This document shows positions 1-64,000 of a stretch of 64,000 nucleotides of DNA, piece after piece. The notes beneath the pieces were generated by a model, which worked only from the letters and a program-made list of their open reading frames with translations, was not told the DNA's origin and made no database searches. The stretch is taken from NCBI RefSeq assembly GCF_900100255.1, contig NZ_FMTS01000004.1, forward strand, positions 124,001 to 188,000, given 5' to 3'. The position numbers and the translations under genes were made by a program. The DNA comes from Asticcacaulis taihuensis. Its GTDB lineage: Bacteria > Pseudomonadota > Alphaproteobacteria > Caulobacterales > Caulobacteraceae. How positions within the stretch are numbered: position 1 is the stretch's first letter; every line of letters starts with the position of its first letter.

Positions 1-1282
1 CCTCACGCACCAGGCGCTCATGCAGCCCCTCGCCCATGCCATGCAGGCGCTGGAACTCGAAATCGCGGCGTGGACCGGCCCAGTCTATCAGGGTGGCGAC
101 GGTCAGGGCGTTATGGCCGGCGAAGGCCGGATATACGTGCCTGGCGTCCAGCATGTCGCGGGCACAGGCGAGATAGGAGACGTCGGTGGCCGCCTTGCGG
201 GTAAAGAGCGGATAATCGCTCAAGCCATCGACCTGGGCCTTCTTGATCTCAGAGTCCCAGTAGGCGCCCTTGACCAGACGGACAAACAGCTTCCGGCCCG
301 TAGCCGCACCCAGGGCCTCGGCCCAGCCGACCAGCGGGCGGCAGCGCTTGCCATAGGCCTGGATAGCCATGCCGAAACCGTCCCAGCCCGAAAGCTGCGG
401 ATCGCGCGCCACACCCTCGATGATATCGAGAGACATCATCAGACGCTCGGTTTCCTCGGCATCAACCGTCAGGCCGATCCCCAGACTGGCGGCCTTGCGC
501 GACAGGCTGATCATCATTTCGGTCAGTTCGGGAACGCAGGCTTTTGCATTGGCGACCTCATAGCGCGGATGCAGGGCCGACAGCTTGACCGAGATATTAT
601 GCCCCAGAACCTTTTTCGAGGCGCCGACGGCGGCGATAGCGTTCTCGTAAGATGCGTAATAGGCGTGAGCGTCATCCCAGGTGCGGGCGGATTCGCCCAG
701 CATGTCGAAACTGGCGGTAAAACCCTTGTTTTCCGGCTTGGCGGCGCGATCAAGCGCCTCTTCGATATCGCGCCCCATGACGAAGACCGAGCCCATCAGA
801 CGCATGGCGGCGGCCACGCCGGCACGGATGAAGGGCTCGCCGGCCCGCGCCAGCAGGCCCTTCAGAATCCCGCCCTCATCGGCCACAAGGGCGCGGGTCA
901 GGACCAGGCCGAAAGTCGCCGAATTGACCAGTTTTGAGCCGGACTGGCCGGAATGCGCCTTCCAGTCGGCATCGCCCAGCTTGTCCTTGATCAGCAGGTC
1001 GGCCGTCGTGGTATCGGGCACGCGCAGATAGGCTTCGGCCAGGGATAGCAGGGCCACGCCCTCCTGCGTGTTCAGGCGATATTCCTGCAGGAAGCGGTTG
1101 ATCCAGCCGGTCGATTGCGCGGCACGCAGGTCGTTCAGGATCAGGCGGGCATGGCCCTCGACGCGAGCGCGGGTGGCAGCATCGAGCGTGGCCGCTGGCA
1201 GCAGGCTCTTAAGCACATCGGGTTCCGGCGCCCGCAGGAGGGCGACCATTTGCGAACGGGTCAGGTCAAGCGCGTCTGGCAT
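1..1282 (-). CDS. putA: Bifunctional proline dehydrogenase / P5C dehydrogenase PutA (N-terminal part, runs off left edge)
   Basis: PutA oxidises proline to glutamate in two steps: an FAD-dependent proline dehydrogenase, then an NAD-dependent aldehyde dehydrogenase. Translating the minus strand from the ATG at 1280-1282 gives an open frame of about 427 residues to the window edge with no stop. It starts MPDALDLTRSQM and contains the PRODH-barrel signatures HNISVKLSALHPRY, LTVDAEETERL and RLVKGAYWDSEIKKAQ. No ribbon-helix-helix DNA-binding domain is visible at the N-terminus, so regulation probably rests on the divergent Lrp-type gene next door. The aldehyde dehydrogenase half lies outside the window. 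The identification is firm; the exact start is a little less so because no strong Shine-Dalgarno is seen. Confidence 0.93.
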   Translation of the reverse strand, partial: MPDALDLTRSQMVALLRAPEPDVLKSLLPAATLDAATRARVEGHARLILNDLRAAQSTGWINRFLQEYRLNTQEGVALLSLAEAYLRVPDTTTADLLIKDKLGDADWKAHSGQSGSKLVNSATFGLVLTRALVADEGGILKGLLARAGEPFIRAGVAAAMRLMGSVFVMGRDIEEALDRAAKPENKGFTASFDMLGESARTWDDAHAYYASYENAIAAVGASKKVLGHNISVKLSALHPRYEVANAKACVPELTEMMISLSRKAASLGIGLTVDAEETERLMMSLDIIEGVARDPQLSGWDGFGMAIQAYGKRCRPLVGWAEALGAATGRKLFVRLVKGAYWDSEIKKAQVDGLSDYPLFTRKAATDVSYLACARDMLDARHVYPAFAGHNALTVATLIDWAGPRRDFEFQRLHGMGEGLHERLVRE

Positions 1283-1412
1283 GTGGGGCGGCACCCTTTA
1301 TGGCTGATTATATCTATGGTATATGGCCAAATTTACCGAATGTGCTTGGTATTTTGAAAAGCATTTCCGAATATTATTTTACAAAAGCGGCATATATCCG
1401 AAGGAATTTATC
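1283..1412. promoter_or_regulatory. Divergent putA-putR intergenic control region
   Basis: This AT-rich 130-bp spacer lies between the divergent putA and Lrp-type regulator genes. It contains short TATA-like palindromic stretches around 1310-1330 and 1380-1400 and must hold both promoters. By analogy with other alphaproteobacterial putA/putR pairs it probably carries the regulator's binding sites. No exact operator can be assigned by eye. Confidence 0.5.
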
Positions 1413-1868
1413 ATGCTCGACGAAATGGACAGACGCATCCTGCGCGCCCTTCAAAACGATGGCCGCATTACCAACCAGGCCCTGGCCGACCTGTGCCACA
1501 TCTCCCCCGCTGCCTGTTTCGAGCGCGTCAAGCGTCTGCGCAAGGACGGCTATATTCTCAGCACCATGGCGGTGCTCGATCCGGAAAAGCTCGACTGCGC
1601 CCTGATGATCTTCGTCGAGATCCTGCTCGACCGCACCACCGGCGGCCTGTTCGAGGAATTTGCCCGCGCCGTGAAACGCCGGCCGGAAATCATGGAATGT
1701 CATATGGTCGGCGGCGGCTTCGACTACCTGATCAAGGTGCGGGTCAAGGATATGGCCGCCTACCGACATTTCCTCGGCACCACGCTGGTGGACATGCCGG
1801 GCGTGCGCGAAACCCGGACCTATGCCGTGCTGGAAGAGGTCAAGAATACCCAGACCCTGCCGGTATAA
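1413..1868 (+). CDS. putR: Lrp/AsnC-family transcriptional regulator, probable proline-responsive PutR
   Basis: A 151-residue Lrp/AsnC regulator. The N-terminal helix-turn-helix spans about residues 1-60 (starting MLDEMDRRILRALQNDGRI) and is followed by a RAM/effector-binding alpha-beta domain with the GGGFDYLIKVRVKDMAAY segment. I chose the ATG at 1413 because AAGGAA (1401-1406) lies six bases upstream and Lrp proteins start at this point; the open frame extends upstream to 1323 but without family similarity. It is divergent from putA, the standard arrangement for a proline-sensing activator of proline catabolism. The PutR name rests on this context. Confidence 0.88.
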   Translation: MLDEMDRRILRALQNDGRITNQALADLCHISPAACFERVKRLRKDGYILSTMAVLDPEKLDCALMIFVEILLDRTTGGLFEEFARAVKRRPEIMECHMVGGGFDYLIKVRVKDMAAYRHFLGTTLVDMPGVRETRTYAVLEEVKNTQTLPV

Positions 1869-1946
1869 GGACAGGCGGGACACGGATATGTCAGTTTGCG
1901 CATCCGGCGAGCCCCGTTATGAATTGATCATCGCAAAGGTCACATA

Positions 1947-3347
1947 ATGCCCAAAACGCCGTCCTCTTCATCAAATCCGGCCGCCCGGTCCTGGCATGGT
2001 TTTCTCAATCGTTTCAGCCTGCTGGATGAAAAGGCCGATGACACGATGATCGACGAAAGCCTGCGCGCCGGCGTGGAACTGCGCGGGGCCACGCCATGGA
2101 TTCTGATGTTCGCCATTTTCGTCGCCTCGATCGGTCTGAACGTCAATTCAACCGCCGTGATCATTGGCGCCATGCTGATCTCGCCGCTGATGGGACCGAT
2201 CATGGGCATTGGCTACGGCATCGGCATCTATGATTTTACGCTGATCCGCAAATCCGTCGGCAACCTGCTTATCGCCACCCTGATCAGCCTGTTGACCTCC
2301 ACCGTTTATTTCGCCCTGAGCCCGCTGACCGAGGCCCATTCCGAACTTCTGGCCCGCACCTCCCCCACCATCTGGGACGTGCTGATCGCGCTTTTTGGCG
2401 GCTTTGCCGGCATTATCGGCGTGACCCGGAAAGAAAAAACCAACGTCATTCCCGGCGTCGCCATCGCCACGGCCCTGATGCCCCCCCTGTGTACGGCCGG
2501 CTATGGCCTTGCCAACGGCAACTGGGCCTATTTCCTGGGCGCCTTCTATCTGTTTTCGATCAACTGCGTCTATATCGCCGCGGCGGCCGTGCTGGTGATC
2601 GGCCTGCTCAATCCACCGCACAAGCAATTTGTCGACCCGGTTATGGAAACGCGCGTCAAGCGCGTCCTGTTTCTGGTGGTCCTGCTTACCGGCCTGCCCA
2701 GCCTCTACCTGGCCTATCGGCTGGTCGGCAATGAGGTCTTCCACAGCAAGGCCAGCCAGTTTGTCCGCCAGGAATTCAACTTCCCGAAATCGCATGTGGT
2801 CGAGATCGGTATTACGCCGAAGAACAAACACGTCGAGGTCACTCTGATCGGTGACCGTCTGTCGGCCAGGACGATCGACACCATCCGCACACACCTGCCG
2901 GCCACCGGGCTGAAAGGCGCGATCCTGACCGTTCACCAGGCCGGCGACGACAATATCGATATAAACACCCTGCGTGACGGTATAGTGAAGGAGCTTTCCG
3001 GCAACGAACTGGCTTTAGCGTCACGCGACCAGCAGATTGCCGATTTGCGCCGCCAGGTGGCATGGAGCGCGCAATCAGCGCAACTGACCGCCGAACTGAA
3101 GACGCAATATCCCGATTTGACGGATATTCTAATCGGGGAAGGCGTGGGCGCGGCACCACCGGAAGAGACTGATGGAGACAGCGCAGACTCCGCCTCAATG
3201 GAACCAGAGAGCGCCCCAGAGACGGCGCCTGTACCGATTCTGGTCGCCCATTCCGCCAAACGCCTGTCACGACAGGATATGGCGCGCATTGAAGACTGGT
3301 TCAGGGTCCGCACACAATCCAAAGCCGCCCGCATCGCCATAGATTGA
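1947..3347 (+). CDS. DUF389 family integral membrane protein
   Basis: A 466-residue protein of the DUF389 (TIGR00341-like) family. Hydrophobic segments fill roughly residues 50-270 and include the family-typical NSTAVIIGAMLISPLMGPIMGIGYGIGI stretch and the GVAIATALMPPLCTAGYGLA stretch. A soluble C-terminal region of about 190 residues follows, with an acidic, Ser/Pro-rich linker near residues 400-430. The molecular function of the family is not established. AAAGG seven bases before the ATG supports the start. It lies 78 bp downstream of putR but has no obvious link to proline catabolism. Confidence 0.85.
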   Translation: MPKTPSSSSNPAARSWHGFLNRFSLLDEKADDTMIDESLRAGVELRGATPWILMFAIFVASIGLNVNSTAVIIGAMLISPLMGPIMGIGYGIGIYDFTLIRKSVGNLLIATLISLLTSTVYFALSPLTEAHSELLARTSPTIWDVLIALFGGFAGIIGVTRKEKTNVIPGVAIATALMPPLCTAGYGLANGNWAYFLGAFYLFSINCVYIAAAAVLVIGLLNPPHKQFVDPVMETRVKRVLFLVVLLTGLPSLYLAYRLVGNEVFHSKASQFVRQEFNFPKSHVVEIGITPKNKHVEVTLIGDRLSARTIDTIRTHLPATGLKGAILTVHQAGDDNIDINTLRDGIVKELSGNELALASRDQQIADLRRQVAWSAQSAQLTAELKTQYPDLTDILIGEGVGAAPPEETDGDSADSASMEPESAPETAPVPILVAHSAKRLSRQDMARIEDWFRVRTQSKAARIAID

Positions 3348-3357
3348 GCAAAAAAAA

Positions 3358-3377
3358 GCCGCGCTCTACGGCGCGGC
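3358..3377 (-). terminator. Rho-independent terminator (minus-strand direction)
   Basis: GCCGCG and CGCGGC form a six-base stem around an eight-base loop. On the minus strand it is followed by eight consecutive T (plus-strand A run at 3350-3357). It sits 5 bp beyond a possible 28-codon ORF and about 160 bp beyond the DUF188 gene. It may also block read-through from the convergent DUF389 gene. Confidence 0.6.
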
Positions 3378-3381
3378 CAGT

Positions 3382-3468
3382 TTACAGGGAGGAAACGCCC
3401 AGGAAGGGCATCAGCGCCAGGAAGGCACCGAACAATTGTATAATATGGTGCGATGCGGAAAATTTCAA
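3382..3468 (-). CDS. Possible 28-residue hydrophobic small protein
   Basis: A TTG-initiated frame on the minus strand encodes MKFSASHHIIQLFGAFLALM and eight further residues ending in VSSL, a single hydrophobic helix. Its stop is five bases before the terminator at 3358-3377, which is what one expects of a short transcribed gene. Against it are the TTG start, the lack of a clear Shine-Dalgarno and the small size. I do not recognise a family. It could equally be untranslated 3' sequence of the DUF188 transcript. Confidence 0.22.
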   Translation of the reverse strand: MKFSASHHIIQLFGAFLALMPFLGVSSL

Positions 3469-3533
3469 GGTCGATTGTTACAGATTCAATCACATTGGAT
3501 TTGCGATCCGCAACAATCGTCCAGATTGTGTGA

Positions 3534-3992
3534 TTATCGCGGCCGCCTCAGTTCTCGGCTGATGACCTGATCGAGGGTCTGGAGAAACTGCGAGCGATTG
3601 GTGGCCGAAAACGGCGGCGGGCCGCCGGTAATATCACCCGTAGAACGGATATGCTCCATCAGGGCGCGGCTGGCCAAGGCCGCGCCGATCGAATCCGGCG
3701 TGAACGCCCGGCCATTGGGCGCGACCGCAAGGCCGCCCTTCGCCAGAACGCGCGACGCCAGCGGAATATCATTGGTGATGACCACATCACCCGCCACGAC
3801 TTGCGCCGCGATCCAGTCATCGGCCACATCCGGCCCGGCGTCGACTATCATCCGCGCGATCAGCGGCGACCGGGGTATCTGGATGAAACTGTTCGACACC
3901 ACAAAGGTCTTCAGACCGTAGCGGGCGGCCACCTTGTAGGTCTCGTCCTTTACGGGACAGGCATCGGCATCGATGTAGAGCGCGATCGTCAT
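3534..3992 (-). CDS. DUF188 / YaiI-YqxD family protein
   Basis: A 152-residue protein starting MTIALYIDADACPVKDETYK, the conserved N-terminus of the YaiI/YqxD (DUF188) family, with the later family blocks DDWIAAQVVAGDVVITNDIPLA and PNGRAFTPDSIG. The aspartates in DADACPVK and TNDIPLA suggest a PIN-like nuclease fold, but the cellular role is not established. The ATG at 3992 is chosen because family members start here; the open frame continues upstream without similarity. Transcription converges on the DUF389 gene. Confidence 0.88.
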   Translation of the reverse strand: MTIALYIDADACPVKDETYKVAARYGLKTFVVSNSFIQIPRSPLIARMIVDAGPDVADDWIAAQVVAGDVVITNDIPLASRVLAKGGLAVAPNGRAFTPDSIGAALASRALMEHIRSTGDITGGPPPFSATNRSQFLQTLDQVISRELRRPR

Positions 3993-4116
3993 AGCGCGTC
4001 GTAACAGATCGGGTTCGCCATTCCCACATAATTTGCGCCTGCAACGGGTTAGGGCTTGGCGAAAGTGTCCTTTTAACCGAGACTGTTTTGACCTTTGCAA
4101 AAGAGCCTTTCGCGCC

Positions 4117-5385
4117 ATGAGATACACTGCCGCCTTTTGTTCGCTCGCTTTTGCCGCAGCCTCTTTTTTGCCGGTTCCGGCCCCTGCCGAAGTCTTTAAG
4201 GCGCGGCGGGCAGAAGATTTGCGCACCTCGATCGGTGTGGTGACTCATTTCAACTATACGGACGGCACCTATGCGCGGCCGGATGAAGCGGTTCGGGCCC
4301 TGGCCTATCTGGGCATCTCCCATTTGCGCGATCAGTCGCCAACGCCCTGGATCAGGGGATCGGCGCCGCTACAGACCTATGCCGACCTCATGAAACACGG
4401 ATATCGTTTCAATTTTTTGGCGCTGGGCGACAAGTTCGATCCCTCAGCAACCACTGTACAACTCACGAAGCTTGAAGAAGCCTGTCCCGGCATGATTGAC
4501 GCGATAGAGGGATTTAACGAGGTCGATCACGCGCCGGTATCATATCAAGGTAAAACAGGCCCTGACGCGGCCATTAAAGCCCAGACCGCGCTTTATGCCG
4601 CCATTCGGGCCGATCCTGTTTTGGGGCACTTACCCGTTTACGACCTGACAGGCGCAGACTGGCCCAAGCCTGGTGAAAAACGGGCAGACTTCGTCAACGC
4701 ACACCTCTACCCGCAAAACGGCAGTCCGCCGGCCGACTGGTTCAGTGACGCCGCGGACAGGGCGCTCAAACAGGAAAGCCCCCTCGTGGTCAGCGAGTTC
4801 GGTTATGCCTCCCTGCCGGAAAGCGGCTGGCTGGTGATCGGGGTCGATCAGCGGAGTCAGGCCAAGGGCCTGTTGCTTGGACTTTTCCAGGGCTTCTCAC
4901 GCAATATAGAACGCACCTATATTTACGAATTGTTTGATGAAAAGCCCGATCCCGCCCTGAAGGAACGAGAGTTCCACTTTGGACTCTTCGATGCGAACTA
5001 CCGGCAAAAGGCAGCCGCGAAGGCCATTCATAACCTCACTACGATACTAGGCGATCCGTCTGCCACCAACCGGACTTTCCAGCCCGGTTCGATAGATGTG
5101 AATGTCGATGCGTTTCCCCAGGGCATACGCGGCCTGGTTATAGCCAAGACGGACGGCACCCTGTTCCTGGCCATGTGGAACAATACGGCTTTCTGGAACC
5201 GGCCGACAGGCACGCCTCTGGAAAGTGCGCCCGTTTCGGTGACTCTGGCCCTGCCGGATGGCCTCAAGGCGCGGGCGTTATTTGACCCCCTGGAAAGCGC
5301 AGAAGCGGTCAGGGCATTCACCGGCGAATCTTCGCTCACCCTTGATGTGCCTGATCATCCCGTTCTGTTGCAGGTCAGGCGCTGA
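4117..5385 (+). CDS. Secreted clan GH-A-like glycoside hydrolase
   Basis: A 422-residue protein with an N-terminal signal peptide (about residues 1-25, MRYTAAFCSLAFAAASFLPV, then an Ala-rich cleavage region). The rest resembles a TIM-barrel glycosidase of clan GH-A. The Asn-Glu pair in EGFNEVDH (near residue 140) fits the acid/base position, and the Glu in VVSEFGYAS (near residue 230) fits the nucleophile. A C-terminal beta-sandwich-like region (about 330-422) follows. The substrate is unknown. Its position at the edge of exopolysaccharide cluster 1 suggests trimming or turnover of the secreted polymer. I cannot name the GH family. The ATG at 4117 was preferred over 4033 because it places the signal peptide at the N-terminus. 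Confidence 0.72.
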   Translation: MRYTAAFCSLAFAAASFLPVPAPAEVFKARRAEDLRTSIGVVTHFNYTDGTYARPDEAVRALAYLGISHLRDQSPTPWIRGSAPLQTYADLMKHGYRFNFLALGDKFDPSATTVQLTKLEEACPGMIDAIEGFNEVDHAPVSYQGKTGPDAAIKAQTALYAAIRADPVLGHLPVYDLTGADWPKPGEKRADFVNAHLYPQNGSPPADWFSDAADRALKQESPLVVSEFGYASLPESGWLVIGVDQRSQAKGLLLGLFQGFSRNIERTYIYELFDEKPDPALKEREFHFGLFDANYRQKAAAKAIHNLTTILGDPSATNRTFQPGSIDVNVDAFPQGIRGLVIAKTDGTLFLAMWNNTAFWNRPTGTPLESAPVSVTLALPDGLKARALFDPLESAEAVRAFTGESSLTLDVPDHPVLLQVRR

Positions 5386-5413
5386 TTCATACACCCGGCT
5401 GTAGGTACCAGAC

Positions 5414-6145
5414 TTAATACGAACCACGCTGCGTCAGGATGCTCGGACCGGTAGCGGCAAGAATGTAGAGGTACAGGCCAAGACTACGGCGGCGGCAATA
5501 GAGGCGATCCATTGCCACCCGGCGATGGTAGCTGACATTGTTGCGGCCGGAAACCTGCCACAATCCCGTAATACCCGGCTTGACGGAAGCGTAACGAACG
5601 AAGGTACGACCGTACTTGCAGATCTCTTCCTGCACAATGGGCCGCGGTCCGACCAGGCTCATATCGCCTTTCAGCACATTCCACAGTTGCGGAAATTCAT
5701 CCAGGCTGGTCTTGCGAATAAAACGACCGAAACCCGTGATACGCGGGTCATTCTTCAGTTTATGATCCCGTATCCATTCGGCACGGGCGGCCGGATCGGT
5801 GGCCAGCAAATTCTGAAGCCGAACTTGCGAGTCTGCCAGCATACTGCGGAATTTGTAACAGGTGAAATCCCTGCCGCCATAGCCTATCCGGGTCTGCCCG
5901 AAAAAGATCGACCCGCCGTCCTGCGCCTTGACCATCAGGCCAACCGAAATCAACACCGGTGCGAAGAAAATCAGCGCAAACAGGCTGATGATTATATCGA
6001 GAGCACGGATCAGCGTATCCGAGGACCCTTTGCCCAGGCGTTTGAACACAGGAAACGATGGACGCGATTTTTCAATGATCGCGTACTGCAAGGTCAGATC
6101 GGCATTGTCGTCAATCTGAACGCTTTGCCCCCTTACATAGTACAT
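5414..6145 (-). CDS. Polyprenyl-phosphate sugar-1-phosphate transferase (bacterial sugar transferase family)
   Basis: This enzyme class transfers a sugar-1-phosphate to undecaprenyl phosphate, the first membrane step of exopolysaccharide repeat-unit synthesis. The 243-residue product has one hydrophobic helix (about residues 45-70) and then the complete family core: a [19 protein letters not shown] block, the [20 protein letters not shown] block, LVGPRP, and the C-terminal [10 protein letters not shown]. It is the short monotopic type (PssY/HfsE-like), without the N-terminal multi-helix domain of WbaP. ATG 6145 has a weak upstream GGA; an alternative TTG at 6175 would add ten residues. It is separated from and divergent to gene 6648. 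Confidence 0.9.
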
Positions 6146-6647
6146 CAGGTTTTCCAATCGACTTATCTTCCGCAAAAATTAAGCTTGTTTAACGCCGCTG
6201 GAGTCAAGGTGCAAGTGATGCCGCATAGAGAGTTGCGCGCTTTTTTGCCTCAAATCAGCCTTTTTTGCCACAGCAGGTTTAATGGTATTTTAGCACCACA
6301 AAAAACTCTGGCAGTTCTACAGAATGACCCCACATTGAGCGTTGTATCTCAGGTCTGCATAAAATGTGCCAAACATTTCGGCACAGCCTGCCGCCCACTC
6401 AATTATAAATTCAAACGAACCAAGCTATAAGGTTAATAAATCAAATGCCTATACGATTATCAGATTGGGCACCTTTTAATATTAGACTTACGGCTGCGAA
6501 CAATGCGCTGGATTTTAAATTAACGCGCAATAGTTCAGCATCAATCACAGGCCGATACCAGCACTGCGTTAACCACAGGCTGAAAGCAAGCCTTAAGCAT
6601 TAAGTGCCATATTACCGATAGTTGTCGTGCGTTGAAGGGAGAAGCCC
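6146..6647. other. AT-rich intergenic region without recognised gene
   Basis: About 500 bp between the sugar transferase (minus) and the small membrane-protein gene (plus). It is clearly more AT-rich than its surroundings and has several TTAA words (for example 6179-6193 and 6593-6603), but no pair with the exact TTAA-N7-TTAA spacing of a canonical CtrA site was found. It presumably carries promoters for both flanking genes. The open frames crossing it show no coding character. Confidence 0.5.
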
Positions 6648-6923
6648 ATGCCACGCTTAAAGGTAAGTCCGGAAGCGGCGCACATGGAACCGGAGGCGGG
6701 GGTTCCGGAACCTGAAGCCGCAATCCTGGTTAAAGCTTCCAGCGATATGACCCCGCATCAATCGCCTGCTCTTGCCCTCCAGGCGCGCTTGGAAAAATCA
6801 TGGGAAGCCAGGCACGATCATGAGGTTGTGCAAACAGCCAGGGTTCCTTTTGGCTGGACGCTTATAGGGGTGTCACTTGTGTGCGCGGCCTTCTGGTACA
6901 TGCTTCTGCAACTGATATTCTGA
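6648..6923 (+). CDS. Small membrane protein with C-terminal transmembrane helix, unknown function
   Basis: A 91-residue protein preceded by a good ribosome site (AGGGAG seven bases before the ATG). The first 65 residues are charged and Pro/Ala/Glu-rich; the last about 22 (VPFGWTLIGVSLVCAAFWYM and beyond) form one hydrophobic helix ending in LQLIF. This topology suggests a tail-anchored inner-membrane protein. It is convergent with the following polymerase-like gene, whose stop lies only two bases away. No family recognised. Its location inside the polysaccharide cluster suggests an accessory role, but that is inference. Confidence 0.6.
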   Translation: MPRLKVSPEAAHMEPEAGVPEPEAAILVKASSDMTPHQSPALALQARLEKSWEARHDHEVVQTARVPFGWTLIGVSLVCAAFWYMLLQLIF

Positions 6924-6925
6924 TA

Positions 6926-8212
6926 TCAGACCATGGAACGGGGCGGATGAGTCGTTGTCCTGTTGCCGGCCATGGCAAACCCGCACCCCATCAGTAATGC
7001 CATGAACATCGCCAGCGCCGGCTCCTGAAAGGCATAGTCGGTGAAGCCGTGCAGCAGGAATACCAGGTAACCCGCAAGAATGGCCCAGATACGGCCGCTC
7101 ATTTGGTGGCGGTGCCTCGCGCCTGATATCATTGGCCACAAAATGGCAAGGTTCAGAATGGCCAGGCTTAGAAGACCGACGCCTCCTGTTTCCTCGAACC
7201 ATTGCAGATAAACATTATGCGCGGCCCGTATAACCGCCAGGGCGGAGTAATCCGCAGCCGTTACAATGTGATTGTTAATTGTGTTGAATGAGCCCGGTCC
7301 GGCGCCGAACCAGGGATGCTGCATGGCGAAAGTAAAATGACTTTTCAGTATGGTGGCCCTCACCGCCGCATCGTTATCTATCCCGCCCAGACGTCCGATA
7401 ACGCTTATTAATGGCGCAGCGAAAACGAGGGTCAGCACGATGACGATGGCCGCCACACCGGCCGCCAGTTTGGGCAGTGGCAGGTAATTACGCAGCAACA
7501 TGACGCAGAGCACCGCGCTGCCGATGAGGGTTGAAAAGATCGCGCCGCGCGAAACCGTCAGCATAAGGGCGGCCAGGCTTACGATCCAAATCCCCGCCAT
7601 AGCCGGGTCTATGCGTTCCAGTATCTGGGATTCCCGCCGGGATCGCACGCGGCTAATCAGTCGTCCAAGCGCCATAACGGACATGGCCCCGAAAAGCGTA
7701 CCGGCGCTGTTGGGTGAACTGAATGCGCCCGTCAAACGCCCGGCACCGAACTTTTCAAACCCATAAATGCCGTCCGGGTCCAGGATGAACATAAGAATGG
7801 ATGCCCCCGCCCAGACTCCACCAACATATAGCAAAGCCTCAAACAGCTTTTTCGCCTGCTCGTCCGTCAAAGAACACCGTAAGCCAAGCGCGAAGGCGCA
7901 AATGACACCGCCCATCTTTATAGCGGCCAGCCAGGCCGCCGATGGATCATAGGCCGCTAAAAACGCCGAAATGACGAAGGTGGTGAAAAAAATAGCCAGA
8001 GCGATCAAAAGATGCCGGATCGACTTGCGTTGCACCAATGCGGGACACTCTGGCGCCGGCAGTATAAAGGCCAGGGCTGTCAGGACTGCAAAAAAGAACA
8101 CGAGGGTTACGGCTTGGGCGGGCAAATCGGACCCTGGTATCGCAAAGGCTATCAAAACGATTGCCGATACCAGAACCGGCCACAGCCAGATTTTATATTT
8201 ATACCATACCAC
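6926..8212 (-). CDS. O-antigen ligase/polymerase-like membrane protein (Wzy_C type)
   Basis: A 428-residue polytopic protein with about ten hydrophobic segments. The large periplasmic loop ends in the family-typical HPWFGAGPGSFNTIN segment followed by RAAHNVYLQWFEETGGVG, matching the Wzy_C (O-antigen ligase/polymerase) signature with its conserved His and Glu. Such proteins polymerise lipid-linked repeat units or ligate glycans to an acceptor. A GTG start at 8212 with GAGG six bases upstream is the best start. It is one of two such proteins in cluster 1; the other is at 10803-12251. Confidence 0.85.
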   Translation of the reverse strand: MVWYKYKIWLWPVLVSAIVLIAFAIPGSDLPAQAVTLVFFFAVLTALAFILPAPECPALVQRKSIRHLLIALAIFFTTFVISAFLAAYDPSAAWLAAIKMGGVICAFALGLRCSLTDEQAKKLFEALLYVGGVWAGASILMFILDPDGIYGFEKFGAGRLTGAFSSPNSAGTLFGAMSVMALGRLISRVRSRRESQILERIDPAMAGIWIVSLAALMLTVSRGAIFSTLIGSAVLCVMLLRNYLPLPKLAAGVAAIVIVLTLVFAAPLISVIGRLGGIDNDAAVRATILKSHFTFAMQHPWFGAGPGSFNTINNHIVTAADYSALAVIRAAHNVYLQWFEETGGVGLLSLAILNLAILWPMISGARHRHQMSGRIWAILAGYLVFLLHGFTDYAFQEPALAMFMALLMGCGFAMAGNRTTTHPPRSMV

Positions 8213-8371
8213 GCTGACCTCGCATTTTTGACCTTATAGGTGAGGACTCGCCACAGGGCGACATCTTGGCACAGCTAAAATAAAAATCAGACTAAAGATA
8301 TATAAAGGTGTAGGTGCATAATATAGGTCTCACAGACGCCAGTCCTCTTATGTTGCAGCACCCGTATCCTG

Positions 8372-9589
8372 ATGAACGCTGAAAGCTTTCCCCACAATCC
8401 CGATTCGTCAGAACGCACCAGGACCTCACCTGCGGGACACCCTCAGAAGGGTACGGGTGAAGCCGATTGCACGGGGCATAAGATCTTTATCAATGGTCGG
8501 TTCCTCGCGGCCTTGCCGGCCGGCGTACACCGTGTCGCCGAGGAAATGGTGATTGCGATGGACCGCCTCCTTGTTTCGGCCCCCGCATTGGCCGCCGCAT
8601 TTGATCTGACCCTGGCCATTCCCGGAAACATCCGGCGGCACCCGAAGCTTGATCAGGTGCATAGCCAGCCCATGGGCCAACTGACGCAGATTTTCTGGGA
8701 ACAGCTTGACCTGCCCCGCCTGACTTTGGGCGGGTTATGTGTCAGCCTGTGCAATGTGGGGCCGCTGGCCAGACGCGATGCCATCACCATGATGCATGAC
8801 GCGCAGGTCTTTTCGATGCCGGCTTCGTATTCACCTGCTTTCCGACTCTGGTACAGGTTCGCTCAGCCTTTGATCGGCCGGCGTCACAAACGCATCCTGA
8901 CCGTGTCTGAATTTTCGAAATCCGAGCTTGTACATTACGGTATAGCGCCGGCTGAAAAAATCAGTGTCATTCCTAATGGCAGCGACCACATCCTGCGCAT
9001 TCCACCGGATCATACTGCAACCGCTCGCCTTGAGCTTCAGGAGACGCCCTATATTCTTGCTCTGGCGAACGTCCAGTTTCACAAAAATATACGCATTCTT
9101 CTGGAAGCCTTCGCCGCCCCCGCCTTAGAACACACAACCCTGGCGCTTTTTGGCAGCGCGACAAAGGCTGACTTCGAGTCTATGGGCCACAAGGTGCCCG
9201 CGAATGTGCGGTTCCTCGGGCGCATATCGGATGCCGAGCTGGCCGGTCTGATGCTCGGTGCGGTCGGGTTCGCCTGCCCGTCCCTGACAGAAGGATTCGG
9301 CCTGCCGCCGCTCGAAGCGATGCAGCTGGGCTGCCCCGTAATTGCAGCCCCTTGCGGTGCCCTGCCCGAGGTCTGCGGCGATGCGGCTTTGTTTGCCGAT
9401 CCACATGATGCCGCGGCCTGGGCGGATCAAATCTCACGACTGGCGGCGAATGAAGCCATACGCAATGAAATGCGGACAAAGGGCAGCAGACAGGCACAAA
9501 AGTTTACATGGGAACGCTCCGCGCGTCAGCTTTTGCGGACGATAGCAGATGTACAAAACATGTCCGTACCTACCGAACTGTTGTCCTAG
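8372..9589 (+). CDS. Glycosyltransferase family 4 (GT-B) enzyme
   Basis: A 405-residue GT-B fold transferase. The C-terminal nucleotide-sugar domain carries the GT4 E-x7-E motif in SLTEGFGLPPLEAMQLGCPV (about residues 308-325) after the ALANVQFHKN and RFLGRISDAELAGL blocks. The N-terminal domain starts at about residue 37 (GHKIFINGRFLAAL). The first 36 residues are polar and have no counterpart in the family, so the true start may be later, but no better start codon is seen. It probably adds one sugar to the lipid-linked repeat unit of cluster 1. Donor and acceptor cannot be told from sequence. galE follows 118 bp downstream. Confidence 0.88.
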   Translation: MNAESFPHNPDSSERTRTSPAGHPQKGTGEADCTGHKIFINGRFLAALPAGVHRVAEEMVIAMDRLLVSAPALAAAFDLTLAIPGNIRRHPKLDQVHSQPMGQLTQIFWEQLDLPRLTLGGLCVSLCNVGPLARRDAITMMHDAQVFSMPASYSPAFRLWYRFAQPLIGRRHKRILTVSEFSKSELVHYGIAPAEKISVIPNGSDHILRIPPDHTATARLELQETPYILALANVQFHKNIRILLEAFAAPALEHTTLALFGSATKADFESMGHKVPANVRFLGRISDAELAGLMLGAVGFACPSLTEGFGLPPLEAMQLGCPVIAAPCGALPEVCGDAALFADPHDAAAWADQISRLAANEAIRNEMRTKGSRQAQKFTWERSARQLLRTIADVQNMSVPTELLS

Positions 9590-9707
9590 GATCACTACAG
9601 GACAAGACATTCCCCCCTCTGCGGCTGAAATTATATCTATCTTAATTTCAATCGTATAATCAATGCGTTACACATGTAACCCTTTTTTGGCAAAGCGGAC
9701 ACATTTT

Positions 9708-10721
9708 ATGGAAAGCATCATCGTTCTGGGAGGCGCCGGCTATATAGGCAGCCAGGCATGTAAGGCACTGCATACCGCAGGCATTCAACCTGTGACCTAT
9801 GATAACCTGTCCCTTGGCCATGAATCCTTTGTCAAGTACGGACCGCTGATCAAAGGCGACGTGCTTGATACCGCCCTGCTTAGTGAGACAATCCGCCGGT
9901 ACGATGCCAGTTGCGTCATGCATTTCGCTGCCCTGGCCAGCGTCGCGGATTCCGTAACAGATCCGGCGAGCTATTATCAGAACAATGTCGCCGGCACGCT
10001 ATCCGTGCTCGAAGCCATGCGCGCGACAGACTGTCGCTCCCTGGTCTTTTCCTCGACCTGCGCCATTTACGGCCAGCCTGAAGTCGTGCCGATCGACGAA
10101 TCCTGTGCCAAGAATCCAATCAATCCTTATGGTCGCAGCAAGCTGATCTGCGAGCAAATGATGAATGATTACAGCGCTGCCTATGGCATTCGTTCAATTG
10201 CTTTACGCTATTTCAATGCCGTGGGCGCGGATTTTGACGGTGAGATAGGTGAATTTCGGGAACATGAGACCCATATCATTCCCCGCGCCATGATGTATCT
10301 CCTCGGTCATCTCGATGAATTCGTCATCCACGGCAGCGATTTCCCAACCCCCGACGGCACGGCGATCCGTGACTATATCCATGTCAAGGACCTGGCTGAG
10401 GCCCACATTTCAGCAGCCCGGCTTCTGGCCGGCGGCCATGCAGGCGGCGCCTATAACCTGGGTCAGGGAACGGGTTATTCCGTCCTGCAGGTATTGTCGG
10501 CGATCGAACGCATAACCGGTCGAAAAATGCCTGCCATCACTGGTGGACGCCGGCAGGGCGACCCGGCGATCCTCATTGCGCAACCCGCGCTTGCCCGCGA
10601 GGTTCTCGGATTTGCCCCACGCTATTCCTCACTCCAGGATATCATCAGTTCTGCATGGACCTGGCATCAAAAGGCGCATCCGCAAAAAAGCCTCTCAGCG
10701 AGAGAGGCCGGAGCTCGATAA
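9708..10721 (+). CDS. galE: UDP-glucose 4-epimerase
   Basis: GalE interconverts UDP-glucose and UDP-galactose using tightly bound NAD. The 337-residue product is an extended short-chain dehydrogenase. It has the Rossmann motif GGAGYIG at residues 8-14, a Ser in FSSTCAIYG near 116, the catalytic Tyr-x3-Lys pair at Y141/K145 (YGRSK), and the GalE-type block LRYFNAVGAD. The ATG at 9708 places the Rossmann motif at the expected distance; the frame is open from 9663 without similarity. It ends 24 bp before a strong bidirectional terminator. Confidence 0.93.
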   Translation: MESIIVLGGAGYIGSQACKALHTAGIQPVTYDNLSLGHESFVKYGPLIKGDVLDTALLSETIRRYDASCVMHFAALASVADSVTDPASYYQNNVAGTLSVLEAMRATDCRSLVFSSTCAIYGQPEVVPIDESCAKNPINPYGRSKLICEQMMNDYSAAYGIRSIALRYFNAVGADFDGEIGEFREHETHIIPRAMMYLLGHLDEFVIHGSDFPTPDGTAIRDYIHVKDLAEAHISAARLLAGGHAGGAYNLGQGTGYSVLQVLSAIERITGRKMPAITGGRRQGDPAILIAQPALAREVLGFAPRYSSLQDIISSAWTWHQKAHPQKSLSAREAGAR

Positions 10722-10745
10722 ACATAATGACAACCGGATGAAAAA

Positions 10746-10770
10746 GCCTGCTGCGTTTGGCGCAGCAGGC
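10746..10770. terminator. Bidirectional rho-independent terminator
   Basis: A perfect ten-base stem GCCTGCTGCG/CGCAGCAGGC around a five-base loop, preceded by five A and followed by six T. It lies between the convergent galE (plus) and the polymerase-like gene ending at 10803 (minus) and can serve both. Confidence 0.92.
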
Positions 10771-10802
10771 TTTTTTATATTTTACAAAATTCCCGTCCGA
10801 TA

Positions 10803-12251
10803 TCAGGCTGGCACATTTTGCGTGTCGACCGATTTGGGCGGCGTGGCAAGGCTTTTGCGCCGGTTATGCCACGAAACAATGGCAGCCGCGAACATAGTGC
10901 CAAACAAGAATGCATTCTTCATCCCGAAATCCGCAGACGTGCCAGCCAGAATCCCCGCGGTCAAACCTGGCAGGAATGACCAGCGCAGGCCAGTCACCAG
11001 CGCCGAGTTCACGACGTCACCCGGATAGGCGCGCCGAAGCATGGATTGAAGGGCGAAACCGTAATAAAGAAGCCCCCCCAGGAAACCGGTATTACTGAGC
11101 ACCGCAACGACTTCGTTCGAGGCACGCGTTCCTCCCATCCCCACCCCCAGGCCATAGGTATCGAGCAGGGCCTGCCAGGAGGTCAAGGTCCAGAAGGTGC
11201 GTTCCTCAAATGACGAGGTACTTGTCTTCTTGAGCACCAGTTGGTCGAAGAGTCTGAAGAGGGAATCAAAGATTTCCGGCCGCGCCACAAAGCCGGTGAA
11301 AACAATGGCTGTCACGGCGGCCACCACCCAGAATTCCAGTTCCAGCTCGCGTCCGGCTCTGGTGCCGCGCCGCGCCTTCTTGGCGCGCCACAGAAAGTCA
11401 AGCCCGGCAAAAGCGCCAAAAACAACCAGCGCCACATAGGCTGAAGACGAGGTGGACAGCCAGACAAACAGCAGCAGAAGCGCAGCCACGACCGGAACGA
11501 CCTTCTGCCGGTAAAAATGGTCGGTAATCGCGTGACGCAGGAAATAAACCAAGGTCAGCAACTGGGTACAGAGGGCGCCGTAACTTGAAGCCTCCGGCAT
11601 CAGGCCAACGACACGTCGCGTACCACCTTCGAGCGTCACATCCGTCATCAGCACATAACTGGCCGTGCGGAAGGGATCTAACAGCCAGTCCAGAGGGATG
11701 AAATGGCTGGACAGATCCAGTATGCCAGTAAAGACCGCCAGCCCGCCTCCAATACAGAGCCCTTTCAGCGCATTCTGTTGTTGCTTTGCGTCGATCATCA
11801 GGCGGGCAAATGTCACGACCGTGATGACGGAAATGGTCAGATACATGATCTGGGAAATGTTTTGCGTCGTCGGCTGCAGAAAGCCAGACTGGAAAAAGCG
11901 CGTAACCTTCATGGGCACGACGATGACGTGACCTGCAAAAAACCGCGGACTGAATATGGTCACCAGTACTGCTACCGCCCAGAAGGCCGTCAACATTAGC
12001 AGGCCGCGCGGCGCAAAAAGAGCGGAGAGACCGAACTTTATCGCCCGGCCGTTGATGAAGGTTCTCAGGAACAGGATGCAGGCGACAATAGGTGTCGGCG
12101 TGAAGGTCAGGCCCATCGTCATCGCCGTCGGGAAGACGGCGAAAGAGCCAAATGGCATGGTGGCAAAAAACAGATAGATGAGAAGTGAACGATTGCCAAA
12201 CAGGCCGATCAGTGCCAGCCCCCAGAACAGCGCTATCGGGATAAAGTCCAT
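10803..12251 (-). CDS. Polytopic membrane protein, probable exopolysaccharide polymerase (Wzy-like)
   Basis: A 482-residue protein with roughly ten to twelve transmembrane segments. It has a long loop containing the EGGTRRVVGLMPEASSYGAL block and a later GLGVGMGGTRASNEVVAVLSNTG block, an arrangement seen in alphaproteobacterial O-antigen/EPS polymerases. It is the last gene of a minus-strand run (Wza-like, hypothetical, barrel, Wzc-like, GT4, this gene), which supports a role in chain polymerisation. Sequence conservation in this class is low, so polymerase versus transport function stays inferred. It starts with ATG at 12251. Confidence 0.72.
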   Translation of the reverse strand: MDFIPIALFWGLALIGLFGNRSLLIYLFFATMPFGSFAVFPTAMTMGLTFTPTPIVACILFLRTFINGRAIKFGLSALFAPRGLLMLTAFWAVAVLVTIFSPRFFAGHVIVVPMKVTRFFQSGFLQPTTQNISQIMYLTISVITVVTFARLMIDAKQQQNALKGLCIGGGLAVFTGILDLSSHFIPLDWLLDPFRTASYVLMTDVTLEGGTRRVVGLMPEASSYGALCTQLLTLVYFLRHAITDHFYRQKVVPVVAALLLLFVWLSTSSSAYVALVVFGAFAGLDFLWRAKKARRGTRAGRELELEFWVVAAVTAIVFTGFVARPEIFDSLFRLFDQLVLKKTSTSSFEERTFWTLTSWQALLDTYGLGVGMGGTRASNEVVAVLSNTGFLGGLLYYGFALQSMLRRAYPGDVVNSALVTGLRWSFLPGLTAGILAGTSADFGMKNAFLFGTMFAAAIVSWHNRRKSLATPPKSVDTQNVPA

Positions 12252-12348
12252 CTGCCCTATAGCCCTTTATGATTCACATAAAAAATGATGGTATCCAGAC
12301 CGCGGCTCCAGACAATCTTTCTGTCACGTTTCACCTTGGCTGACAAGA

Positions 12349-13437
12349 TCACGCGGCCTTCCCCAGTTGCGATGCAATAAAGCTCTGCAGACGTTCCTTG
12401 AAGATTTCACGAGTCCAGCCCTGAGCATGTTGTCGAATGGCAGCAGGATTGAAGCTATCGAGCCGCGCTTCAAACCGGCCAATCACATCCATCAGGCTTT
12501 CCGCCGTCTGTTCATTGAAAAACATTCCCGTCTGGTTTTCCACCACGGTTTCTACTGCGCCCCCCCGGCGATAGGCCAGGACCGGCCTCCCGCTGGCCAT
12601 AACTTCGAGCGGAACGATGCCGAAATCCTCCACGCCGGGAAAGAGCAATGCCCGGCAGTTGCGGAAGTGACGCGCCATGGCTTCATCATCGACCTTGTCA
12701 AGAAAGGTAATGGTCGGCCCCGCCTGGCGCTTCATTTCACGGGTCGCGCCGGAGCCGATGATAACCAGCCGCTTATTCAGGCGCGTACAGGCCTCGATGG
12801 CAACATCTATGCGCTTGTAAGGCGTGATCTGGCCGGCACAGAGATAATAGTCTTCCGGGGTATCGGCCGGTTCAAAACGCGACACATCGACCGGCGGATG
12901 GATGACCGCGGCCTCGCGCCGGTAGAATTTTTCGATGCGTTTGGCCACGAAGGACGAGTTAGCGATGAAGTGATCAACCCGTGCCGAAGTCGTGACATCC
13001 CAGGCCCGCAGCCAGCTTGAGGTCAGGCGCATAGCCAGGCGCGCCAGCCAGCCGGCCTTGCGGTAATATTGCGGATACAAGTCCCAGATATAGCGCATAG
13101 GGGAGTGGCAGTAGCAGATATGCACAGAATCCGGCGGCGGAATAATCCCCTTTGCCGGCCCGGCCTCGCTGGACAGGATCAGGTCGTAGCCCGACAGGTC
13201 GAAAGCCTCCAGGGCCTGCGGCATCAGCGGAAGCATTTTCTGATAGAAACGCTTGCCGCCGATTTTTTGCAGAAAGGAGGTGGTAATGCGGTGCTTCAGA
13301 AGGGTCGGAGACAGCTTGCCGCGGTCAACCACCAGCGTGAAGATATCCGCTTCCGGATACAGTTCGCACAGGCATTCGAGTACCTTCTCGCCGCCTCTCA
13401 TGCCGACCAGCCAGTAGTGAACGATAGCGACTTTCAT
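12349..13437 (-). CDS. Glycosyltransferase family 4 enzyme (WbaZ/mannosyltransferase-like)
   Basis: A 362-residue GT-B transferase. The N-terminus (MKVAIVHYWLVGMRGGEKVLE) and the CYCHSPMRYIWDLYPQYY block are typical of the WbaZ/WbpZ-like GT4 group, often mannosyl- or rhamnosyltransferases. The C-terminal domain shows CAGQITPYKRIDVAIEA and the E-x7-E motif in GVEDFGIVPLEVMASGRPV. It lies 55 bp downstream of the Wzc-like gene on the same strand and probably acts on the cytoplasmic lipid-linked oligosaccharide. The sugar specificity is unproven, although the manC gene at 22 kb makes GDP-mannose available. Confidence 0.88.
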   Translation of the reverse strand: MKVAIVHYWLVGMRGGEKVLECLCELYPEADIFTLVVDRGKLSPTLLKHRITTSFLQKIGGKRFYQKMLPLMPQALEAFDLSGYDLILSSEAGPAKGIIPPPDSVHICYCHSPMRYIWDLYPQYYRKAGWLARLAMRLTSSWLRAWDVTTSARVDHFIANSSFVAKRIEKFYRREAAVIHPPVDVSRFEPADTPEDYYLCAGQITPYKRIDVAIEACTRLNKRLVIIGSGATREMKRQAGPTITFLDKVDDEAMARHFRNCRALLFPGVEDFGIVPLEVMASGRPVLAYRRGGAVETVVENQTGMFFNEQTAESLMDVIGRFEARLDSFNPAAIRQHAQGWTREIFKERLQSFIASQLGKAA

Positions 13438-13492
13438 CCGGTTTTGCCTTGCAGCACTCTGCTACCTGCGCCAGAGCGCGGGTAACAGGTGG

Positions 13493-15691
13493 CTATTCCT
13501 GATAGTACTTCTTGTACTGATCGTAGTAATAGCCGCTGTCGCCATAGCCATACTTGGCCTGTTCCTTGACATTGACCTGAGTGAGCACCACGCCGCAGAT
13601 ATGGGCGCCGGTTTCGGTGAGCAGTTCGAGCGATGCCTGGGCGGCCTTGCGCTGCGTCTTGCGCCAGCGGACCAGCATTGCCACCACGTCGGCCTTGCGG
13701 GCCAGGATGCGGGTGTCGACAACGGCCAGAACCGGCGCTGTATCAAGAATGACAACGTCGAAGCTGGCGCGCAGAGTGTCGAGCAGATGGTCCATCGCTT
13801 CGGAACCGAAGACATCCTTGGGCGTATAGGCACTTTCCACCAGCGGCAAATACAGCACATTGGTCACGTCGTCCTTGATCAGGACATCTTTCAGTTCAGC
13901 CTTGCCGGCCAGGACTTCAAGCAGGCCGCCTTCGACAGGCCCGGTGATATACTGATTGATCGAGCGGCGACGCAGGTCGCAATCGACCACCACCACGGAC
14001 TGTCCCGAAAGTGCCATCACGCGCGCCAGACACACCGCCGTGGTCGTCTTGCCTTCACCGGGCAGGGACGAGGTCACGGCGATTACCTTCACCTCGTGAC
14101 CAATGCGCGAATAGATGAGGGCCGCGCGCATGATGCGGAAACCTTCGGAGAAAACCGAAAGCGGTTTGTCGACTACATATTGTGCCGGTGTCGCCTTTTG
14201 CCCGCGGTTCAGGGTCGATGCCAGGTCGGCTATATTGCCAAGGTGCGGCTGACGCAGAATGGTTTCGACATCCGTGGCCGTCGTCAGTCCACTATCCAGG
14301 GCGCGCCGGATCAGCACCGATCCTGTTGCGGCGCCGAGCGCACCGATAAAGGCCAAGGCCAGCGAGATCGGAATCTTCGGCGAACTTGGGCCTGTCGGCA
14401 GGGCGGCATTGGAAACGATGCGGGCATCCGAGCGGTCAATACCCTCCTGCGATGAGGTCTGCTTGAAACGATCCAAATAAGACTGGTAAAGCGTCGAAAC
14501 CGCGTCGGCGTTGCGCTGCAATTCATTAAGCTTGACCATCGCCTGATTGTTGCCGACCAGTTGCCCCTTGGCCTGCGCCACGCTGCCGGCGAGCGATGCC
14601 GTCCGCTGGCGCTGAATTTCCGCCTGGGCCTCAAGATTGGACATGATGCGCTGAATTTCGGCCCGGATCTGAGCATCAATATCGTTCAGTTGATCCTGGG
14701 CCTTGATGATATCCGGATGCTTGTTGCCATAGCGCGATTGCAGGTCAGCCAGGCGCTGGCTCACGGAGGTCCGCTGAGCGCGCAGATTTTTGATCACATC
14801 CGAATTGAGGGCCTCGCCGACATCTTCGCCGCTGGAACCGGTATTCAACTGACGACGGGCCACCGCAAGACGGGCCTCGCTTTCAGCCCGATCCACCTTC
14901 ACACCCGCCAGTTGCTGGTCAAGCGTCGTTATCTGCTGCTGCCCGAGGGTATTATCCGCCGAAACCGCCAGAAGGTTGTGCGCAATCTTGTATTGCTGCA
15001 CCGCCGTTTCAGCCTCTTCAACCTGCGTGCGCAGGTCACCAAGCCGGCTGTTCAGCCAGTCATTGGCCTCCTTCGTCGCCTGGAACTTGGTTTCCAGTTG
15101 TTGCGACAGATAAAGGCGCGCCCACTCGTTGGCGATTTTCGACGCCTTTTCCGGCGAAGTCGAGGTAAAGGAAATCGTAATGATCCGGGTCGCGCCCGAA
15201 CGCGCCACTGTCAGCCGGCCCAGGATATTGTTCAGGACATCCTCATGTCTGGCCTGGGCCTCCAGAGGGGTCAGGCGACGATTATCCGGTTTGTTCTTGA
15301 TCAGACCAAAGAAATGCGTGCCACGCAGATAGGGATTGAATTCCGGATCCTGGTCCAGTTGCAGAGACCGCAATACCCGATCGCCCAACGAATTGGATTG
15401 AAGAATCTCGACCTCGGTATCAACCGTCGCCGCATCGGGCGGCAATCCGGTCAGGACATCCTGATCCGACGTGGTTTTCAGGGTACGCGGGTCCATCATG
15501 ACGCTGGCCGTGGCCGTATACCGCGGCACCTGCATCAGCACAGGCACAATGATCAGCAGGAAAACGCACCCGAAGATGACCGCGAAAAAGCGGCTGAAAC
15601 GCCGGAAATCTGCGATAATTGCAGCCAGATCGACGGAAGGCAGCAGGCTGTCCGACACATCGCTTTCAGTGGAGTGTTTATCCGAGGTCAT
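13493..15691 (-). CDS. Wzc-like polysaccharide co-polymerase with C-terminal BY-kinase domain
   Basis: Controls chain length and export of exopolysaccharide at the inner membrane. The 732-residue product has an N-terminal Wzz domain with two membrane helices (about residues 36-54 and 441-462) and a coiled-coil periplasmic region (about 200-400). The tyrosine autokinase domain has Walker A (SSLPGEGKTTT, 541-551), Walker A' (VVVVDCDLRRR, about 566-576) and Walker B (VVILDTAP, about 646-653). The C-terminus is a tyrosine cluster with eight Tyr in the last 19 residues, the expected autophosphorylation tail. Co-polymerase and kinase are fused, unlike Caulobacter-type holdfast clusters where they can be separate genes. 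It belongs to the minus-strand run with the barrel and Wza-like genes. Confidence 0.94.
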   Translation of the reverse strand: MTSDKHSTESDVSDSLLPSVDLAAIIADFRRFSRFFAVIFGCVFLLIIVPVLMQVPRYTATASVMMDPRTLKTTSDQDVLTGLPPDAATVDTEVEILQSNSLGDRVLRSLQLDQDPEFNPYLRGTHFFGLIKNKPDNRRLTPLEAQARHEDVLNNILGRLTVARSGATRIITISFTSTSPEKASKIANEWARLYLSQQLETKFQATKEANDWLNSRLGDLRTQVEEAETAVQQYKIAHNLLAVSADNTLGQQQITTLDQQLAGVKVDRAESEARLAVARRQLNTGSSGEDVGEALNSDVIKNLRAQRTSVSQRLADLQSRYGNKHPDIIKAQDQLNDIDAQIRAEIQRIMSNLEAQAEIQRQRTASLAGSVAQAKGQLVGNNQAMVKLNELQRNADAVSTLYQSYLDRFKQTSSQEGIDRSDARIVSNAALPTGPSSPKIPISLALAFIGALGAATGSVLIRRALDSGLTTATDVETILRQPHLGNIADLASTLNRGQKATPAQYVVDKPLSVFSEGFRIMRAALIYSRIGHEVKVIAVTSSLPGEGKTTTAVCLARVMALSGQSVVVVDCDLRRRSINQYITGPVEGGLLEVLAGKAELKDVLIKDDVTNVLYLPLVESAYTPKDVFGSEAMDHLLDTLRASFDVVILDTAPVLAVVDTRILARKADVVAMLVRWRKTQRKAAQASLELLTETGAHICGVVLTQVNVKEQAKYGYGDSGYYYDQYKKYYQE

Positions 15692-15724
15692 AAATTGTGC
15701 CAGATTATCGTGAGTATGAAACAG

Positions 15725-15747
15725 GCGCCCGGATTATCTCCGGGCGC
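15725..15747. terminator. Intergenic hairpin between barrel gene and wzc-like gene
   Basis: An eight-base perfect stem GCGCCCGG/CCGGGCGC with a seven-base loop lies in the 62-bp gap between the barrel gene and the downstream wzc-like gene. There is no convincing T tract on either strand. It may be a weak terminator or an mRNA-stability element that lowers expression of the downstream genes relative to the barrel protein. Confidence 0.4.
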
Positions 15748-15753
15748 TGCATC

Positions 15754-17025
15754 TTAATACTGAAGACCTAAAGAAACCTTCAATGCATTATCCTTGAAGC
15801 CCGGAATGGCATTGCTGCCCTTGGACTTGTTTTCGCTGTAGGTGTAGCCGCCACGGATGACCACATGACGATTCACCAGATATTTCGCGCCCAGCCAAAG
15901 GGATGTCCGGTCATCCGTTCGATCAACGCCGTTATAGTCGTCAGTTGTGTAGCCATAGGAGGCACTAAGAACCAGAGTGCGAAGCAACTCATAATCCACG
16001 CCGATCTGCGAGGCTGTGGAGGTGTAGCTGGAAGCGTTGAGTTGCGGCGTTTCCTGGATGGTGCGGGACGTGCCGGCAGAAACCGTTATCAACTGGGTCG
16101 GGAAATACTGGACGTTCGCCAGGAATGATACACCATCGACCTTCCTGAACGCCGGATTGTCGTAATTCTGGGCCTGGTAGCCGATCTGCGCTTCACCACG
16201 GATCAGGTTGGTCAGGTCAAAACTGGCGCCGATGGCGGCATCGTAACCATCCGAGTCACGGTTGACAGTATGATCGTCATAATCACGCGTATTGCCGACC
16301 CATATGGCGTAAAGCGCCGTATCCGGGCTGAACGCATAATCGGCACGGCCGGAATATTCGACGCGGCGATAATCACGGGAATCCTGGGAAATCGCCTTGC
16401 CCCCCGGTGTCGCATTGTCAAAGACAACGGCGTCTTCGTAATTCAGGTCCGTCAGAGTGGCCTGACCGGTAAAGCGCAGACGATTGCCTTCCGCCACGAA
16501 ACCTGCGTTGACGACAGCCGCTTTGAATTCGATCGGCTCAAGCAGGCTGCCTATCGTCTGACCTGCTGGGTCATAGAGCGGTTCGAAACCATCGCTGTAA
16601 TTAATGCCGCCGAACAGATTGCTGCGGCCATGAATATCAAGACGTCCGCCAACTGCGGCCTCCCAGCTCGTGGTGTTCTGGTTGTCGTTGTCCGCGTAGT
16701 TGGTAATGGTCGAACGCAGAGAGGCCGTCAGTTGGTGACGCCCCCAGTCAGACGTGATACGCACCGCCGGCGTAACAGCCGAATACGTATCGGAGACTTC
16801 ATTGACAGCCTTGTAATAGATGTTGTCGTTGCTGTTCACCTCGACATCGAGTGACGGCGACACATCAAAGACGCCCCAGCGCAGACCGCGCGGTTCATAT
16901 TCAGGCGGAATACGCTCGGTGACCGCTATGTTGCGATCACGGGCGAAATTGGAACCCTGGGCTTGCGCGGCACCGGCCGCAAGCAAGGCAAAAGAAAGCA
17001 CCACCAGCGATGTGCCGTATTTCAT
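15754..17025 (-). CDS. Outer-membrane beta-barrel protein of the exopolysaccharide cluster
   Basis: A 423-residue protein with a signal peptide (MKYGTSLVVLSFALLAAGAAQA) and then alternating amphipathic strands throughout, ending in an aromatic residue (LGLQY), as barrel proteins do. It resembles the BBP2-type outer-membrane proteins found next to wza/wzc genes in sphingomonads and Caulobacterales. It may act as the outer-membrane secretion channel or an accessory to it, which fits the unusually small Wza-like protein upstream. The ATG at 17025 is chosen over 17040 because GGGG sits seven bases before it. Confidence 0.8.
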   Translation of the reverse strand: MKYGTSLVVLSFALLAAGAAQAQGSNFARDRNIAVTERIPPEYEPRGLRWGVFDVSPSLDVEVNSNDNIYYKAVNEVSDTYSAVTPAVRITSDWGRHQLTASLRSTITNYADNDNQNTTSWEAAVGGRLDIHGRSNLFGGINYSDGFEPLYDPAGQTIGSLLEPIEFKAAVVNAGFVAEGNRLRFTGQATLTDLNYEDAVVFDNATPGGKAISQDSRDYRRVEYSGRADYAFSPDTALYAIWVGNTRDYDDHTVNRDSDGYDAAIGASFDLTNLIRGEAQIGYQAQNYDNPAFRKVDGVSFLANVQYFPTQLITVSAGTSRTIQETPQLNASSYTSTASQIGVDYELLRTLVLSASYGYTTDDYNGVDRTDDRTSLWLGAKYLVNRHVVIRGGYTYSENKSKGSNAIPGFKDNALKVSLGLQY

Positions 17026-17083
17026 ATTTATCCCCGTCATACTGACAAAGTTGTAGGAAAGCCCTGCAGACGCGGGCCGGAAC

Positions 17084-17110
17084 TAAAAAAAGACGCCGGA
17101 TTAACCGGCG
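17084..17110 (-). terminator. Rho-independent terminator overlapping the stop of the 17.1-kb gene
   Basis: The stem CGCCGG/CCGGCG with loop ATTAA (17094-17110) is followed, on the minus strand, by seven T (plus-strand A run just upstream). It overlaps the stop codon region of the preceding minus-strand gene. It implies either partial read-through into the barrel gene or a separate promoter for that gene in the 75-bp gap. Confidence 0.7.
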
Positions 17111-17691
17111 CGGTAACCAGCCCCTGCCGGCGCGCTGTTTGGCGCTATAGGCAGGCTGTAGCCTTTGCTGTGCCCGTTGATGGCGCCGGGCGAAGTTTCA
17201 TCGAACAGCTTGGCCAGGTCACCCTGAACACGGCCGAAAGCGGCCGCCACGTTCTTTGAGAGATTGGGCGTGTTGGAGGCGCGGGTCAGGGCCGTGGAAA
17301 TGCTCAGGGTGGGCACACCGGCCGCGACCTGCGCCTTGATGTCATTCTCGATTGCCACAACGATCAGGGCGACGACATCTTCAGAAACGGCGGCATCACG
17401 CGCCGTGGCATGGGCGCTCTGGCCGGTCTGACCATTGCCCTCGCCGGCAACCGCCAGACCATTACTCGTGGCGCCCGCAATGGCGGCGGCATCACTACCC
17501 AGCGCAACAAAGGCCGCATCTTCCGCCTGGTTTGCCGTGGCGACCAGTTTCACCGCCAGTGATGACGAAGTTTTTTCGACATTCTGCGACATGAGGCCGG
17601 CCGGCGCAGCGACCGCGACAGCCGTGAGAGCTAGGCCAACAGCAGCGCCAAGTCCAAGGATAATCTTTTTCCCAGGGATAATCTTTTTCAT
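17101..17691 (-). CDS. Secreted hypothetical protein of the exopolysaccharide cluster
   Basis: A 196-residue protein with an N-terminal signal sequence (MKKIIPGKKIILGLGAAVGL, then an Ala/Val-rich stretch). The mature part is Ala/Ser/Asn-rich with no catalytic motif, and the C-terminus is Gly/Ala/Pro-rich. The start region contains a direct DNA repeat encoding KKIIP-GKKII. I chose the ATG at 17691 because the signal sequence begins there. No family recognised. It lies between the Wza-like and barrel genes on the same strand, so a periplasmic role in export is plausible but unproven. Confidence 0.65.
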   Translation of the reverse strand: MKKIIPGKKIILGLGAAVGLALTAVAVAAPAGLMSQNVEKTSSSLAVKLVATANQAEDAAFVALGSDAAAIAGATSNGLAVAGEGNGQTGQSAHATARDAAVSEDVVALIVVAIENDIKAQVAAGVPTLSISTALTRASNTPNLSKNVAAAFGRVQGDLAKLFDETSPGAINGHSKGYSLPIAPNSAPAGAGYRAG

Positions 17692-17823
17692 TGTCTTCGA
17701 GTCCCCTCGGTGGCGAAAGAAACTTTTCGCACTTGCTAAAAACGAAACCATAATACTGTTATTGATTCAAGCCCATTAGCCCAAACCGCCTTCGGTGCAA
17801 AGCGATTACACCTAAACTGATAC

Positions 17824-18438
17824 CTAAAAGTAACGTTCGGCAATACGAATCGTGTCGCCGGGGGCAACCAGGGTTGTGGAGGTCAAGGGCACCTCCTCCT
17901 CGGCAGTCGCGCCAGCATGGCGGATGTACACCTTCTTCTGGTTGGCGCGGTAGCTGAAGCCCGACGCCAGAGCCACTGCGTTCACTACAGTAATACCATT
18001 GCTGTAGGGGTATTGGCCGGGCTTGTTGACTTCGCCCAGGATATAGAACGGGCGGAAACTCAGCACCTCGATGCTGACACGCGGATCCTTGAGATAGCCC
18101 TCCTTGAAAGCGTTCTCCACCTTGACCTGCAATTCCGAAGCCGTCAGCCCCGCCGCCGCAACTTCACGAATCAGGGGCAGGGCCACCAGGCCATCACCCG
18201 AAATCGTAAACTCACCACTCAGGTCGGGTTCACCGAAAATAATCAGCCGGATTTTGTCACCGGACCCAAGCCTGTATTCATATCCCGGGCTGACCGACGC
18301 CGTGACCGGCGCAACGGCAGACGCGTCAGGTACCTGAGCCTGAGCCACAGCGCATGTTCCCAAAAGGGTTATCACTATAAGGAACAGCCCCGCCATGGCC
18401 TGCCGGAGCCGGTTGGTCATTACCTGCAATCTGTTCAC
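17824..18438 (-). CDS. Wza-like polysaccharide export protein (short form)
   Basis: A 204-residue secreted protein with a signal peptide (about residues 1-34). It has a Poly_export domain (YRLGSGDKIRLIIFGEPDLSG, then the ISGDGLVALPLI block) and one SLBB-like domain (FYILGEVNKPGQYPY, then VNAVALASGF). E. coli Wza is about 380 residues and has a C-terminal helix crossing the outer membrane; this protein ends after the first SLBB domain and lacks it. The separate barrel protein at 15.8-17.0 kb may supply the outer-membrane pore. It starts with GTG at 18438 with GAGAGG close upstream; an ATG lies six codons later. First gene of the minus-strand export run. Confidence 0.88.
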   Translation of the reverse strand: MNRLQVMTNRLRQAMAGLFLIVITLLGTCAVAQAQVPDASAVAPVTASVSPGYEYRLGSGDKIRLIIFGEPDLSGEFTISGDGLVALPLIREVAAAGLTASELQVKVENAFKEGYLKDPRVSIEVLSFRPFYILGEVNKPGQYPYSNGITVVNAVALASGFSYRANQKKVYIRHAGATAEEEVPLTSTTLVAPGDTIRIAERYF

Positions 18439-18579
18439 GTCGCCTCTCAGGAAGTTAAAGGAGGTTGTCCCAATTTTACGCTTTTACGCTCATTCACACT
18501 TAAAATACAGCAGCCACAGCCCTGCACCAGATTGAACTGCAAGAGATATGCCACAAACCGGTTCGTCATTGCAAAAAAC

Positions 18580-19353
18580 TTACAGGCGCACCTGCATGAT
18601 GCGGCGCGACACATCCCTTAAACGGACCGCCGTCAGAACCCCCGTCGCATAGGCGCCGCTGTCGATCCCGATACGCCAGCGCTTGTCCGCTGGCTCATCT
18701 TCAGGGGTATGCCCATGCACCACTACATAGTCACAGGCTTTTTCCGATGCCATGAAAGCCCCCCGCACCCACAGGAAGGTTTCGGCACCCTGCTCTTCCA
18801 GCGGAAGGTCCGGCCGGACTCCGGCGTGGACGAAGACGTAATCATCGACCTTCAGCAGATATTTCATGCTCTTGAGCAGAGACAGGTGGTCGTCAGGCAG
18901 GGCCTCGGCAAACGCTTTGCGCGTCTCTTCCCATTGTGCCGGATCAGTACGCGAAACCGGCAGAGCCACGCCGTATGAGCCTAATGTGCTGCCGCCGCCA
19001 TAATCCACCCAGGCCGGGCCGTGCTGCGCCGCATAAAGAAATTTCAGCAGAGCTTCTTCGTGATTCCCCAGAAGCACCTCGACATCACACCACGCCTCAT
19101 CCTGAAGCCTCATTATACGCGACAGTACGCCTGCGGAATCCGGCCCCCGATCGACATAATCCCCCAAAAGCACAATGAGTGGGCGCTCGGCTCTCGCCAT
19201 CTCGTCGTTACGCACCTGCTCAATCATGCGTTCGAAGAGGTCCAGACGGCCGTGAATGTCGCCTATGGCATAGACCAGCCGTCCGATCCGCGATGCCGGC
19301 GGCTCAGGTTTTGGTTTCGATGTGCTGAAAAGTGACTTTAGTGCAGCCAGCAT
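18580..19353 (-). CDS. Serine/threonine-type metallophosphoesterase
   Basis: A 257-residue PPP-like calcineurin-fold phosphatase with all metal-binding signatures: GDIHG (D32, H34), GDYVDRG (about 66-72), GNHE (near 97), then VHAG and HGHTP further on. It resembles bacterial PrpA/PrpB-type phosphatases. It is upstream of the Wza-like gene on the same strand with a 141-bp gap. Such enzymes can counter protein kinases, but whether it acts on the BY-kinase is unknown, since this fold normally prefers Ser/Thr phosphates. The ATG at 19353 was chosen because the longer frame adds 51 residues without similarity. Confidence 0.88.
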   Translation of the reverse strand: MLAALKSLFSTSKPKPEPPASRIGRLVYAIGDIHGRLDLFERMIEQVRNDEMARAERPLIVLLGDYVDRGPDSAGVLSRIMRLQDEAWCDVEVLLGNHEEALLKFLYAAQHGPAWVDYGGGSTLGSYGVALPVSRTDPAQWEETRKAFAEALPDDHLSLLKSMKYLLKVDDYVFVHAGVRPDLPLEEQGAETFLWVRGAFMASEKACDYVVVHGHTPEDEPADKRWRIGIDSGAYATGVLTAVRLRDVSRRIMQVRL

Positions 19354-19620
19354 AAGTGTGTGATATATCCCGAAACAATAAAACACTCTATTCTTTCGCA
19401 CCGCCACACTCAAGTGCCGGCGGTAGATTTTAACCTTTTGCACAACCGGTGTGGGAAAAAGCCCATACAGGTCACAAAAGCCTGGGCAAGGGCGTCTGGT
19501 AGACATTAAAAAACAGGCTTAATTATTGTAAACCGTAAATATACACCTTTAATTGACGATACTTTTTAGCCTGAAATTGAATCTTGTTTGAGAGGATAAC
19601 ATAACCACAAAAAGGACGTG

Positions 19621-20475
19621 ATGGTTATGGCCCGTATTAACAAGTATGCAAAAAACCGTTTACTTGCATTCTTTTACACCACAGCCATTTTGAGTGGCCT
19701 TTATGCTGGTGCAGGTGCCGCTGCCGATCGCACTCCCCAGGTGGATTTCCTGCCCACCGGACGGCAGATTGCGGCGCCCACGGCCTTCCTGGAAATGTGT
19801 TCGCGCTCGCCGGAAGACTGCCAGCAATCGGCGCAGCCTGAAGCCGCGCGCATTGTGTCCCTGGCCCGGCAGGCCCTGGTCGAGAAATATGACCTGGCCT
19901 TCTCGCATAAAATCGCGGACCGTACGGATGACCCGGTGCCCGGCGCCGTCACGCCTGCGCAATGGCCACGTCTTTCCGAGAACCGCCAGGGTAATGCCAC
20001 GCCAGCCCCCGTCCCTTCCGTCGATTACGACCGGATCGACCTGAAAGGCGACACCATGGCTACCCTGAAGGCTATCAACAATCGCGTCAACCGCACCCTG
20101 ATCGCCGATACAGACGCCCATGTCTATAACATTAATGACTACTGGGACGCCCCTGCCCTGACCCCTGGCGCGCGGGGCGATTGCGAGGATTTCGCCCTGA
20201 TCAAGCGCCGCCTGCTGATTGCGCAGGGCATACCCGCCGCCGCTCTCAGTCTGGCCATTGTCCGCACCCGTTTCAATGAAGACCATGCCGTCCTGGTGGT
20301 GGCCACGAAACAGGGTGATTTCGTCCTCGACAACCTCGCCTACAGGGTCAGGCCCTGGCAGAAAACCGGCTATTACTGGGTATCTCGTCAGGCGCCGGGC
20401 GACGACCTGGCCTGGGTATCGCTTGCCCCTGCATCAGAAGCCGCTACCGCCCTGAGTATGGCCTATAATCGCTAA
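19621..20475 (+). CDS. BTLCP family transglutaminase-like cysteine peptidase (DUF920)
   Basis: A 284-residue exported protein (N-terminal hydrophobic segment about residues 10-35). It belongs to the bacterial transglutaminase-like cysteine proteinase family. The predicted triad is Cys188 in GDCEDFALIKR, His222 in NEDHAVLV and Asp237 in VLDNLAYRV. The family is often linked to exopolysaccharide or biofilm systems in proteobacteria, and here it flanks the export genes. AAGGA (19612-19616) precedes the ATG at 19621 by four bases; the ATG at 19627 is an alternative. The next gene starts 18 bp after the stop, suggesting an operon. Confidence 0.85.
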   Translation: MVMARINKYAKNRLLAFFYTTAILSGLYAGAGAAADRTPQVDFLPTGRQIAAPTAFLEMCSRSPEDCQQSAQPEAARIVSLARQALVEKYDLAFSHKIADRTDDPVPGAVTPAQWPRLSENRQGNATPAPVPSVDYDRIDLKGDTMATLKAINNRVNRTLIADTDAHVYNINDYWDAPALTPGARGDCEDFALIKRRLLIAQGIPAAALSLAIVRTRFNEDHAVLVVATKQGDFVLDNLAYRVRPWQKTGYYWVSRQAPGDDLAWVSLAPASEAATALSMAYNR

Positions 20476-20493
20476 ACCTGTTATTTCGGTTCC

Positions 20494-21096
20494 ATGACCC
20501 AGACCCTTTTATGGACCCGATCCCTCAGATATGGCCCCGCTGGCGCGGCTCTTGCCATAGCCCTGCTCGGCGCCGTGGCGGCCCTGCAATTCGCCATGCC
20601 GGACACCATGCCGGTTATCCTGCCATTTTCCGAATCTTTCTACGCACGCACTCTGGCGGCCACCGACAACGACCTGCGCATAGACCTGGCGAACAAAACG
20701 GTAAACGCCGCGCCGGGACGCGCCGAAAACTGGCTGCTTCTGGCTTCCGCTTACCAGCAAAAGGACGCGGCGCTTTCCGGACGCGTGCTGGACGCCCTGC
20801 GCCGCTCCTATGCGGCGGGCCCGCTGTCACCAGATGCGCATGACTGGCGCCTGGCATATGTTTTTTCCAACTGGAGCCTTATGCCCGACGACCTTAGACG
20901 CGCGGCCATGGCAGAAGCCGAAGCCTACGCCACGCGCTACGCCGGCTTCGTCTATATCAAGGAACTGGCACCGACCCTGCCCGACAGCGAGGGGCGCATG
21001 GCCCTGGGGCTGGTCGCCCTGACTCACGACCGCGCCATGGACAGCGCCCGCCGCGTGGCCCAGCATCGCGCCATGCGTGAGATCACCCTGCAATAA
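20494..21096 (+). CDS. Membrane-anchored hypothetical protein, helical repeat-like
   Basis: A 200-residue protein with one N-terminal transmembrane segment (about residues 14-34). The rest is an Ala-rich, mostly helical region whose pattern (RAENWLLLASAYQQKDAALS and similar helices) resembles TPR-like folds. No family can be named with confidence. It is 18 bp behind the BTLCP peptidase gene and probably co-transcribed with it, which suggests a periplasmic accessory of the polysaccharide system. Confidence 0.65.
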   Translation: MTQTLLWTRSLRYGPAGAALAIALLGAVAALQFAMPDTMPVILPFSESFYARTLAATDNDLRIDLANKTVNAAPGRAENWLLLASAYQQKDAALSGRVLDALRRSYAAGPLSPDAHDWRLAYVFSNWSLMPDDLRRAAMAEAEAYATRYAGFVYIKELAPTLPDSEGRMALGLVALTHDRAMDSARRVAQHRAMREITLQ

Positions 21097-21120
21097 TGTA
21101 TGAATGCCGCACCGTGCGGT

Positions 21121-21289
21121 CGTCTCAGAGCCCCCCAAAGCGCCCTGAGACGATAGCTCTCAGCCCGTACCGCCCCCTATTCCCCCTGGAATCCTGACGG
21201 CTCAGGCAGCAGAGCTGCACGGAAGCCCGCTGTTCGCAGACCCTGCACCGGAAGGATGCGCGTTAGGTCGCGCCCAGGTCCGGCAGCGG
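21121..21289. ncRNA. Structured intergenic region, candidate RNA element of unknown class
   Basis: Between two convergent genes lie three consecutive self-complementary blocks. The first pairs 21121-21128 with 21145-21152 (eight bases). The second pairs 21156-21160 with 21211-21215, enclosing 21162-21168 with 21197-21202 (one bulge). The third pairs 21227-21232 with 21284-21289, enclosing 21242-21245 with 21275-21278 and 21258-21262 with 21269-21273. Nested pairing over about 170 bp is more than simple terminators need. I could not match it to tmRNA, SRP RNA, RNase P or a known riboswitch by eye. The strand is undetermined. Confidence 0.35.
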
Positions 21290-21359
21290 TATGGTTACAC
21301 TTAAAAAGTGCGCTTATCAACACCAAGTGATCACGGTTTGTGTCTTTTTGGTGCCTGGC

Positions 21360-21680
21360 TTACCCCTGCGCGCCCCGGCCGGGTACGGCATTCAGCAGGC
21401 TTTGCAGATGATCGAGATAATCATAAAAAGCATCCCGGCCGGTGACGGTCAGACGGGCGATGGTGCGGGGCTTGCCGGCAGAAATGGTCTTGTCGAGCTG
21501 GATATAACCGGCATCATCGAGCTTCTTCAGGTGTTGCGACAGATTGCCGTCACTGATGCGGATTTCCCCGCGCAGAGTCACGAAGTCGGCCTTACCGACA
21601 GTCGACAGGAAGGCCAGGATTGCCAGACGGGCACGGCCATGAATGACCTCCTCCAGGCTTTCGTGGGCAAACAGGCTCAT
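21360..21680 (-). CDS. Winged-helix DNA-binding transcriptional regulator
   Basis: A 106-residue winged helix-turn-helix protein of the ArsR/MarR-like one-domain type (HTH_27-like). Recognition helix and wing are in the block ISDGNLSQHLKKLDDAGYIQ followed by KPRTIARLTVTG. There are no Cys metal-site motifs of ArsR sensors. The start overlaps the upstream membrane-protein gene end by four bases (ATGA), which indicates translational coupling, so the two probably act together, with the membrane protein perhaps modulating the regulator. Regulated genes unknown. Confidence 0.85.
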   Translation of the reverse strand: MSLFAHESLEEVIHGRARLAILAFLSTVGKADFVTLRGEIRISDGNLSQHLKKLDDAGYIQLDKTISAGKPRTIARLTVTGRDAFYDYLDHLQSLLNAVPGRGAQG

Positions 21681-22345
21681 GTAGTCCTCATCTTGGGTTG
21701 GGCGCGCCGCTCGGCACGCAACAGAACAAGGCCGGGTGCCGTCATGAAACAGACGGTGGCCGCAGCCATGACGATATAACGATCAATCGGGCTATCAAGC
21801 ACAAACATGGCGCCAGCGGTCAGCATCCAGCCTCCGGCCATGCCCAGCAGCCAGGATTGACTACTCGACGTTGCCATAACCGCCAGCACAAGGCTGAATA
21901 CAATGGCCAAGAATGCCATGGTGATATGCGGTTCGGAAACCCTGGTCCACTGGCTGCCCAGCAGAAAAACGAAAATGCCGATACCGGCAAAAACCCAGGT
22001 CGTGGAAATCGCCTGATTGCGCCATGACCGAAAGGAATAGCCGCCACGGCCGAAATGCGAAATCAGCAGTGCGCCCGGCACGCCAATAATTGCGGCTCCC
22101 CATCCGATTGGTAGCCCCGCCGGAAGCCAATCGGCCGCCATCAAGGCTTTCAGGATATGTGTAACAGCCAGTACCACGCCCCACCATGCCATGACTGACC
22201 CGCCAGCCGTGGCCAGTGCATCTCCCCGACTGACCAGAGCGCGCAGGGATTCCAGTTCCTCGCCCAGATACCCCGCCTCTTCCGGATCGAGGCGCGGCAG
22301 AAGGGGGGGCGACTTATAATCTGGCATATGACGTTTTTCCGACAT
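21677..22345 (-). CDS. Multi-pass membrane protein coupled to a winged-helix regulator
   Basis: A 222-residue protein with about five to six hydrophobic helices after a polar N-terminal 50 residues. No catalytic motif is visible and no family is recognised with certainty. Its stop overlaps the start of the winged-helix regulator by four bases. Pairs of a small wHTH regulator and a polytopic membrane partner recur in bacteria and can act as one-component membrane-linked switches, so that is the best guess for its role. Confidence 0.7.
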   Translation of the reverse strand: MSEKRHMPDYKSPPLLPRLDPEEAGYLGEELESLRALVSRGDALATAGGSVMAWWGVVLAVTHILKALMAADWLPAGLPIGWGAAIIGVPGALLISHFGRGGYSFRSWRNQAISTTWVFAGIGIFVFLLGSQWTRVSEPHITMAFLAIVFSLVLAVMATSSSQSWLLGMAGGWMLTAGAMFVLDSPIDRYIVMAAATVCFMTAPGLVLLRAERRAQPKMRTT

Positions 22346-22410
22346 ACCGGCCGAGCGTCCTTTCTCAAACGCCTAATCTAGGATCATTTAGTGTGTAAAT
22401 CCACCTGAAA

Positions 22411-23487
22411 CTAAGGCCGCCGTTCCTTGGCCGCCTCGGCGGCTTTCTTGACGTCTTGTGCGCGAGACAGGGGCGCGATCAGGATGCCGGCAGGGGTAGA
22501 TATCACCATGACATCGCTCATGCCGATGACCGCCACGACCGGACCGCCATCATTGCGGATCAGGCAGTTTTGGGATTCGATCAGTATGGCCTCGCCCTTG
22601 ACATGGTTCGCGCTGTCATCCTTTTCACCCAGCCGCCACAGTTCGGCGAAACCGCCGACATCCGCCCAGCCGATATCACACGGAATGACCGCCGAACGCG
22701 ACGTGTTTTCCATGACCGCATAATCGACACTGATCGACGGCACCTGGCCAAAAGCGTCCTCATCGAGGCTGATAATCACGCCATCACGATGGGCTTTTTT
22801 ATAGGCATCGACGCAGGCGGCCAGCACGTCAGGCGCATAAAGGCTCAGTTCCTCAAGCATGACCTGGGGCGAGAACAGGAAAATGCCGGCATTCCAGTCA
22901 TGGCGCCCGCCTTGGACGTACTGTGTCGCCGTTTCCAGGTTTGGCTTTTCCCAGAACTTTTTGATTTCAAAAATGCCGTCGGAAAGCGGGGCACCACGTT
23001 CGATATAGCCGAAGCCGGTTTCCGGATGAGCCGGTGTAATGCCGAAAGTGACGATGCGGGATTTAGCGGTTTCGGACGCAGCAACCACGGCCGCGTGGAA
23101 AGCGTCCGGCCTCGTGATGACGTGATCTGCCGGCACCAGCAGCACCAGGGCGCCCGGATCGCCTTCCTGGCCCCCCAATTCCTGACCGGCAAGCGCTGCC
23201 ATGGCGGCAACAGCAGCGGTATTGCGGCCGAAGGGTTCGAGAATCACGCCTTGCGGCGCCTTGCCGATCGCCGCGAGTTGCGAGACCACCAGATCCTTAT
23301 GCCCGCGGCCGCAGATGGCGACTGGCGCCAGATAGTCGTCCCCGACCAGGCGCAAGGCGGTTTCCTGGATCATCGTATTCAGCGTGGCCAGGGCGTGAAA
23401 CTGTTTGGGCGCCGAAGGCGTGGACAGAGGCCAGAGACGCGTTCCGGAACCGCCTGACATGATGACAGGTATGATCTTGTTTGACAT
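22411..23487 (-). CDS. manC: Mannose-1-phosphate guanylyltransferase
   Basis: Makes GDP-mannose from mannose-1-phosphate and GTP. The 358-residue product shows the nucleotidyltransferase signature SGGSGTRLWPLS (residues 10-21), the PKQF pyrophosphorylase motif, EPFGRNTAAVAA and a GFGYIE block. It ends after the left-handed beta-helix-like region and lacks the C-terminal cupin-type phosphomannose isomerase domain of type II ManC/AlgA. That function may be supplied by the divergent AGE-type isomerase at 23736. The ATG at 23487 was chosen by family alignment. Confidence 0.92.
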   Translation of the reverse strand: MSNKIIPVIMSGGSGTRLWPLSTPSAPKQFHALATLNTMIQETALRLVGDDYLAPVAICGRGHKDLVVSQLAAIGKAPQGVILEPFGRNTAAVAAMAALAGQELGGQEGDPGALVLLVPADHVITRPDAFHAAVVAASETAKSRIVTFGITPAHPETGFGYIERGAPLSDGIFEIKKFWEKPNLETATQYVQGGRHDWNAGIFLFSPQVMLEELSLYAPDVLAACVDAYKKAHRDGVIISLDEDAFGQVPSISVDYAVMENTSRSAVIPCDIGWADVGGFAELWRLGEKDDSANHVKGEAILIESQNCLIRNDGGPVVAVIGMSDVMVISTPAGILIAPLSRAQDVKKAAEAAKERRP

Positions 23488-23735
23488 TTTGATTTCGCCC
23501 TTGCCTCCCCGTACGGAAGGTTCATGGTCTTCCATGACTTGCCAGGGAGTATTTTTTCGATGTCGTGGCTTCTGCGTACATATAAAGAGACGGTAGGTAA
23601 ATATTCCCGTCCGTCAAACAGATAAGTATTTTTGAAATATTTAATTTGCCGGCTTTTTCAAACCCAACTGTATTTTTACGCGTTTTTGTTCTAACCCCGT
23701 GATCCACGATCCATCATCCCTGTGAGACCCGCTCC

Positions 23736-24899
23736 ATGCCGACACTCGCCCAAGCCCTTGTCGAAAAACAGCAATCCCTGCGCCAATGGCTGTTCGATCA
23801 CGCCCTGCCCCTGTGGTGGGATATCGGCGGTGATCGCGAAAAGGGTGGCTTCTTTGAGAAGATCAATCTCGACGGCAAGCCGGACGATGTCGATCGCCGC
23901 ACCCGCGTGGCCGCACGCCAGGTCTACTCCTACGCCCTGGCGCGGCGCATGGGCTATCCGGGTGATACGGACGGCCCCATCGACCAGGGCCTGAAGTGGC
24001 TGGCGGGTCCGGCGCGCAATCCCGGAACCGGTATGCTTTACGCCACGCTGAAGCCGGACGGCACAGTGGTGCGCGGCGAGTTCGATTTCTACGACCACGC
24101 CTTCGCCATGCTGGCTTATGCCTCGGCTTACCGCGTCCGCCCGGATGACAAGTCGCTGGAAGCGGCGGGCGTCGCCATACGTGACAAGATCATCGCCGAC
24201 TATTCCCACCCGGTGCGCGGCTTCGAGGAAGCCAATCCGCGCACCCTGCCGCTCAAGGCCAATCCGCACATGCACATGTTCGAGGCGTGCCTGGCGTGGA
24301 TCGAGGCCGGCGGCGACGACAAGTGGCGCGATATCGCCGCCGAGATCGCTGACCTGTGCGTCGAGAAATTCCTGCATCCCGAAACCGGCGCCCTGCGCGA
24401 ATTCTTCGATGGCGACTGGAATGTTATGCCGGGCGAAGCCGGCCGGATCGTCGAGCCCGGCCACCAGTTCGAGTGGGCGTGGCTGTTCCTGCGCTGGGCG
24501 GAAATGACGGGTCAAGACCGCTATATGAAAACGGCGCAGCGCCTGATCGATATCGCCGATGTGGCCGGCACCGATCCGAAACGCAATGTGACGATGTTCG
24601 AGCTGTGGGACGACTTCACCGTCAAGGACGCCAAGGCACGCCTGTGGTCGCAGACCGAACGCATGAAGGCGTTTACCGCCTTGTCGCAGGCGGCGAAAAC
24701 GGCTGCTGAAAAGGAATCCGCCATTGCCAGCCTGATCCTGGCGACTTCCGGACTGCAACTTTACCTCAGTACCGAGATCGAGGGATTATATCGTGACCGC
24801 ATGAAGCCGGATGGCACCTTCGAGATCGAACCGGCGCCGGCCAGTTCGCTCTATCACATCATCTGCGCCATCGATGAGTTGGCGTCAGTAAAACTGTAA
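23736..24899 (+). CDS. AGE-family sugar isomerase/epimerase, probable mannose-6-phosphate isomerase
   Basis: A 387-residue (alpha/alpha)6-barrel enzyme of the N-acylglucosamine 2-epimerase superfamily. Family histidine motifs are present: FYDHAFAML, NPHMHMFEACLAW and EPGHQFEWAWLF, with the C-terminal YHIICAIDEL. Members interconvert aldoses and ketoses or epimerise C2. Divergence from manC suggests it makes mannose-6-phosphate for GDP-mannose, the role several alphaproteobacterial AGE proteins have. The 248-bp gap to manC holds both promoters and a short GACGG/CCGTC dyad near 23589-23615. A paralogue lies at 47857-49029. Confidence 0.85.
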   Translation: MPTLAQALVEKQQSLRQWLFDHALPLWWDIGGDREKGGFFEKINLDGKPDDVDRRTRVAARQVYSYALARRMGYPGDTDGPIDQGLKWLAGPARNPGTGMLYATLKPDGTVVRGEFDFYDHAFAMLAYASAYRVRPDDKSLEAAGVAIRDKIIADYSHPVRGFEEANPRTLPLKANPHMHMFEACLAWIEAGGDDKWRDIAAEIADLCVEKFLHPETGALREFFDGDWNVMPGEAGRIVEPGHQFEWAWLFLRWAEMTGQDRYMKTAQRLIDIADVAGTDPKRNVTMFELWDDFTVKDAKARLWSQTERMKAFTALSQAAKTAAEKESAIASLILATSGLQLYLSTEIEGLYRDRMKPDGTFEIEPAPASSLYHIICAIDELASVKL

Positions 24900-24922
24900 G
24901 AGGCTCAAGTTGGGGCTTCCAC

Positions 24923-24936
24923 TGATAGCGCTTCCA
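24923..24936. promoter_or_regulatory. LacI-type operator upstream of the GH3 gene
   Basis: The sequence TGATAGCGCTTCCA is a near-palindrome centred on AGCGCT. Its half-sites TGATAGC and TGGAAGC fit the TGRWAGC pattern bound by LacI/GalR-family repressors of sugar utilisation. It lies 45 bp before the GH3 start, where a repressor could block the promoter. No LacI-family gene is in the window. Confidence 0.6.
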
Positions 24937-24981
24937 ATGTAGCGTCGGCGGCAATTATAAAACCGCTACCGGAGGAAGCCC

Positions 24982-27213
24982 ATGAAGGCCCGTCACGTTA
25001 CAAGTCTGCTTACCGCGTCCCTGCTCGCCTGTGTGTCCACCACCGCCCTGGCCCAGGTCCAGCCGTGGATGGATACTTCCAAACCGGCCGACCAGCGTGC
25101 CGCCGCCGTCGTGGCTGCCATGACGCTCGATGAAAAACTCAGTCTTGTGATGGGTTATACCGACCCGAAGGAACTGGCCAAGCAACCTGACACTGACGTG
25201 TCGCCCGCCATAAAGGCCGATGTGGCCGCGCACGCCATTGACGGCGCTGCCGGTTACATTTCCGGCATTCCGCGCCTCGGCATTCCCTCGCAGTGGCAGA
25301 CCGATGCCTCGATCGGCGTGCGCGTGGAAGGGATGGAACGAACCGCCCTGCCCTCATCGCTGGCAACTGCCGCCTCATTCGATCCGCAGGTGCCCTATCA
25401 GGGCGGCGTCATGATTGCCAGTGAGGCGCGTCTGTCCGGCTTCAACACCTTCCTGGCCGGCGGCGCCAACCTGGCACGCGAGCCGCGCAACGGACGCAAC
25501 TTCGAATATGTCGGCGAAGACCCCTGGCTGGCCGGCCAGATGGCCGGTTCGCTGATCGCCGGCATCCAGTCGACGCACATGGTCTCGACCATGAAGCACT
25601 ATGCGGTAAACGATCAGGAGAGCCAGCGCACCACGGTCGATGCCAGCATTTCGCCGGAAGCCATGCGCCAGTCCGACCTGCTGGCCTTCGAATTCGTTTA
25701 TGAGAAAGGCCATCCCGGCTCGGCCATGTGTGCCTATAATCTCATCAACGGACGCTGGGCCTGCGAGAACGAATACCTGCAGCAAAAGGTCCTGAAACAC
25801 GACTGGGGCTTCAAGGGCTACATCATGTCCGATTGGGGCGCGGTACATTCGACGGTAGATGCCGTCAACTACGGTCTCGACCAGATGACCGGCTGGCCCT
25901 GCTGCGGCGACAAGGTGCCCTATTACAGCGCCACCCGGCTGAAGGCCGCTCTGGCGGACGGCGAAATCACCCAAAAGCGCATCGACGACATGGCGACCCG
26001 CATCGTCTGGCCGCTGTTTGAATATGGCGTGATCGACGATCCGGTAAAGGTCGGCGCCATCAATTTCAAGGCCAATGCCGATGTGTCGCAAAATGCCGCT
26101 GAACAGTCGCTGACCCTGCTCAAAAATGACAACAACCTGTTGCCGCTCAAGGGCGTGAAGACCCTGGCCGTGATCGGCGGCCATGCCGACAAGGGGGTAC
26201 TGTCGGGTGGCGGTTCCTCAGGCGTGCATCCGGTCGGCGGCAGCGCTCTGCCGGTCGAGAAAGGCTGGCCCGGCACGGCGATCTGGATGCCCTCTTCGCC
26301 GCTCAACGGATTGAAGGCGGAACTGCCTAAAGCCAAGATCAGCTTCACCGCGGGCGACGATATTGCCGCCGCTGCGGCCGCCGCGGCAAAGGCTGAGGTT
26401 GCCGTCGTTTTCGTTACCGACTGGAAGGGCGAAGGCTTTGATACGACGCTGGACCTGAAGGAAAACCAGGACGCCCTGGTTGCCGCTGTGGTCAAGGCCA
26501 ATCCGAAAACCATTGTTGTACTGGAAACAGGCGGTGCTGTCCTGATGCCGTGGTTGAATGACGTACCCGCCGTGGTGGAAGCCTGGTATCCGGGTATTCG
26601 CGGCGGCGCGGCCATTGCCCGAGTCCTGACCGGCAAGGTCAATCCGAGCGGCCACACGCCGATCAGCTTCCCGGCCTCCAACGACCAACTGGCCCATGCC
26701 ACGATCCCCGGCTTCGGCATGCCTGGAGACAGCGCGGTCCACGTTACCTATGATGAAGGCGCGGCCATCGGGTATAAGTGGTACGATGTGAAGGGCTTCA
26801 AACCGATGTTCGCCTTCGGTCATGGCCTCAGCTACACGACTTTTGCCGTGACCGATGCCAAGGCCGAGGCCGCCGATAACCGCATCACTGTCACCGGCAC
26901 CCTCACCAACACCGGCGCAGTCGAAGGCAAGGGCGTGGCGATGGCCTTCGTTTCACCCGCTGACTGGCAGGCCGCCAGCTGGGAAGCGCCCAAGCGTTTC
27001 GCCGCCTTCCAGAAGATCGAACTGGCGCCGGGGAAAGGCCAAACCTTCACTGCCCAGATCGACCCGCGCCTTCTGGCGACATGGGAGGCCGCCGACAACA
27101 GCTGGCATATTAAGGCCGGGACCTATCATATCCGGCTGGGTCAGGCTGCCGACGACCTGACGCAAAATGTGGATATCACCCTGCCGGACAGCCGCTGGAG
27201 CGCGGTACATTAA
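24982..27213 (+). CDS. Exported glycoside hydrolase family 3 beta-glucosidase
   Basis: A 743-residue GH3 enzyme that releases terminal beta-linked sugars, most likely glucose from cello- or laminari-oligosaccharides. It has a signal peptide (MKARHVTSLLTASLLACVST, then an Ala-rich cleavage site). The TIM-barrel domain has KHYAVNDQE and the nucleophile Asp284 in MSDWGAVHS. A second alpha/beta domain (about 380-590) contains the SGGGSSGVHPVGG and TDWKGEGFD blocks, and a fibronectin-like C-terminal domain follows. GGAGGA precedes the ATG. A LacI-type operator just upstream implies sugar-dependent induction. Family length is normal. Confidence 0.93.
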   Translation: MKARHVTSLLTASLLACVSTTALAQVQPWMDTSKPADQRAAAVVAAMTLDEKLSLVMGYTDPKELAKQPDTDVSPAIKADVAAHAIDGAAGYISGIPRLGIPSQWQTDASIGVRVEGMERTALPSSLATAASFDPQVPYQGGVMIASEARLSGFNTFLAGGANLAREPRNGRNFEYVGEDPWLAGQMAGSLIAGIQSTHMVSTMKHYAVNDQESQRTTVDASISPEAMRQSDLLAFEFVYEKGHPGSAMCAYNLINGRWACENEYLQQKVLKHDWGFKGYIMSDWGAVHSTVDAVNYGLDQMTGWPCCGDKVPYYSATRLKAALADGEITQKRIDDMATRIVWPLFEYGVIDDPVKVGAINFKANADVSQNAAEQSLTLLKNDNNLLPLKGVKTLAVIGGHADKGVLSGGGSSGVHPVGGSALPVEKGWPGTAIWMPSSPLNGLKAELPKAKISFTAGDDIAAAAAAAAKAEVAVVFVTDWKGEGFDTTLDLKENQDALVAAVVKANPKTIVVLETGGAVLMPWLNDVPAVVEAWYPGIRGGAAIARVLTGKVNPSGHTPISFPASNDQLAHATIPGFGMPGDSAVHVTYDEGAAIGYKWYDVKGFKPMFAFGHGLSYTTFAVTDAKAEAADNRITVTGTLTNTGAVEGKGVAMAFVSPADWQAASWEAPKRFAAFQKIELAPGKGQTFTAQIDPRLLATWEAADNSWHIKAGTYHIRLGQAADDLTQNVDITLPDSRWSAVH

Positions 27214-27250
27214 GCGATCCATCTGCACCGACTATAAGGATTGTCCGCAA

Positions 27251-27278
27251 GACCCGCCGATGTCTCTATCGGCGGGTC
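27251..27278. terminator. Terminator-like hairpin after the GH3 gene
   Basis: A ten-base perfect stem GACCCGCCGA/TCGGCGGGTC around an eight-base loop, 37 bp after the GH3 stop. The T run is weak (TTGAT), so termination may be incomplete. It separates the GH3 gene from sdaA. Confidence 0.65.
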
Positions 27279-27422
27279 TTGATACATCTGAAACCAGATT
27301 GACCGCAGGAACAGCTTGTGGGAACGTGGCGCCAATCAAAAATGCCACACGGCGCGGATAAACGGCCCGAAACGGACGGATATATCCCGCCGGATGTTGT
27401 AAAAGACATCACCACAAGAAAG

Positions 27423-28796
27423 ATGCCTGACATGACCAGACCCGCCTGGGCCCTGAGCGTCACCGATCTGTTCACCATCGGCATCGGGCCGTCCAGTTCG
27501 CATACGGTCGGCCCCATGCGGGCGGCGGTCCATTTTGCCGAACAGGCCGCCAGCTATGGCGAACCGTCGCGGGTCATCTGCAAGCTCTACGGATCGCTGG
27601 CCCTGACCGGCAAGGGCCACACCACCGATACCGCCATTCTGGTGGGCCTCAGCGGCTGGCTGCCTGATCGCATCGATCCGGAAGCCATTGCGCCGCTGGT
27701 GACCGAAATCCGCGCCACGCAAAGCCTGAAACTGGCCGGGCTTTATGACATTGCCTTCGATCCGGAAACGGACCTGCAATTCATGATGGGCGAGTTCCTG
27801 CCGCAACACTCCAACGGCATGGTATTTGAGGCCACCTATCCGCATGGCAAGCCTTTCACGGCCACCTATTTTTCCATCGGCGGCGGGGCGATCACCGGCG
27901 ATACCGTGGTGGCCCAATCGAGCAATATCGCCCTGCCCTATCCCTATACCTCCGGCGCGGAACTGCTGGCCATCTGCGCTGCGGAAAACCTCTCCATCGC
28001 CGAGGTGGTGGCGCGCAACGAACTGGCTTTTCGCGCCGAGGCCGAAACCACCGCCTTTATCGACCAGGTGCGCGAGGCAATGATGGCCAGCATCAAACGC
28101 GGCGTGTCGCTCGAAGGCGTCCTGCCGGGCGGATTGAACGTCAAGCGCCGCGCCAAAGCCATGAAGGAACGGCTGGAGGAACGCGGCCCGCGCATCGACC
28201 CGTCACACATTTTTGAGTGGGTCAGCCTTTACGCACTGGCGGTCAATGAGGAAAATGCCGCTGGCGGGCGCGTGGTGACAGCGCCGACCAATGGCGCGGC
28301 CGGCGTATTGCCTGCGGTGATCAAATATTACGAGACCTTTGTACCCGGCGCCACGAAGGAAGGATCGCGCACCCTCTTGATGACGGCGGCGGCGATCGGC
28401 TTTCTCTACAAGACCAATGCCTCGATCTCGGCCGCTGAAATGGGCTGCCAGGGCGAGGTCGGGGTTGCCTGTTCGATGGCAGCGGCGGGCCTGTGCGCGG
28501 CGCTTGGCGGTACGCCCGGCCAGATAGAGAACGCCGCCGAGATCGGCATGGAGCACAATCTCGGCCTGACGTGTGATCCGATCGGCGGACTGGTTCAGGT
28601 GCCTTGCATCGAACGTAATACCATGGGCGCTATCAAGGCGATCAACGCCACCTATCTGGCGCTCAATGGCGATGGCAACCACATCGTCTCGCTCGATGCG
28701 GTGATCGAGACAATGCGCCAGACCGGCGAGGACATGCGCGCCAAATACAAGGAAACGAGCCTTGGCGGCTTGGCAGTAAATGTGGTCGAGTGCTAA
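27423..28796 (+). CDS. sdaA: L-serine dehydratase (iron-sulfur type)
   Basis: Deaminates L-serine to pyruvate using a 4Fe-4S cluster. This is the single-chain form (457 residues), with the beta domain ([16 protein letters not shown] near the N-terminus) fused to the alpha domain. The three cluster ligands are spaced as in the family: Cys342 (MGCQGEVG), Cys384 (LTCDPIGG) and Cys395 (QVPCIERN), i.e. C-x41-C-x10-C. The ATG at 27423 is preceded by an AAGAAAG stretch; ATG 27432 is an alternative, and the frame upstream to 27318 has no similarity. No obvious operon partner. Confidence 0.93.
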
Positions 28797-28872
28797 AGCG
28801 GAGGCCTTAGATACGCGTTGATAGCGGTAGCCGAAGGCCGTGTTCGATGTTAATTTGCGTTTTTAGCCTAAA

Positions 28873-29805
28873 ATGGGAAGAGTGTTGTTAACGGATCGCC
28901 CCGACCATCTACCCGATTCCAAACGCCGCGAGCTGGAGTTCGTGGTCAAGGTCCTGTTCGATGCCTTCGATGATGCGTTAAAGACAAAGCTGTCAAGCAA
29001 GCGCAAGTCCGGGCAGATTTTGAAAGTCATCCTGTTCGGCTCGATGGCGCGCGGCGACTGGGTGGACGACAGGCAGTCCGGCTATAAATCCGACTTCGAT
29101 CTGCTAGTCGTCGTCAATGGCCACACCTTCACCGACTTGCATGAGTATTGGCACGCTGCCGACGAGCGGTTCGTCCGCGAGTTCACCATCACCCACAGCA
29201 TCGACACTCCGGTCAACTTCATCGTCCACGATCTGGCTGACGTAAACGACCAGTTGGCGCGCGGCCGACCGTTCTTCAGCGACATCGCCCGCGACGGCAT
29301 CATGCTCTACGAAGCCCCAGGGCACCCGCTGGCCAGGCCCAAGGCGCTGACCACGGATGAGGTCGCGGCCGAGGCCAAGGGGTACTATGAGCAGTGGATG
29401 GCCAACGCTGATAACCTGCTCGACCTGGCTAATGGTGCGCTCGCCAAGGGATATGCCAAGCAAGCGGCATTCCTGCTCCACCAGACCACAGAGGCGCTCT
29501 ATCACTGCGTCCTGCTGGTCCTGACACTGTACAGCCCCAAGAGCCACCGTATCACCATGCTGCGCTCACAGGCCGAGGCCCTGGACGACCGTCTAAAGGC
29601 GATCTGGCCCGCTGACAGCAAACTGCACCGCCAGGCCTTCGACCGCCTGCGCCGCGCTTATGTCGAGGCAAGATACTCCGCCGAGTACACCGTCAGCGAC
29701 GAGGAACTGGCCTGGCTGGTCGAGCGCGTCACACGGCTGCAAGAGATCGTCGGGACCATCTGCCATGATCGCCTAAACCAGGCGAAGTTTTCCGGTTACA
29801 AGTAA
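28873..29805 (+). CDS. Fused nucleotidyltransferase (MNT) and HEPN domain protein
   Basis: A 310-residue protein. The N-terminal minimal nucleotidyltransferase domain has the GS motif in LFGSMARGDW and the metal-binding pair in SDFDLLVVV. The spacing between them is about six residues longer than the usual GS-x9-10-DxD because of a DDRQSGYK insertion. The C-terminal HEPN domain (about 165-300) has a four-helix pattern ending in the RRAYVEARYS block. MNT and HEPN are commonly separate antitoxin and toxin genes; here they form one chain, so a toxin-antitoxin, defence or small-molecule modifying role is possible. No Shine-Dalgarno is visible; the message may be leaderless or nearly so. It stands alone, followed by a strong terminator. 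Confidence 0.85.
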   Translation: MGRVLLTDRPDHLPDSKRRELEFVVKVLFDAFDDALKTKLSSKRKSGQILKVILFGSMARGDWVDDRQSGYKSDFDLLVVVNGHTFTDLHEYWHAADERFVREFTITHSIDTPVNFIVHDLADVNDQLARGRPFFSDIARDGIMLYEAPGHPLARPKALTTDEVAAEAKGYYEQWMANADNLLDLANGALAKGYAKQAAFLLHQTTEALYHCVLLVLTLYSPKSHRITMLRSQAEALDDRLKAIWPADSKLHRQAFDRLRRAYVEARYSAEYTVSDEELAWLVERVTRLQEIVGTICHDRLNQAKFSGYK

Positions 29806-29891
29806 TTATAAGAGAATGCCCTACAACATCAGGACAAGAGCAGCTTTTTTACGATTTAGATCGCGACAGAACGTGCTAAAGTCGTTTTGTT

Positions 29892-29922
29892 TTACCCTAC
29901 AATAACAATTATTGTAGGGTAA
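29892..29922. terminator. Bidirectional rho-independent terminator with perfect 14-bp stem
   Basis: TTACCCTACAATAA and its exact reverse complement enclose a three-base loop, flanked by T-rich sequence on both sides. It separates the MNT-HEPN gene (plus) from the convergent amidase gene (minus), whose stop codon starts immediately after it. Confidence 0.9.
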
Positions 29923-31473
29923 TTATTTCCCAACCTTCCGCCCCTGCTCGAAGGCATACCCCGTTTTCAGCAGCAGGGCCTCGCTCCATTTGGAGCCAAT
30001 AAAGCTCAGCCCCACAGGCAGGCCCTGGACGGTGCCCATGGGGACGGTCAGGTGGGGATAGCCGGAGGTGGCGGGCAATTGCGTGGCCGAGGGGCCGGTG
30101 TACTGGTCGCCATAGACCAGATCGGACAGCCAGGCCGGGCCGTAGGTGGGCGCGACCAAGACCATGACCTTGTTTGCCGCCAGCAGACCGTCGATTCGGG
30201 CGGCGGACGCATTTCTGGCGAGGTAGGCGGCGGAGACATAGGCCGGATCATCCAGCCCCTTCGTTTGTTCGGACTGCTCGAAGAGTTCCTGCCCGAAATA
30301 AGGCATTTCCTGCACGGCATTGGCTTTATTGAAAGCGATGACATCGGCTAGGGTGCGCGTTTTTACCGCTGGCGGGGTCGAGGCCAGATAGGCGTTCAGG
30401 TCCGCTTTCAGTTCGGTCATCATGACGGTCATTTCGGCATCGCCCAGTCCCTTGACCGAGCTATCCTTGATATCGACCAGCACCGCGCCCTGGTCGGTGA
30501 GCTGCTTCAGTGCGGCTTCGAATATGGCGGTGGTTTTGGCGTCATTGCCGACCTGATCGCGCAGCACGCCGATGCGGACGCCTTTCAGGCTGGCGCCGGC
30601 GAGACCAGCAACGTAATCCATCTTATGGGCGTCGGCCTCGGCGGTCGCCTTATCCGCCGGGTCGCTGCCGGCCATTACGGTCAGCATGGCGGCGATATCG
30701 GCCACGGAATGGCCCATCGGTCCCGGCGTATCCTGGCTGTGGGAGATCGGCACGACATAGGTGCGCGAGACCAGTCCGACGGTCGGTTTGAGGCCGACAA
30801 GCCCGTTCATCGATGACGGACAGGTGACGCTGCCATCGGTTTCCGTGCCTACTGCCAGCGGGGCCAGCCCAGCCGCCACACCGGTGCCGGAACCGGAGGA
30901 CGAGCCGCAGGCGGTGCGGGCATGATCGACCGCATTGGCGGTCAGGCCGCCGACGCCGCTCCAGCCGCTGACCGAACGGGTGGAGCGGATATTGGCCCAT
31001 TCCGACAGGTTGGCCTTGCCGAGGATGATGGCGCCGCCGGCGCGCAGGTTGGCCACCACCGGCGCGTCGCGGTGGGTGATATTGGCGGCCAGGGCCATGG
31101 AACCGGCGGTCGTCGGCATGATATCGGCCGTCTCGATATTGTCCTTGATCAGGACGGGGATGCCCATCAGGGGGCCAAAATCCTTGCCGGCCTTGCGGGC
31201 GTCGTCGGATTCTTTGGCGCGTTTCAGGGCATCGGGATTGACGGTGATGACGGCGTGCAGGTCGCCGTTCTTGGCCTTGATCTGGTCGAGCGCCGCCTGG
31301 GTTAAGTCGGCGGAGGTGTATTTGCCGGCTTTCATATGGGCCTGGATATCGGCGACGGAGGCTGTCAGGTCGGCCTTCGCCTGATCGTAGGCGGATGGCG
31401 CGCGGCCGGGCATCTGGCAGGCGGTCAGGCATAGAGCTATGGCCGCAGTGAGACATAATGGACGAATAGACAT
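29923..31473 (-). CDS. Amidase-signature family lipoprotein
   Basis: A 516-residue amidase-signature hydrolase. The Ser-cisSer-Lys triad is visible: Lys110 in GIPVLIKDN, Ser in the CGSSSGSG block (near 192) and nucleophile Ser215 in GTETDGSVTCPS. The N-terminus is a lipoprotein signal with lipobox LTAC (Cys19), so the enzyme should be anchored to the periplasmic or outer membrane face rather than act on glutamyl-tRNA. The substrate is unknown. It starts with ATG at 31473 and converges on the MNT-HEPN gene. Confidence 0.9.
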   Translation of the reverse strand: MSIRPLCLTAAIALCLTACQMPGRAPSAYDQAKADLTASVADIQAHMKAGKYTSADLTQAALDQIKAKNGDLHAVITVNPDALKRAKESDDARKAGKDFGPLMGIPVLIKDNIETADIMPTTAGSMALAANITHRDAPVVANLRAGGAIILGKANLSEWANIRSTRSVSGWSGVGGLTANAVDHARTACGSSSGSGTGVAAGLAPLAVGTETDGSVTCPSSMNGLVGLKPTVGLVSRTYVVPISHSQDTPGPMGHSVADIAAMLTVMAGSDPADKATAEADAHKMDYVAGLAGASLKGVRIGVLRDQVGNDAKTTAIFEAALKQLTDQGAVLVDIKDSSVKGLGDAEMTVMMTELKADLNAYLASTPPAVKTRTLADVIAFNKANAVQEMPYFGQELFEQSEQTKGLDDPAYVSAAYLARNASAARIDGLLAANKVMVLVAPTYGPAWLSDLVYGDQYTGPSATQLPATSGYPHLTVPMGTVQGLPVGLSFIGSKWSEALLLKTGYAFEQGRKVGK

Positions 31474-31652
31474 GCGCGCCTCCCCTTAAGAAAGCGTAAG
31501 TTAGCTACAAATTTGTGAAGGCGACAAGTGAAACCGAATAAGCCGTTGCGCAGGGCGTCAAAAGGCAAGTAAGAACCCCACCACCATCCGTCTTCGCCTG
31601 AAGGCTGCGCCGGACTGTCCCCCTCCCTGTTTACCGGGGAAGTACAAGATAT

Positions 31653-32444
31653 GTGGAGCTTTCCTTGGACCTGAACCCGATCATGCTGGCTGCCGGCGCC
31701 GAGATCATGCGCATCTATGCCACCGATTTCGCCGTGGTGACAAAAGGCGATTCGTCGCCAGTTACTGAAGCCGATCAGAGAGCCGAAGCCATTATACTGG
31801 CCGGTCTGAAGCACATCGCGCCCGGCATTCCGGTCATCGCCGAGGAAGAGGCGGCGGCAGGCCGTTTCCCGACAACCGCCGGCACCTTCTTTCTGGTCGA
31901 TCCGCTGGACGGCACCAAGGAATTTATCTCGAAAAACGGCGAGTTCACGGTCAATATCGCGCTGATCGAAGATGGCAAGCCGGTTCTGGGCGCGGTCTAT
32001 GCGCCGGCGCTGGGCAAGATCTGGTGGGGCTCGGCGGGTAAGGGCGCCTTTATGGCCGAGGTGAGCGAGGGCGTGATCGGCGAGGCGCGTCCCATAAGCG
32101 TGCGCCAGCCGGAAGGGGGCCTGATCGCCGTAGGTTCGCGCTCGCATGGCGGGGCGGAAACGCAGGCATATCTGGAAGCCTATACGGTTGCCGATTTTGT
32201 CGCCGCCGGGTCATCGCTGAAATTCTGCCTGATCGCCGAAGGGCGCGCCGATATCTATCCGCGCATGGGCCGCACTATGGAATGGGATACGGCAGCGGGT
32301 GACGCCATCCTGCGCGCCGCCGGCGGACGGGTGGAAACGTTGGATGGTCTGCCGCTCAGATACGGCAAGCGCTTTCAGGATAACGATGGCGACTATGCCA
32401 ATCCCCATTTCGTGGCATTTGGTCATTTAAGCGTAAGTCGTTAG
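31653..32444 (+). CDS. cysQ: 3'(2'),5'-bisphosphate nucleotidase
   Basis: Hydrolyses 3'-phosphoadenosine 5'-phosphate (PAP), the product of sulfotransferases, to AMP. The 263-residue product of the inositol-monophosphatase superfamily shows metal-binding motifs AEEEAAAGR (Glu), DPLDGTKEFI (Asp-x-x-Asp-Gly) and MEWDTAAGDAILRAAGG. A GTG start at 31653 gives the family-like N-terminus MELSLDLNPIMLAAGAEIM. It opens the co-directional run with a sulfotransferase and cysDNC, which fits removal of PAP made during sulfation. Confidence 0.9.
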   Translation: MELSLDLNPIMLAAGAEIMRIYATDFAVVTKGDSSPVTEADQRAEAIILAGLKHIAPGIPVIAEEEAAAGRFPTTAGTFFLVDPLDGTKEFISKNGEFTVNIALIEDGKPVLGAVYAPALGKIWWGSAGKGAFMAEVSEGVIGEARPISVRQPEGGLIAVGSRSHGGAETQAYLEAYTVADFVAAGSSLKFCLIAEGRADIYPRMGRTMEWDTAAGDAILRAAGGRVETLDGLPLRYGKRFQDNDGDYANPHFVAFGHLSVSR

Positions 32445-32514
32445 AGGTGCATAAAACCGTTGCCGGAAAATAACATCGGCTTTAAGCCGGTCGTGACTCA
32501 ATCTGGACATTGCA

Positions 32515-33333
32515 ATGCCGACCATTTTATTGACAGGAATTCCACGCTCGGGAACGACCTTGGCGTGCAAACTCCTGAACGAATTCCCTGACACAGTGAC
32601 CCTGGCCGAACCGTTGAGCTTGCAGAAGCGCGGGGATATGGCGGGCGCGGCAGAAGAGATTGCTGACTTTGTCGCCCAGGCCCGTCACGACGCCCTGACA
32701 ACAAACACGGCCGTCTCGCGTCACATAAACGGTGTCGTTCCCGAAAACTGGGCTGAAGCGCCCGGTCGGGACCAGAAATTGCGTCAGGCCCAAACGTCTC
32801 TCAGCGCCATTGGTCTGAAGAAGCCTCTGACCGATGATTTTCACCTGATCATCAAGCAGCCCGGCGAGTTCACCGCGCTTTATAATGTTTTGAAAACGAA
32901 ATATCCGGTTTTTGCCCTGGTACGTCACCCCCTGGCCGCGCTTGCCGCCTGGCAAACCGTCAATATGCCTATTCATGAAGGCCGTATGCCGGTTCTCGAA
33001 GCTTTTCATCCAGAGCTGACGGCGCAACTCAACGCTATATATGATCGCGTCAAACGCCAGGTTCACCTGCTGGGCTGGATTCTTGACGTATATACGCGTT
33101 TTCCTGCCGAAAATATTATCCGCTACGAAGACATGCTCGCCGACTCTCAACGCAGCCTGGGTAAGATAACCGCTCACAGCCAGCCATCTGCGAAACCGCT
33201 CAAGGCATTTGACCTGCAAGAGCGTTATCCCGGTGTCGACCTGCCTTTGCTCGCCCGCGAACTACAGGTGCTCGCAGAAAAGGCCGCCCCTTTCTATCCT
33301 GACTTCAACGCCTCTCTTAGCCGTTATATGTAG
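32515..33333 (+). CDS. PAPS-dependent sulfotransferase family protein
   Basis: A 272-residue cytosolic sulfotransferase fold. The 5'-phosphosulfate loop is GIPRSGTT (residues 8-15) and the 3'-phosphate-binding segment is LVRHPLAALAAW (about 135-146); the region in between varies, as in carbohydrate sulfotransferases. It should transfer sulfate from PAPS to a hydroxyl or amine, here probably a cell-surface glycan, because a glycosyltransferase gene follows six bases after the stop and the PAPS genes are next. Acceptor unknown. Confidence 0.85.
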   Translation: MPTILLTGIPRSGTTLACKLLNEFPDTVTLAEPLSLQKRGDMAGAAEEIADFVAQARHDALTTNTAVSRHINGVVPENWAEAPGRDQKLRQAQTSLSAIGLKKPLTDDFHLIIKQPGEFTALYNVLKTKYPVFALVRHPLAALAAWQTVNMPIHEGRMPVLEAFHPELTAQLNAIYDRVKRQVHLLGWILDVYTRFPAENIIRYEDMLADSQRSLGKITAHSQPSAKPLKAFDLQERYPGVDLPLLARELQVLAEKAAPFYPDFNASLSRYM

Positions 33334-33339
33334 GCGGAT

Positions 33340-34302
33340 ATGAAAGGTAAGGTCTACGTCGTTAACGCCTATGTACCCAATGGCGGCACCTTGATGGCCT
33401 ATCATATGGCCGTCATTCTGCACCGTGATTTTGGGTATGAGGTCTGCGTTCTTACCGACAGATGCGGGCCGGATCACGGCATATTCGTATATGAGCCGGT
33501 CTTTGAAACAAAGCCTTTAGCCGATATCGACAAACTCATCACCGCCCGCGACATCTTGATCTGCAATCCGTCCTTCTCCACGCATAATTTCGGCCTGCGG
33601 TTCGACTGCCTCAAGATCATGTATGTACAGGGGTTCACGACCTTTTCCCTGATCGATCGCTTTTTCGATCACTATGTCAGTGTCAGCGGCTTTGTACAAA
33701 ATTTCCTATCATCGACCTACGACCTGCACACACGGGTCATCCCGCCCTTTATCTCGCTGAATGCTCACTCGCCCGCTTTAGGCTGGCTTGACCGGCCGGA
33801 AGGATCGCTGGCCCTGAACCTGAAGGGCAGTTATGATCTGCAAAGCCTGCTGCTGGAACGTATCCGCCAGCGCATGACGATCATCGCGCCTCAGGTTGAA
33901 GCCGGAATTGACTGGGAGAAGGCCTTGCAATTATCTGCGACAAAACTCCCACACGGAGACATGCTGCGGCGCTTGGGCGAAGTTCGCTACCTGCTGAGCC
34001 TCGCTGTCGGCGAAGGTTTCGGCCTGGTGCCGCTAGAAGCCATGGGAATGGGCACGACGGTGGTCGGCTTTGACGGTTTCGGGGGACGCGATTATGTCCG
34101 GCATGGCGATAACTGCGCCTTGCGAGCCTATCCGGATATAGACGGCGTGGCGGACGATCTGGTGCGCGTGCTGACCGATACCGGCTACGCGCAATCCCTG
34201 GCACGAAAGGGGCGGGAAACAGCCAACCTGTACACATATGAGCGTTTTCGTGCCGCCTGGATCGAAGAATTTCAGCAGGCATTTCGCCGAAAAGGCTTTT
34301 AA
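33340..34302 (+). CDS. Glycosyltransferase, GT4-like (short)
   Basis: A 320-residue GT-B type protein. The C-terminal half has the GT4-like block LSLAVGEGFGLVPLEAMGMGTTVVGFDGFGGRDYV containing E-x7-E. The N-terminal half starts MKGKVYVVNAYVPNGGTLMA. It is shorter than most GT4 enzymes (about 350-400), with a compact nucleotide domain. It starts six bases after the sulfotransferase gene, so they are almost certainly co-transcribed and may act on the same oligosaccharide. Donor sugar unknown. Confidence 0.8.
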   Translation: MKGKVYVVNAYVPNGGTLMAYHMAVILHRDFGYEVCVLTDRCGPDHGIFVYEPVFETKPLADIDKLITARDILICNPSFSTHNFGLRFDCLKIMYVQGFTTFSLIDRFFDHYVSVSGFVQNFLSSTYDLHTRVIPPFISLNAHSPALGWLDRPEGSLALNLKGSYDLQSLLLERIRQRMTIIAPQVEAGIDWEKALQLSATKLPHGDMLRRLGEVRYLLSLAVGEGFGLVPLEAMGMGTTVVGFDGFGGRDYVRHGDNCALRAYPDIDGVADDLVRVLTDTGYAQSLARKGRETANLYTYERFRAAWIEEFQQAFRRKGF

Positions 34303-34411
34303 TCAGTCGATTGCCGACAGGTTAGGATTGCTGAACAATCGGACGAGGCTTAAACGTTTGCGGCTTTGATGCGCGGTGGCTAGAAGGTGCGCTCGAATTG
34401 AGGTTTCCTGT

Positions 34412-35326
34412 ATGCCTGTTACGCCTGAAAGAATGACCCATCTGAAGCGCCTTGAAGCCGAGGCGATCTTCATCATGCGCGAAGTCGCCGCCGAGTTCAA
34501 AAATCCGGTCATGCTCTATTCGATCGGCAAGGATTCGTCGGTCATGCTGCACCTGGCGCTCAAGGCCTTCTATCCGTCAAAGCCGCCCTTCCCGTTCATG
34601 CACGTCAATACGACGTGGAAATTCCGCGAGATGATCAGGTTCCGCGACGAGACCGCGGCGCGCCTGGGCCTGAACCTGATCAGCCACACCAACCAGGAAG
34701 GCGTGGCCAATAACGTCAATCCATTCGATCACGGTTCCAGTGTCTTCACCAACATCATGAAGACCGATGCCCTGAAACAGGCCCTGACAGAGCATGGTTT
34801 CGATGCGGCCTTCGGCGGCGCCCGCCGCGACGAGGAAAAGAGCCGTGCCAAGGAGCGCATCTTCTCCTTCCGCACCGCCAATCACGGCTGGGACCCGAAG
34901 AACCAGCGTCCGGAACTGTGGAATCTCTACAATGCCCGCGTGAAGCCCGGCGAATCGATCCGCGTCTTCCCGATCTCCAACTGGACCGAACTGGACATCT
35001 GGCAATATATCCTGATGGAGAATATCCCCATCGTGCCGCTTTATTTTGCGAAAAAGCGCCCGGTCGTGCAGCGTGGCGGCCAGTGGATCATGGTCGATGA
35101 CGACCGCCTGCCGCTCAATCCCGGCGAAGTGCCGGAAATGAAATCCGTGCGTTTCCGCACCCTGGGGGATTACCCCTTAACCGCCGCCGTCGAATCCGAA
35201 GCCGATACCCTAGAAGCCATTGTCGCCGAAATGCTGGTGGCCCGCACCTCGGAGCGCTCCGGTCGTCTGATCGACCACGACGAAGCCGGCTCGATGGAAA
35301 AGAAGAAGCGCGAAGGTTATTTCTAA
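34412..35326 (+). CDS. cysD: Sulfate adenylyltransferase subunit 2
   Basis: The ATP-sulfurylase catalytic subunit, which makes adenylyl sulfate (APS) from ATP and sulfate with the CysN GTPase. The 304-residue product has the N-type ATP pyrophosphatase PP-motif [13 protein letters not shown], the [20 protein letters not shown] block and the C-terminal KKREGYF. ATG 34412 has GAGG eight bases upstream and begins the family-like [19 protein letters not shown]. The last base of the stop codon is the first base of the cysNC start. Confidence 0.95.
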
Positions 35327-37257
35327 TGAATACGACTGTTATGGAAGACGCCCTCGACACAAAAGCGCTCGTGGAATATCTGGCCACGCACGAAAAGAAG
35401 GATCTGCTGCGTTTCCTGACCTGCGGGTCGGTGGATGACGGCAAGTCGACCCTGATCGGCCGCCTGCTCTATGACACCAAGCTGATCTTCGAGGATCAGT
35501 TGGCAAGTATCGAGAAGGATTCGAAGAAGCACGGCACGGTCGGTGACGATATCGACCTGGCCCTGCTCGTTGATGGTTTGCAGGCCGAGCGCGAGCAAGG
35601 CATTACCATTGATGTCGCCTACCGGTTCTTCACAACCGACAAGCGCAAGTTCATTGTGGCCGACACCCCCGGCCATGAACAATATACGCGCAATATGGCG
35701 ACCGGGGCGTCGAACTCCGACCTCGCCGTCATCCTGATCGACGCCCGCAAAGGTATATTGACGCAAACGCGCCGTCACTCGTTCATCGTGTCCCTGCTTG
35801 GCATCAAACACGTCGTGCTCGCCGTCAACAAGATCGACCTGATGGACTACTCCCAGGACGTTTTTGATAAGATCGTCGCCGACTACAAGGCGTTCGCCGC
35901 CGATTTCGGCTTCGAGACTCTCCAGGCCATTCCGATGTCCGCCCGCTATGGCGATAACGTGCTGGGCCGCAGCGACAAGCTGCCGTGGTATCAGGGCCCG
36001 ACACTGGTCGAACATCTGGAAACGGTACAGATCGATCAGGACCTGAGCCAAAAGCCTTTCCGCCTTCAGGTTCAGTGGGTCAACCGGCCCGACCTCAATT
36101 TCCGCGGCTTCTCCGGCACCATTTCCTCCGGCACGATCCGTCCCGGTGACGACGTACTGGTCGCCAAATCCGGCAAATCCTCAAGAGTCAAGGCGATCGT
36201 CACCTATGACGGCGACCTGGCCGTGGCCGCTGCCGGCCAGGCCATTACGCTGACCCTGGAAGACGAAATCGATATTTCACGCGGTGACGTGATCTCCACT
36301 ACGGATAATCGCCCGGAAGTCTCCGATCAGTTCCAGGCGCGCCTGATCTGGATGAGCGAGCAGGAACTGATCCCCGGCCGCACGCTGCTGATCAAGATCG
36401 GCGCGAAGACCGTTTCGGCATCGGTGACCGAAATAAAGCACAAGACAGACGTCAATACCTTTGCCGACCTGGCCGCCAAGACGCTGAAACTGAATGAAGT
36501 CGCGCTGGTCAATATCGCCTTGCAGGAGCCGGTGGCGTTTGATCCGTATGCGGACAATCACGAAATGGGCGCCTTTATCGTCATCGATCGCGTGTCGAAC
36601 CTGACGCTCGGTGCCGGCATGATCGAGCACGGACTGCGCCGCGCCACCAATGTCCACTGGCAGGCACTCGACGTCAACAAGGCGACGCGCGCCGCCGCCA
36701 AGGGCCAGAAACCGGCCGTGTTGTGGTTCACCGGGCTTTCCGGCGCCGGCAAATCGACCATCGCCAATCTGGTGGAAAAGAAGTTGCTCAGCCTCGGCCA
36801 CCACACCTACCTGCTCGATGGCGACAATGTGCGCCACGGCCTGAATAAGGACTTAGGCTTCACCGATGCCGACCGCGTGGAAAATATCCGCCGCGTGGCC
36901 GAGGTCTCCAAGCTGATGGTCGATGCCGGCCTGGTGACGCTCGTCTCATTCATCTCGCCCTTCCGCGCCGAACGCCAGATGGCGCGCGAACTGCTGGGCG
37001 AGAACGAGTTCATCGAAATCTATGTCTCGACCCCGCTTGATGTGGTGGAAAAGCGCGACGTTAAGGGCCTCTACGTCAAGGCGCGCGCCGGCGAGATCAG
37101 GAACTTCACCGGTATCGACAGCCCTTACGAAGCGCCGGAAAACCCGGAACTGACACTCGACACCACGAGCCAGACACCTGAGCAACTGGCGGAAAAAGTT
37201 GTGCTCTTCATGGTCAAGAATGGCTATCTTATAAGCGCACCAGAGTATCAGATTTAA
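35326..37257 (+). CDS. cysNC: Bifunctional sulfate adenylyltransferase subunit 1 / APS kinase
   Basis: A 643-residue fusion. The N-terminal CysN GTPase (about 1-440) has G1 [12 protein letters not shown] near residue 34, [12 protein letters not shown] and NKIDLMD. The C-terminal APS kinase (about 460-643) has the P-loop GLSGAGKST near residue 470, [10 protein letters not shown] and the FISPFRAER block. With CysD it converts sulfate to PAPS, the donor for sulfotransferases. The fusion commits the product to PAPS. No PAPS reductase or sulfite reductase gene is near, so the likely use is sulfation rather than cysteine synthesis, though assimilation genes could lie elsewhere. Confidence 0.95.
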
Positions 37258-37466
37258 CACCTCCGCTGCGGACAGACCCGCCACTACGGTCGCCCGAAAT
37301 AATCATAAAGTCCGTTATTGGAGGATTGTTTGAACGGTATTTTTTGCAAATACGCAGTCACCTTTTGCGTTGCAAAAGCATATGAACTGGTCTAACTGGG
37401 CACTTCACGAGGTGGTATCTACCATATCGTTGCTCTCTATTTGCTTTGTAGGCGGACCTGCTTCTT

Positions 37467-38252
37467 ATGAATAAAGCCTTTCTGGATCTACAAAAGGGGC
37501 TCGCACTCTACAAAGTCTGGGTTTACCAAGCCTATCACGAAATAAGCTCCAAATACAGACACACCATTCTCGGGTCATTATGGATCGCCGGCAGCATGGT
37601 GACAACGTCACTTTGTCTTTCATTGGTATTCGGCATCATCCAGGGGCAAGATCTCCGGACCGTTCTGCCGCATATCATGGGCGGCATTCTAGCCTATACC
37701 ATGATCAGCTTCATCCTGACGGACGGTGCCGAAGTCTTCATCAATGCGGGCGGCATAATCAAAAACCACGCCTATCCCTTTACCTATTATGTATTTGAGG
37801 GCGTTACTCGCTCCTTCCTAACCTTCTTGCATAATTTGATAGTGTTCTACATCGCCATCGCTCTTGTCGGCGGCCTTCGAGTACCAAGCTGGGAAATCCT
37901 GTTGGGTTTGCCTGTTGTTTTGATGAGCATGGTCACTTGGGGCACCTTTGTCGGCATGATGGCTTCGCGTTTTCGCGATCTGCGCTTCATGATGCCCTAT
38001 CTATCACAGCTTATATTCTTCCTGACTCCAATCTTCTGGACAATCGGTACGAATGCCAAGGGCTGGCGCAGTGCGATTGTCGCTGACTACAATCCTTTTT
38101 ATGGTTTGGTAGAAGTGATACGTGCGCCGTTACTTGGACAAGCTCCGTCAGCACAATGCTGGATGCTGGCAATCATTGCCATGGTTACCGGCATTATAGC
38201 CTGGCTGTTGATGTTCAGCGCTTTCCGCCGCCGCATTCCGTTCTGGGTGTAG
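37467..38252 (+). CDS. Polysaccharide ABC transporter, permease (Wzm/KpsM-like)
   Basis: A 261-residue ABC-2 type membrane protein with about six transmembrane helices and the family features SSKYRHTILGSLWIAGSMV (cytoplasmic N-terminal segment) and FRDLRFMMPYLSQLIFFLTPIFW. With the ATPase gene 31 bp downstream it forms the exporter for a finished, lipid-linked polysaccharide. A 209-bp AT-rich gap separates it from cysNC and probably carries its promoter, so the exporter pair may be expressed separately from the PAPS genes. Confidence 0.9.
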   Translation: MNKAFLDLQKGLALYKVWVYQAYHEISSKYRHTILGSLWIAGSMVTTSLCLSLVFGIIQGQDLRTVLPHIMGGILAYTMISFILTDGAEVFINAGGIIKNHAYPFTYYVFEGVTRSFLTFLHNLIVFYIAIALVGGLRVPSWEILLGLPVVLMSMVTWGTFVGMMASRFRDLRFMMPYLSQLIFFLTPIFWTIGTNAKGWRSAIVADYNPFYGLVEVIRAPLLGQAPSAQCWMLAIIAMVTGIIAWLLMFSAFRRRIPFWV

Positions 38253-38283
38253 TTTATAGTCTTCCTGCATTTCCGGTAATCAA

Positions 38284-39033
38284 ATGTCTTCAATCGTCTC
38301 AGTCAACGGACTAGAGCTTTCCTACCCGATCTACTCCATCCGAGCGAGCTCAATCCGTAATACGATTGCGAACCTTGCCGTCGGCGGAAAGCTGCTAAAG
38401 GACGGCCAGGACGTCATTCATGTGCGCGCGCTGGAAGGCCTCAGCTTCTCGCTGTACGAAGGGGACCGCCTTGGTATTATTGGCCACAATGGCGCCGGCA
38501 AGACCACACTGCTAAAGGTTCTGGCAGGGGTGTATGAACCAGACCGCGGCAATGTCACCGTTCACGGCCGCATTTCATCCATGATTGACGTGGGCCTGGG
38601 TCTGGACGCCTCTCTGACCGGTCGTGAAAATATCATGACCATGGGCCGGATGCGCGGCTTTCCGACGCGAGAAATTATCGCCAAGATTCCCGACATGGTC
38701 GAATTCTCCGAACTGGGCGGATATGTCGACCTGCCGGTCAAGGCCTATAGTGCCGGCATGCAGGCGCGTCTGGTTTTCGCCGTCGCCACGACACTGGAGC
38801 CGGATGTTCTGCTGCTGGACGAATGGATCGGCGCCGGCGATGCGGCCTTTCATGAGAAGGCGGCCAACCGAATGAATGACATCCTAAGCCAGTCGCGCGT
38901 CATGGTCTTGGCCACCCATAATTTTGGCATGATTCAAAGTGTCTGCAATAAGCTGCTGGTCCTGAACGGTGGACGCCAGGAATTCTTCGGCAAGGTTGAT
39001 CAATGGGACTTCAACCTGCGCGCGCCTCGCTGA
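38284..39033 (+). CDS. Polysaccharide ABC transporter, ATP-binding protein (Wzt/KpsT-like, short)
   Basis: A 249-residue ATPase with Walker A GHNGAGKTT (about residue 67), ABC signature YSAGMQARL (about 158) and Walker B VLLLDEW (about 178), followed by the H-loop LATHN. It lacks the C-terminal carbohydrate-binding domain of Wzt proteins that recognise modified O-antigen ends, so the exporter is of the capsule/KpsT or non-discriminating type. It is the last gene of the plus-strand run and is followed by the IS630 remnant. Confidence 0.92.
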   Translation: MSSIVSVNGLELSYPIYSIRASSIRNTIANLAVGGKLLKDGQDVIHVRALEGLSFSLYEGDRLGIIGHNGAGKTTLLKVLAGVYEPDRGNVTVHGRISSMIDVGLGLDASLTGRENIMTMGRMRGFPTREIIAKIPDMVEFSELGGYVDLPVKAYSAGMQARLVFAVATTLEPDVLLLDEWIGAGDAAFHEKAANRMNDILSQSRVMVLATHNFGMIQSVCNKLLVLNGGRQEFFGKVDQWDFNLRAPR

Positions 39034-39104
39034 ATCTGGACCTCGGCATTCGATCTGAATAGATCAGATTAGCGGTATAATTTTTGTTTTAGAGCATTAC
39101 GATT

Positions 39105-39382
39105 TTAGATTAAATCATATGCTGAGTTCCTGAAGTAATTTGCGCATTTGTCTGGAGAAAAGAGGTCAATGAGTTGGCCTATCTTTCTCCAGACGTTTTC
39201 CCTGGTTCGCTCAGCCGCCTTTCTCATGAGGTGTTTGAGCTTCGAGAAGACCTGCTCGATCGGGTTTAGATCAGGACTGTATGGTGGTAGGAAGAGCAAT
39301 CTTGCGCCAGCCCTGCGGATAGCTCTACGAGCCGCTTTGGCTTTGTGGCTGGATAGATTGTCGAGAATGACGATGTCGCCCG
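39105..39382 (-). pseudogene. IS630-family transposase, 3' part (DDE C-terminal half)
   Basis: Encodes the C-terminal catalytic part of an IS630-type DDE transposase: [20 protein letters not shown] with the second catalytic Asp, then [23 protein letters not shown] with the terminal acidic residue, ending in FRNSAYDLI and a stop at 39105. It is cut from its 5' part by the IS66 element starting at 39391. It has no start codon of its own apart from internal ones. Confidence 0.9.
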
Positions 39383-39390
39383 GCTTGAGC
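39383..39390. repeat. IS66 target-site duplication, left copy
   Basis: The octamer GCTTGAGC lies directly outside the left IS66 inverted repeat and recurs at 42313-42320 outside the right one. Eight-base duplications are the hallmark of IS66-family insertion. Confidence 0.95.
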
Positions 39391-39403
39391 GTAAGCGTCC
39401 GGT
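39391..39403. repeat. IS66 inverted repeat, left
   Basis: GTAAGCGTCCGGT; matches the right terminal repeat at 42300-42312 without mismatch. Confidence 0.95.
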
Positions 39404-39410
39404 GAGAGCC

Positions 39411-39824
39411 TCAAGTTTGGAAGTTCTCGATTAAATCCATGGCGATTTGTGCATCAGCGTCATTCAGTAGCCCACTATCCAGGAAGCCCTTCAACGCAAT
39501 CGCGTCGTCCTCCCGGAAAAGCCTTTTCTTTTTCAGAAGCCGCTTAACTCGTCGTCCATGCCGCACTTGTAGCTCAGTCAGCGTCATGAGCCCTTCAGAT
39601 CTCATAGTCTCGTCAATCTGCCGACGGCTATCGGCAGGGAAGCCGAACCCCTGTTCAGCGAGATCTCCAAGACCCTCTTGAAGACCTTGGCGCTGTTGCG
39701 ATGGCGTAAATTGCGCCTGCCAGCTCTTGATGTCCGCAGCTATGTCATATTGAGGGTTCATGAGCTCGGACAGCCTCAGTAACACCTTGAGAAGATAGTC
39801 AAATTCGGCTGCCGTAACGGCCAT
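39411..39824 (-). CDS. IS66 passenger ORF, unknown function
   Basis: A 137-residue protein starting MAVTAAEFDYLLKVLLRLSE, mostly helical and charged, with a basic stretch RRVKRLLKKKRLFRED near residue 100. It lies inside the IS66 between the end of tnpC and the left inverted repeat, so it travels with the element. Extra ORFs after tnpC occur in some alphaproteobacterial IS66 elements and their roles are unknown. The ATG at 39824 is the most reasonable start; the longer frame to 39974 overlaps tnpC. The reading frame is intact although tnpC is not. Confidence 0.7.
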   Translation of the reverse strand: MAVTAAEFDYLLKVLLRLSELMNPQYDIAADIKSWQAQFTPSQQRQGLQEGLGDLAEQGFGFPADSRRQIDETMRSEGLMTLTELQVRHGRRVKRLLKKKRLFREDDAIALKGFLDSGLLNDADAQIAMDLIENFQT

Positions 39825-39867
39825 CTTGTTGCGTCCCCAACAATTCCATCTAGAATGATATGACAGA

Positions 39868-41413
39868 TTAACCGGCGATTGATCTCCAAGACAACAGGTC
39901 ACGCAATGCCTGCGGAGTGGCGTTACCGACGCGGCCAAGCACGTCGGCCTAATACCGCTCCGGTTCCAACCCATTGAGCTTGGCAGTCTCGATGAGTGTC
40001 AGGATTGGCCGTGCGTTCACCGCCGGCATCCGAGCCGGCGAACAGCCAGTTGTTACGGCCCACAGCAATCGGCCGGATGGCTCGCTCGGCGGCATTGTTG
40101 TCGATCTCGACGGTGCCATCATCGAGGTAGACCTGCAGGGCATCCCAGCGCGCCAGGCCATAGCGCATGGCTTCCGCCAGCGTCTGCTTCTGCGGAACCT
40201 TCGGCAAGGTGTCCTTCATCCAGCGATGAAGGGCTTCCACTCGCGGTCGGGCATGTTCCTGTCGCTGTCGTCGCCGCTCGCAGGGCGGAAGGCCCTTGAC
40301 CCTGGCCTCAATCTCGTAGAGCTCGCCGATCCGCCGCAGTGCCTCGTCAGCCAGAGTGGATCGCTTAATTTTGATAACATCGTGGAACTTGCGTCGCAAG
40401 TGCGCCCAGCAGGCGGCCTCCGTGATGCTGTTGCCATAGAGCTTCTTGTAGTCGGCATAGCCGTCAGCGTGCAGCACGCCGTTAAAGCCAGTCAGATGAT
40501 CCTTCAGGTGTTCACCCTTGCGGTCCGGGCTGAAGAAGTAAGCAACGGCTGGCGGAGCCTGGTCCTGGTAATCGCGACCGTCGCGCACATAGACCCAGAG
40601 GCGGCCCGTCCTGGTTCTCCCCTTGCCGGGCTCCAGCACCGGCACCGGCGTGTCATCGCCATGCACCCGGGAACCGGCAAAGACATGCGCCTTGATCAGG
40701 TCGACCAACGGCGTCAGCAGGTGCGAAGCTTGGCCGACCCAATCCGCCAGGGTCGATCTGGATATCTCGACGCCTTCGCGGGCATAGATCTCGGACTGGC
40801 GGTAGAGCGGCAGGTGGTCATCGAACTTCGACACCAGCACATGGGCCAGCAAGCCAGCACCTGGCTTACCGCGTTCGATTGGCAATGATGGCATCTCGCC
40901 GCTCAGTGTCTTATCGCAGCCTTTGCAGATGAAGCGCTTCTCGATGTGACGAAGCACCTTGAAGGAACCCGGCACATAGTCGAGGACCTCGTGCACGCTG
41001 TCCGGCGCCTTCAGGAAGCTGGCACCGCCGCAGTCGGGGCAGGTGCATGGTGCATCATAGACACGCTCTTCCCGTGGCAGATGGTCTGGCAGTGGTTGGC
41101 GCGACGGCTTGTCCTTCGCCTCAGTGTCCGCGTTGGATATGGGAAAAACAGCCGTGACCTCAGCCCGGTTGGCTTCGAGGTCTTCCAGCATCAGCTCAAG
41201 CTGGTCGGCCTTCTCCGACGACGCACCGTACTTACCGTGACGCAGCAGTGTGAGCTGCGCACGAAGCATGTCGATAATGCTGTCGCGCTTGTTGGTCTCG
41301 GCCTTCTCGCGGGCAATTGCGGCTTCCGCATCCGCCAACTGCTGGGCCTGCGCGGCGATGATGGCGCGAAGGGCTTCCACGTCGGTAATGTCGGCCAGAG
41401 CCTGCGTATCCAT
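39868..41413 (-). pseudogene. tnpC: IS66 transposase TnpC, inactivated by frameshift and nonsense codon
   Basis: The DDE transposase of IS66. Starting at 41413, the first about 470 residues are intact: a coiled N-terminus, the Cys-rich zinc-binding-like motif APCTCPDCGG, the catalytic-core blocks VHGDDTPVPVL and HADGYADYKKLYG, and DNNAAERAIRPIAVGRNNWLFAGSDAGGER. Just after GGERTA, near 40005, two bases are missing relative to the family sequence and the frame runs into unrelated residues. In the correct frame LIETAKLNGLEPERY continues but meets a TAG at 39949-39951. The last family-like segment ends in LLSWRSIAG at 39868. Two independent lesions indicate decay. Confidence 0.9.
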
Positions 41414-41488
41414 GGGTGAAAGAATAGCCGATTTACTTGAATCACGCCAGCCAAACTCCGCGAAATCGTTTATAAAACAAGGCTTAAA

Positions 41489-41833
41489 TTAAACTCGAGT
41501 TGGTGCCGAAGTCCACGCCGGTCGACGCCAATCCATCCCTTCAACCAGCATCGCCAACTGCGCAGAGGTCAGCCTTGCAACACCGTCGTTAGGCGCCGGC
41601 CACGGAAAACGTCCGCGCTCCAGCACCTTGTAGAACAGGCAATAGCCCTGACCGTCCCACCACAGGATCTTCAGCCGATCACCGCGCTTACCGCGGAAGA
41701 CAAACAGGGCACCCGACGATGGGACCTGCCGGATGACCTTCTCGGCCTGGCCGATCAAACCCTCAATACCCTTGCGCATATCAGTTGGACCGCAGGCCAG
41801 ATAGACCCGCACATTACCGGCCGGACCGATCAT
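41489..41833 (-). CDS. tnpB: IS66 accessory protein TnpB (Orf2)
   Basis: A 114-residue IS66 Orf2-like protein: VYLACGPTDMRKGIEGL, GALFVFRGKRGDRLKILWWDGQGYCLFYKVLERGRFPWP and the C-terminal LTSAQLAMLVEGMDWRR are the family blocks. It is required with TnpA and TnpC for transposition. Four-base overlap with tnpA suggests translational coupling. The frame is intact. Confidence 0.95.
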   Translation of the reverse strand: MIGPAGNVRVYLACGPTDMRKGIEGLIGQAEKVIRQVPSSGALFVFRGKRGDRLKILWWDGQGYCLFYKVLERGRFPWPAPNDGVARLTSAQLAMLVEGMDWRRPAWTSAPTRV

Positions 41834-42210
41834 GCCGCCTCAACGCACGCAATGAGCGACGCCAGACCCTGCCGCTCCAGGTCGGCGGCCACCTTCAAGA
41901 CGCGGCCGTTGCGCAAACTGATCTCCACAATCACCGGGCGCGGCTTCGAACTGCGGCCACTCGGCGTTGATGGCGTACCGGCTTCGACCAAGGTGACGGG
42001 CGCGAACATCTGCGGTTCGGGTAAGGCCTTGACCTCACCGAACAGCTGTCGGCTCCAGCGGCGGATCTGCTGAGGCAAAATATCGTGGCGGCGCGCCACG
42101 TCGGACAATCGAACGCCAGGCTGAGCGGCTTCTTCCAGCACTCGAACCTTGTCCTCGTCAGGCCAGCGCCGGCGTCGTCCGCCGCCCGTAATGATCTCCA
42201 TCCGCGCCAT
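41830..42210 (-). CDS. tnpA: IS66 accessory protein TnpA
   Basis: A 126-residue protein with an N-terminal helix-turn-helix (RRRWPDEDKVRVLEEAAQPG, then VARRHDILPQQIRRW). It is the DNA-binding accessory of IS66 elements. The C-terminus IVEISLRNGRVLKVAADL is family-typical. It starts with ATG at 42210, about 100 bp inside the right terminal repeat. Confidence 0.93.
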   Translation of the reverse strand: MARMEIITGGGRRRRWPDEDKVRVLEEAAQPGVRLSDVARRHDILPQQIRRWSRQLFGEVKALPEPQMFAPVTLVEAGTPSTPSGRSSKPRPVIVEISLRNGRVLKVAADLERQGLASLIACVEAA

Positions 42211-42299
42211 AATCGCTTAGCTCCGTAGATAGCCCCGGAGATATCTCCGAAATTATCTCCAGAACTTCGCCCAGTTCGATGCGGAGACCAAATGCAGTG

Positions 42300-42312
42300 A
42301 CCGGACGCTTAC
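42300..42312. repeat. IS66 inverted repeat, right
   Basis: ACCGGACGCTTAC; exact reverse complement of the left repeat. Confidence 0.95.
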
Positions 42313-42320
42313 GCTTGAGC
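42313..42320. repeat. IS66 target-site duplication, right copy
   Basis: Second copy of the GCTTGAGC octamer, directly outside the right inverted repeat. Confidence 0.95.
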
Positions 42321-42974
42321 ACGGGCACAAGGCACTGCTCGACATAATCAACGAAGCCCCGGCCATTGATCGGGCCGTCGAAGACGCAAGGCGCATCGAT
42401 CCGATCGCAGCGTAAGGCGGCAATGAAGGTCATGGTCTGCCAGTGCCCAAACGGTGCTTTGGCCTTCAGCCTTTGTCCCTTCCGGCACCAACCGCGCAAA
42501 GGCGCCATGTTGGTTTTGGCCCAGGTCTCATCAATGAACAAAAGGCGGCGGGGATCAAGACGCCCCTGGTACATCTTCCATTGCTGACGTCGGCGCTGGA
42601 TCAGAGGCCGATCCTGTTCGGTCGGTAAAACGCTTTTTTTTGAAGCTCAGATCTTCGTCGTGCACAAAGTTCCAGACCGAGCGATAGTCGACCTTCACGC
42701 CACGCTCGCCCAACTCGCGGACAAGACCCATCAACGTAAAATCGCTACGCGTGCGCTCCAGAAGCCAGTCCCGGGTCGCCCCGACTAAAACCCGGGGCTT
42801 ATGACCGCCCATCTGGCCTGGAGACACACTGCCTGTGGTCCTGTAGCGATGCCACCACTTCGTGACACTCGAAGGCGCAATACCTAAAGCCTCGGCAACA
42901 GACCGAGTGGTGTCTCCCGCCTGAACGCGCGCTATCGCGCGCTCACGCAAATCCAACGATAAAGGCCGACCCAT
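42321..42974 (-). pseudogene. IS630-family transposase, 5' part, with frame change at an A8 tract
   Basis: The N-terminal helix-turn-helix region (MGRPLSLDLRERAIARVQAG, then VTKWWHRYRTTG) is in one frame. The catalytic part (EQDRPLIQRRRQQWKMYQG, LDPRRLLFIDETWAKTNM with the first Asp) is in another. They join at eight A on the coding strand (plus-strand T run 42634-42641): seven A would fuse SFKK to SVLPTEQDRP as in intact relatives. The break is either a mutation or the site of slippage used by some IS elements to make a fused transposase. The catalytic part is truncated by the IS66 at 42312. Confidence 0.88.
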
Positions 42975-43068
42975 GACTTCCTCCTGACAGAGGAAGTGAA
43001 TCAGAATGTTCCTGATTTGGGAATCCCGATTCAGCTAAATTTCATACCGATCTAGCGCTTTTAATGCC

Positions 43069-43992
43069 CTAGCGCATAAGCTCGGCGAAACGATTGATCG
43101 AATGGGCAACGGCTGAGACCTGCATGGTTCGGGGATTGGCCTGTACATATTTTTCCACTACATAATCCCAGACACATTGATCGAGACGAGAGCGAGCTTC
43201 CAGAATGGCCCAAGTATCGTGGGTCAGGTCCTGACGAAGGGGATGACGCAGATCTTCCGGGACCGGCCGGCTAATATTTTCTGAGGTCAGAACCAGTGAA
43301 TAGCCCAGCCAGGCCTCCAGCTTCGAGATCAGCTCGCTGTCCTCGATGACTCCAACGAAATCGAACTGATCGATGGCCTCAATGGCATCGGCTATCAGAT
43401 CAGCGTCGTGCTCAGGCGGGATGAAGTCATCCCCCGGAATCAATGGGTGCGGATAGAGCAGCATGCGCACGATGACATTGTCGATCTGCGAGGCCAGTTC
43501 CGGGGCGCTTATGAAAGATATGAGGTCGCACCGCGCCAGTTCCAGACGTGGTGTATAAGTCCCCCAGTTGCCAATATCGGCTTCCGAAAAAGTCCGCCAA
43601 TATAGCCAGTGAGACAATATGCGCATCTTTGGCTCACGCAGGACGGTGCATTTCTGGCCGTTTGAATACAGGCGATCAAACCATTTGGCTCCAGCATGTC
43701 CTGCGGCATAATCAATATCGACCGGACAATTTTGCCAGTCTTCGTGAATCCAGTGTCTTACGTTCGGGCCAAAACTGTCATAGTCCTGAAAGCCGCCATA
43801 TAGCGTCGGCCCCAATAGCTTGAACTGACGTGACGCTTCCCATCTCTTGCTGAGGCATGTGTCGAGAGACGTGCCTGCGCATTTAGGAATGTGCATGAAT
43901 ATAAGCGGACGGCTATTCTCACGTGGGCGAAAAGGATAAGGAGAGTCCGCACAGATTATGTGAGTCTTGCTTTCAAAAATAGGCAAATTCAA
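43069..43992 (-). CDS. Sulfotransferase family protein (second in locus)
   Basis: A 307-residue P-loop sulfotransferase with the 5'-phosphosulfate loop HIPKCAGTSL (residues 34-43) and the 3'-phosphate segment VLREPKMRILSHW (near 117). It belongs to the sulfotransferase_2-like group that includes carbohydrate sulfotransferases. It is not closely similar to the enzyme at 32.5 kb, so a different acceptor position is likely. Its 3' end lies about 25 bp from the estimated IS630 end and appears complete. Upstream is a 270-bp AT-rich region with no recognisable gene. Confidence 0.82.
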   Translation of the reverse strand: MNLPIFESKTHIICADSPYPFRPRENSRPLIFMHIPKCAGTSLDTCLSKRWEASRQFKLLGPTLYGGFQDYDSFGPNVRHWIHEDWQNCPVDIDYAAGHAGAKWFDRLYSNGQKCTVLREPKMRILSHWLYWRTFSEADIGNWGTYTPRLELARCDLISFISAPELASQIDNVIVRMLLYPHPLIPGDDFIPPEHDADLIADAIEAIDQFDFVGVIEDSELISKLEAWLGYSLVLTSENISRPVPEDLRHPLRQDLTHDTWAILEARSRLDQCVWDYVVEKYVQANPRTMQVSAVAHSINRFAELMR

Positions 43993-44262
43993 TTCCCCGC
44001 TTCATAAACGCAAGCAGAAAGTCTACTGCTCGCCCCTTGTCGAGCCACCTCGGTCGAGACAATCTCAGCTATAAATACATTCATTTTCATGACAGTTATT
44101 AAATCAAGTATTTTGTCCGTGAGAAGAGAAATAAAAAGCTTAATATCAAACAATATCAACTTATCAAAATACGTTATTTATCATTCTTCGGATAAACTAT
44201 AATAAATATCTTTTATCAGACGCTTTGATTTTGAATATCCAATATCACTCAGGTTTGATTCG

Positions 44263-46257
44263 TTAATGCAAAGCAGGCTTGGACAATAGATCGAAATAGA
44301 GCTCGACTGTCTTGCGCGCCGTTTCATCCCAACTCAGGCCACTCAGGTTCTGCAAGGCGTTCTTCACGGCCGATTGCGCCGCCAGCGGGTCAGTGATCAG
44401 TTTTTCGGCCCGGTCTGTCAGGAGATCCAGATCCCAAACCGTAGGGGCGGCGTCATCGTCGATCAATTCCTTTAGCGGGCCAAAGGCAACATATAGGGAC
44501 GGTTTATTGAAGCGCGCCGCTTCAAACGGCATCTGACCGAAACCTTCCGCCGAAGTTGGATACATGACGAGGCTGGAATGCTTTAGCAACCAGTTGCGCT
44601 CCTCCGCACTGACGTCGGGCAAGACCAGAAAATCATCCTCATCCTTCGTCCGCACGAGAGCGGCTTCCTCAAGTCGCGTCGAACCGCACGGCACGGTCGC
44701 ACCAGCCATGATCAAAGCTAGGTCATGACCGCGATCAACCAGCTTTTGCCACACCCGGATCGCCAGGTCCCTGTTTTTATGGGAATAGGTTGCGCCCAGC
44801 AAAAACAGGAACGGTTTGGCTGTAAGCCCGCGTTCGGCGACTATGGTGGGCACAATTACGGGCTGATCGCCTGAACGGTAATCGATGCCATTCTCGACGA
44901 CATACAGACGATCATTCGGGATCTTCAGGCGCTCTTCGGTAATGGAATGGACAACATCATGGCTGATGCTGACGATGCCGTCGCATTGCGCCGATGCCTT
45001 CGCCAGTTCTTCACGATAGGTCTTCCAGTCCTGCGCCGAGAAAAAATAAGAGCCATTGCGATAAGCAATGAGATCCTGGATCGTGATCACCGAACGGCGA
45101 GCCAGATTACGCCAACGCTCCCACGGAATAGGCGCATTGGGCTGGTAGGGCCGGTGCAGGATATCGACCTGCGGGGCACCAGGGAATGTCAGCTCGCCAA
45201 CGCTGAGCAGCGCTATCTTGGGATTTGTGAACAGCTTTTGGGCATAGTTTGGCAACGCGCCAGGATTAGGAACTCCGACACCAATCCATTTGACACCTTC
45301 TTGCCTGGCCAGCGCCTGCGACAGGGCCATGATGAGCAATTGCGTTCCCATTTCCATGGGCCCCAGACAGGCACCATCAATCAGGATGCGCAGTCCTTCC
45401 GCCTTTGCACGGGCCAGATCAAGTGATTCGGACAGAGGTGTCGTCGCAGGACTGCGTTCGTGCTCATACAGGCCCGGGAAGAAAGAGAACCGACTGATCA
45501 GCTTCTCACGAACATCCTGGTTTTCCAGTGTGCTGCCCTGGAAGTTTGTGCCGTCCCATGGAAGACTGATATAGGTATTGGCATCAAGATAACTCAGAAA
45601 CCCCCGGCGCGACGCCCTGAGCGCAAATTCCACAACCTGGATTCGCGGATTATCATGAAAGGCTTCATTGAACCCCCCAGCGGTGTTAACCGCGCTGGCG
45701 CCCAGGAGAATAGCCCCGCCTTCGGGGACTGAAATAGGAACCGGCTCGATCATCGGCGGCAAGGTCCGCAGGCGCCTAGTGAGCGTCATTTCATTATAAC
45801 CTGGCGGCCCCACCGGATGTTCCGTATTACGGTAGGGGAAGCTCAGGTAACCGGCGGAGTTGGACAAAAATGACACCGTGGCGACGCGTGCATCCCTGGC
45901 TACCCATTCCGTCGCAATTTCAAGTGCGTCTTTCGACAGGACCACAGGCTCCGTCACCAGAAGGACCTGGTTGTACTTTTCTTCCATAACGAGTTCGTCG
46001 ATTAACGACTGCGCCGAGACGCCTTTACGGATTTGGACACGGTCTCCCTCAAGGCCCCTTGCCTTCTCAGGTTCGCAACTGACAGTAACGATAATTTTGG
46101 AAATGCCAGTCACGCGCCCCAGGCTGCGTATTGCTTCGATCCACTGGCCCGGCTCGCGACCGACGCACACAACAGCCGCCACATCCGTACTGTCCTTGTA
46201 CGCACGAGGCCCTGCGTTGCTTTGTTTTGTCGCCGTAGATGATTTCACCATTAACAT
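44263..46257 (-). CDS. Two-domain glycosyltransferase (GT2-like N-terminus, GT4 C-terminus)
   Basis: A 664-residue protein. The N-terminal about 270 residues resemble a GT-A/GT2 domain (VAAVVCVGREPGQWIEAIRS and the later GGAILLGASAVNTAGGFNEAF block) but lack a clear DxD in the usual place, so that half may be non-catalytic. The C-terminal about 370 residues are GT4: FLFLLGATYSHKNRDLAIRVW and E-x7-E in TSAEGFGQMPFEAARFNKPS. It may build a two-sugar unit or use the first domain for binding. GGGA precedes the ATG at 46257 by four bases; ATG 46251 is an alternative. Confidence 0.8.
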   Translation of the reverse strand: MLMVKSSTATKQSNAGPRAYKDSTDVAAVVCVGREPGQWIEAIRSLGRVTGISKIIVTVSCEPEKARGLEGDRVQIRKGVSAQSLIDELVMEEKYNQVLLVTEPVVLSKDALEIATEWVARDARVATVSFLSNSAGYLSFPYRNTEHPVGPPGYNEMTLTRRLRTLPPMIEPVPISVPEGGAILLGASAVNTAGGFNEAFHDNPRIQVVEFALRASRRGFLSYLDANTYISLPWDGTNFQGSTLENQDVREKLISRFSFFPGLYEHERSPATTPLSESLDLARAKAEGLRILIDGACLGPMEMGTQLLIMALSQALARQEGVKWIGVGVPNPGALPNYAQKLFTNPKIALLSVGELTFPGAPQVDILHRPYQPNAPIPWERWRNLARRSVITIQDLIAYRNGSYFFSAQDWKTYREELAKASAQCDGIVSISHDVVHSITEERLKIPNDRLYVVENGIDYRSGDQPVIVPTIVAERGLTAKPFLFLLGATYSHKNRDLAIRVWQKLVDRGHDLALIMAGATVPCGSTRLEEAALVRTKDEDDFLVLPDVSAEERNWLLKHSSLVMYPTSAEGFGQMPFEAARFNKPSLYVAFGPLKELIDDDAAPTVWDLDLLTDRAEKLITDPLAAQSAVKNALQNLSGLSWDETARKTVELYFDLLSKPALH

Positions 46258-46374
46258 ATCGTCCCGAACTAGTCGCTGAGGCGCGCCGCGCCAACCGTAA
46301 TCCCTTTAAAATTCGTGCCCTATTCAAATTTTCACCGCAACCTTGAAAACAGGAAAATCATTAAAAAAACCATG

Positions 46375-47556
46375 TTATGGGCAGACTTGCGCTTCTAGTA
46401 TGTCGAGAAACGCATTGAATTTTGACAGGGGCACAATGCCGTAGGCGTCACCATAGCAGTAAGACAACTGATGTCCGAGCACATGACAAAGGCTCAGATG
46501 CCACAGATTTGTTCGCTCGGGCAATGAGAGCACGCCTAAACGGGCACCCGGTTCTGAGAAAATGATATTGTGAAGCGCGCTGCCGTCTTCCCCCACAATT
46601 ATGCGCGCAGACTGCATCAGGCGAATCTGCTGGGGGATATCCAGTGTTTCAGGGAAAACAATCTTGTAACCCCGCGCGACAGCCGCCGCCTCTATATCAC
46701 TGATGTTGGCATGGCTTGGCCGCGCACCTTGTGTCCAACTGCCGCGGCTAAGAAATATTTTTTCCCCAATGAAGTCGCTGGGCAAAGTGACCCGCGCAGG
46801 ACGGGAAATGCGCGTCCATGCCTCGCGCAGCGAATTGCCGCCCAGACGAAAGCCGGATTTAGAACTGGTCGGCACAATGGCCCGGCGCACACGAAAATAA
46901 CGAGATGGATGCGGCCGTATACGGGACCGCGAAATCCCGAAACTGTTCAGAAAGTGGGTGGCCCACCCCGGCAGGCTGTTAAAATAGATCGGCAGGTCTT
47001 CATGGCCCGACTGCTGCAAAATATGAAGCTTGGGAATGACGTCTAGCAGCCAATGCCCATAGATTTCCTGGCCCGGCGCCGACAGAATGACCGCGTCGCC
47101 ATGAATGGCATGATCTTTCAGCCCGTTATAGATCTTGTCGAGATAGCTTTTGGATAATTGTCGGTTAAACAGCTCTTCCAGTAGATGCTCACGCGCATAC
47201 CAGTCGGCAAAGTCACTTCCCCAACAGATCGGCTCTCCGATTAGCGCCTCCCTTGTCGACAGATCGATCGGCAGGGCGCAGTTTTCAAAAAAACCGAAAT
47301 CGGAAAAGGTCAGAATGCCTGCAGCAATGAACTCAAGCGAATGAATGGCCACGAGATACTGTTCAGTAATGGCTTGGGACTTGTCAAACGGGAGCAGTAC
47401 CTCTGGATTATAAGGCGGCGCCGCGTTAGGTATCCGGGCGGTAAAGTCCAGAGCACGATCGGGGTTTGTGAACCCCAAATTGTAATTGTTGTCCTGTTTG
47501 GGGAGGCTTTCGGCGGCGATATGCTCGATATACTCAAACTTGAAACTGCCGCTCAT
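46375..47556 (-). CDS. Glycosyltransferase family 61 (DUF563) protein
   Basis: A 393-residue protein with the GT61/DUF563 signatures: EIYGHWLLDVIPKLHIL (His-Trp in the core), KIFLSRGSW, the VFPETLDIPQQIRLMQSARIIVGEDGSALHNIIFSE block (Asp-Gly-Ser/His motif) and LGVLSLPERTN. GT61 includes eukaryotic xylosyl- and GlcNAc-transferases; bacterial members occur in surface-glycan loci. ATG 47556 has GAGGAA five bases upstream, so the longer frame to 47610 is not used. Confidence 0.87.
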   Translation of the reverse strand: MSGSFKFEYIEHIAAESLPKQDNNYNLGFTNPDRALDFTARIPNAAPPYNPEVLLPFDKSQAITEQYLVAIHSLEFIAAGILTFSDFGFFENCALPIDLSTREALIGEPICWGSDFADWYAREHLLEELFNRQLSKSYLDKIYNGLKDHAIHGDAVILSAPGQEIYGHWLLDVIPKLHILQQSGHEDLPIYFNSLPGWATHFLNSFGISRSRIRPHPSRYFRVRRAIVPTSSKSGFRLGGNSLREAWTRISRPARVTLPSDFIGEKIFLSRGSWTQGARPSHANISDIEAAAVARGYKIVFPETLDIPQQIRLMQSARIIVGEDGSALHNIIFSEPGARLGVLSLPERTNLWHLSLCHVLGHQLSYCYGDAYGIVPLSKFNAFLDILEAQVCP

Positions 47557-47856
47557 TGAATTCCTCGGCAAGGCCGTATTTAGGTGGGCGTCGATGATCG
47601 ACCGCTGCATGCGTCTTAGCCCATGCCGTTTGGGATGCCAAGAACAGAGACAAGGTGAATTTATCTATGAATGGTTCAGCAGGACCGGAATTTTCGCGAT
47701 CCTAGGCGATAAAGACAGGCTCGCCCCCCATAAGCGCCCTTCCGTATTCATTTTCGGACGCCACTTCCTGCTTGGCAAGATGACGCTTATTCCTTATGAA
47801 CCTTTCTGCCCGAAAGGTGCAATTAGAGCGTGCCAGTCCTTGTGCGTACGCAAATC
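47557..47856. other. 300-bp divergent intergenic region
   Basis: Separates the GT61 gene (minus) from the heptose-module genes (plus) and must hold both promoters. An open plus-strand frame crosses it (47486-47860), but it overlaps the start of the GT61 gene and has no recognisable family or ribosome site, so I do not call it a gene. Confidence 0.5.
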
Positions 47857-49029
47857 ATGAATGAATTCAACCTGGTTAAAATGTCAGACCTTTCTGTTCT
47901 TCCGACCACCTTAGCCGAAGCCCAGACTCACGCGCGTCATTGGCTGTTCAGTGTGGCGGCACCGCTATGGTCAACCGCCGGCGTCCTTAAGGATGGTATG
48001 TTTTCCGAACGCATCAATCTGGACGGATCGCCCGCGTCGGAAATGAATCGTCGCTTACGTGTGCAGGCGCGCCAGATCTACAGCTTTTCGGCGATAGGCG
48101 CCCTGGGCTGGGACGGCCCCTGGCGCGAGCTGACGGAACGCGCTGCCGATATCCTGGTGACGAGCGGGCGGCGAGAGGACGGTATGTTCGTGCACCTCTT
48201 CAACCCCCAGGGCGAAGTCATCAACACCGCTCAGGACCTGTATGATCATGCCTTTGGACTTTTCGCTCTGGCGCACGCGGCCCAGGCGCTTGATCGGCCG
48301 GATTTCTGCGACGTCGCCGACACAATCCGCATGCGTATGATGACAGACTGGTGGCGCCCGCAAGGCGGGTTCTGGGAAGGTGAATTAACACCCTGCCCGC
48401 CGTATCGTCAGAACCCGCACATGCATATGTTCGAGGCTGCCCTGATCAACTATCAGGTCAGCGGCAAGGCTGTATGGCGAGAACTCGCCGATCGTTTGGG
48501 CGAACTGTTCGTAGAGCGCTTCCAGGATAGGGCGTCCGGCGCAGTCACAGAATATTTCGATGAAAATTGGAAACCGGTGGCCGGGGATCAAGGACGCATT
48601 GTCGAGCCTGGCCATTGTTTTGAATGGGCCTGGCTGTTCGAAGTCGGCTTCGCCGACGGCCTTGGCCTCGCAACCTCGGACCGTTTGACCGATTTTGCCC
48701 GTAAATATGGTATCGAGCGTAAACATGGCGTCGCTATCAACGAGATCATGCTCGATGGCGCCACCCGGGATAGCGGCGCCCGCCTGTGGCCTCAGACAGA
48801 ACGGTTAAAGGCGGCCGTCGCGCGTTACAACCGGTTACGCACCCCCGAGGAAGCCGCCGAAGCCGTCTCAGCCTATAACGGCTTGTGGCCGTATCTGGAC
48901 GTGAGTGTACCCGGAACCTGGCGTGATCGCATGAATGCGGACGGCACCTGGGTAGAAGAACCCTCACCCGCGAGCTCATTCTATCATATCGTGTGCGGTC
49001 TTGGCGAATTGCTGAAACTCAAACCCTAG
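47857..49029 (+). CDS. AGE-family sugar isomerase/epimerase (second paralogue)
   Basis: A 390-residue (alpha/alpha)6-barrel enzyme, paralogous to 23736-24899. Conserved blocks are LYDHAFGLFALAHA, NPHMHMFEAALIN, VEPGHCFEWAWLFE, LWPQTERLKAA and SSFYHIVCGLGEL. It differs from the manC-linked copy and is followed by the HddC-GmhB and HddA genes, but no gmhA is present. It may therefore act on a heptose or another cluster-specific sugar. The start is uncertain (ATG 47857 or 47881); no clear Shine-Dalgarno. Confidence 0.8.
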   Translation: MNEFNLVKMSDLSVLPTTLAEAQTHARHWLFSVAAPLWSTAGVLKDGMFSERINLDGSPASEMNRRLRVQARQIYSFSAIGALGWDGPWRELTERAADILVTSGRREDGMFVHLFNPQGEVINTAQDLYDHAFGLFALAHAAQALDRPDFCDVADTIRMRMMTDWWRPQGGFWEGELTPCPPYRQNPHMHMFEAALINYQVSGKAVWRELADRLGELFVERFQDRASGAVTEYFDENWKPVAGDQGRIVEPGHCFEWAWLFEVGFADGLGLATSDRLTDFARKYGIERKHGVAINEIMLDGATRDSGARLWPQTERLKAAVARYNRLRTPEEAAEAVSAYNGLWPYLDVSVPGTWRDRMNADGTWVEEPSPASSFYHIVCGLGELLKLKP

Positions 49030-49126
49030 TATGCGACCGTCTCATGCTATCCGAATTAAGTGACTTCCACTCTCGACCATGACGCGATAAGCATCGTCAG
49101 ATCTTCCCAGATACGAAACCGTAAAT

Positions 49127-50350
49127 ATGATGTTCTCCAAACAACTGGTCGTTCTGGTTGGCGGCAAGGGTACGCGTTTGGGCGCCCTGACGCAAAACAC
49201 GCCAAAGCCCTTGATGCCTATCAGCAATGATCGGGTCTTCCTTGACTATTTCCTGGAAGCTGCCACGCGCCAGGGGTTCAGCGATATCCTTTTCCTGGCT
49301 GGGCATTACGGCGAACAAGTCGCTCAGCGCTACGACGGTCGCACCTTGAATGGTGCCCGCCTGCGGGTCATGATCGAACCTGAACCCAAAGGCACGGGGG
49401 GCGCTTTCAAATATTTCTATGACCAGTTGGCGCCGACTTTCGTCGCCGCCAATGGTGATACATTGTTCGATATCAACATGCGTGCGCTCGACGCCCGCTT
49501 GCAGGCGTCACCGGACCTGTCAGGTGTGCTGGCATTGCGTCTTGTCGACGACGTGGCGCGCTATGGTTCGGTAACCCAGAACAACCGCGGTCTGATTACA
49601 GGCTTCACAGAAAAGCAGAAGAGCGGTGTGGCCATCGCCGGCAACATCAATGGCGGCATATATGCCCTGCGCCGCGAGGCCATTGCCCGACTGCCAGACG
49701 GCCCCTCGTCTATCGAAACCGATCTGTTCCCGGATCTCGCTGCAGACCAACGCCTGGCTGGAATAGAATCAAGTGGCTATTTCCTGGATATCGGCCTGCC
49801 TGAAACTTTGAATATCGCGCGTTCTGAACTACCCATTCGGCGCAGATCCGTGCTCTTCCTGGATCGAGACGGCGTCCTCAATATCGAAAAGAATTATCTG
49901 TACCGTCCAGAAGATTTTGAATGGGTTGAGGGCGCCGTAGACGTCATTCGCCGCCGTAACGACAGGGGCGATGCCGTTGTGGTCGTCACCAACCAAGCCG
50001 GCGTTGCCCGCGGCATGTATGGTGAAGACGACGTCAGAGATTTGCACAGCTACATTCAGGAAGATCTGTACGCGCGTGGCGCTTTTGTCGATGCCTTTTA
50101 TTATTGTCCGTACCATGAAGCGGCGACTGTCGATCAGTACCGCGTGAAAAACCATCCCAACCGCAAGCCTAACCCAGGCATGTTGCTGACTGCGGCCCGC
50201 GATCTCAACCTCGACATGTCACGCGCGATAATGATCGGTGATATGGAAACGGACGTCGCTGCCGCAGAGGCTGCCAGCATTAAGGGCTATCTATTCAAAG
50301 GCGGCGATTTATCGGCCTTCGAACAAACCATAACAGCACCGTCTACGTGA
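49127..50350 (+). CDS. Fusion of heptose-1-phosphate guanylyltransferase (HddC-like) and HAD heptose-bisphosphate phosphatase (GmhB-like)
   Basis: A 407-residue protein. Residues about 1-235 are a nucleotidyltransferase: LVGGKGTRLGALTQNTPKPLMP, a GGAFKYF block and ANGDTLFDIN. Residues about 240-407 are a HAD phosphatase of the GmhB group: LDRDGVLN near 245, TNQAGVARGMYGE, RKPNPGM and GDMETD near 370. Together they cover two of the four steps to GDP-D-glycero-alpha-D-manno-heptose. The HAD part keeps CPYH but lacks the later Cys residues of the usual GmhB zinc site (NHPNRKPNPGM where Cys-x-Cys is common). It is 23 bp before the HddA kinase gene. Confidence 0.87.
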   Translation: MMFSKQLVVLVGGKGTRLGALTQNTPKPLMPISNDRVFLDYFLEAATRQGFSDILFLAGHYGEQVAQRYDGRTLNGARLRVMIEPEPKGTGGAFKYFYDQLAPTFVAANGDTLFDINMRALDARLQASPDLSGVLALRLVDDVARYGSVTQNNRGLITGFTEKQKSGVAIAGNINGGIYALRREAIARLPDGPSSIETDLFPDLAADQRLAGIESSGYFLDIGLPETLNIARSELPIRRRSVLFLDRDGVLNIEKNYLYRPEDFEWVEGAVDVIRRRNDRGDAVVVVTNQAGVARGMYGEDDVRDLHSYIQEDLYARGAFVDAFYYCPYHEAATVDQYRVKNHPNRKPNPGMLLTAARDLNLDMSRAIMIGDMETDVAAAEAASIKGYLFKGGDLSAFEQTITAPST

Positions 50351-50372
50351 ACAACTGAAGGGGGATAAGCCC

Positions 50373-51431
50373 ATGGGCTCGCAAATAATTCGCTCCAGGG
50401 CGCCTCTGCGTCTGGGTCTGGCAGGGGGGGGAACCGATGTTTCACCCTATTCGGATATTTATGGCGGCGCGATTATCAATGTCACCATCAACAAATATGC
50501 TTATGCAAGCATTTGCCCGCGCAGCGACGGCCGCGTCGTGTTCAACTCAATCGACCTGAACATCGAGGAAGCCTTCGATGCGCATGACCCGGTCCCGGAA
50601 ACAAGCCGCCTGAAGCTCCACCGCGGTGTTTATGAGCGTATTATTCGACAGTTCGGCATCAATCGTCCGCTGTCCCTTACACTGACCACGCATGTCGACG
50701 CGCCGATGGGTTCAGGGCTCGGCTCATCTTCGGCCCTGGTCGTTGCCATGGTCGGCGCCTTCCGCCACCTCCTCAACCTGCCACTGGGTGAATACGAGGT
50801 ATCGCGTCTGGCGTTCGAGATTGAACGCATTGATCTCGGCCTGGCCGGTGGCCGCCAGGACCAGTATGCCGCCACCTTCGGCGGGTTCAATTTCATGGAG
50901 TTCCATGCCAACGAACGCGTCGTGGTCAATCCGCTGCGCATTCGCCGTCACGTGCATAACGAGTTGGAGTCGTCAATTTTGTTGACTTTCAGCGGGGCGT
51001 CGCGTGAATCCGCCAAAATCATATCTTCGCAATCCAAATCGGTCAGTTCCGGAGGCAAATCCCTGGAAGCCATGCACCAACTGAAAACCGAAGCCACCGA
51101 GATGAAGGAGGCGCTGCTCTTCGGTGATATCAACAGAATTGCCGCCATACTCCAGTCGGGATGGGAAGCCAAAAAACAGACTTCCGCAACGGTATCGACA
51201 CCAGAGGTCGAGCAATTGTTCGATGTTGCTTTAAGGAATGGCGCGCGCGCGGGCAAACTGTCTGGTGCCGGCGGCGGCGGTTTCGCGCTCTTCCTCGTCG
51301 ATCCCGATCGTCGCCCGCGGCTGGAGGCCATTCTCGCCGAGCAGACAACTGCAACCCCAGCCATATGCAAGCTCACCCTCGCCGGCCTGGAAAGCTGGAC
51401 GTTCGACTCGGCCTTCGACGTCAACGGATAA
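50373..51431 (+). CDS. hddA: D-glycero-D-manno-heptose 7-phosphate kinase (GHMP family)
   Basis: Phosphorylates D-glycero-D-manno-heptose 7-phosphate at C1, the step before GmhB and HddC in GDP-heptose synthesis. The 352-residue GHMP kinase starts SRAPLRLGLAGGGTDVSPY. It has the ATP-binding loop PMGSGLGSSSALV (about 111-123), the LAGGRQDQYAATFGG block and the C-terminal KLSGAGGGGFALFLVD. A GGGGG-containing ribosome site precedes the ATG. A decayed copy of its 3' end lies at 52545-52747. Confidence 0.9.
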   Translation: MGSQIIRSRAPLRLGLAGGGTDVSPYSDIYGGAIINVTINKYAYASICPRSDGRVVFNSIDLNIEEAFDAHDPVPETSRLKLHRGVYERIIRQFGINRPLSLTLTTHVDAPMGSGLGSSSALVVAMVGAFRHLLNLPLGEYEVSRLAFEIERIDLGLAGGRQDQYAATFGGFNFMEFHANERVVVNPLRIRRHVHNELESSILLTFSGASRESAKIISSQSKSVSSGGKSLEAMHQLKTEATEMKEALLFGDINRIAAILQSGWEAKKQTSATVSTPEVEQLFDVALRNGARAGKLSGAGGGGFALFLVDPDRRPRLEAILAEQTTATPAICKLTLAGLESWTFDSAFDVNG

Positions 51432-51433
51432 AG

Positions 51434-51469
51434 ATATTGAGACGGTCCTGAAAAGGGCCGCCTCAATAT
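51434..51469 (+). terminator. Terminator-like hairpin after hddA
   Basis: A 15-base stem (51434-51448 with 51455-51469) with one mismatch and one G-T pair, immediately after the hddA stop. It is clearly homologous to the perfect hairpin at 52747-52788, including the GGGCCGCCTCAAT arm. The T tract is weak. Confidence 0.65.
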
Positions 51470-51522
51470 TATTAGCTGATTACCGGCTTGCTTAAGCCAT
51501 TGCCCGTTTGGGCGTGCGTAAT

Positions 51523-52281
51523 TTATATTTCATAGCCAATGTCTTTTAATTCTGCCCCATAATAATATTTATATTCTTCTATGAGCTCATCCGGCAAATA
51601 TTCCTTGTAATAATTATTACTCATCTTCCAAAAAAAATTGCCATCTTTTGGAAAATTATAATTGGTTCTCTCTAATGCCTCTTCAACGCTTACATTTGAG
51701 TTTAAAAATTCAGCCAAAGGCGAGAATGTATTTAATGGATCTTCCATTGCATCCTCATATTTGAGCATAAATATAAACGCGCCATAGCGGGCTTTCAGAT
51801 CATGCCATCGGCGAATGGAATCCCACCAGCTACCCGCCTGATCCGCGCCGGGCGATATATTCCCCACTGTCAGGAACATCGAAAAAAAATGTCTTATTGT
51901 TCCACGCTCGATATGTTCCTGGACAGACACTAAAGGCAAATCGTAGTAAATTTGCAGGTCGGCTCTGTTAATATATATATAATTGAGATAAGAAACAAAA
52001 ACATCGAGAGGATTTCTGTACACGTAAATAAAGAAACGTGTATCTATTTGATTACCTTGATAATCACACACCATTTTATGGTGAGTTTTGAAAAATGCAT
52101 AATCTCCGTATCTGGTAGATATAGGCCTACCGGATTCGGGGTGGTTATCAGGATGATCAACTATATATTCAAGTATATCCTGAGTGTTAAATGTCTTCCT
52201 ATCCGTTGCAAGTGCATAAATCATATTACGCACCCAATTAGACCCTGATCTGGGAAATGAATAAAGCCCCACAGTCTGCAT
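51523..52281 (-). CDS. Sulfotransferase domain protein (third in locus), AT-rich
   Basis: A 252-residue sulfotransferase_1-like protein: 5'-phosphosulfate loop YSFPRSGSNWVRN (residues 7-19), FKTHHK (catalytic-type His) and 3'-phosphate segment YRNPLDVFVSYLNYI (near 90), then KYEDAMEDP. Base composition and codon use are strikingly AT-rich (many AAT, ATA and TAT codons), unlike the flanking genes, which indicates recent acquisition. ATG 52281 has GGAG eight bases upstream. It lies between the hddA 3' end and a decayed copy of that end, so it arrived with or caused a duplication. Confidence 0.85.
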   Translation of the reverse strand: MQTVGLYSFPRSGSNWVRNMIYALATDRKTFNTQDILEYIVDHPDNHPESGRPISTRYGDYAFFKTHHKMVCDYQGNQIDTRFFIYVYRNPLDVFVSYLNYIYINRADLQIYYDLPLVSVQEHIERGTIRHFFSMFLTVGNISPGADQAGSWWDSIRRWHDLKARYGAFIFMLKYEDAMEDPLNTFSPLAEFLNSNVSVEEALERTNYNFPKDGNFFWKMSNNYYKEYLPDELIEEYKYYYGAELKDIGYEI

Positions 52282-52544
52282 TATCAACACTCCAGAAATG
52301 AACAGTTTAAAATACCTATCCCCCGGAACTTAGCAAAGTTCTATCACTTATAGATGCAAAGCAACGTATTAAATAACGTCTGCGTAATTATCCCAAAAAA
52401 AATATCGAGATGATCTCTGGAATCACGAGGATCACCTGCGTAAATCCAGCGTACATGGACGTCGCGTGATGCGGGACGGGTCCTTGTTTCGTTTATCGAC
52501 GCTTTAACAGGTTCGGACAAGGCGCAGACTCGCCCCCCTCCCCC

Positions 52545-52747
52545 TCGAACAATTGACCCTGCAATTCAAATTGCCCAAAAACGCCTCCCGCGATCTTGTC
52601 GCCGGGCGATTTCGCGCTGCTCCTCGTCGACGCCGATCTTCACCCGCGCCCGAACTCGAAGACAACCGCAACACATGCCATATGCAAGCTCACACTCGTC
52701 GGCCTGAAAAGCTGAAGTTCGACTCAGCTCTCCATGTCAAGGGATGA
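52545..52747 (+). pseudogene. Remnant of a second hddA 3' end
   Basis: In one frame this stretch reads GDFALLLVDADLHPRP, then TTATHAICKLTLVGLKS and a stop. That matches the hddA C-terminus GGFALFLVDPDRRPRL, TTATPAICKLTLAGLESWTF with an internal deletion and a one-base loss (AGCTGAAGTTCG versus AGCTGGACGTTCG). The 17-mer GCCATATGCAAGCTCAC occurs in both (51360-51376 and 52677-52693). The upstream part CTCGAACAATTG matches hddA CGAGCAATTG. It is not translatable as a functional protein. Confidence 0.82.
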
Positions 52748-52788
52748 AAACATTGAGGCGGCCCTGAAGGGGGCCGCCTCAATGTTTT
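52747..52788. terminator. Perfect 18-bp bidirectional terminator hairpin
   Basis: Arms 52747-52764 and 52771-52788 are exact reverse complements around a six-base loop, with AAAA and TTTT at the outer ends. It ends the hddA remnant on the plus strand and overlaps the stop of the epimerase gene on the minus strand, so it can serve convergent genes. It is homologous to the hairpin after the intact hddA. Confidence 0.88.
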
Positions 52789-53854
52789 AGCCGATATTAC
52801 CGGTTTCCTTGAGCCATTGACCGACTCGCCGGGCCCCTTCTTCGAAATCGACCGTAGGCGCCACACCGAGACCTTCCTTCATCTCAGCAACATCGGCTAC
52901 CGCCCAGCGTACATCGCCATTGCGAAATTTGCCACACACCTCAGGTTCGGGCGCACCATGAATTTGCGCTATGATGCGGGCAGCGTCATGGATAGTCGTC
53001 ACCTTTCCGAAACCAATATCGGCCAAGGTGACAGCGTCATTTCCGAGCGCAGCGACACAGGCAGTGACCACATCATCGATAAAGACGAAATCACGCCCGA
53101 TCTGACCATCCTCATACACCTGGATCGGCTGTTTGGCGTAAGCCTGGCGATGGAAAATATTGATAATGCCGGTGTAAGGATTCAGTGGCGACTGCCCCGG
53201 ACCATAGACATTCTGGAATCGAAGTATGCTGAGAGGAATATCGTACGCTTCGCACCAGCTCGACAGGATATGCTCCTGAGACAGTTTGGTGGCACCATAG
53301 ATACTGGTCGGGTTCGGCAATACCTTGGCACCAGCGTGCGGCAGTGCACGGGCTGTTACACCATCGGGGCCGATGAAATCCCATTGCGCGGCGGACAATT
53401 GCCGATTCGAGCGGCGACCGGGATAGAAAGTCTCGCCGCTTTGCGCCTGCCAGGCCCCTTCCCCATACACCGCGCGGCTTGAAGACAGCAGAATTTTCTT
53501 CGGCCGGTGCCCCGCTCGATAAAGCGCGTCAAGCATTTCCGCCGTGCCGGTGGCATTGACGCTCGCGTGGCGGGCCGACTCCGTTAGCGACTGCGCGGTT
53601 CCTGTTTCCGCTGCGAAATGCACAATTATATCCGGCGTAAATTCAGCAAACAGAGCATCCCAGGCGGCTCGATCGCGCACATCATTGTGCATCAGAACAG
53701 CGCTGTCGGGAAAGGCTGCCGGAGGGCGACCGGAAGGATGAACCTGTTCCAGAAGAGAATCCACTGCCATAATCCTGGCGCCCTGTTCCTCCGCTAGGCG
53801 CCGACCCAACTCACTGCCGATAAACCCGGCCCCCCCGGTAATTAAAACATTCAT
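52787..53854 (-). CDS. NAD-dependent epimerase/dehydratase (extended SDR)
   Basis: A 355-residue nucleotide-sugar epimerase/dehydratase: Rossmann motif GGAGFIG (residues 7-13), Ser-rich LLSSSRAVYG near 125, catalytic Tyr186-x3-Lys190 in YGATK, and the LRFQNVYGPGQ block. It resembles UDP- or dTDP-sugar 4-epimerases/reductases with an insertion of about 40 residues before the Tyr motif (about 130-170). The exact substrate cannot be inferred. ATG 53854 has GAGAG eight bases upstream; the longer frame has no similarity. Confidence 0.87.
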   Translation of the reverse strand: MNVLITGGAGFIGSELGRRLAEEQGARIMAVDSLLEQVHPSGRPPAAFPDSAVLMHNDVRDRAAWDALFAEFTPDIIVHFAAETGTAQSLTESARHASVNATGTAEMLDALYRAGHRPKKILLSSSRAVYGEGAWQAQSGETFYPGRRSNRQLSAAQWDFIGPDGVTARALPHAGAKVLPNPTSIYGATKLSQEHILSSWCEAYDIPLSILRFQNVYGPGQSPLNPYTGIINIFHRQAYAKQPIQVYEDGQIGRDFVFIDDVVTACVAALGNDAVTLADIGFGKVTTIHDAARIIAQIHGAPEPEVCGKFRNGDVRWAVADVAEMKEGLGVAPTVDFEEGARRVGQWLKETGNIG

Positions 53855-54031
53855 AATGCGCTCTCGAATTATATTAAATTTCGAACATCGATTGCCCCAT
53901 GCTCGTAGAAGCGTCAAGTCCGGCCTGGATTCCTTCCGCTCCGAACACTAAAATATTGCCGTATTTTTCTCCATCCGCTTGTTTGTGCAATCGTCTCCTG
54001 ATAGTGTCCAAGCACCTTTTGGAGATCATTT

Positions 54032-54838
54032 ATGGCGCGTAAGGCGGCAATCGTTTTAGGACACAGCCATCTGTCCGCCATTGTCAACTGTCTGGTCGAT
54101 CGCCCGGGAGATCCGGCGCCAGATGATGAATGCATCGAATATTATATCTTTGACACCGTCCGCATGGGCGCCGATTTTCAATTTTCAATACCCGGCTCAT
54201 CCGGCGGACTCATACTGAATCCGGCCATATTCGATATGATACGCTCGAAGGTGCCCGCAGATCGTGATCTTATCTACATTTCGATGTTCGGCGGCAATGC
54301 GCATAACGCCCTGACCCTGCTGGAGCATCCGCGCCCATTCGACTTTATCCTGCCGGAAGCGCCAGATCTTCCGCGCATTGCCGGCGCCGAACTGGTGCCT
54401 GCCGATTATATTGCCGCCTTCTTGCTGCGCCTGGCCTATCGTTACATTCTGAATGCGGAAACGCTGAGAAATGCGACAGACAGACCTGTCTATCATCTGG
54501 AATCACCCCCGCCGATTGGGGACGATAAATTTGTCACTTCGCATCTGGAGCAATATTTTCGGGACCAGACAACCGAAGCAGAGCCCAAGATCGCGCCGCG
54601 CATACTGCGTTACAAGCTTTGGCGGCTCCACTCACGTATCATTCAGGGCGCCAGCGAATCTCGCAACATTACCTTTGTCGCGTCTCCGCCGGAGGCCCAG
54701 GATGATGAAGGCTTTTTACGTCCGGAGGGTTACGGAAATGACTCAACCCATGCCGGCCCCGGCTATGCCGACCTCTGTCTGAGGCAGTTTGAAAAAATGT
54801 TGGGCCTGAGATACAGTGGCTGGAACTGGCTATACTAA
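54032..54838 (+). CDS. SGNH-hydrolase-like protein, unknown function
   Basis: A 268-residue protein. The N-terminal VLGHSHLSAI and C-terminal NDSTHAGPGYADL are in the positions of block I (nucleophile loop) and block V (Asp-x-x-His) of SGNH/GDSL enzymes, and a GGNAHN block in between could be block III. The usual GDS sequence at block I is replaced by GHSH. If active it may add or remove acyl groups on a glycan. GGAG seven bases before the ATG supports the start. The GSCFA gene follows 47 bp downstream. Confidence 0.55.
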   Translation: MARKAAIVLGHSHLSAIVNCLVDRPGDPAPDDECIEYYIFDTVRMGADFQFSIPGSSGGLILNPAIFDMIRSKVPADRDLIYISMFGGNAHNALTLLEHPRPFDFILPEAPDLPRIAGAELVPADYIAAFLLRLAYRYILNAETLRNATDRPVYHLESPPPIGDDKFVTSHLEQYFRDQTTEAEPKIAPRILRYKLWRLHSRIIQGASESRNITFVASPPEAQDDEGFLRPEGYGNDSTHAGPGYADLCLRQFEKMLGLRYSGWNWLY

Positions 54839-54885
54839 AAGACAATATAAAGTCGACACAAATACCGTCGCATAAGGACCTTCTT

Positions 54886-55965
54886 ATGAAATCGCCTTAT
54901 CATGTGCTGCCAGTCTACACCCGCTGGAATAGAGTCGTCGCCGGAGTGGCCATTGAGGCTATGGATCCGGTCGTGCATTTCCCCTGGCAAGTCACACCTG
55001 AGCAGAAAGTTGCGACCGCGGGGTCGTGCTTTGCCCAGCACATTGCCCGGCACCTGAGAAAGGCCGGGTTCAACTATTATGTTGTCGAAGACGGCCACCC
55101 TATCGGCACTCCCGAGGAAAAGGCCGACTTCAACTATGGCACCTTCTCAGGGCGCTACGGCAATCTCTATACGACGCGCCAACTGGTTCAATTATTCCAG
55201 CGTGCCTTCGGTTTATTTACGCCGCAAGAAGGTCCCTGGGAAACCAAAGAAGGGCGTATTGTTGACCCGTTCCGTCCCAATATTCAGCCCCACGGCTTTT
55301 TCAGTGCCAAGGAGATGGAGGCGGACCGCGAGCAGCATCTGAGCGCAGTCAAAACCATGTTCGAGACGCTGGATGTGTTTGTCTTCACCTTGGGACTAAC
55401 AGAGGCCTGGCGCTCACGAACAGATGGCGCGGTCTTTCCGATCTGTCCGGGCGTTGCCGGCGGCACTTTCGATCCGGACAAATATGAGTTCGTCAATTTC
55501 AGCGTCATGGATGCGATCAATGATCTGAAGACTTTTTTTGCCATGCTTCGCGATATTAGTCCCGAAGCGAAGATCATCCTGACTGTTTCGCCGGTGCCGC
55601 TCATGGCAACGGCCCGGGACGAGCATGTCCTGGTTTCGACCACCTATTCTAAATCAGCTTTACGCGCCGCCGTGGGTGAAGTCGTAGACGAATATGATCA
55701 TGTTGCCTATTTCCCATCGTTCGAAATCATTACGGGCAGCTATACACGTGGCCGTTATTTTGCCGAGGATCTGCGCAGCGTGACCGAAGAAGGCGTAGAA
55801 CATGTCATGGGCCTGTTCCTGAAGCATGTCGCGAATGTCAGCCCGGAGGCGTCCGGCAAGGTTGCCGTCAAGCCCGCTCAGCCGGATAATTTCCTCTCGG
55901 CCATGCAGAATATTGTCCAGACTACTTGTGATGAAGAATTGATCGAGGCGTCATTAAAAAGCTAG
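54886..55965 (+). CDS. GSCFA domain protein
   Basis: A 359-residue protein with the motif that names the GSCFA family (TAGSCFAQHIARHL, near residue 46) and the later blocks VFTLGLTEAW and LTVSPVPLMAT. The family is regarded as SGNH-like and is found in polysaccharide loci, but its reaction is not established. AAGGA precedes the ATG by seven bases. With the SGNH-like gene upstream and the methyltransferase gene downstream it forms a plus-strand group likely to modify glycans. Confidence 0.85.
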   Translation: MKSPYHVLPVYTRWNRVVAGVAIEAMDPVVHFPWQVTPEQKVATAGSCFAQHIARHLRKAGFNYYVVEDGHPIGTPEEKADFNYGTFSGRYGNLYTTRQLVQLFQRAFGLFTPQEGPWETKEGRIVDPFRPNIQPHGFFSAKEMEADREQHLSAVKTMFETLDVFVFTLGLTEAWRSRTDGAVFPICPGVAGGTFDPDKYEFVNFSVMDAINDLKTFFAMLRDISPEAKIILTVSPVPLMATARDEHVLVSTTYSKSALRAAVGEVVDEYDHVAYFPSFEIITGSYTRGRYFAEDLRSVTEEGVEHVMGLFLKHVANVSPEASGKVAVKPAQPDNFLSAMQNIVQTTCDEELIEASLKS

Positions 55966-56000
55966 TTTTTGAGTAAATTTAATATCTATAGGGGGAAGAG

Positions 56001-56762
56001 ATGTTTGATTTAAAAGCGTACATGAGTGAATTGGATGCTAATGGAATTCACTTTCTGAACGAGATGCTGACACAATATATTGCCGGTAAAATTATTAAGC
56101 CGGGCAATACTGTATATGACCTGGGCGCCAACATAGGATTCCACACGCGATACTTTGCAAGTCTCACCGGCAATGCGGGCATGGTTCACGCCTTCGAGCC
56201 CAATTTTGAACTTTGGGCTAATTTGATGGCCCTCCCCGGCGTTCGTCTATGGCCGCTTGCTATAGGTGACCGCACGTCTGTAGAAAATTTTTTCCTTCCC
56301 ATTGGTCTGGATCAGGTTGGATCATTAGTAGATGCGCGCGATTTCCTGGGCGATGTGCCGGTGAAAATCCTCAGCGTATCGCAAGTCAGAATCGATGATC
56401 TGAAGGAAGTCATCGGTGTACCGGTGAGTTTTGTTAAGATCGATGTCGAGCGTCGTGAATACTTCGCGCTCAATGGCATGCTGGAGACCCTTAAAAATTA
56501 CGAACCGGTTTTGATTTTCGAAAATAATACGGCCGATACCCAACACCTGCTTGAAGGGATTGGCTATACTGTTGAAGCGATGTTATCAGATTTTCAGGAT
56601 GTGCGCTCTCTGCCCAACGTCATCGCCTTCCCAAATCGTATGGCAAAAACAATCCGGGAAATACTCCCGTCCGACACGGATATCGTACCCATCGCCGAGA
56701 AAATTGAAGCCATGCTTGCGGCAAACCTTCCCGGCTATCAGGCAAAACTCATTCAAGCCTGA
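56001..56762 (+). CDS. FkbM-family SAM-dependent methyltransferase
   Basis: A 253-residue class I methyltransferase with SAM motif I VYDLGANIGFHTRYFAS (near 38), HAFEPN (motif II acidic residue) and the FkbM block FVKIDVERREYFALNGM. FkbM enzymes usually O-methylate sugars or polyketides, so it probably methylates the cluster's polysaccharide. The ribosome site GGGGGAAGAG lies next to the ATG. It converges on the large glycosyltransferase gene four bases away. Confidence 0.87.
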   Translation: MFDLKAYMSELDANGIHFLNEMLTQYIAGKIIKPGNTVYDLGANIGFHTRYFASLTGNAGMVHAFEPNFELWANLMALPGVRLWPLAIGDRTSVENFFLPIGLDQVGSLVDARDFLGDVPVKILSVSQVRIDDLKEVIGVPVSFVKIDVERREYFALNGMLETLKNYEPVLIFENNTADTQHLLEGIGYTVEAMLSDFQDVRSLPNVIAFPNRMAKTIREILPSDTDIVPIAEKIEAMLAANLPGYQAKLIQA

Positions 56763-56765
56763 GCC

Positions 56766-58856
56766 TTAGGGTCGATTCAAAACAGCTTCCAAGGCAGCCA
56801 CAACCGCATCCAAACCATTGCCGTCGCGGACACGGTTCAACCCATTGTCTGCTAAACGCAACCACTCGGTTTCGGGTCCGTTGTAAAGCGAGACGATGCT
56901 CTCGGCAAGATCAACGGGGGTTTCAGCGACCAACAGATCGCGGCCCTTCACAAAGCCCATGCCTTCAGCTGCAATCGGGCTGGCGATAACCGGTACGCCG
57001 TGGGCCATTGCCGTAACGACCTTGCCCTTAGCGCCGGCGCCGTATCTCAACGGCGCCACGAAAACGCGTGTGCGTTCAAACCAGGGGGCAAGGTCATCCA
57101 CCCGGCCCGTGACGATCACCCGGTCAGAGGCTTTTTCGAGCAGTGCTTGCGGTGGATTCGCCCCCACAATCAGCAATCGCGCCTGAGGACAGGCCTCGGC
57201 GACCGATGGCCAGATGCCATCAATCAGCCACAAGGCGGCATCGACATTGGGCGGATGATTATAACCGCCGAGGAACATTACGTCTTGCCGCTCCGTGAAT
57301 GATGACTGACGGCCAACGAGCGTGTGAATCAAAGGCATAACCTCGACCCGAGCCATCGGCACCATCTGACTCAGCAGGTCCCGCTCCATGTGGGAATGGA
57401 CGAAGGTGGTGTCTACACGCGAGGTTATCCCCAGTTCTACCTCCTTCATCCGCCCGGCTTCAGCCAGAAGCTCACGCCGCCCTTCTACCTCCGCCTGACG
57501 CTCCAGCCGCAGGAAATGCAGGTCGGCATTGAGATAGATGAGACGCGCCTGAGGAACATAGGTCTTGACCAGGTCCAGTGCACGCTTGGCGGTTTCCGGG
57601 CGAATGAGGTGCACCACTGATAAATAGGGCCCATAGCGCGTCAGGAGCGTGGTCAAAGAATTTTCGTAAGGCGCATACAGACATTCAACACCGATGCGCT
57701 GCAATTCCGTGGTCGCCTGTGGATCGTAGAGGAAGTTATCCTCAGGCACGAAGAGCACATGATACCCAAGGGCTATATAGGCTCTGATCAGCGCGACTGT
57801 TGCTGCCGAACCCGCATCCTGATCCGGCGTGGGATTCACCGTGTCGATAACGAGAACACGCTTCTTCGTGTCGCGATCTCGTTCCAGCCACGGATCAACC
57901 CCGTTTTTGCGATGGCTGGCCAGGGTGGGCGCCCAACGGTGCCGGAACTTTTGACTGTTCTGCACCTGGTACGCCTTAGCGCCAGAGGTCAAATCGGTGC
58001 CCGAGGTCATGCCTTCATAATGTATGACCCGGGCCAGCGGCTGCATCCATGTGCTGCGTCCCCCCTGGCGCAAACGGAAGGCAATGTCGGTATCCTCGTA
58101 ATAAGCCGGCGTGTAGAGCGAATCAAAACCACCCAGAACACGCCAATCGTCGATCGGCAGAGCGATGGCACAACCGGAGACATAATCGACACGGCGCGCA
58201 TGACAATAACGCGGCCGGTTCGGATCGTCATCGCGCCCGTAGTTCCAGGCCGATCCATCCAGCCAGACGATGCCTCCGGCTTCCTGCAGCGAACCATCCG
58301 GATAAAAGAGCTTGGCGCCAATGAGACCGGCATCCGTGAACAAGGTAAAGCTTTCGAGCATTGCGTCGAGCCAGCCCGGTACAACGCGCGTGTCATTATT
58401 CAGCAGAACTATATATGGCGCGGTGACCTCAGAGGCCGTCAGATTGCAGTTGCGAATGAATCCGCCATTGGTCTCGTGACGTATATAGCGGATGTGGTGG
58501 AGACCTGCCAACCAGCGGGCCGAGCCGTCCGGCGAAGCATCGTCGCCAATCAGCACCTCGACATCGCCACGCACAATATCCGGAACCAGAGAATGCAGGC
58601 AATTGAGCGTATAGCCAAGCTGTCCGTATACGGGGATCACAATGCTTGCGCGTGGCGCAAGTCCGGATGGACGGCTCGCCGTCAGTCGGTTGATTTCGTC
58701 TACCGCGCCAGAAAAGTCGGGACGGCTCGACAAAAGCCGAAAAGTTTTGAGAAAGGCCTCGCCACGTTTAGCCTCCGCCACAACCAGATCATCGGGGCGA
58801 TGATCATAGGGACTGGGCGATGACGATCGGGAGGGCACCTTCGCTGGCCATGGCAC
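56766..58856 (-). CDS. Two-domain glycosyltransferase (GT2 plus GT4), probably the C-terminal part of a larger split protein
   Basis: A frame of 696 residues from a GTG at 58856. The N-terminal GT2 domain has SIVIPVYGQLGYTLNCLHSL, GDDASPDGS and NNDTRVVPGWLDAML (DxD-like). The C-terminal GT4 domain has VMFLGGYNHPPNVDA and RYGAGAKGKVVTAMAHGVPVIAS. No good ribosome site precedes the GTG, and the frame stays open upstream into the end of the preceding gene through ten A (plus-strand T run 58895-58904). One added A would fuse it to the 58883-60739 frame, whose repeat domain is typical of the N-terminus of such transferases. It may therefore be made only, or mainly, as a fusion. Confidence 0.82.
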   Translation of the reverse strand: MPWPAKVPSRSSSPSPYDHRPDDLVVAEAKRGEAFLKTFRLLSSRPDFSGAVDEINRLTASRPSGLAPRASIVIPVYGQLGYTLNCLHSLVPDIVRGDVEVLIGDDASPDGSARWLAGLHHIRYIRHETNGGFIRNCNLTASEVTAPYIVLLNNDTRVVPGWLDAMLESFTLFTDAGLIGAKLFYPDGSLQEAGGIVWLDGSAWNYGRDDDPNRPRYCHARRVDYVSGCAIALPIDDWRVLGGFDSLYTPAYYEDTDIAFRLRQGGRSTWMQPLARVIHYEGMTSGTDLTSGAKAYQVQNSQKFRHRWAPTLASHRKNGVDPWLERDRDTKKRVLVIDTVNPTPDQDAGSAATVALIRAYIALGYHVLFVPEDNFLYDPQATTELQRIGVECLYAPYENSLTTLLTRYGPYLSVVHLIRPETAKRALDLVKTYVPQARLIYLNADLHFLRLERQAEVEGRRELLAEAGRMKEVELGITSRVDTTFVHSHMERDLLSQMVPMARVEVMPLIHTLVGRQSSFTERQDVMFLGGYNHPPNVDAALWLIDGIWPSVAEACPQARLLIVGANPPQALLEKASDRVIVTGRVDDLAPWFERTRVFVAPLRYGAGAKGKVVTAMAHGVPVIASPIAAEGMGFVKGRDLLVAETPVDLAESIVSLYNGPETEWLRLADNGLNRVRDGNGLDAVVAALEAVLNRP

Positions 58857-58882
58857 CTTGGCCCGATCATCAATGGATATAC

Positions 58883-60739
58883 TCAGTTGGTCACTTTTTT
58901 TTTTGACGGATCGGAGGGTTCCGACCGGCGGCCCTCGGCCTGCCCATATTTCAGGAAATGCTGATATGGATTAACACCGGCCTGACGCACATCTTCATTG
59001 GCTTCCACGTAAAAACGCGTACTGAAGCCACGTATCGGATCAAGTTGACGTTCAGCCCCGAAGAGCACGTAATGTCGCACAGGATCTGTGCGTGGAGTTC
59101 CCGTAAAGGGGGCCTGCTTCAAGTAATAATCAATGTCGAATTCGGCGGCACGCAGATGGCGCATTTCCGAAAACTTTTTAAGCGCGCTTTTGAGGCCACG
59201 ATGGCGGGCATAGCGCAAGGTCCACGCCAAGTCACCCGTCATCGCCACGACGCCACGGGCTGCATGAACACTATGACCCTTGTCCAATTTTTCACGAAGC
59301 GGCTTGATGGTGGAGTTGGCTTCGATGCGAATATTCTTGATCAGGGCCGATGCAACACGCGGATCGGTATCCGTCAATGGCCGCGCCGTCGCGAAAGTCA
59401 GGCGAACCGTGGCCTTACGGCGCGCCATACGGATCGGCACGCGCACTTCGACCAGTTCCTCCGCAGGCACGTCCAGTTGACGGGCTGCCTCTCCTTCTAT
59501 TTCCACACGCACGGACTGGTCCTTCGTCGGTGACCAGAGGTTGAACGAGACCTGTGCCAGGGTGCTGGTTATGAAACTCAGACTGACTTCGCGTTCGCAC
59601 CACCCATCCTGCCAGACACCGTTACGGGTCAGTTCTCGCGAAATGAAGGTGCCATCGGCCCGCGTGGGTGCGTCAATACGATCCGTGGAATCACGCTTTT
59701 GGTAAATCAGATTGATAAGCGGATTGGAATGCCGGGTCAGTTCATGCGTCTTGCAATAGGTTGCGGTGTCGAAGGCAGGATGCGGATTTAGGCCACGTGC
59801 GCAGCCCTCCCACATGTAGTGCCACAAGGGGTTTTCTATCGTTCGCGCCGCATTAGGGATCTGAGACAGATAGAAGCGCGTCGAAAACAGACCCGACGGA
59901 TCACGACGCTCACGGCAGCCATAGTGCAGGTAGTGGCCTAGCGGATTCACGCCAGCTTCAGCTACGTCTGCGTAGCGATCAAGATAATACTGGCTATCGA
60001 ACAAGGGATTAGGGAAACGGCCCTTTTTCCAGCCATCAATCAGATAGTCCGCCAAGGTATTGCCGCCCTGTTCGCCCACCTCCGGATACTGGTCCTTATA
60101 GAACCAGGTGTCGAAGAGAGCGTTGGGCATATGGTTGGCGGCATGATCTCGCCACACGAATTCCGTGAGTGAATCGAGACCGGGAACGGACGGCAGTCCG
60201 TACATCGACTTGTACCAGCGGACATCGAATAACTCATTTGGACAATTGTCCGTACGACGGCCTGAAGTCAGGTAGTGGATGAATGGCGGTACTTGTTCGA
60301 ACTGAAAATAGCCATAGGACTGGCGATACCAGCGCGGATTAAACAGCGGCGTGCAACTATAATCCGCATGCACGCCTTTACGCAGAAAGTGCAGGTATAA
60401 GGGCAGCCCGCTACGATCGGCTTCAGCTACATTCTTGGCATAATAGACCGCATCGAACAGAGGGTGCGGCGACAAACCGGCCGCCAAACCACCACTCATG
60501 AAATGTTCCAGAGGCGTGCGCGCATTATTCACCGGCAGATTGTGCGCTTCAGAATAGTAGGCCCCAACGAACAAGGGATTGGGCTCACACCCCGCCGCGG
60601 CCCCTTCTTCAAGATAATGCCGCACGGCATCGATGGTGGCCGGCAAATTGTAACGGCGGCAATAGCCGGTTTCGTCAAAAACTTCAGCAGCCTGAGCCAG
60701 TTGTGAACGAAGGGTCTGAAGACGGTCTTGCAATGACAT
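58883..60739 (-). CDS. Repeat-domain protein associated with large glycosyltransferases
   Basis: A 618-residue protein with no GT core. Residues about 20-345 contain about seven imperfect repeats of 45-50 residues of the pattern NPLFD-x-x-YY ... DV-x-x-x-G-x-NPL-x-HYL-x-x-G-x-x-x-x-R. A beta-rich segment (about 365-480) follows, and two more repeats end the protein (VRHYVLFGAERQLDP, YQHFLKYGQAEGRR). In many alphaproteobacteria such repeats stand directly before GT2/GT4 domains in one chain. Here the frame stops just after an A10 tract and the GT domains follow in the next frame. It starts with ATG at 60739. Confidence 0.78.
   Translation of the reverse strand: MSLQDRLQTLRSQLAQAAEVFDETGYCRRYNLPATIDAVRHYLEEGAAAGCEPNPLFVGAYYSEAHNLPVNNARTPLEHFMSGGLAAGLSPHPLFDAVYYAKNVAEADRSGLPLYLHFLRKGVHADYSCTPLFNPRWYRQSYGYFQFEQVPPFIHYLTSGRRTDNCPNELFDVRWYKSMYGLPSVPGLDSLTEFVWRDHAANHMPNALFDTWFYKDQYPEVGEQGGNTLADYLIDGWKKGRFPNPLFDSQYYLDRYADVAEAGVNPLGHYLHYGCRERRDPSGLFSTRFYLSQIPNAARTIENPLWHYMWEGCARGLNPHPAFDTATYCKTHELTRHSNPLINLIYQKRDSTDRIDAPTRADGTFISRELTRNGVWQDGWCEREVSLSFITSTLAQVSFNLWSPTKDQSVRVEIEGEAARQLDVPAEELVEVRVPIRMARRKATVRLTFATARPLTDTDPRVASALIKNIRIEANSTIKPLREKLDKGHSVHAARGVVAMTGDLAWTLRYARHRGLKSALKKFSEMRHLRAAEFDIDYYLKQAPFTGTPRTDPVRHYVLFGAERQLDPIRGFSTRFYVEANEDVRQAGVNPYQHFLKYGQAEGRRSEPSDPSKKKVTN
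58895..58904 (-). repeat. A10 homopolymer at the junction of two glycosyltransferase frames
   Basis: Ten A on the coding (minus) strand encode Lys-Lys-Lys near the end of the repeat-domain protein. Reading one extra A, or slipping back one base, continues into the GT2/GT4 frame without a stop. Tracts of this length are prone to slippage by polymerases. Confidence 0.9.
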
Positions 60740-60752
60740 ATGAGTGCGCCGT

Positions 60753-61916
60753 CTAAACCAAACTTGGGTAATTACGCCGGGTCAAGGCATAACTTTCGGA
60801 GAAACTTTCCCGAAGCGTCGATACCAGTGCGCTGCGATCATAGGCATTGATACGAACCGGCACCTTGCCAAAGGTCGATTTTATGGATGCGCCAATATCG
60901 GATAGGCTGAATGACACCTGATCCTGAAAACCAAAATAGGATAACGTACCACTTCCCCCGTCCGAGTGCGGATTGAAATTCAGTGACACCACGGCATCGT
61001 CAGCAACGTCTAAATCCGGTGAGCAGATATTGATCTCATAACCCACATCCTTCAGCCCCGCGTCTATCACCGCGCGGGCTACGTCACGGTGCATTTTGGG
61101 CAGGGGATTGGCAGAGATGAAGATATCGCACTGGCTGCGGAAGTTCGGATAGCGCATGTCTATGATGGCTTCATTTTCCGGTACGGTTGTCTGATCGCCC
61201 GTCACCAGGCCCGCCGTCAAGTTTGATCCTCGACCCTGATGATAGGTAAAGGCCCCCGGCGCCAGGCAAATACGATAGCCTGCAGCCAAACTGCGCAGAC
61301 TCCAGTCGGTTTCTTCACAATAACCGCGACCAAAAACGGGGTCATTAATGCCCACATCAGCAATAACGTCTGTCGGGATCAGAATGCAAAACGAAATCCC
61401 TGCCGGAATATCAATCACACGACCGCTATAAAGGCCGGAAACGATGTTCGCAAACCAATCGGTGCGTTCCTGTGTGCCCAGAAAATGGTCAGGATCTTTG
61501 TTGGGGATCGAATAGATCGACACATTGTTCGACCACGCCGTGACCGACCCTACATTGGGGTTGGCTCGATATGCCTTTACAAGCTCGGAAATGACCGACC
61601 TGGAGAAGATTGTGTCGGAATTGTTAATGGTGACAAAATCATAACCGTTCTTAAGACCGGCCAGCAAACCCAATGAACAGTTCCGGGGAATTCCCAGATT
61701 ACGAGGCGTGCGATAATAGTTAATGCCCAACTCCGCACAAAGCGTACGGATACGTTCACTAAAACCAGGCTGAGGGGAGCAATCATCAAGAATAAGGATG
61801 TCGATATCCGCCACAGTCTGATCCATAGCCAAGGCACTGTGAATGGCCCGGGGAACGATGGTCTCGCCGTTATAGGCCGTAATGCAATGTAAGACTTTTG
61901 GCTTCCGCGTGCCCAT
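60753..61916 (-). CDS. Glycosyltransferase family 2 enzyme
   Basis: A 387-residue protein starting KVLHCITAYNGETIVPRAIHS, with LILDDCSPQPGFSERI, a FVTINNSDTIFS DxD-like motif and FGRGYCEETDWSLRSLAAGYR (ED-type catalytic region), all typical of GT2. The C-terminal about 120 residues have no recognised domain. The stop lies 14 bp before the repeat-domain gene start, so the two are likely one transcript. Confidence 0.87.
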   Translation of the reverse strand: MGTRKPKVLHCITAYNGETIVPRAIHSALAMDQTVADIDILILDDCSPQPGFSERIRTLCAELGINYYRTPRNLGIPRNCSLGLLAGLKNGYDFVTINNSDTIFSRSVISELVKAYRANPNVGSVTAWSNNVSIYSIPNKDPDHFLGTQERTDWFANIVSGLYSGRVIDIPAGISFCILIPTDVIADVGINDPVFGRGYCEETDWSLRSLAAGYRICLAPGAFTYHQGRGSNLTAGLVTGDQTTVPENEAIIDMRYPNFRSQCDIFISANPLPKMHRDVARAVIDAGLKDVGYEINICSPDLDVADDAVVSLNFNPHSDGGSGTLSYFGFQDQVSFSLSDIGASIKSTFGKVPVRINAYDRSALVSTLRESFSESYALTRRNYPSLV

Positions 61917-61950
61917 GATTTTGTCCTGAAAAAGCTAAGCGTGGGAGCGA

Positions 61951-62250
61951 CTACGCGCGCTCGGCCTTTTCGTATCTCAGAAGACGGCTCTGAAGTTCCG
62001 AAATGACTTTTTGGTTATGCAAACGCTCACTCTGAAGCGCCAGGCTGAGGTTGAAAACCTCCGCTTCAAGGTCGGCCTGGGAGGTCTGGGCATCCACCGT
62101 TTGGCGTGAACGCAGAAAGGCGACCTCCGAGCGCAGTCCGACAAGCTCCAGGTTGAGCGAGGTCAAGCGACGCGTCAGATCAATCACGCGGGCATTGGCA
62201 GTCTCGACATCTATGAGCGCCTGTTCAAGCGAAATCGCGTTCAAGTCCAT
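61951..62250 (-). CDS. Small coiled-coil protein
   Basis: A 99-residue, almost entirely helical protein with heptad-like Leu spacing (LTRRLTSLNLELVGLRSEVA and SLALQSERLHNQKVISELQS). No family name can be given. AAGGA six bases before ATG 62250 supports translation. It lies between rfbA and the GT2 gene on the same strand and could be an assembly or scaffold partner of the glycosyltransferases; that is inference from context only. Confidence 0.65.
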   Translation of the reverse strand: MDLNAISLEQALIDVETANARVIDLTRRLTSLNLELVGLRSEVAFLRSRQTVDAQTSQADLEAEVFNLSLALQSERLHNQKVISELQSRLLRYEKAERA

Positions 62251-62328
62251 CACAAATCCTTATTCCTAAACTTCTATAGACCACGCAACAAAAAGGGATC
62301 AAGCCCGTTTTGCCCTTACGGAGCGTTT

Positions 62329-63198
62329 CTAACGACTCGCCAGGCACTTTTTGAGATATTGGCCATAGTCGCTCTTACCCAAACGTACGGCCAGATTGTC
62401 GAGCTGGGTTTCGTCGATGAACCCTTTTCGCCAGGCAATTTCCTCGGGGCAGGCAATCTTGAATCCCTGACGCTTTTCCAGAACACGCACAAATTCCGCA
62501 GCATCCAGTAGGCTGTCCGGCGTCCCGGTATCCAGCCAGGCATAGCCACGGCCAATGGGCTTCACGCTCAGTTCGCCGCGCTCCAGATAGGTACGGTTGA
62601 CATCCGTGATCTCATACTCGCCGCGCGCTGAAGGCTTCAGGTTGGCGGCGATATCCACGACCTGCTGGTCATAGAAATAAAGACCGGTAATGGCCCAGTT
62701 GGAACGCGGTCTTGCCGGTTTTTCCTCAACGGAAAGCGCCCTAAAATTGGCGTCAAATTCGACGACGCCATAGCGTTCCGGATCTGAGACCTGATAAGCG
62801 AAAACACTAGCACCGGAAGTAATGGTGGCGGCCTCTTCCAGGAAACTGGAAAGTGAAGGTCCGTAGTAGATATTATCTCCGAGGATAAGACAGGACGGCT
62901 CCCCGCCGACGAAATCGGCGCCGATGATGTATGCCTGGGCCAGACCGTCCGGCTTTGCCTGCTCGGCAAAAGATAAGCTGATACCCCACTGTTCACCGGT
63001 CCCGAGCAGTTTCTGAAACAGGGGCAGATCATGCGGTGTCGAAATTATAAGGATATCCCGAATGCCCGCCATCATGAGCGTTGACAGGGGATAATAGATC
63101 ATTGGCTTGTCATAGACAGGCATCATCTGCTTGGAGACGCCAATGGTCATCGGGTGCAGACGTGTTCCGCTGCCGCCGGCGAGAATAATGCCCTTCAT
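62329..63198 (-). CDS. rfbA: Glucose-1-phosphate thymidylyltransferase
   Basis: Makes dTDP-glucose, the first step to dTDP-L-rhamnose. The 289-residue product has the signature [11 protein letters not shown] (residues 8-18), the [19 protein letters not shown] block, LGDNIYYG and [19 protein letters not shown], all RmlA-type. Start and the rfbD stop overlap (TGATG), indicating coupled translation. Confidence 0.95.
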
Positions 63199-64000
63199 CA
63201 GGAAGGATCCTCTTCTTTTGGTCCGATCAGCCGGTCAAGGCAGTCATCGAGCGATGTGGGCCACGGATCGAGGCGCAGACCGAATGTATCGTCGAGTTTG
63301 TCACCATTAAGGCGTGAATTGGCCGGGCGTTTCGCGGGGGTCGGGTAATCCGCCGTTGTGATGGGATTAACCCGAACCGGTTTACGACCGCGCTTCTCGG
63401 CGCCTTTGAAAATAGCCGTTGCAAATTCAGCCCAGGTGGTTTCCCCCTGGCCGGTGAGATGAAACGTGCCGCGGATGGTCGGGTCGCGATCGATGACGAC
63501 CTGTTGGGCGATAGCCAGCAGAGCGCGCGCAATCTCCAGAGCGTAGGTCGGACAGCCATGCTGGTCCGCGACAACACTCACTTCGTCCCGGGTCTCGCCC
63601 AGACGCAACATCGTCTTTACAAAGTTGTTGCCGTAGGGCGAATAGACCCAGGCCGTGCGCAGAATGACGTGGTTGTCCGTGGCCGCACGAATCTGTGTTT
63701 CACCGGACAGTTTGGTCTTGCCGTAGACGCTGACCGGCGCCGGCATATCCGCTTCGGTGTAAGCGTCCGCCTTATCACCGGCAAAGACATAGTCTGTCGA
63801 CAAGTGGAGGATCGGTATATCCAGTTCAGCCGCCAGCCTGGCCAGCACACCCGGGGCATCGCCATTAATTTTCTGCGCCAGCTCGGTTTCGGTTTCCGCC
63901 TTGTCGACGGCGGTATAGGCCGCGGAAGAAATAATCACATCCGGGCGCGCCTCGCGGACAGGCGGTTCCAGTGACTCCGGCTGTGACAGATCTATTTCCG
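63198..64000 (-). CDS. rfbD: dTDP-4-dehydrorhamnose reductase (5' end beyond right edge)
   Basis: The last enzyme of dTDP-L-rhamnose synthesis, reducing dTDP-4-keto-rhamnose. The frame is open to the window edge (reading [20 protein letters not shown] before [15 protein letters not shown]) and lacks only the N-terminal NADPH-binding loop. Visible motifs are [30 protein letters not shown] (Tyr-x3-Lys) and [19 protein letters not shown]. It overlaps rfbA by one base. rfbB and rfbC are expected to the right of the window. Confidence 0.93.

Follow-up and report, generated by a model that had tools for sequence, protein, structure and literature searches.

Side by side on one contig of Asticcacaulis taihuensis lie genes for sulfate activation, a sulfotransferase, a glycosyltransferase and a polysaccharide exporter. 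Do they form a self-contained module dedicated to a sulfated surface polysaccharide, as the initial annotation proposed, or is this an ordinary assimilation locus into which other genes have moved? We analysed a window of 64,000 nucleotides (assembly GCF_900100255.1, contig NZ_FMTS01000004.1, positions 124,001–188,000, forward strand); coordinates below refer to this window. All seven annotated open reading frames were recovered, co-directional on the + strand, and family models agreed with their identities (CysQ, Sulfotransfer_3, glycosyltransferase group 1, CysD, CysNC, ABC2_membrane and ABC_tran).

Sulfate activation genes

The first gene, cysQ (31653–32444, +), encoded a 3'(2'),5'-bisphosphate nucleotidase, or PAP phosphatase (TIGR01331, 294.7 bits, cut-off 228.8). 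Further downstream, cysD (34412–35326, +; TIGR02039, 515.7 bits) encoded the small subunit of ATP sulfurylase, and cysNC (35326–37257, +; NF004035, 1053.7 bits) the large subunit fused to an APS kinase. The two were adjacent and above their NCBIfam cut-offs, as in a heterodimeric ATP sulfurylase. The listed frame of cysD began at a GTG at 34376; from alignment with congeners, the true start is probably the ATG at 34412, as in the relatives.

The locus held the only strong APS kinase of the genome. The APS_kinase domain of CysNC scored 236 bits, and the two other matches 23.9 and 23 bits (cut-off 21.1). Only one CysNC match was found at 1e-60 (three of 14 candidates scored), being also the sole CysN match, and no PF01747 sulfurylase was found in the genome. 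A CysD paralogue was present in a DabB-DabA run, yet it was discounted as a second ATP sulfurylase because the genome holds just one CysNC match. With one CysNC match and one strong APS kinase, the genome lacked the extra PAPS genes, over and above those for assimilation, that a dedicated nodPQ-like sulfation operon would bring.

CysNC was encoded in all 25 genomes of the genus and in 352 of 390 of the family. We compared stretches of 10–20 kb around cysDNC from 19 of 24 congeners (G023, G026, G032, G036 and G039 left out) and from 17 loci of other genera. The cysD and cysNC genes were adjacent in all 36, and cysQ was upstream of cysD on the same strand in 17 of the 19 congener stretches, at most 300 bases away in 12. 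Thus, cysQ and cysD-cysNC are an ordinary sulfate-activation locus common to the relatives.

Insertion of a sulfotransferase and a glycosyltransferase

Between cysQ and cysD were a PAPS-type sulfotransferase, ST1 (32515–33333, +; Sulfotransfer_3, 32.7 bits, cut-off 27), and its partner, the GT4-type glycosyltransferase GTa (33340–34302, +; Glycos_transf_1, 38.8 bits, cut-off 26.4). At 1e-8, none of the 36 stretches around cysDNC contained either gene. Searching the 19 congener stretches with eight sulfotransferase queries plus an ST1 HMM returned a single marginal match (20 bits, L064). A conserved element, possibly a promoter or regulatory site, lay upstream of cysD (34321–34360, +, from congener comparison), starting 18 bases past the GTa stop codon. 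Its block was present in 11 of 19 congener loci and its core alone in one more; it was missing in seven, including the nearest relative, G035. The core occurred 13 times in 414,503 bases, in each case upstream of cysD. Judged by this comparison, the ST1-GTa pair is an insertion between cysQ and the upstream element of cysD.

Because cysD keeps this element downstream of the inserted pair, the seven genes are not obviously one operon. Scanning 31300–39400 found 3 promoter sites (4.7 in shuffled sequence) and 9 terminator sites (8.0 in shuffled sequence); with counts so similar, the scan was set aside. In G035, rml-like genes occupied the joint between cysQ and cysD, and in G031 other genes did (labels from reading the sequence), so an insertion at this place can be unrelated to sulfur.

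As the probable reading, we favour an ordinary sulfate-activation locus of the genus that borders on a variable surface-polysaccharide region and has received ST1 and GTa by insertion. APS would be shared with assimilation, and PAPS would serve sulfotransfer to an exported glycan.

Reductive branch and use of PAPS

As initially noted, no PAPS or sulfite reductase was near the locus: the CysH match and both NIR_SIR loci of the genome were on contigs C16 and C10. On C16, a gene run comprised cysG, a NIR_SIR gene (sulfite/nitrite-reductase type), a DUF934 gene and cysH. The whole-genome check for reductive genes and a second sulfurylase thus spoke against a dedicated module: with reductive genes on another contig and a sole CysN match, CysDN would be shared with assimilation. 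The initial annotation had also held that a sole ATP sulfurylase, reductive genes in the same genome and sulfotransferases absent from relatives would together mean ordinary assimilation next to a glycan locus. This is largely what we found, the absence referring to the whole genome for ST1 and to the fetched stretches for ST2 and ST3.

The substrate of CysH bears on what the APS kinase is for. In all 25 genomes of the genus, CysH carried the CC...CxxC motif of APS reductases. It was below the cut-offs of both specific models, TIGR02055 (APS_reductase, 184.9 bits, cut-off 235.3) and TIGR02057 (PAPS_reductase, 172.5 bits, cut-off 254.2). It exceeded those of NF002537 and TIGR00434, general models named phosphoadenylyl-sulfate reductase, and its best PDB match was likewise named PAPS reductase. 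Certain motif-bearing CysH proteins reportedly accept PAPS as well. The cysteine motif makes sulfotransfer the probable role of the APS kinase and CysQ, although the NCBIfam name of CysH points the other way. CysQ is in itself no proof of sulfotransfer, since PAP is also produced by carrier-protein priming. Should CysH take APS, deleting the APS-kinase domain would leave cysteine synthesis intact, and the genus would be a simple test case.

To see whether APS kinase and sulfotransferases are lost together, we compared genome sets taken from match lists, where absence means not being in the lists (totals agreed with the tallies). In the genus g5, genomes lacking both sulfotransferase Pfams made up 23 of 26 where APS kinase was absent and 31 of 105 where it was present (p 4e-8, uncorrected for relatedness). 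Outside g5, the figures were 2 of 19 and 10 of 240 (p 0.22). Joint loss was therefore retained for g5 only and rejected as a family-wide pattern. Twenty of the 45 family genomes without APS kinase still had a sulfotransferase, complete genomes among them, and the congeners G019, G025 and G042 kept APS kinase with neither Pfam.

The strongest alternative is that cysQ-cysD-cysNC feeds cysteine synthesis through PAPS and CysH, ST1 and GTa lying there by chance and functionally unlinked. The sole CysN match, the one strong APS kinase, the reductive genes, the absence of ST1 from the relatives' cysDNC stretches, the NCBIfam name of CysH and the unrelated genes at the joint in G035 and G031 all agree with it; the APS-reductase motif throughout the genus and the co-absence in g5 argue against it. 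On balance we regard it as unlikely, though it keeps real weight beside the shared use of APS that we favour.

ST1 and its partner in other bacteria

The AlphaFold model of ST1 (pLDDT 94.6) was closest in Foldseek to tyrosylprotein sulfotransferases in the PDB (E 1.9e-5, prob 1.00, with a TM of only 0.49). In NCBIfam, its only match at 0.01 was to a 30-residue stretch of NoeE (18.6 bits, cut-off 500). ST1 carried PRSGTT, and R137 and E32 were invariant in all 30 rows of an alignment covering 29 of 32 ST1 loci (L103, L112 and L118 omitted as broken or cut). We take an Arg...Ser motif to be the 3'-phosphate site of PAPS sulfotransferases; its Arg137 was present in 30 of 30 rows and its Ser in 26, the position being Ala in ST1 and three alphaproteobacterial rows.

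Whole-genome searches found ST1 in three of the 390 family genomes, its own included. No relatives were encoded in nine pattern-matching stretches of viral contigs, nor found in plasmid records at 1e-15. A pattern-seeded scan yielded at least 32 ST1 loci. A GT4-HMM match lay at most 500 bases from ST1 in 26 of the 32 (frames taken from the first start codon, large overlaps being start artefacts). Ten loci had long downstream partners, and the four examined were all GT4-sulfotransferase fusions by Pfam. Full-length GTa relatives lay beside ST1 in L093, L094 and L116, where the identities of ST1 and GTa dropped in step (52/52, 43/43 and 36/38%). A second sulfotransferase was present in 18 loci (the query's own locus, L102, counted), a Wzt-like match in seven (one a 47-residue fragment; none in the other 25 stretches) and a Wzm match in four. 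APS kinase was found in one stretch, also with a Wzt-like match, and in none of the other 31.

The substrate of ST1 might instead be a small molecule, a lipid or a protein. The tyrosylprotein sulfotransferase folds fit this, as does Brevundimonas sp. Leaf363, whose ST1 had no GT4-HMM match in its stretch; we consider it improbable in view of the GT4-type neighbours in most loci and the four fusions. Returning to a glycan acceptor, we tentatively propose that ST1 together with a GT4-type partner, whether a gene of its own or a GT4-sulfotransferase fusion beside ST1, is an undescribed, horizontally spread cassette of alpha- and gammaproteobacteria. It might furnish surface glycans with sulfated sugars, as a branch or a cap, and stands here beside PAPS genes; sulfated O-antigen or exopolysaccharide may then have been overlooked in the family. 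If the pair does make sulfated glycans, these would be possible in many proteobacteria.

Exporter and further sulfotransferases

Downstream of cysNC were the polysaccharide ABC exporter permease Wzm (37467–38252, +; ABC2_membrane, 37.2 bits) and the ATPase Wzt (38284–39033, +; 249 aa; ABC_tran, 77.4 bits). By Pfam, this adjacent pair indicates an ABC-exporter-dependent polysaccharide; the nearest NCBIfam models, galactan Wzm (182 bits, cut-off 380) and galactan Wzt (222.5 bits, cut-off 400), were below cut-off. ABC_tran was the only Pfam match of Wzt at 0.001, and no Wzt_C domain was found at this threshold.

Of two further sulfotransferases annotated initially, ST3 (51523–52290, −; Sulfotransfer_1, 65.2 bits, cut-off 22) held up well. 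ST2 (43069–43992, −) is a possible sulfotransferase: it had no Pfam match at 0.001 (Sulfotransfer_2, E 0.095, 13.2 bits, cut-off 22), no sulfotransferase was among its PDB matches, and its single-sequence fold model (pLDDT 31.7) was unusable. The one feature pointing to this identity was a HIPKCAGTS-type motif, presumably a sulfotransferase motif. Sulfotransferase genes as such are not uncommon in the family: Sulfotransfer_3 was above cut-off in 310 of 390 genomes. Titles and abstract beginnings of the openly licensed papers listed mentioned no sulfated glycans of Caulobacteraceae.

The position of ST1 and GTa in the activation locus, beside an exporter, suggests sulfate on a surface polysaccharide. 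CysDN would make APS for two uses. One branch would lead through CysH, on the other contig, to cysteine; in the other, the fused APS kinase would turn part of the APS into PAPS. This would be spent by ST1 and ST3, perhaps also by ST2, and by four long sulfotransferases encoded elsewhere, and CysQ would clear the leftover PAP. GTa probably adds the sugar sulfated by ST1, or its neighbour, and Wzm-Wzt would export the glycan. We infer the direction of PAPS flow, the acceptor sugar, the use of Wzm-Wzt and the sulfate at the cell surface from the genes.

A sulfated surface glycan, as first suggested, thus stays plausible, with the CysH motif and the recurring ST1-GT4 pairs, some with Wzm or Wzt, on its side and the NCBIfam name of CysH against it. 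The self-contained module does not: CysNC is universal in the genus, ST1 is restricted to three family genomes, and reductive genes lie elsewhere. That all seven genes are transcribed together to make a single sulfated polymer is very improbable, despite their common direction, their short gaps and an analogous gene set in L102, as the sole CysN match and the one strong APS kinase presumably also serve assimilation, the conserved element lies inside the supposed unit, and the set occurred in none of the 19 congener stretches.

Comparison with known systems

The closest ST1-GTa pair found was in Nguyenibacter vanlangensis (L093), at the 52% identity given above for both proteins; there, the two genes are convergent, with no cysDNC or Wzt match in the stretch. 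A Cellvibrionaceae MAG (L102, JAGKXD010000009.1) resembles our locus in having a GT4-type gene and ST1 together with Wzm, Wzt and APS kinase. It differs in a kinase without a GTPase domain match, the lack of a CysD match in the stretch, an ST1 only 40% identical, and the presence of a second sulfotransferase and Rml-like genes.

Rhizobia, with their sulfated cell-surface polysaccharides, are a known exception, and their CysH prefers APS (PMC6192434). As described there, NodPQ (CysD-CysNC) acts with NodH or an LPS sulfotransferase, so that, as we propose here, activation genes supply PAPS for the sulfation of surface or signal glycans (PMC6192434). Descriptions of rhizobia include both NodPQ and CysDN, whereas the present genome yielded a single CysN match. 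The likeness of NodH and LpsS to ST1 is one of system, and the NoeE match spans only 30 residues.

In the cyanobacterial synechan (xss) cluster, two sulfotransferases of distinct subfamilies likewise share one polysaccharide cluster (PMC8205485). That cyanobacterial system is discussed in the same text as Wzx/Wzy-type (PMC8205485), whereas in this Asticcacaulis an ABC exporter and the PAPS genes adjoin.

Gene content and proposed pathway

Seven genes on the forward strand (31653–39033) were recognized by ORF and family-model checks, in the order of the initial annotation: cysQ, a Sulfotransfer_3 gene (ST1, 32515–33333), a GT4-type glycosyltransferase gene (GTa, 33340–34302), cysD, with its start probably at the ATG at 34412, cysNC (a CysN-APS kinase fusion), wzm and wzt. 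From the two further, distant sulfotransferases proposed there, ST3 (51523–52290) was confirmed, while ST2 (43069–43992) was recognized by motif only. The ST3 stretch had only 39% G + C, the minimum of the profiled part (28–56 kb). An IS66-family transposase (39923–41413), 3' of wzt, separated it from the next glycan genes. At 28873–29805, one protein with HEPN and nucleotidyltransferase domains was flanked by serine dehydratase and amidase genes.

Family models identified the enzymes of a potential sulfation pathway, for which we infer the flow, acceptor and exporter. CysDN would produce APS and the CysNC kinase PAPS; GTa would add a sugar, ST1 would sulfate, Wzm-Wzt would export the chain and CysQ would clear PAP. 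No Wzt_C domain was found in the Wzt ATPase.

The cysDNC locus in relatives

We compared 10–20 kb stretches from 19 of 24 congeners and 17 members of other genera. cysD adjoined cysNC in all 36, and none had a match to ST1 or GTa (1e-8). In congeners, cysQ was at most 300 bases from cysD in 12/19, about 1.0 to 6.7 kb away in five, and not in the stretch in two. In the nearest relative, G035, the gap held genes that we read as rml-like.

A conserved block 5' of cysD (GTTAG/ATTAG...CTGAA...CTTAAACGTTTG or CTTTTACGTTTG) was found in the window and 11/19 congener loci, with the core alone in one more. It was missing in seven, including G035, several of which had another sequence in common 5' of cysD. 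The 414,503 bases searched contained 13 copies of the core, equal to the number of loci having it before cysD. In the window the block starts 18 bases past the GTa stop codon, which leaves the cysD leader intact and places ST1-GTa between that leader and cysQ. The G + C content dropped to 53–54% across ST1-GTa and to about 50% across wzm, vs 58–60% in the surroundings. Only 3 of 390 family genomes had ST1, counting this one, and neither of the other copies (42 and 35% identical) was at cysDNC. Close to one of them, in another Asticcacaulis, L025 encoded an NKWYS (capsule) domain ahead of a family 2 glycosyltransferase domain (2061–4277).

Sulfate activation and reduction

The genome (3.97 Mb, 19 contigs, listed as 100% complete; window at C13:124001–188000) had one strong APS kinase match (236 bits), two others barely above the cut-off (23.9 and 23), a single CysNC match (1e-60) and no PF01747 sulfurylase. 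CysNC was found in all 25 genus genomes searched and in 352/390 family genomes (1e-60). The three PAPS_reduct matches were the window CysD, a CysH on contig C16 and a CysD paralogue near the C13 end. On C16, cysH shares a run with cysG, a NIR_SIR gene and DUF934. The NIR_SIR gene passed no NCBIfam cut-off, so its cysI label rests on its neighbors; a second one lies on contig C10. Thus the module is not self-contained, contrary to the initial proposal: with one strong APS kinase match, one CysNC match and a reductive run elsewhere, assimilation presumably also receives its APS from the window. Four more long sulfotransferase ORFs (541–676 aa) elsewhere in the genome may also draw on window-derived PAPS.

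The CysD paralogue (297 aa) comes third in its run, behind DabB and DabA (L004, G000:C13:316000–332200, 10385–15026), with a divergent LysR gene at 15080–15943. Here an ATP-sulfurylase small subunit adjoins an inorganic-carbon transporter; the genome has a single CysNC match.

The PAPS arm probably serves sulfation. The CC...CxxC motif, a mark of APS-reducing enzymes, was present in CysH from this and the other 24 genus genomes. All four cysteines were retained in the best PDB match and were missing, at the aligned positions, from the second-best, which is named PAPS reductase. Against an APS-reductase reading, the best match is also named PAPS reductase, and the NCBIfam models above cut-off are named phosphoadenylyl-sulfate reductase; CysH was below cut-off for both the specific APS and PAPS models. 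Rhizobial CysH prefers APS, according to a review (PMC6192434).

Sulfotransferase Pfams (Sulfotransfer_1 and Sulfotransfer_3) were both missing in 23/26 genomes without vs 31/105 with APS kinase in another genus, g5, in 25/45 vs 41/345 across the family, and in 2/19 vs 10/240 outside g5 (p 0.22); given the relatedness of these genomes and the incompleteness of some, this co-loss is support, not proof.

ST1-GT4 pairs in other genomes

The newest part, overlooked in the initial annotation, is the ST1-GT pair. ST1 scored above the Sulfotransfer_3 cut-off, and its predicted structure (pLDDT 94.6) was closest, with modest TM, to tyrosylprotein sulfotransferases. A pattern-seeded scan of a genome collection gave 32 ST1 loci, which we searched with a GT4-type HMM grown from GTa. 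A match lay within 500 bases of ST1 in 26 loci, at 583 and 812 bases in two more, and was absent from four (L096, L103, L104, L123). Those 26 neighbors were among the 29 matching genes across all stretches. GTa relatives were full-length in three loci (L093, L094, L116); the other matches covered part of the protein. Ten loci had a long downstream partner of ST1. All four tested, of about 600 aa and directly 3' of ST1 in gammaproteobacterial MAGs, were fusions of GT4-type and Sulfotransfer_1 domains (L108 10861–12651; L114 10831–12618; L121 2515–4374; L106 9611–11545).

Under the rule initially set, a sole ATP sulfurylase with complete reductive genes, and sulfotransferases absent from relatives, would signify ordinary assimilation genes adjoining a glycan locus. 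Applied here, it gives ordinary activation beside a glycan locus; yet the sulfation reading, drawn from sequence, is still likely. The rule appears too strict in light of the cysteine motif in CysH and the repeated pairing of ST1 with a GT gene.

A second sulfotransferase was found in 18/32 ST1 stretches, often within the GT4 fusion and counting the query source, the Cellvibrionaceae MAG locus L102. Wzt-like matches occurred in seven (one a short fragment), Wzm in four and APS kinase in L102 only. The L102 APS kinase (17086–18009) had no GTPase domain match; it is preceded by a GTP-eEF1A_C-like domain and adjoins Wzm-Wzt. L102 repeats much of the functional set of the window, in a different gene order.
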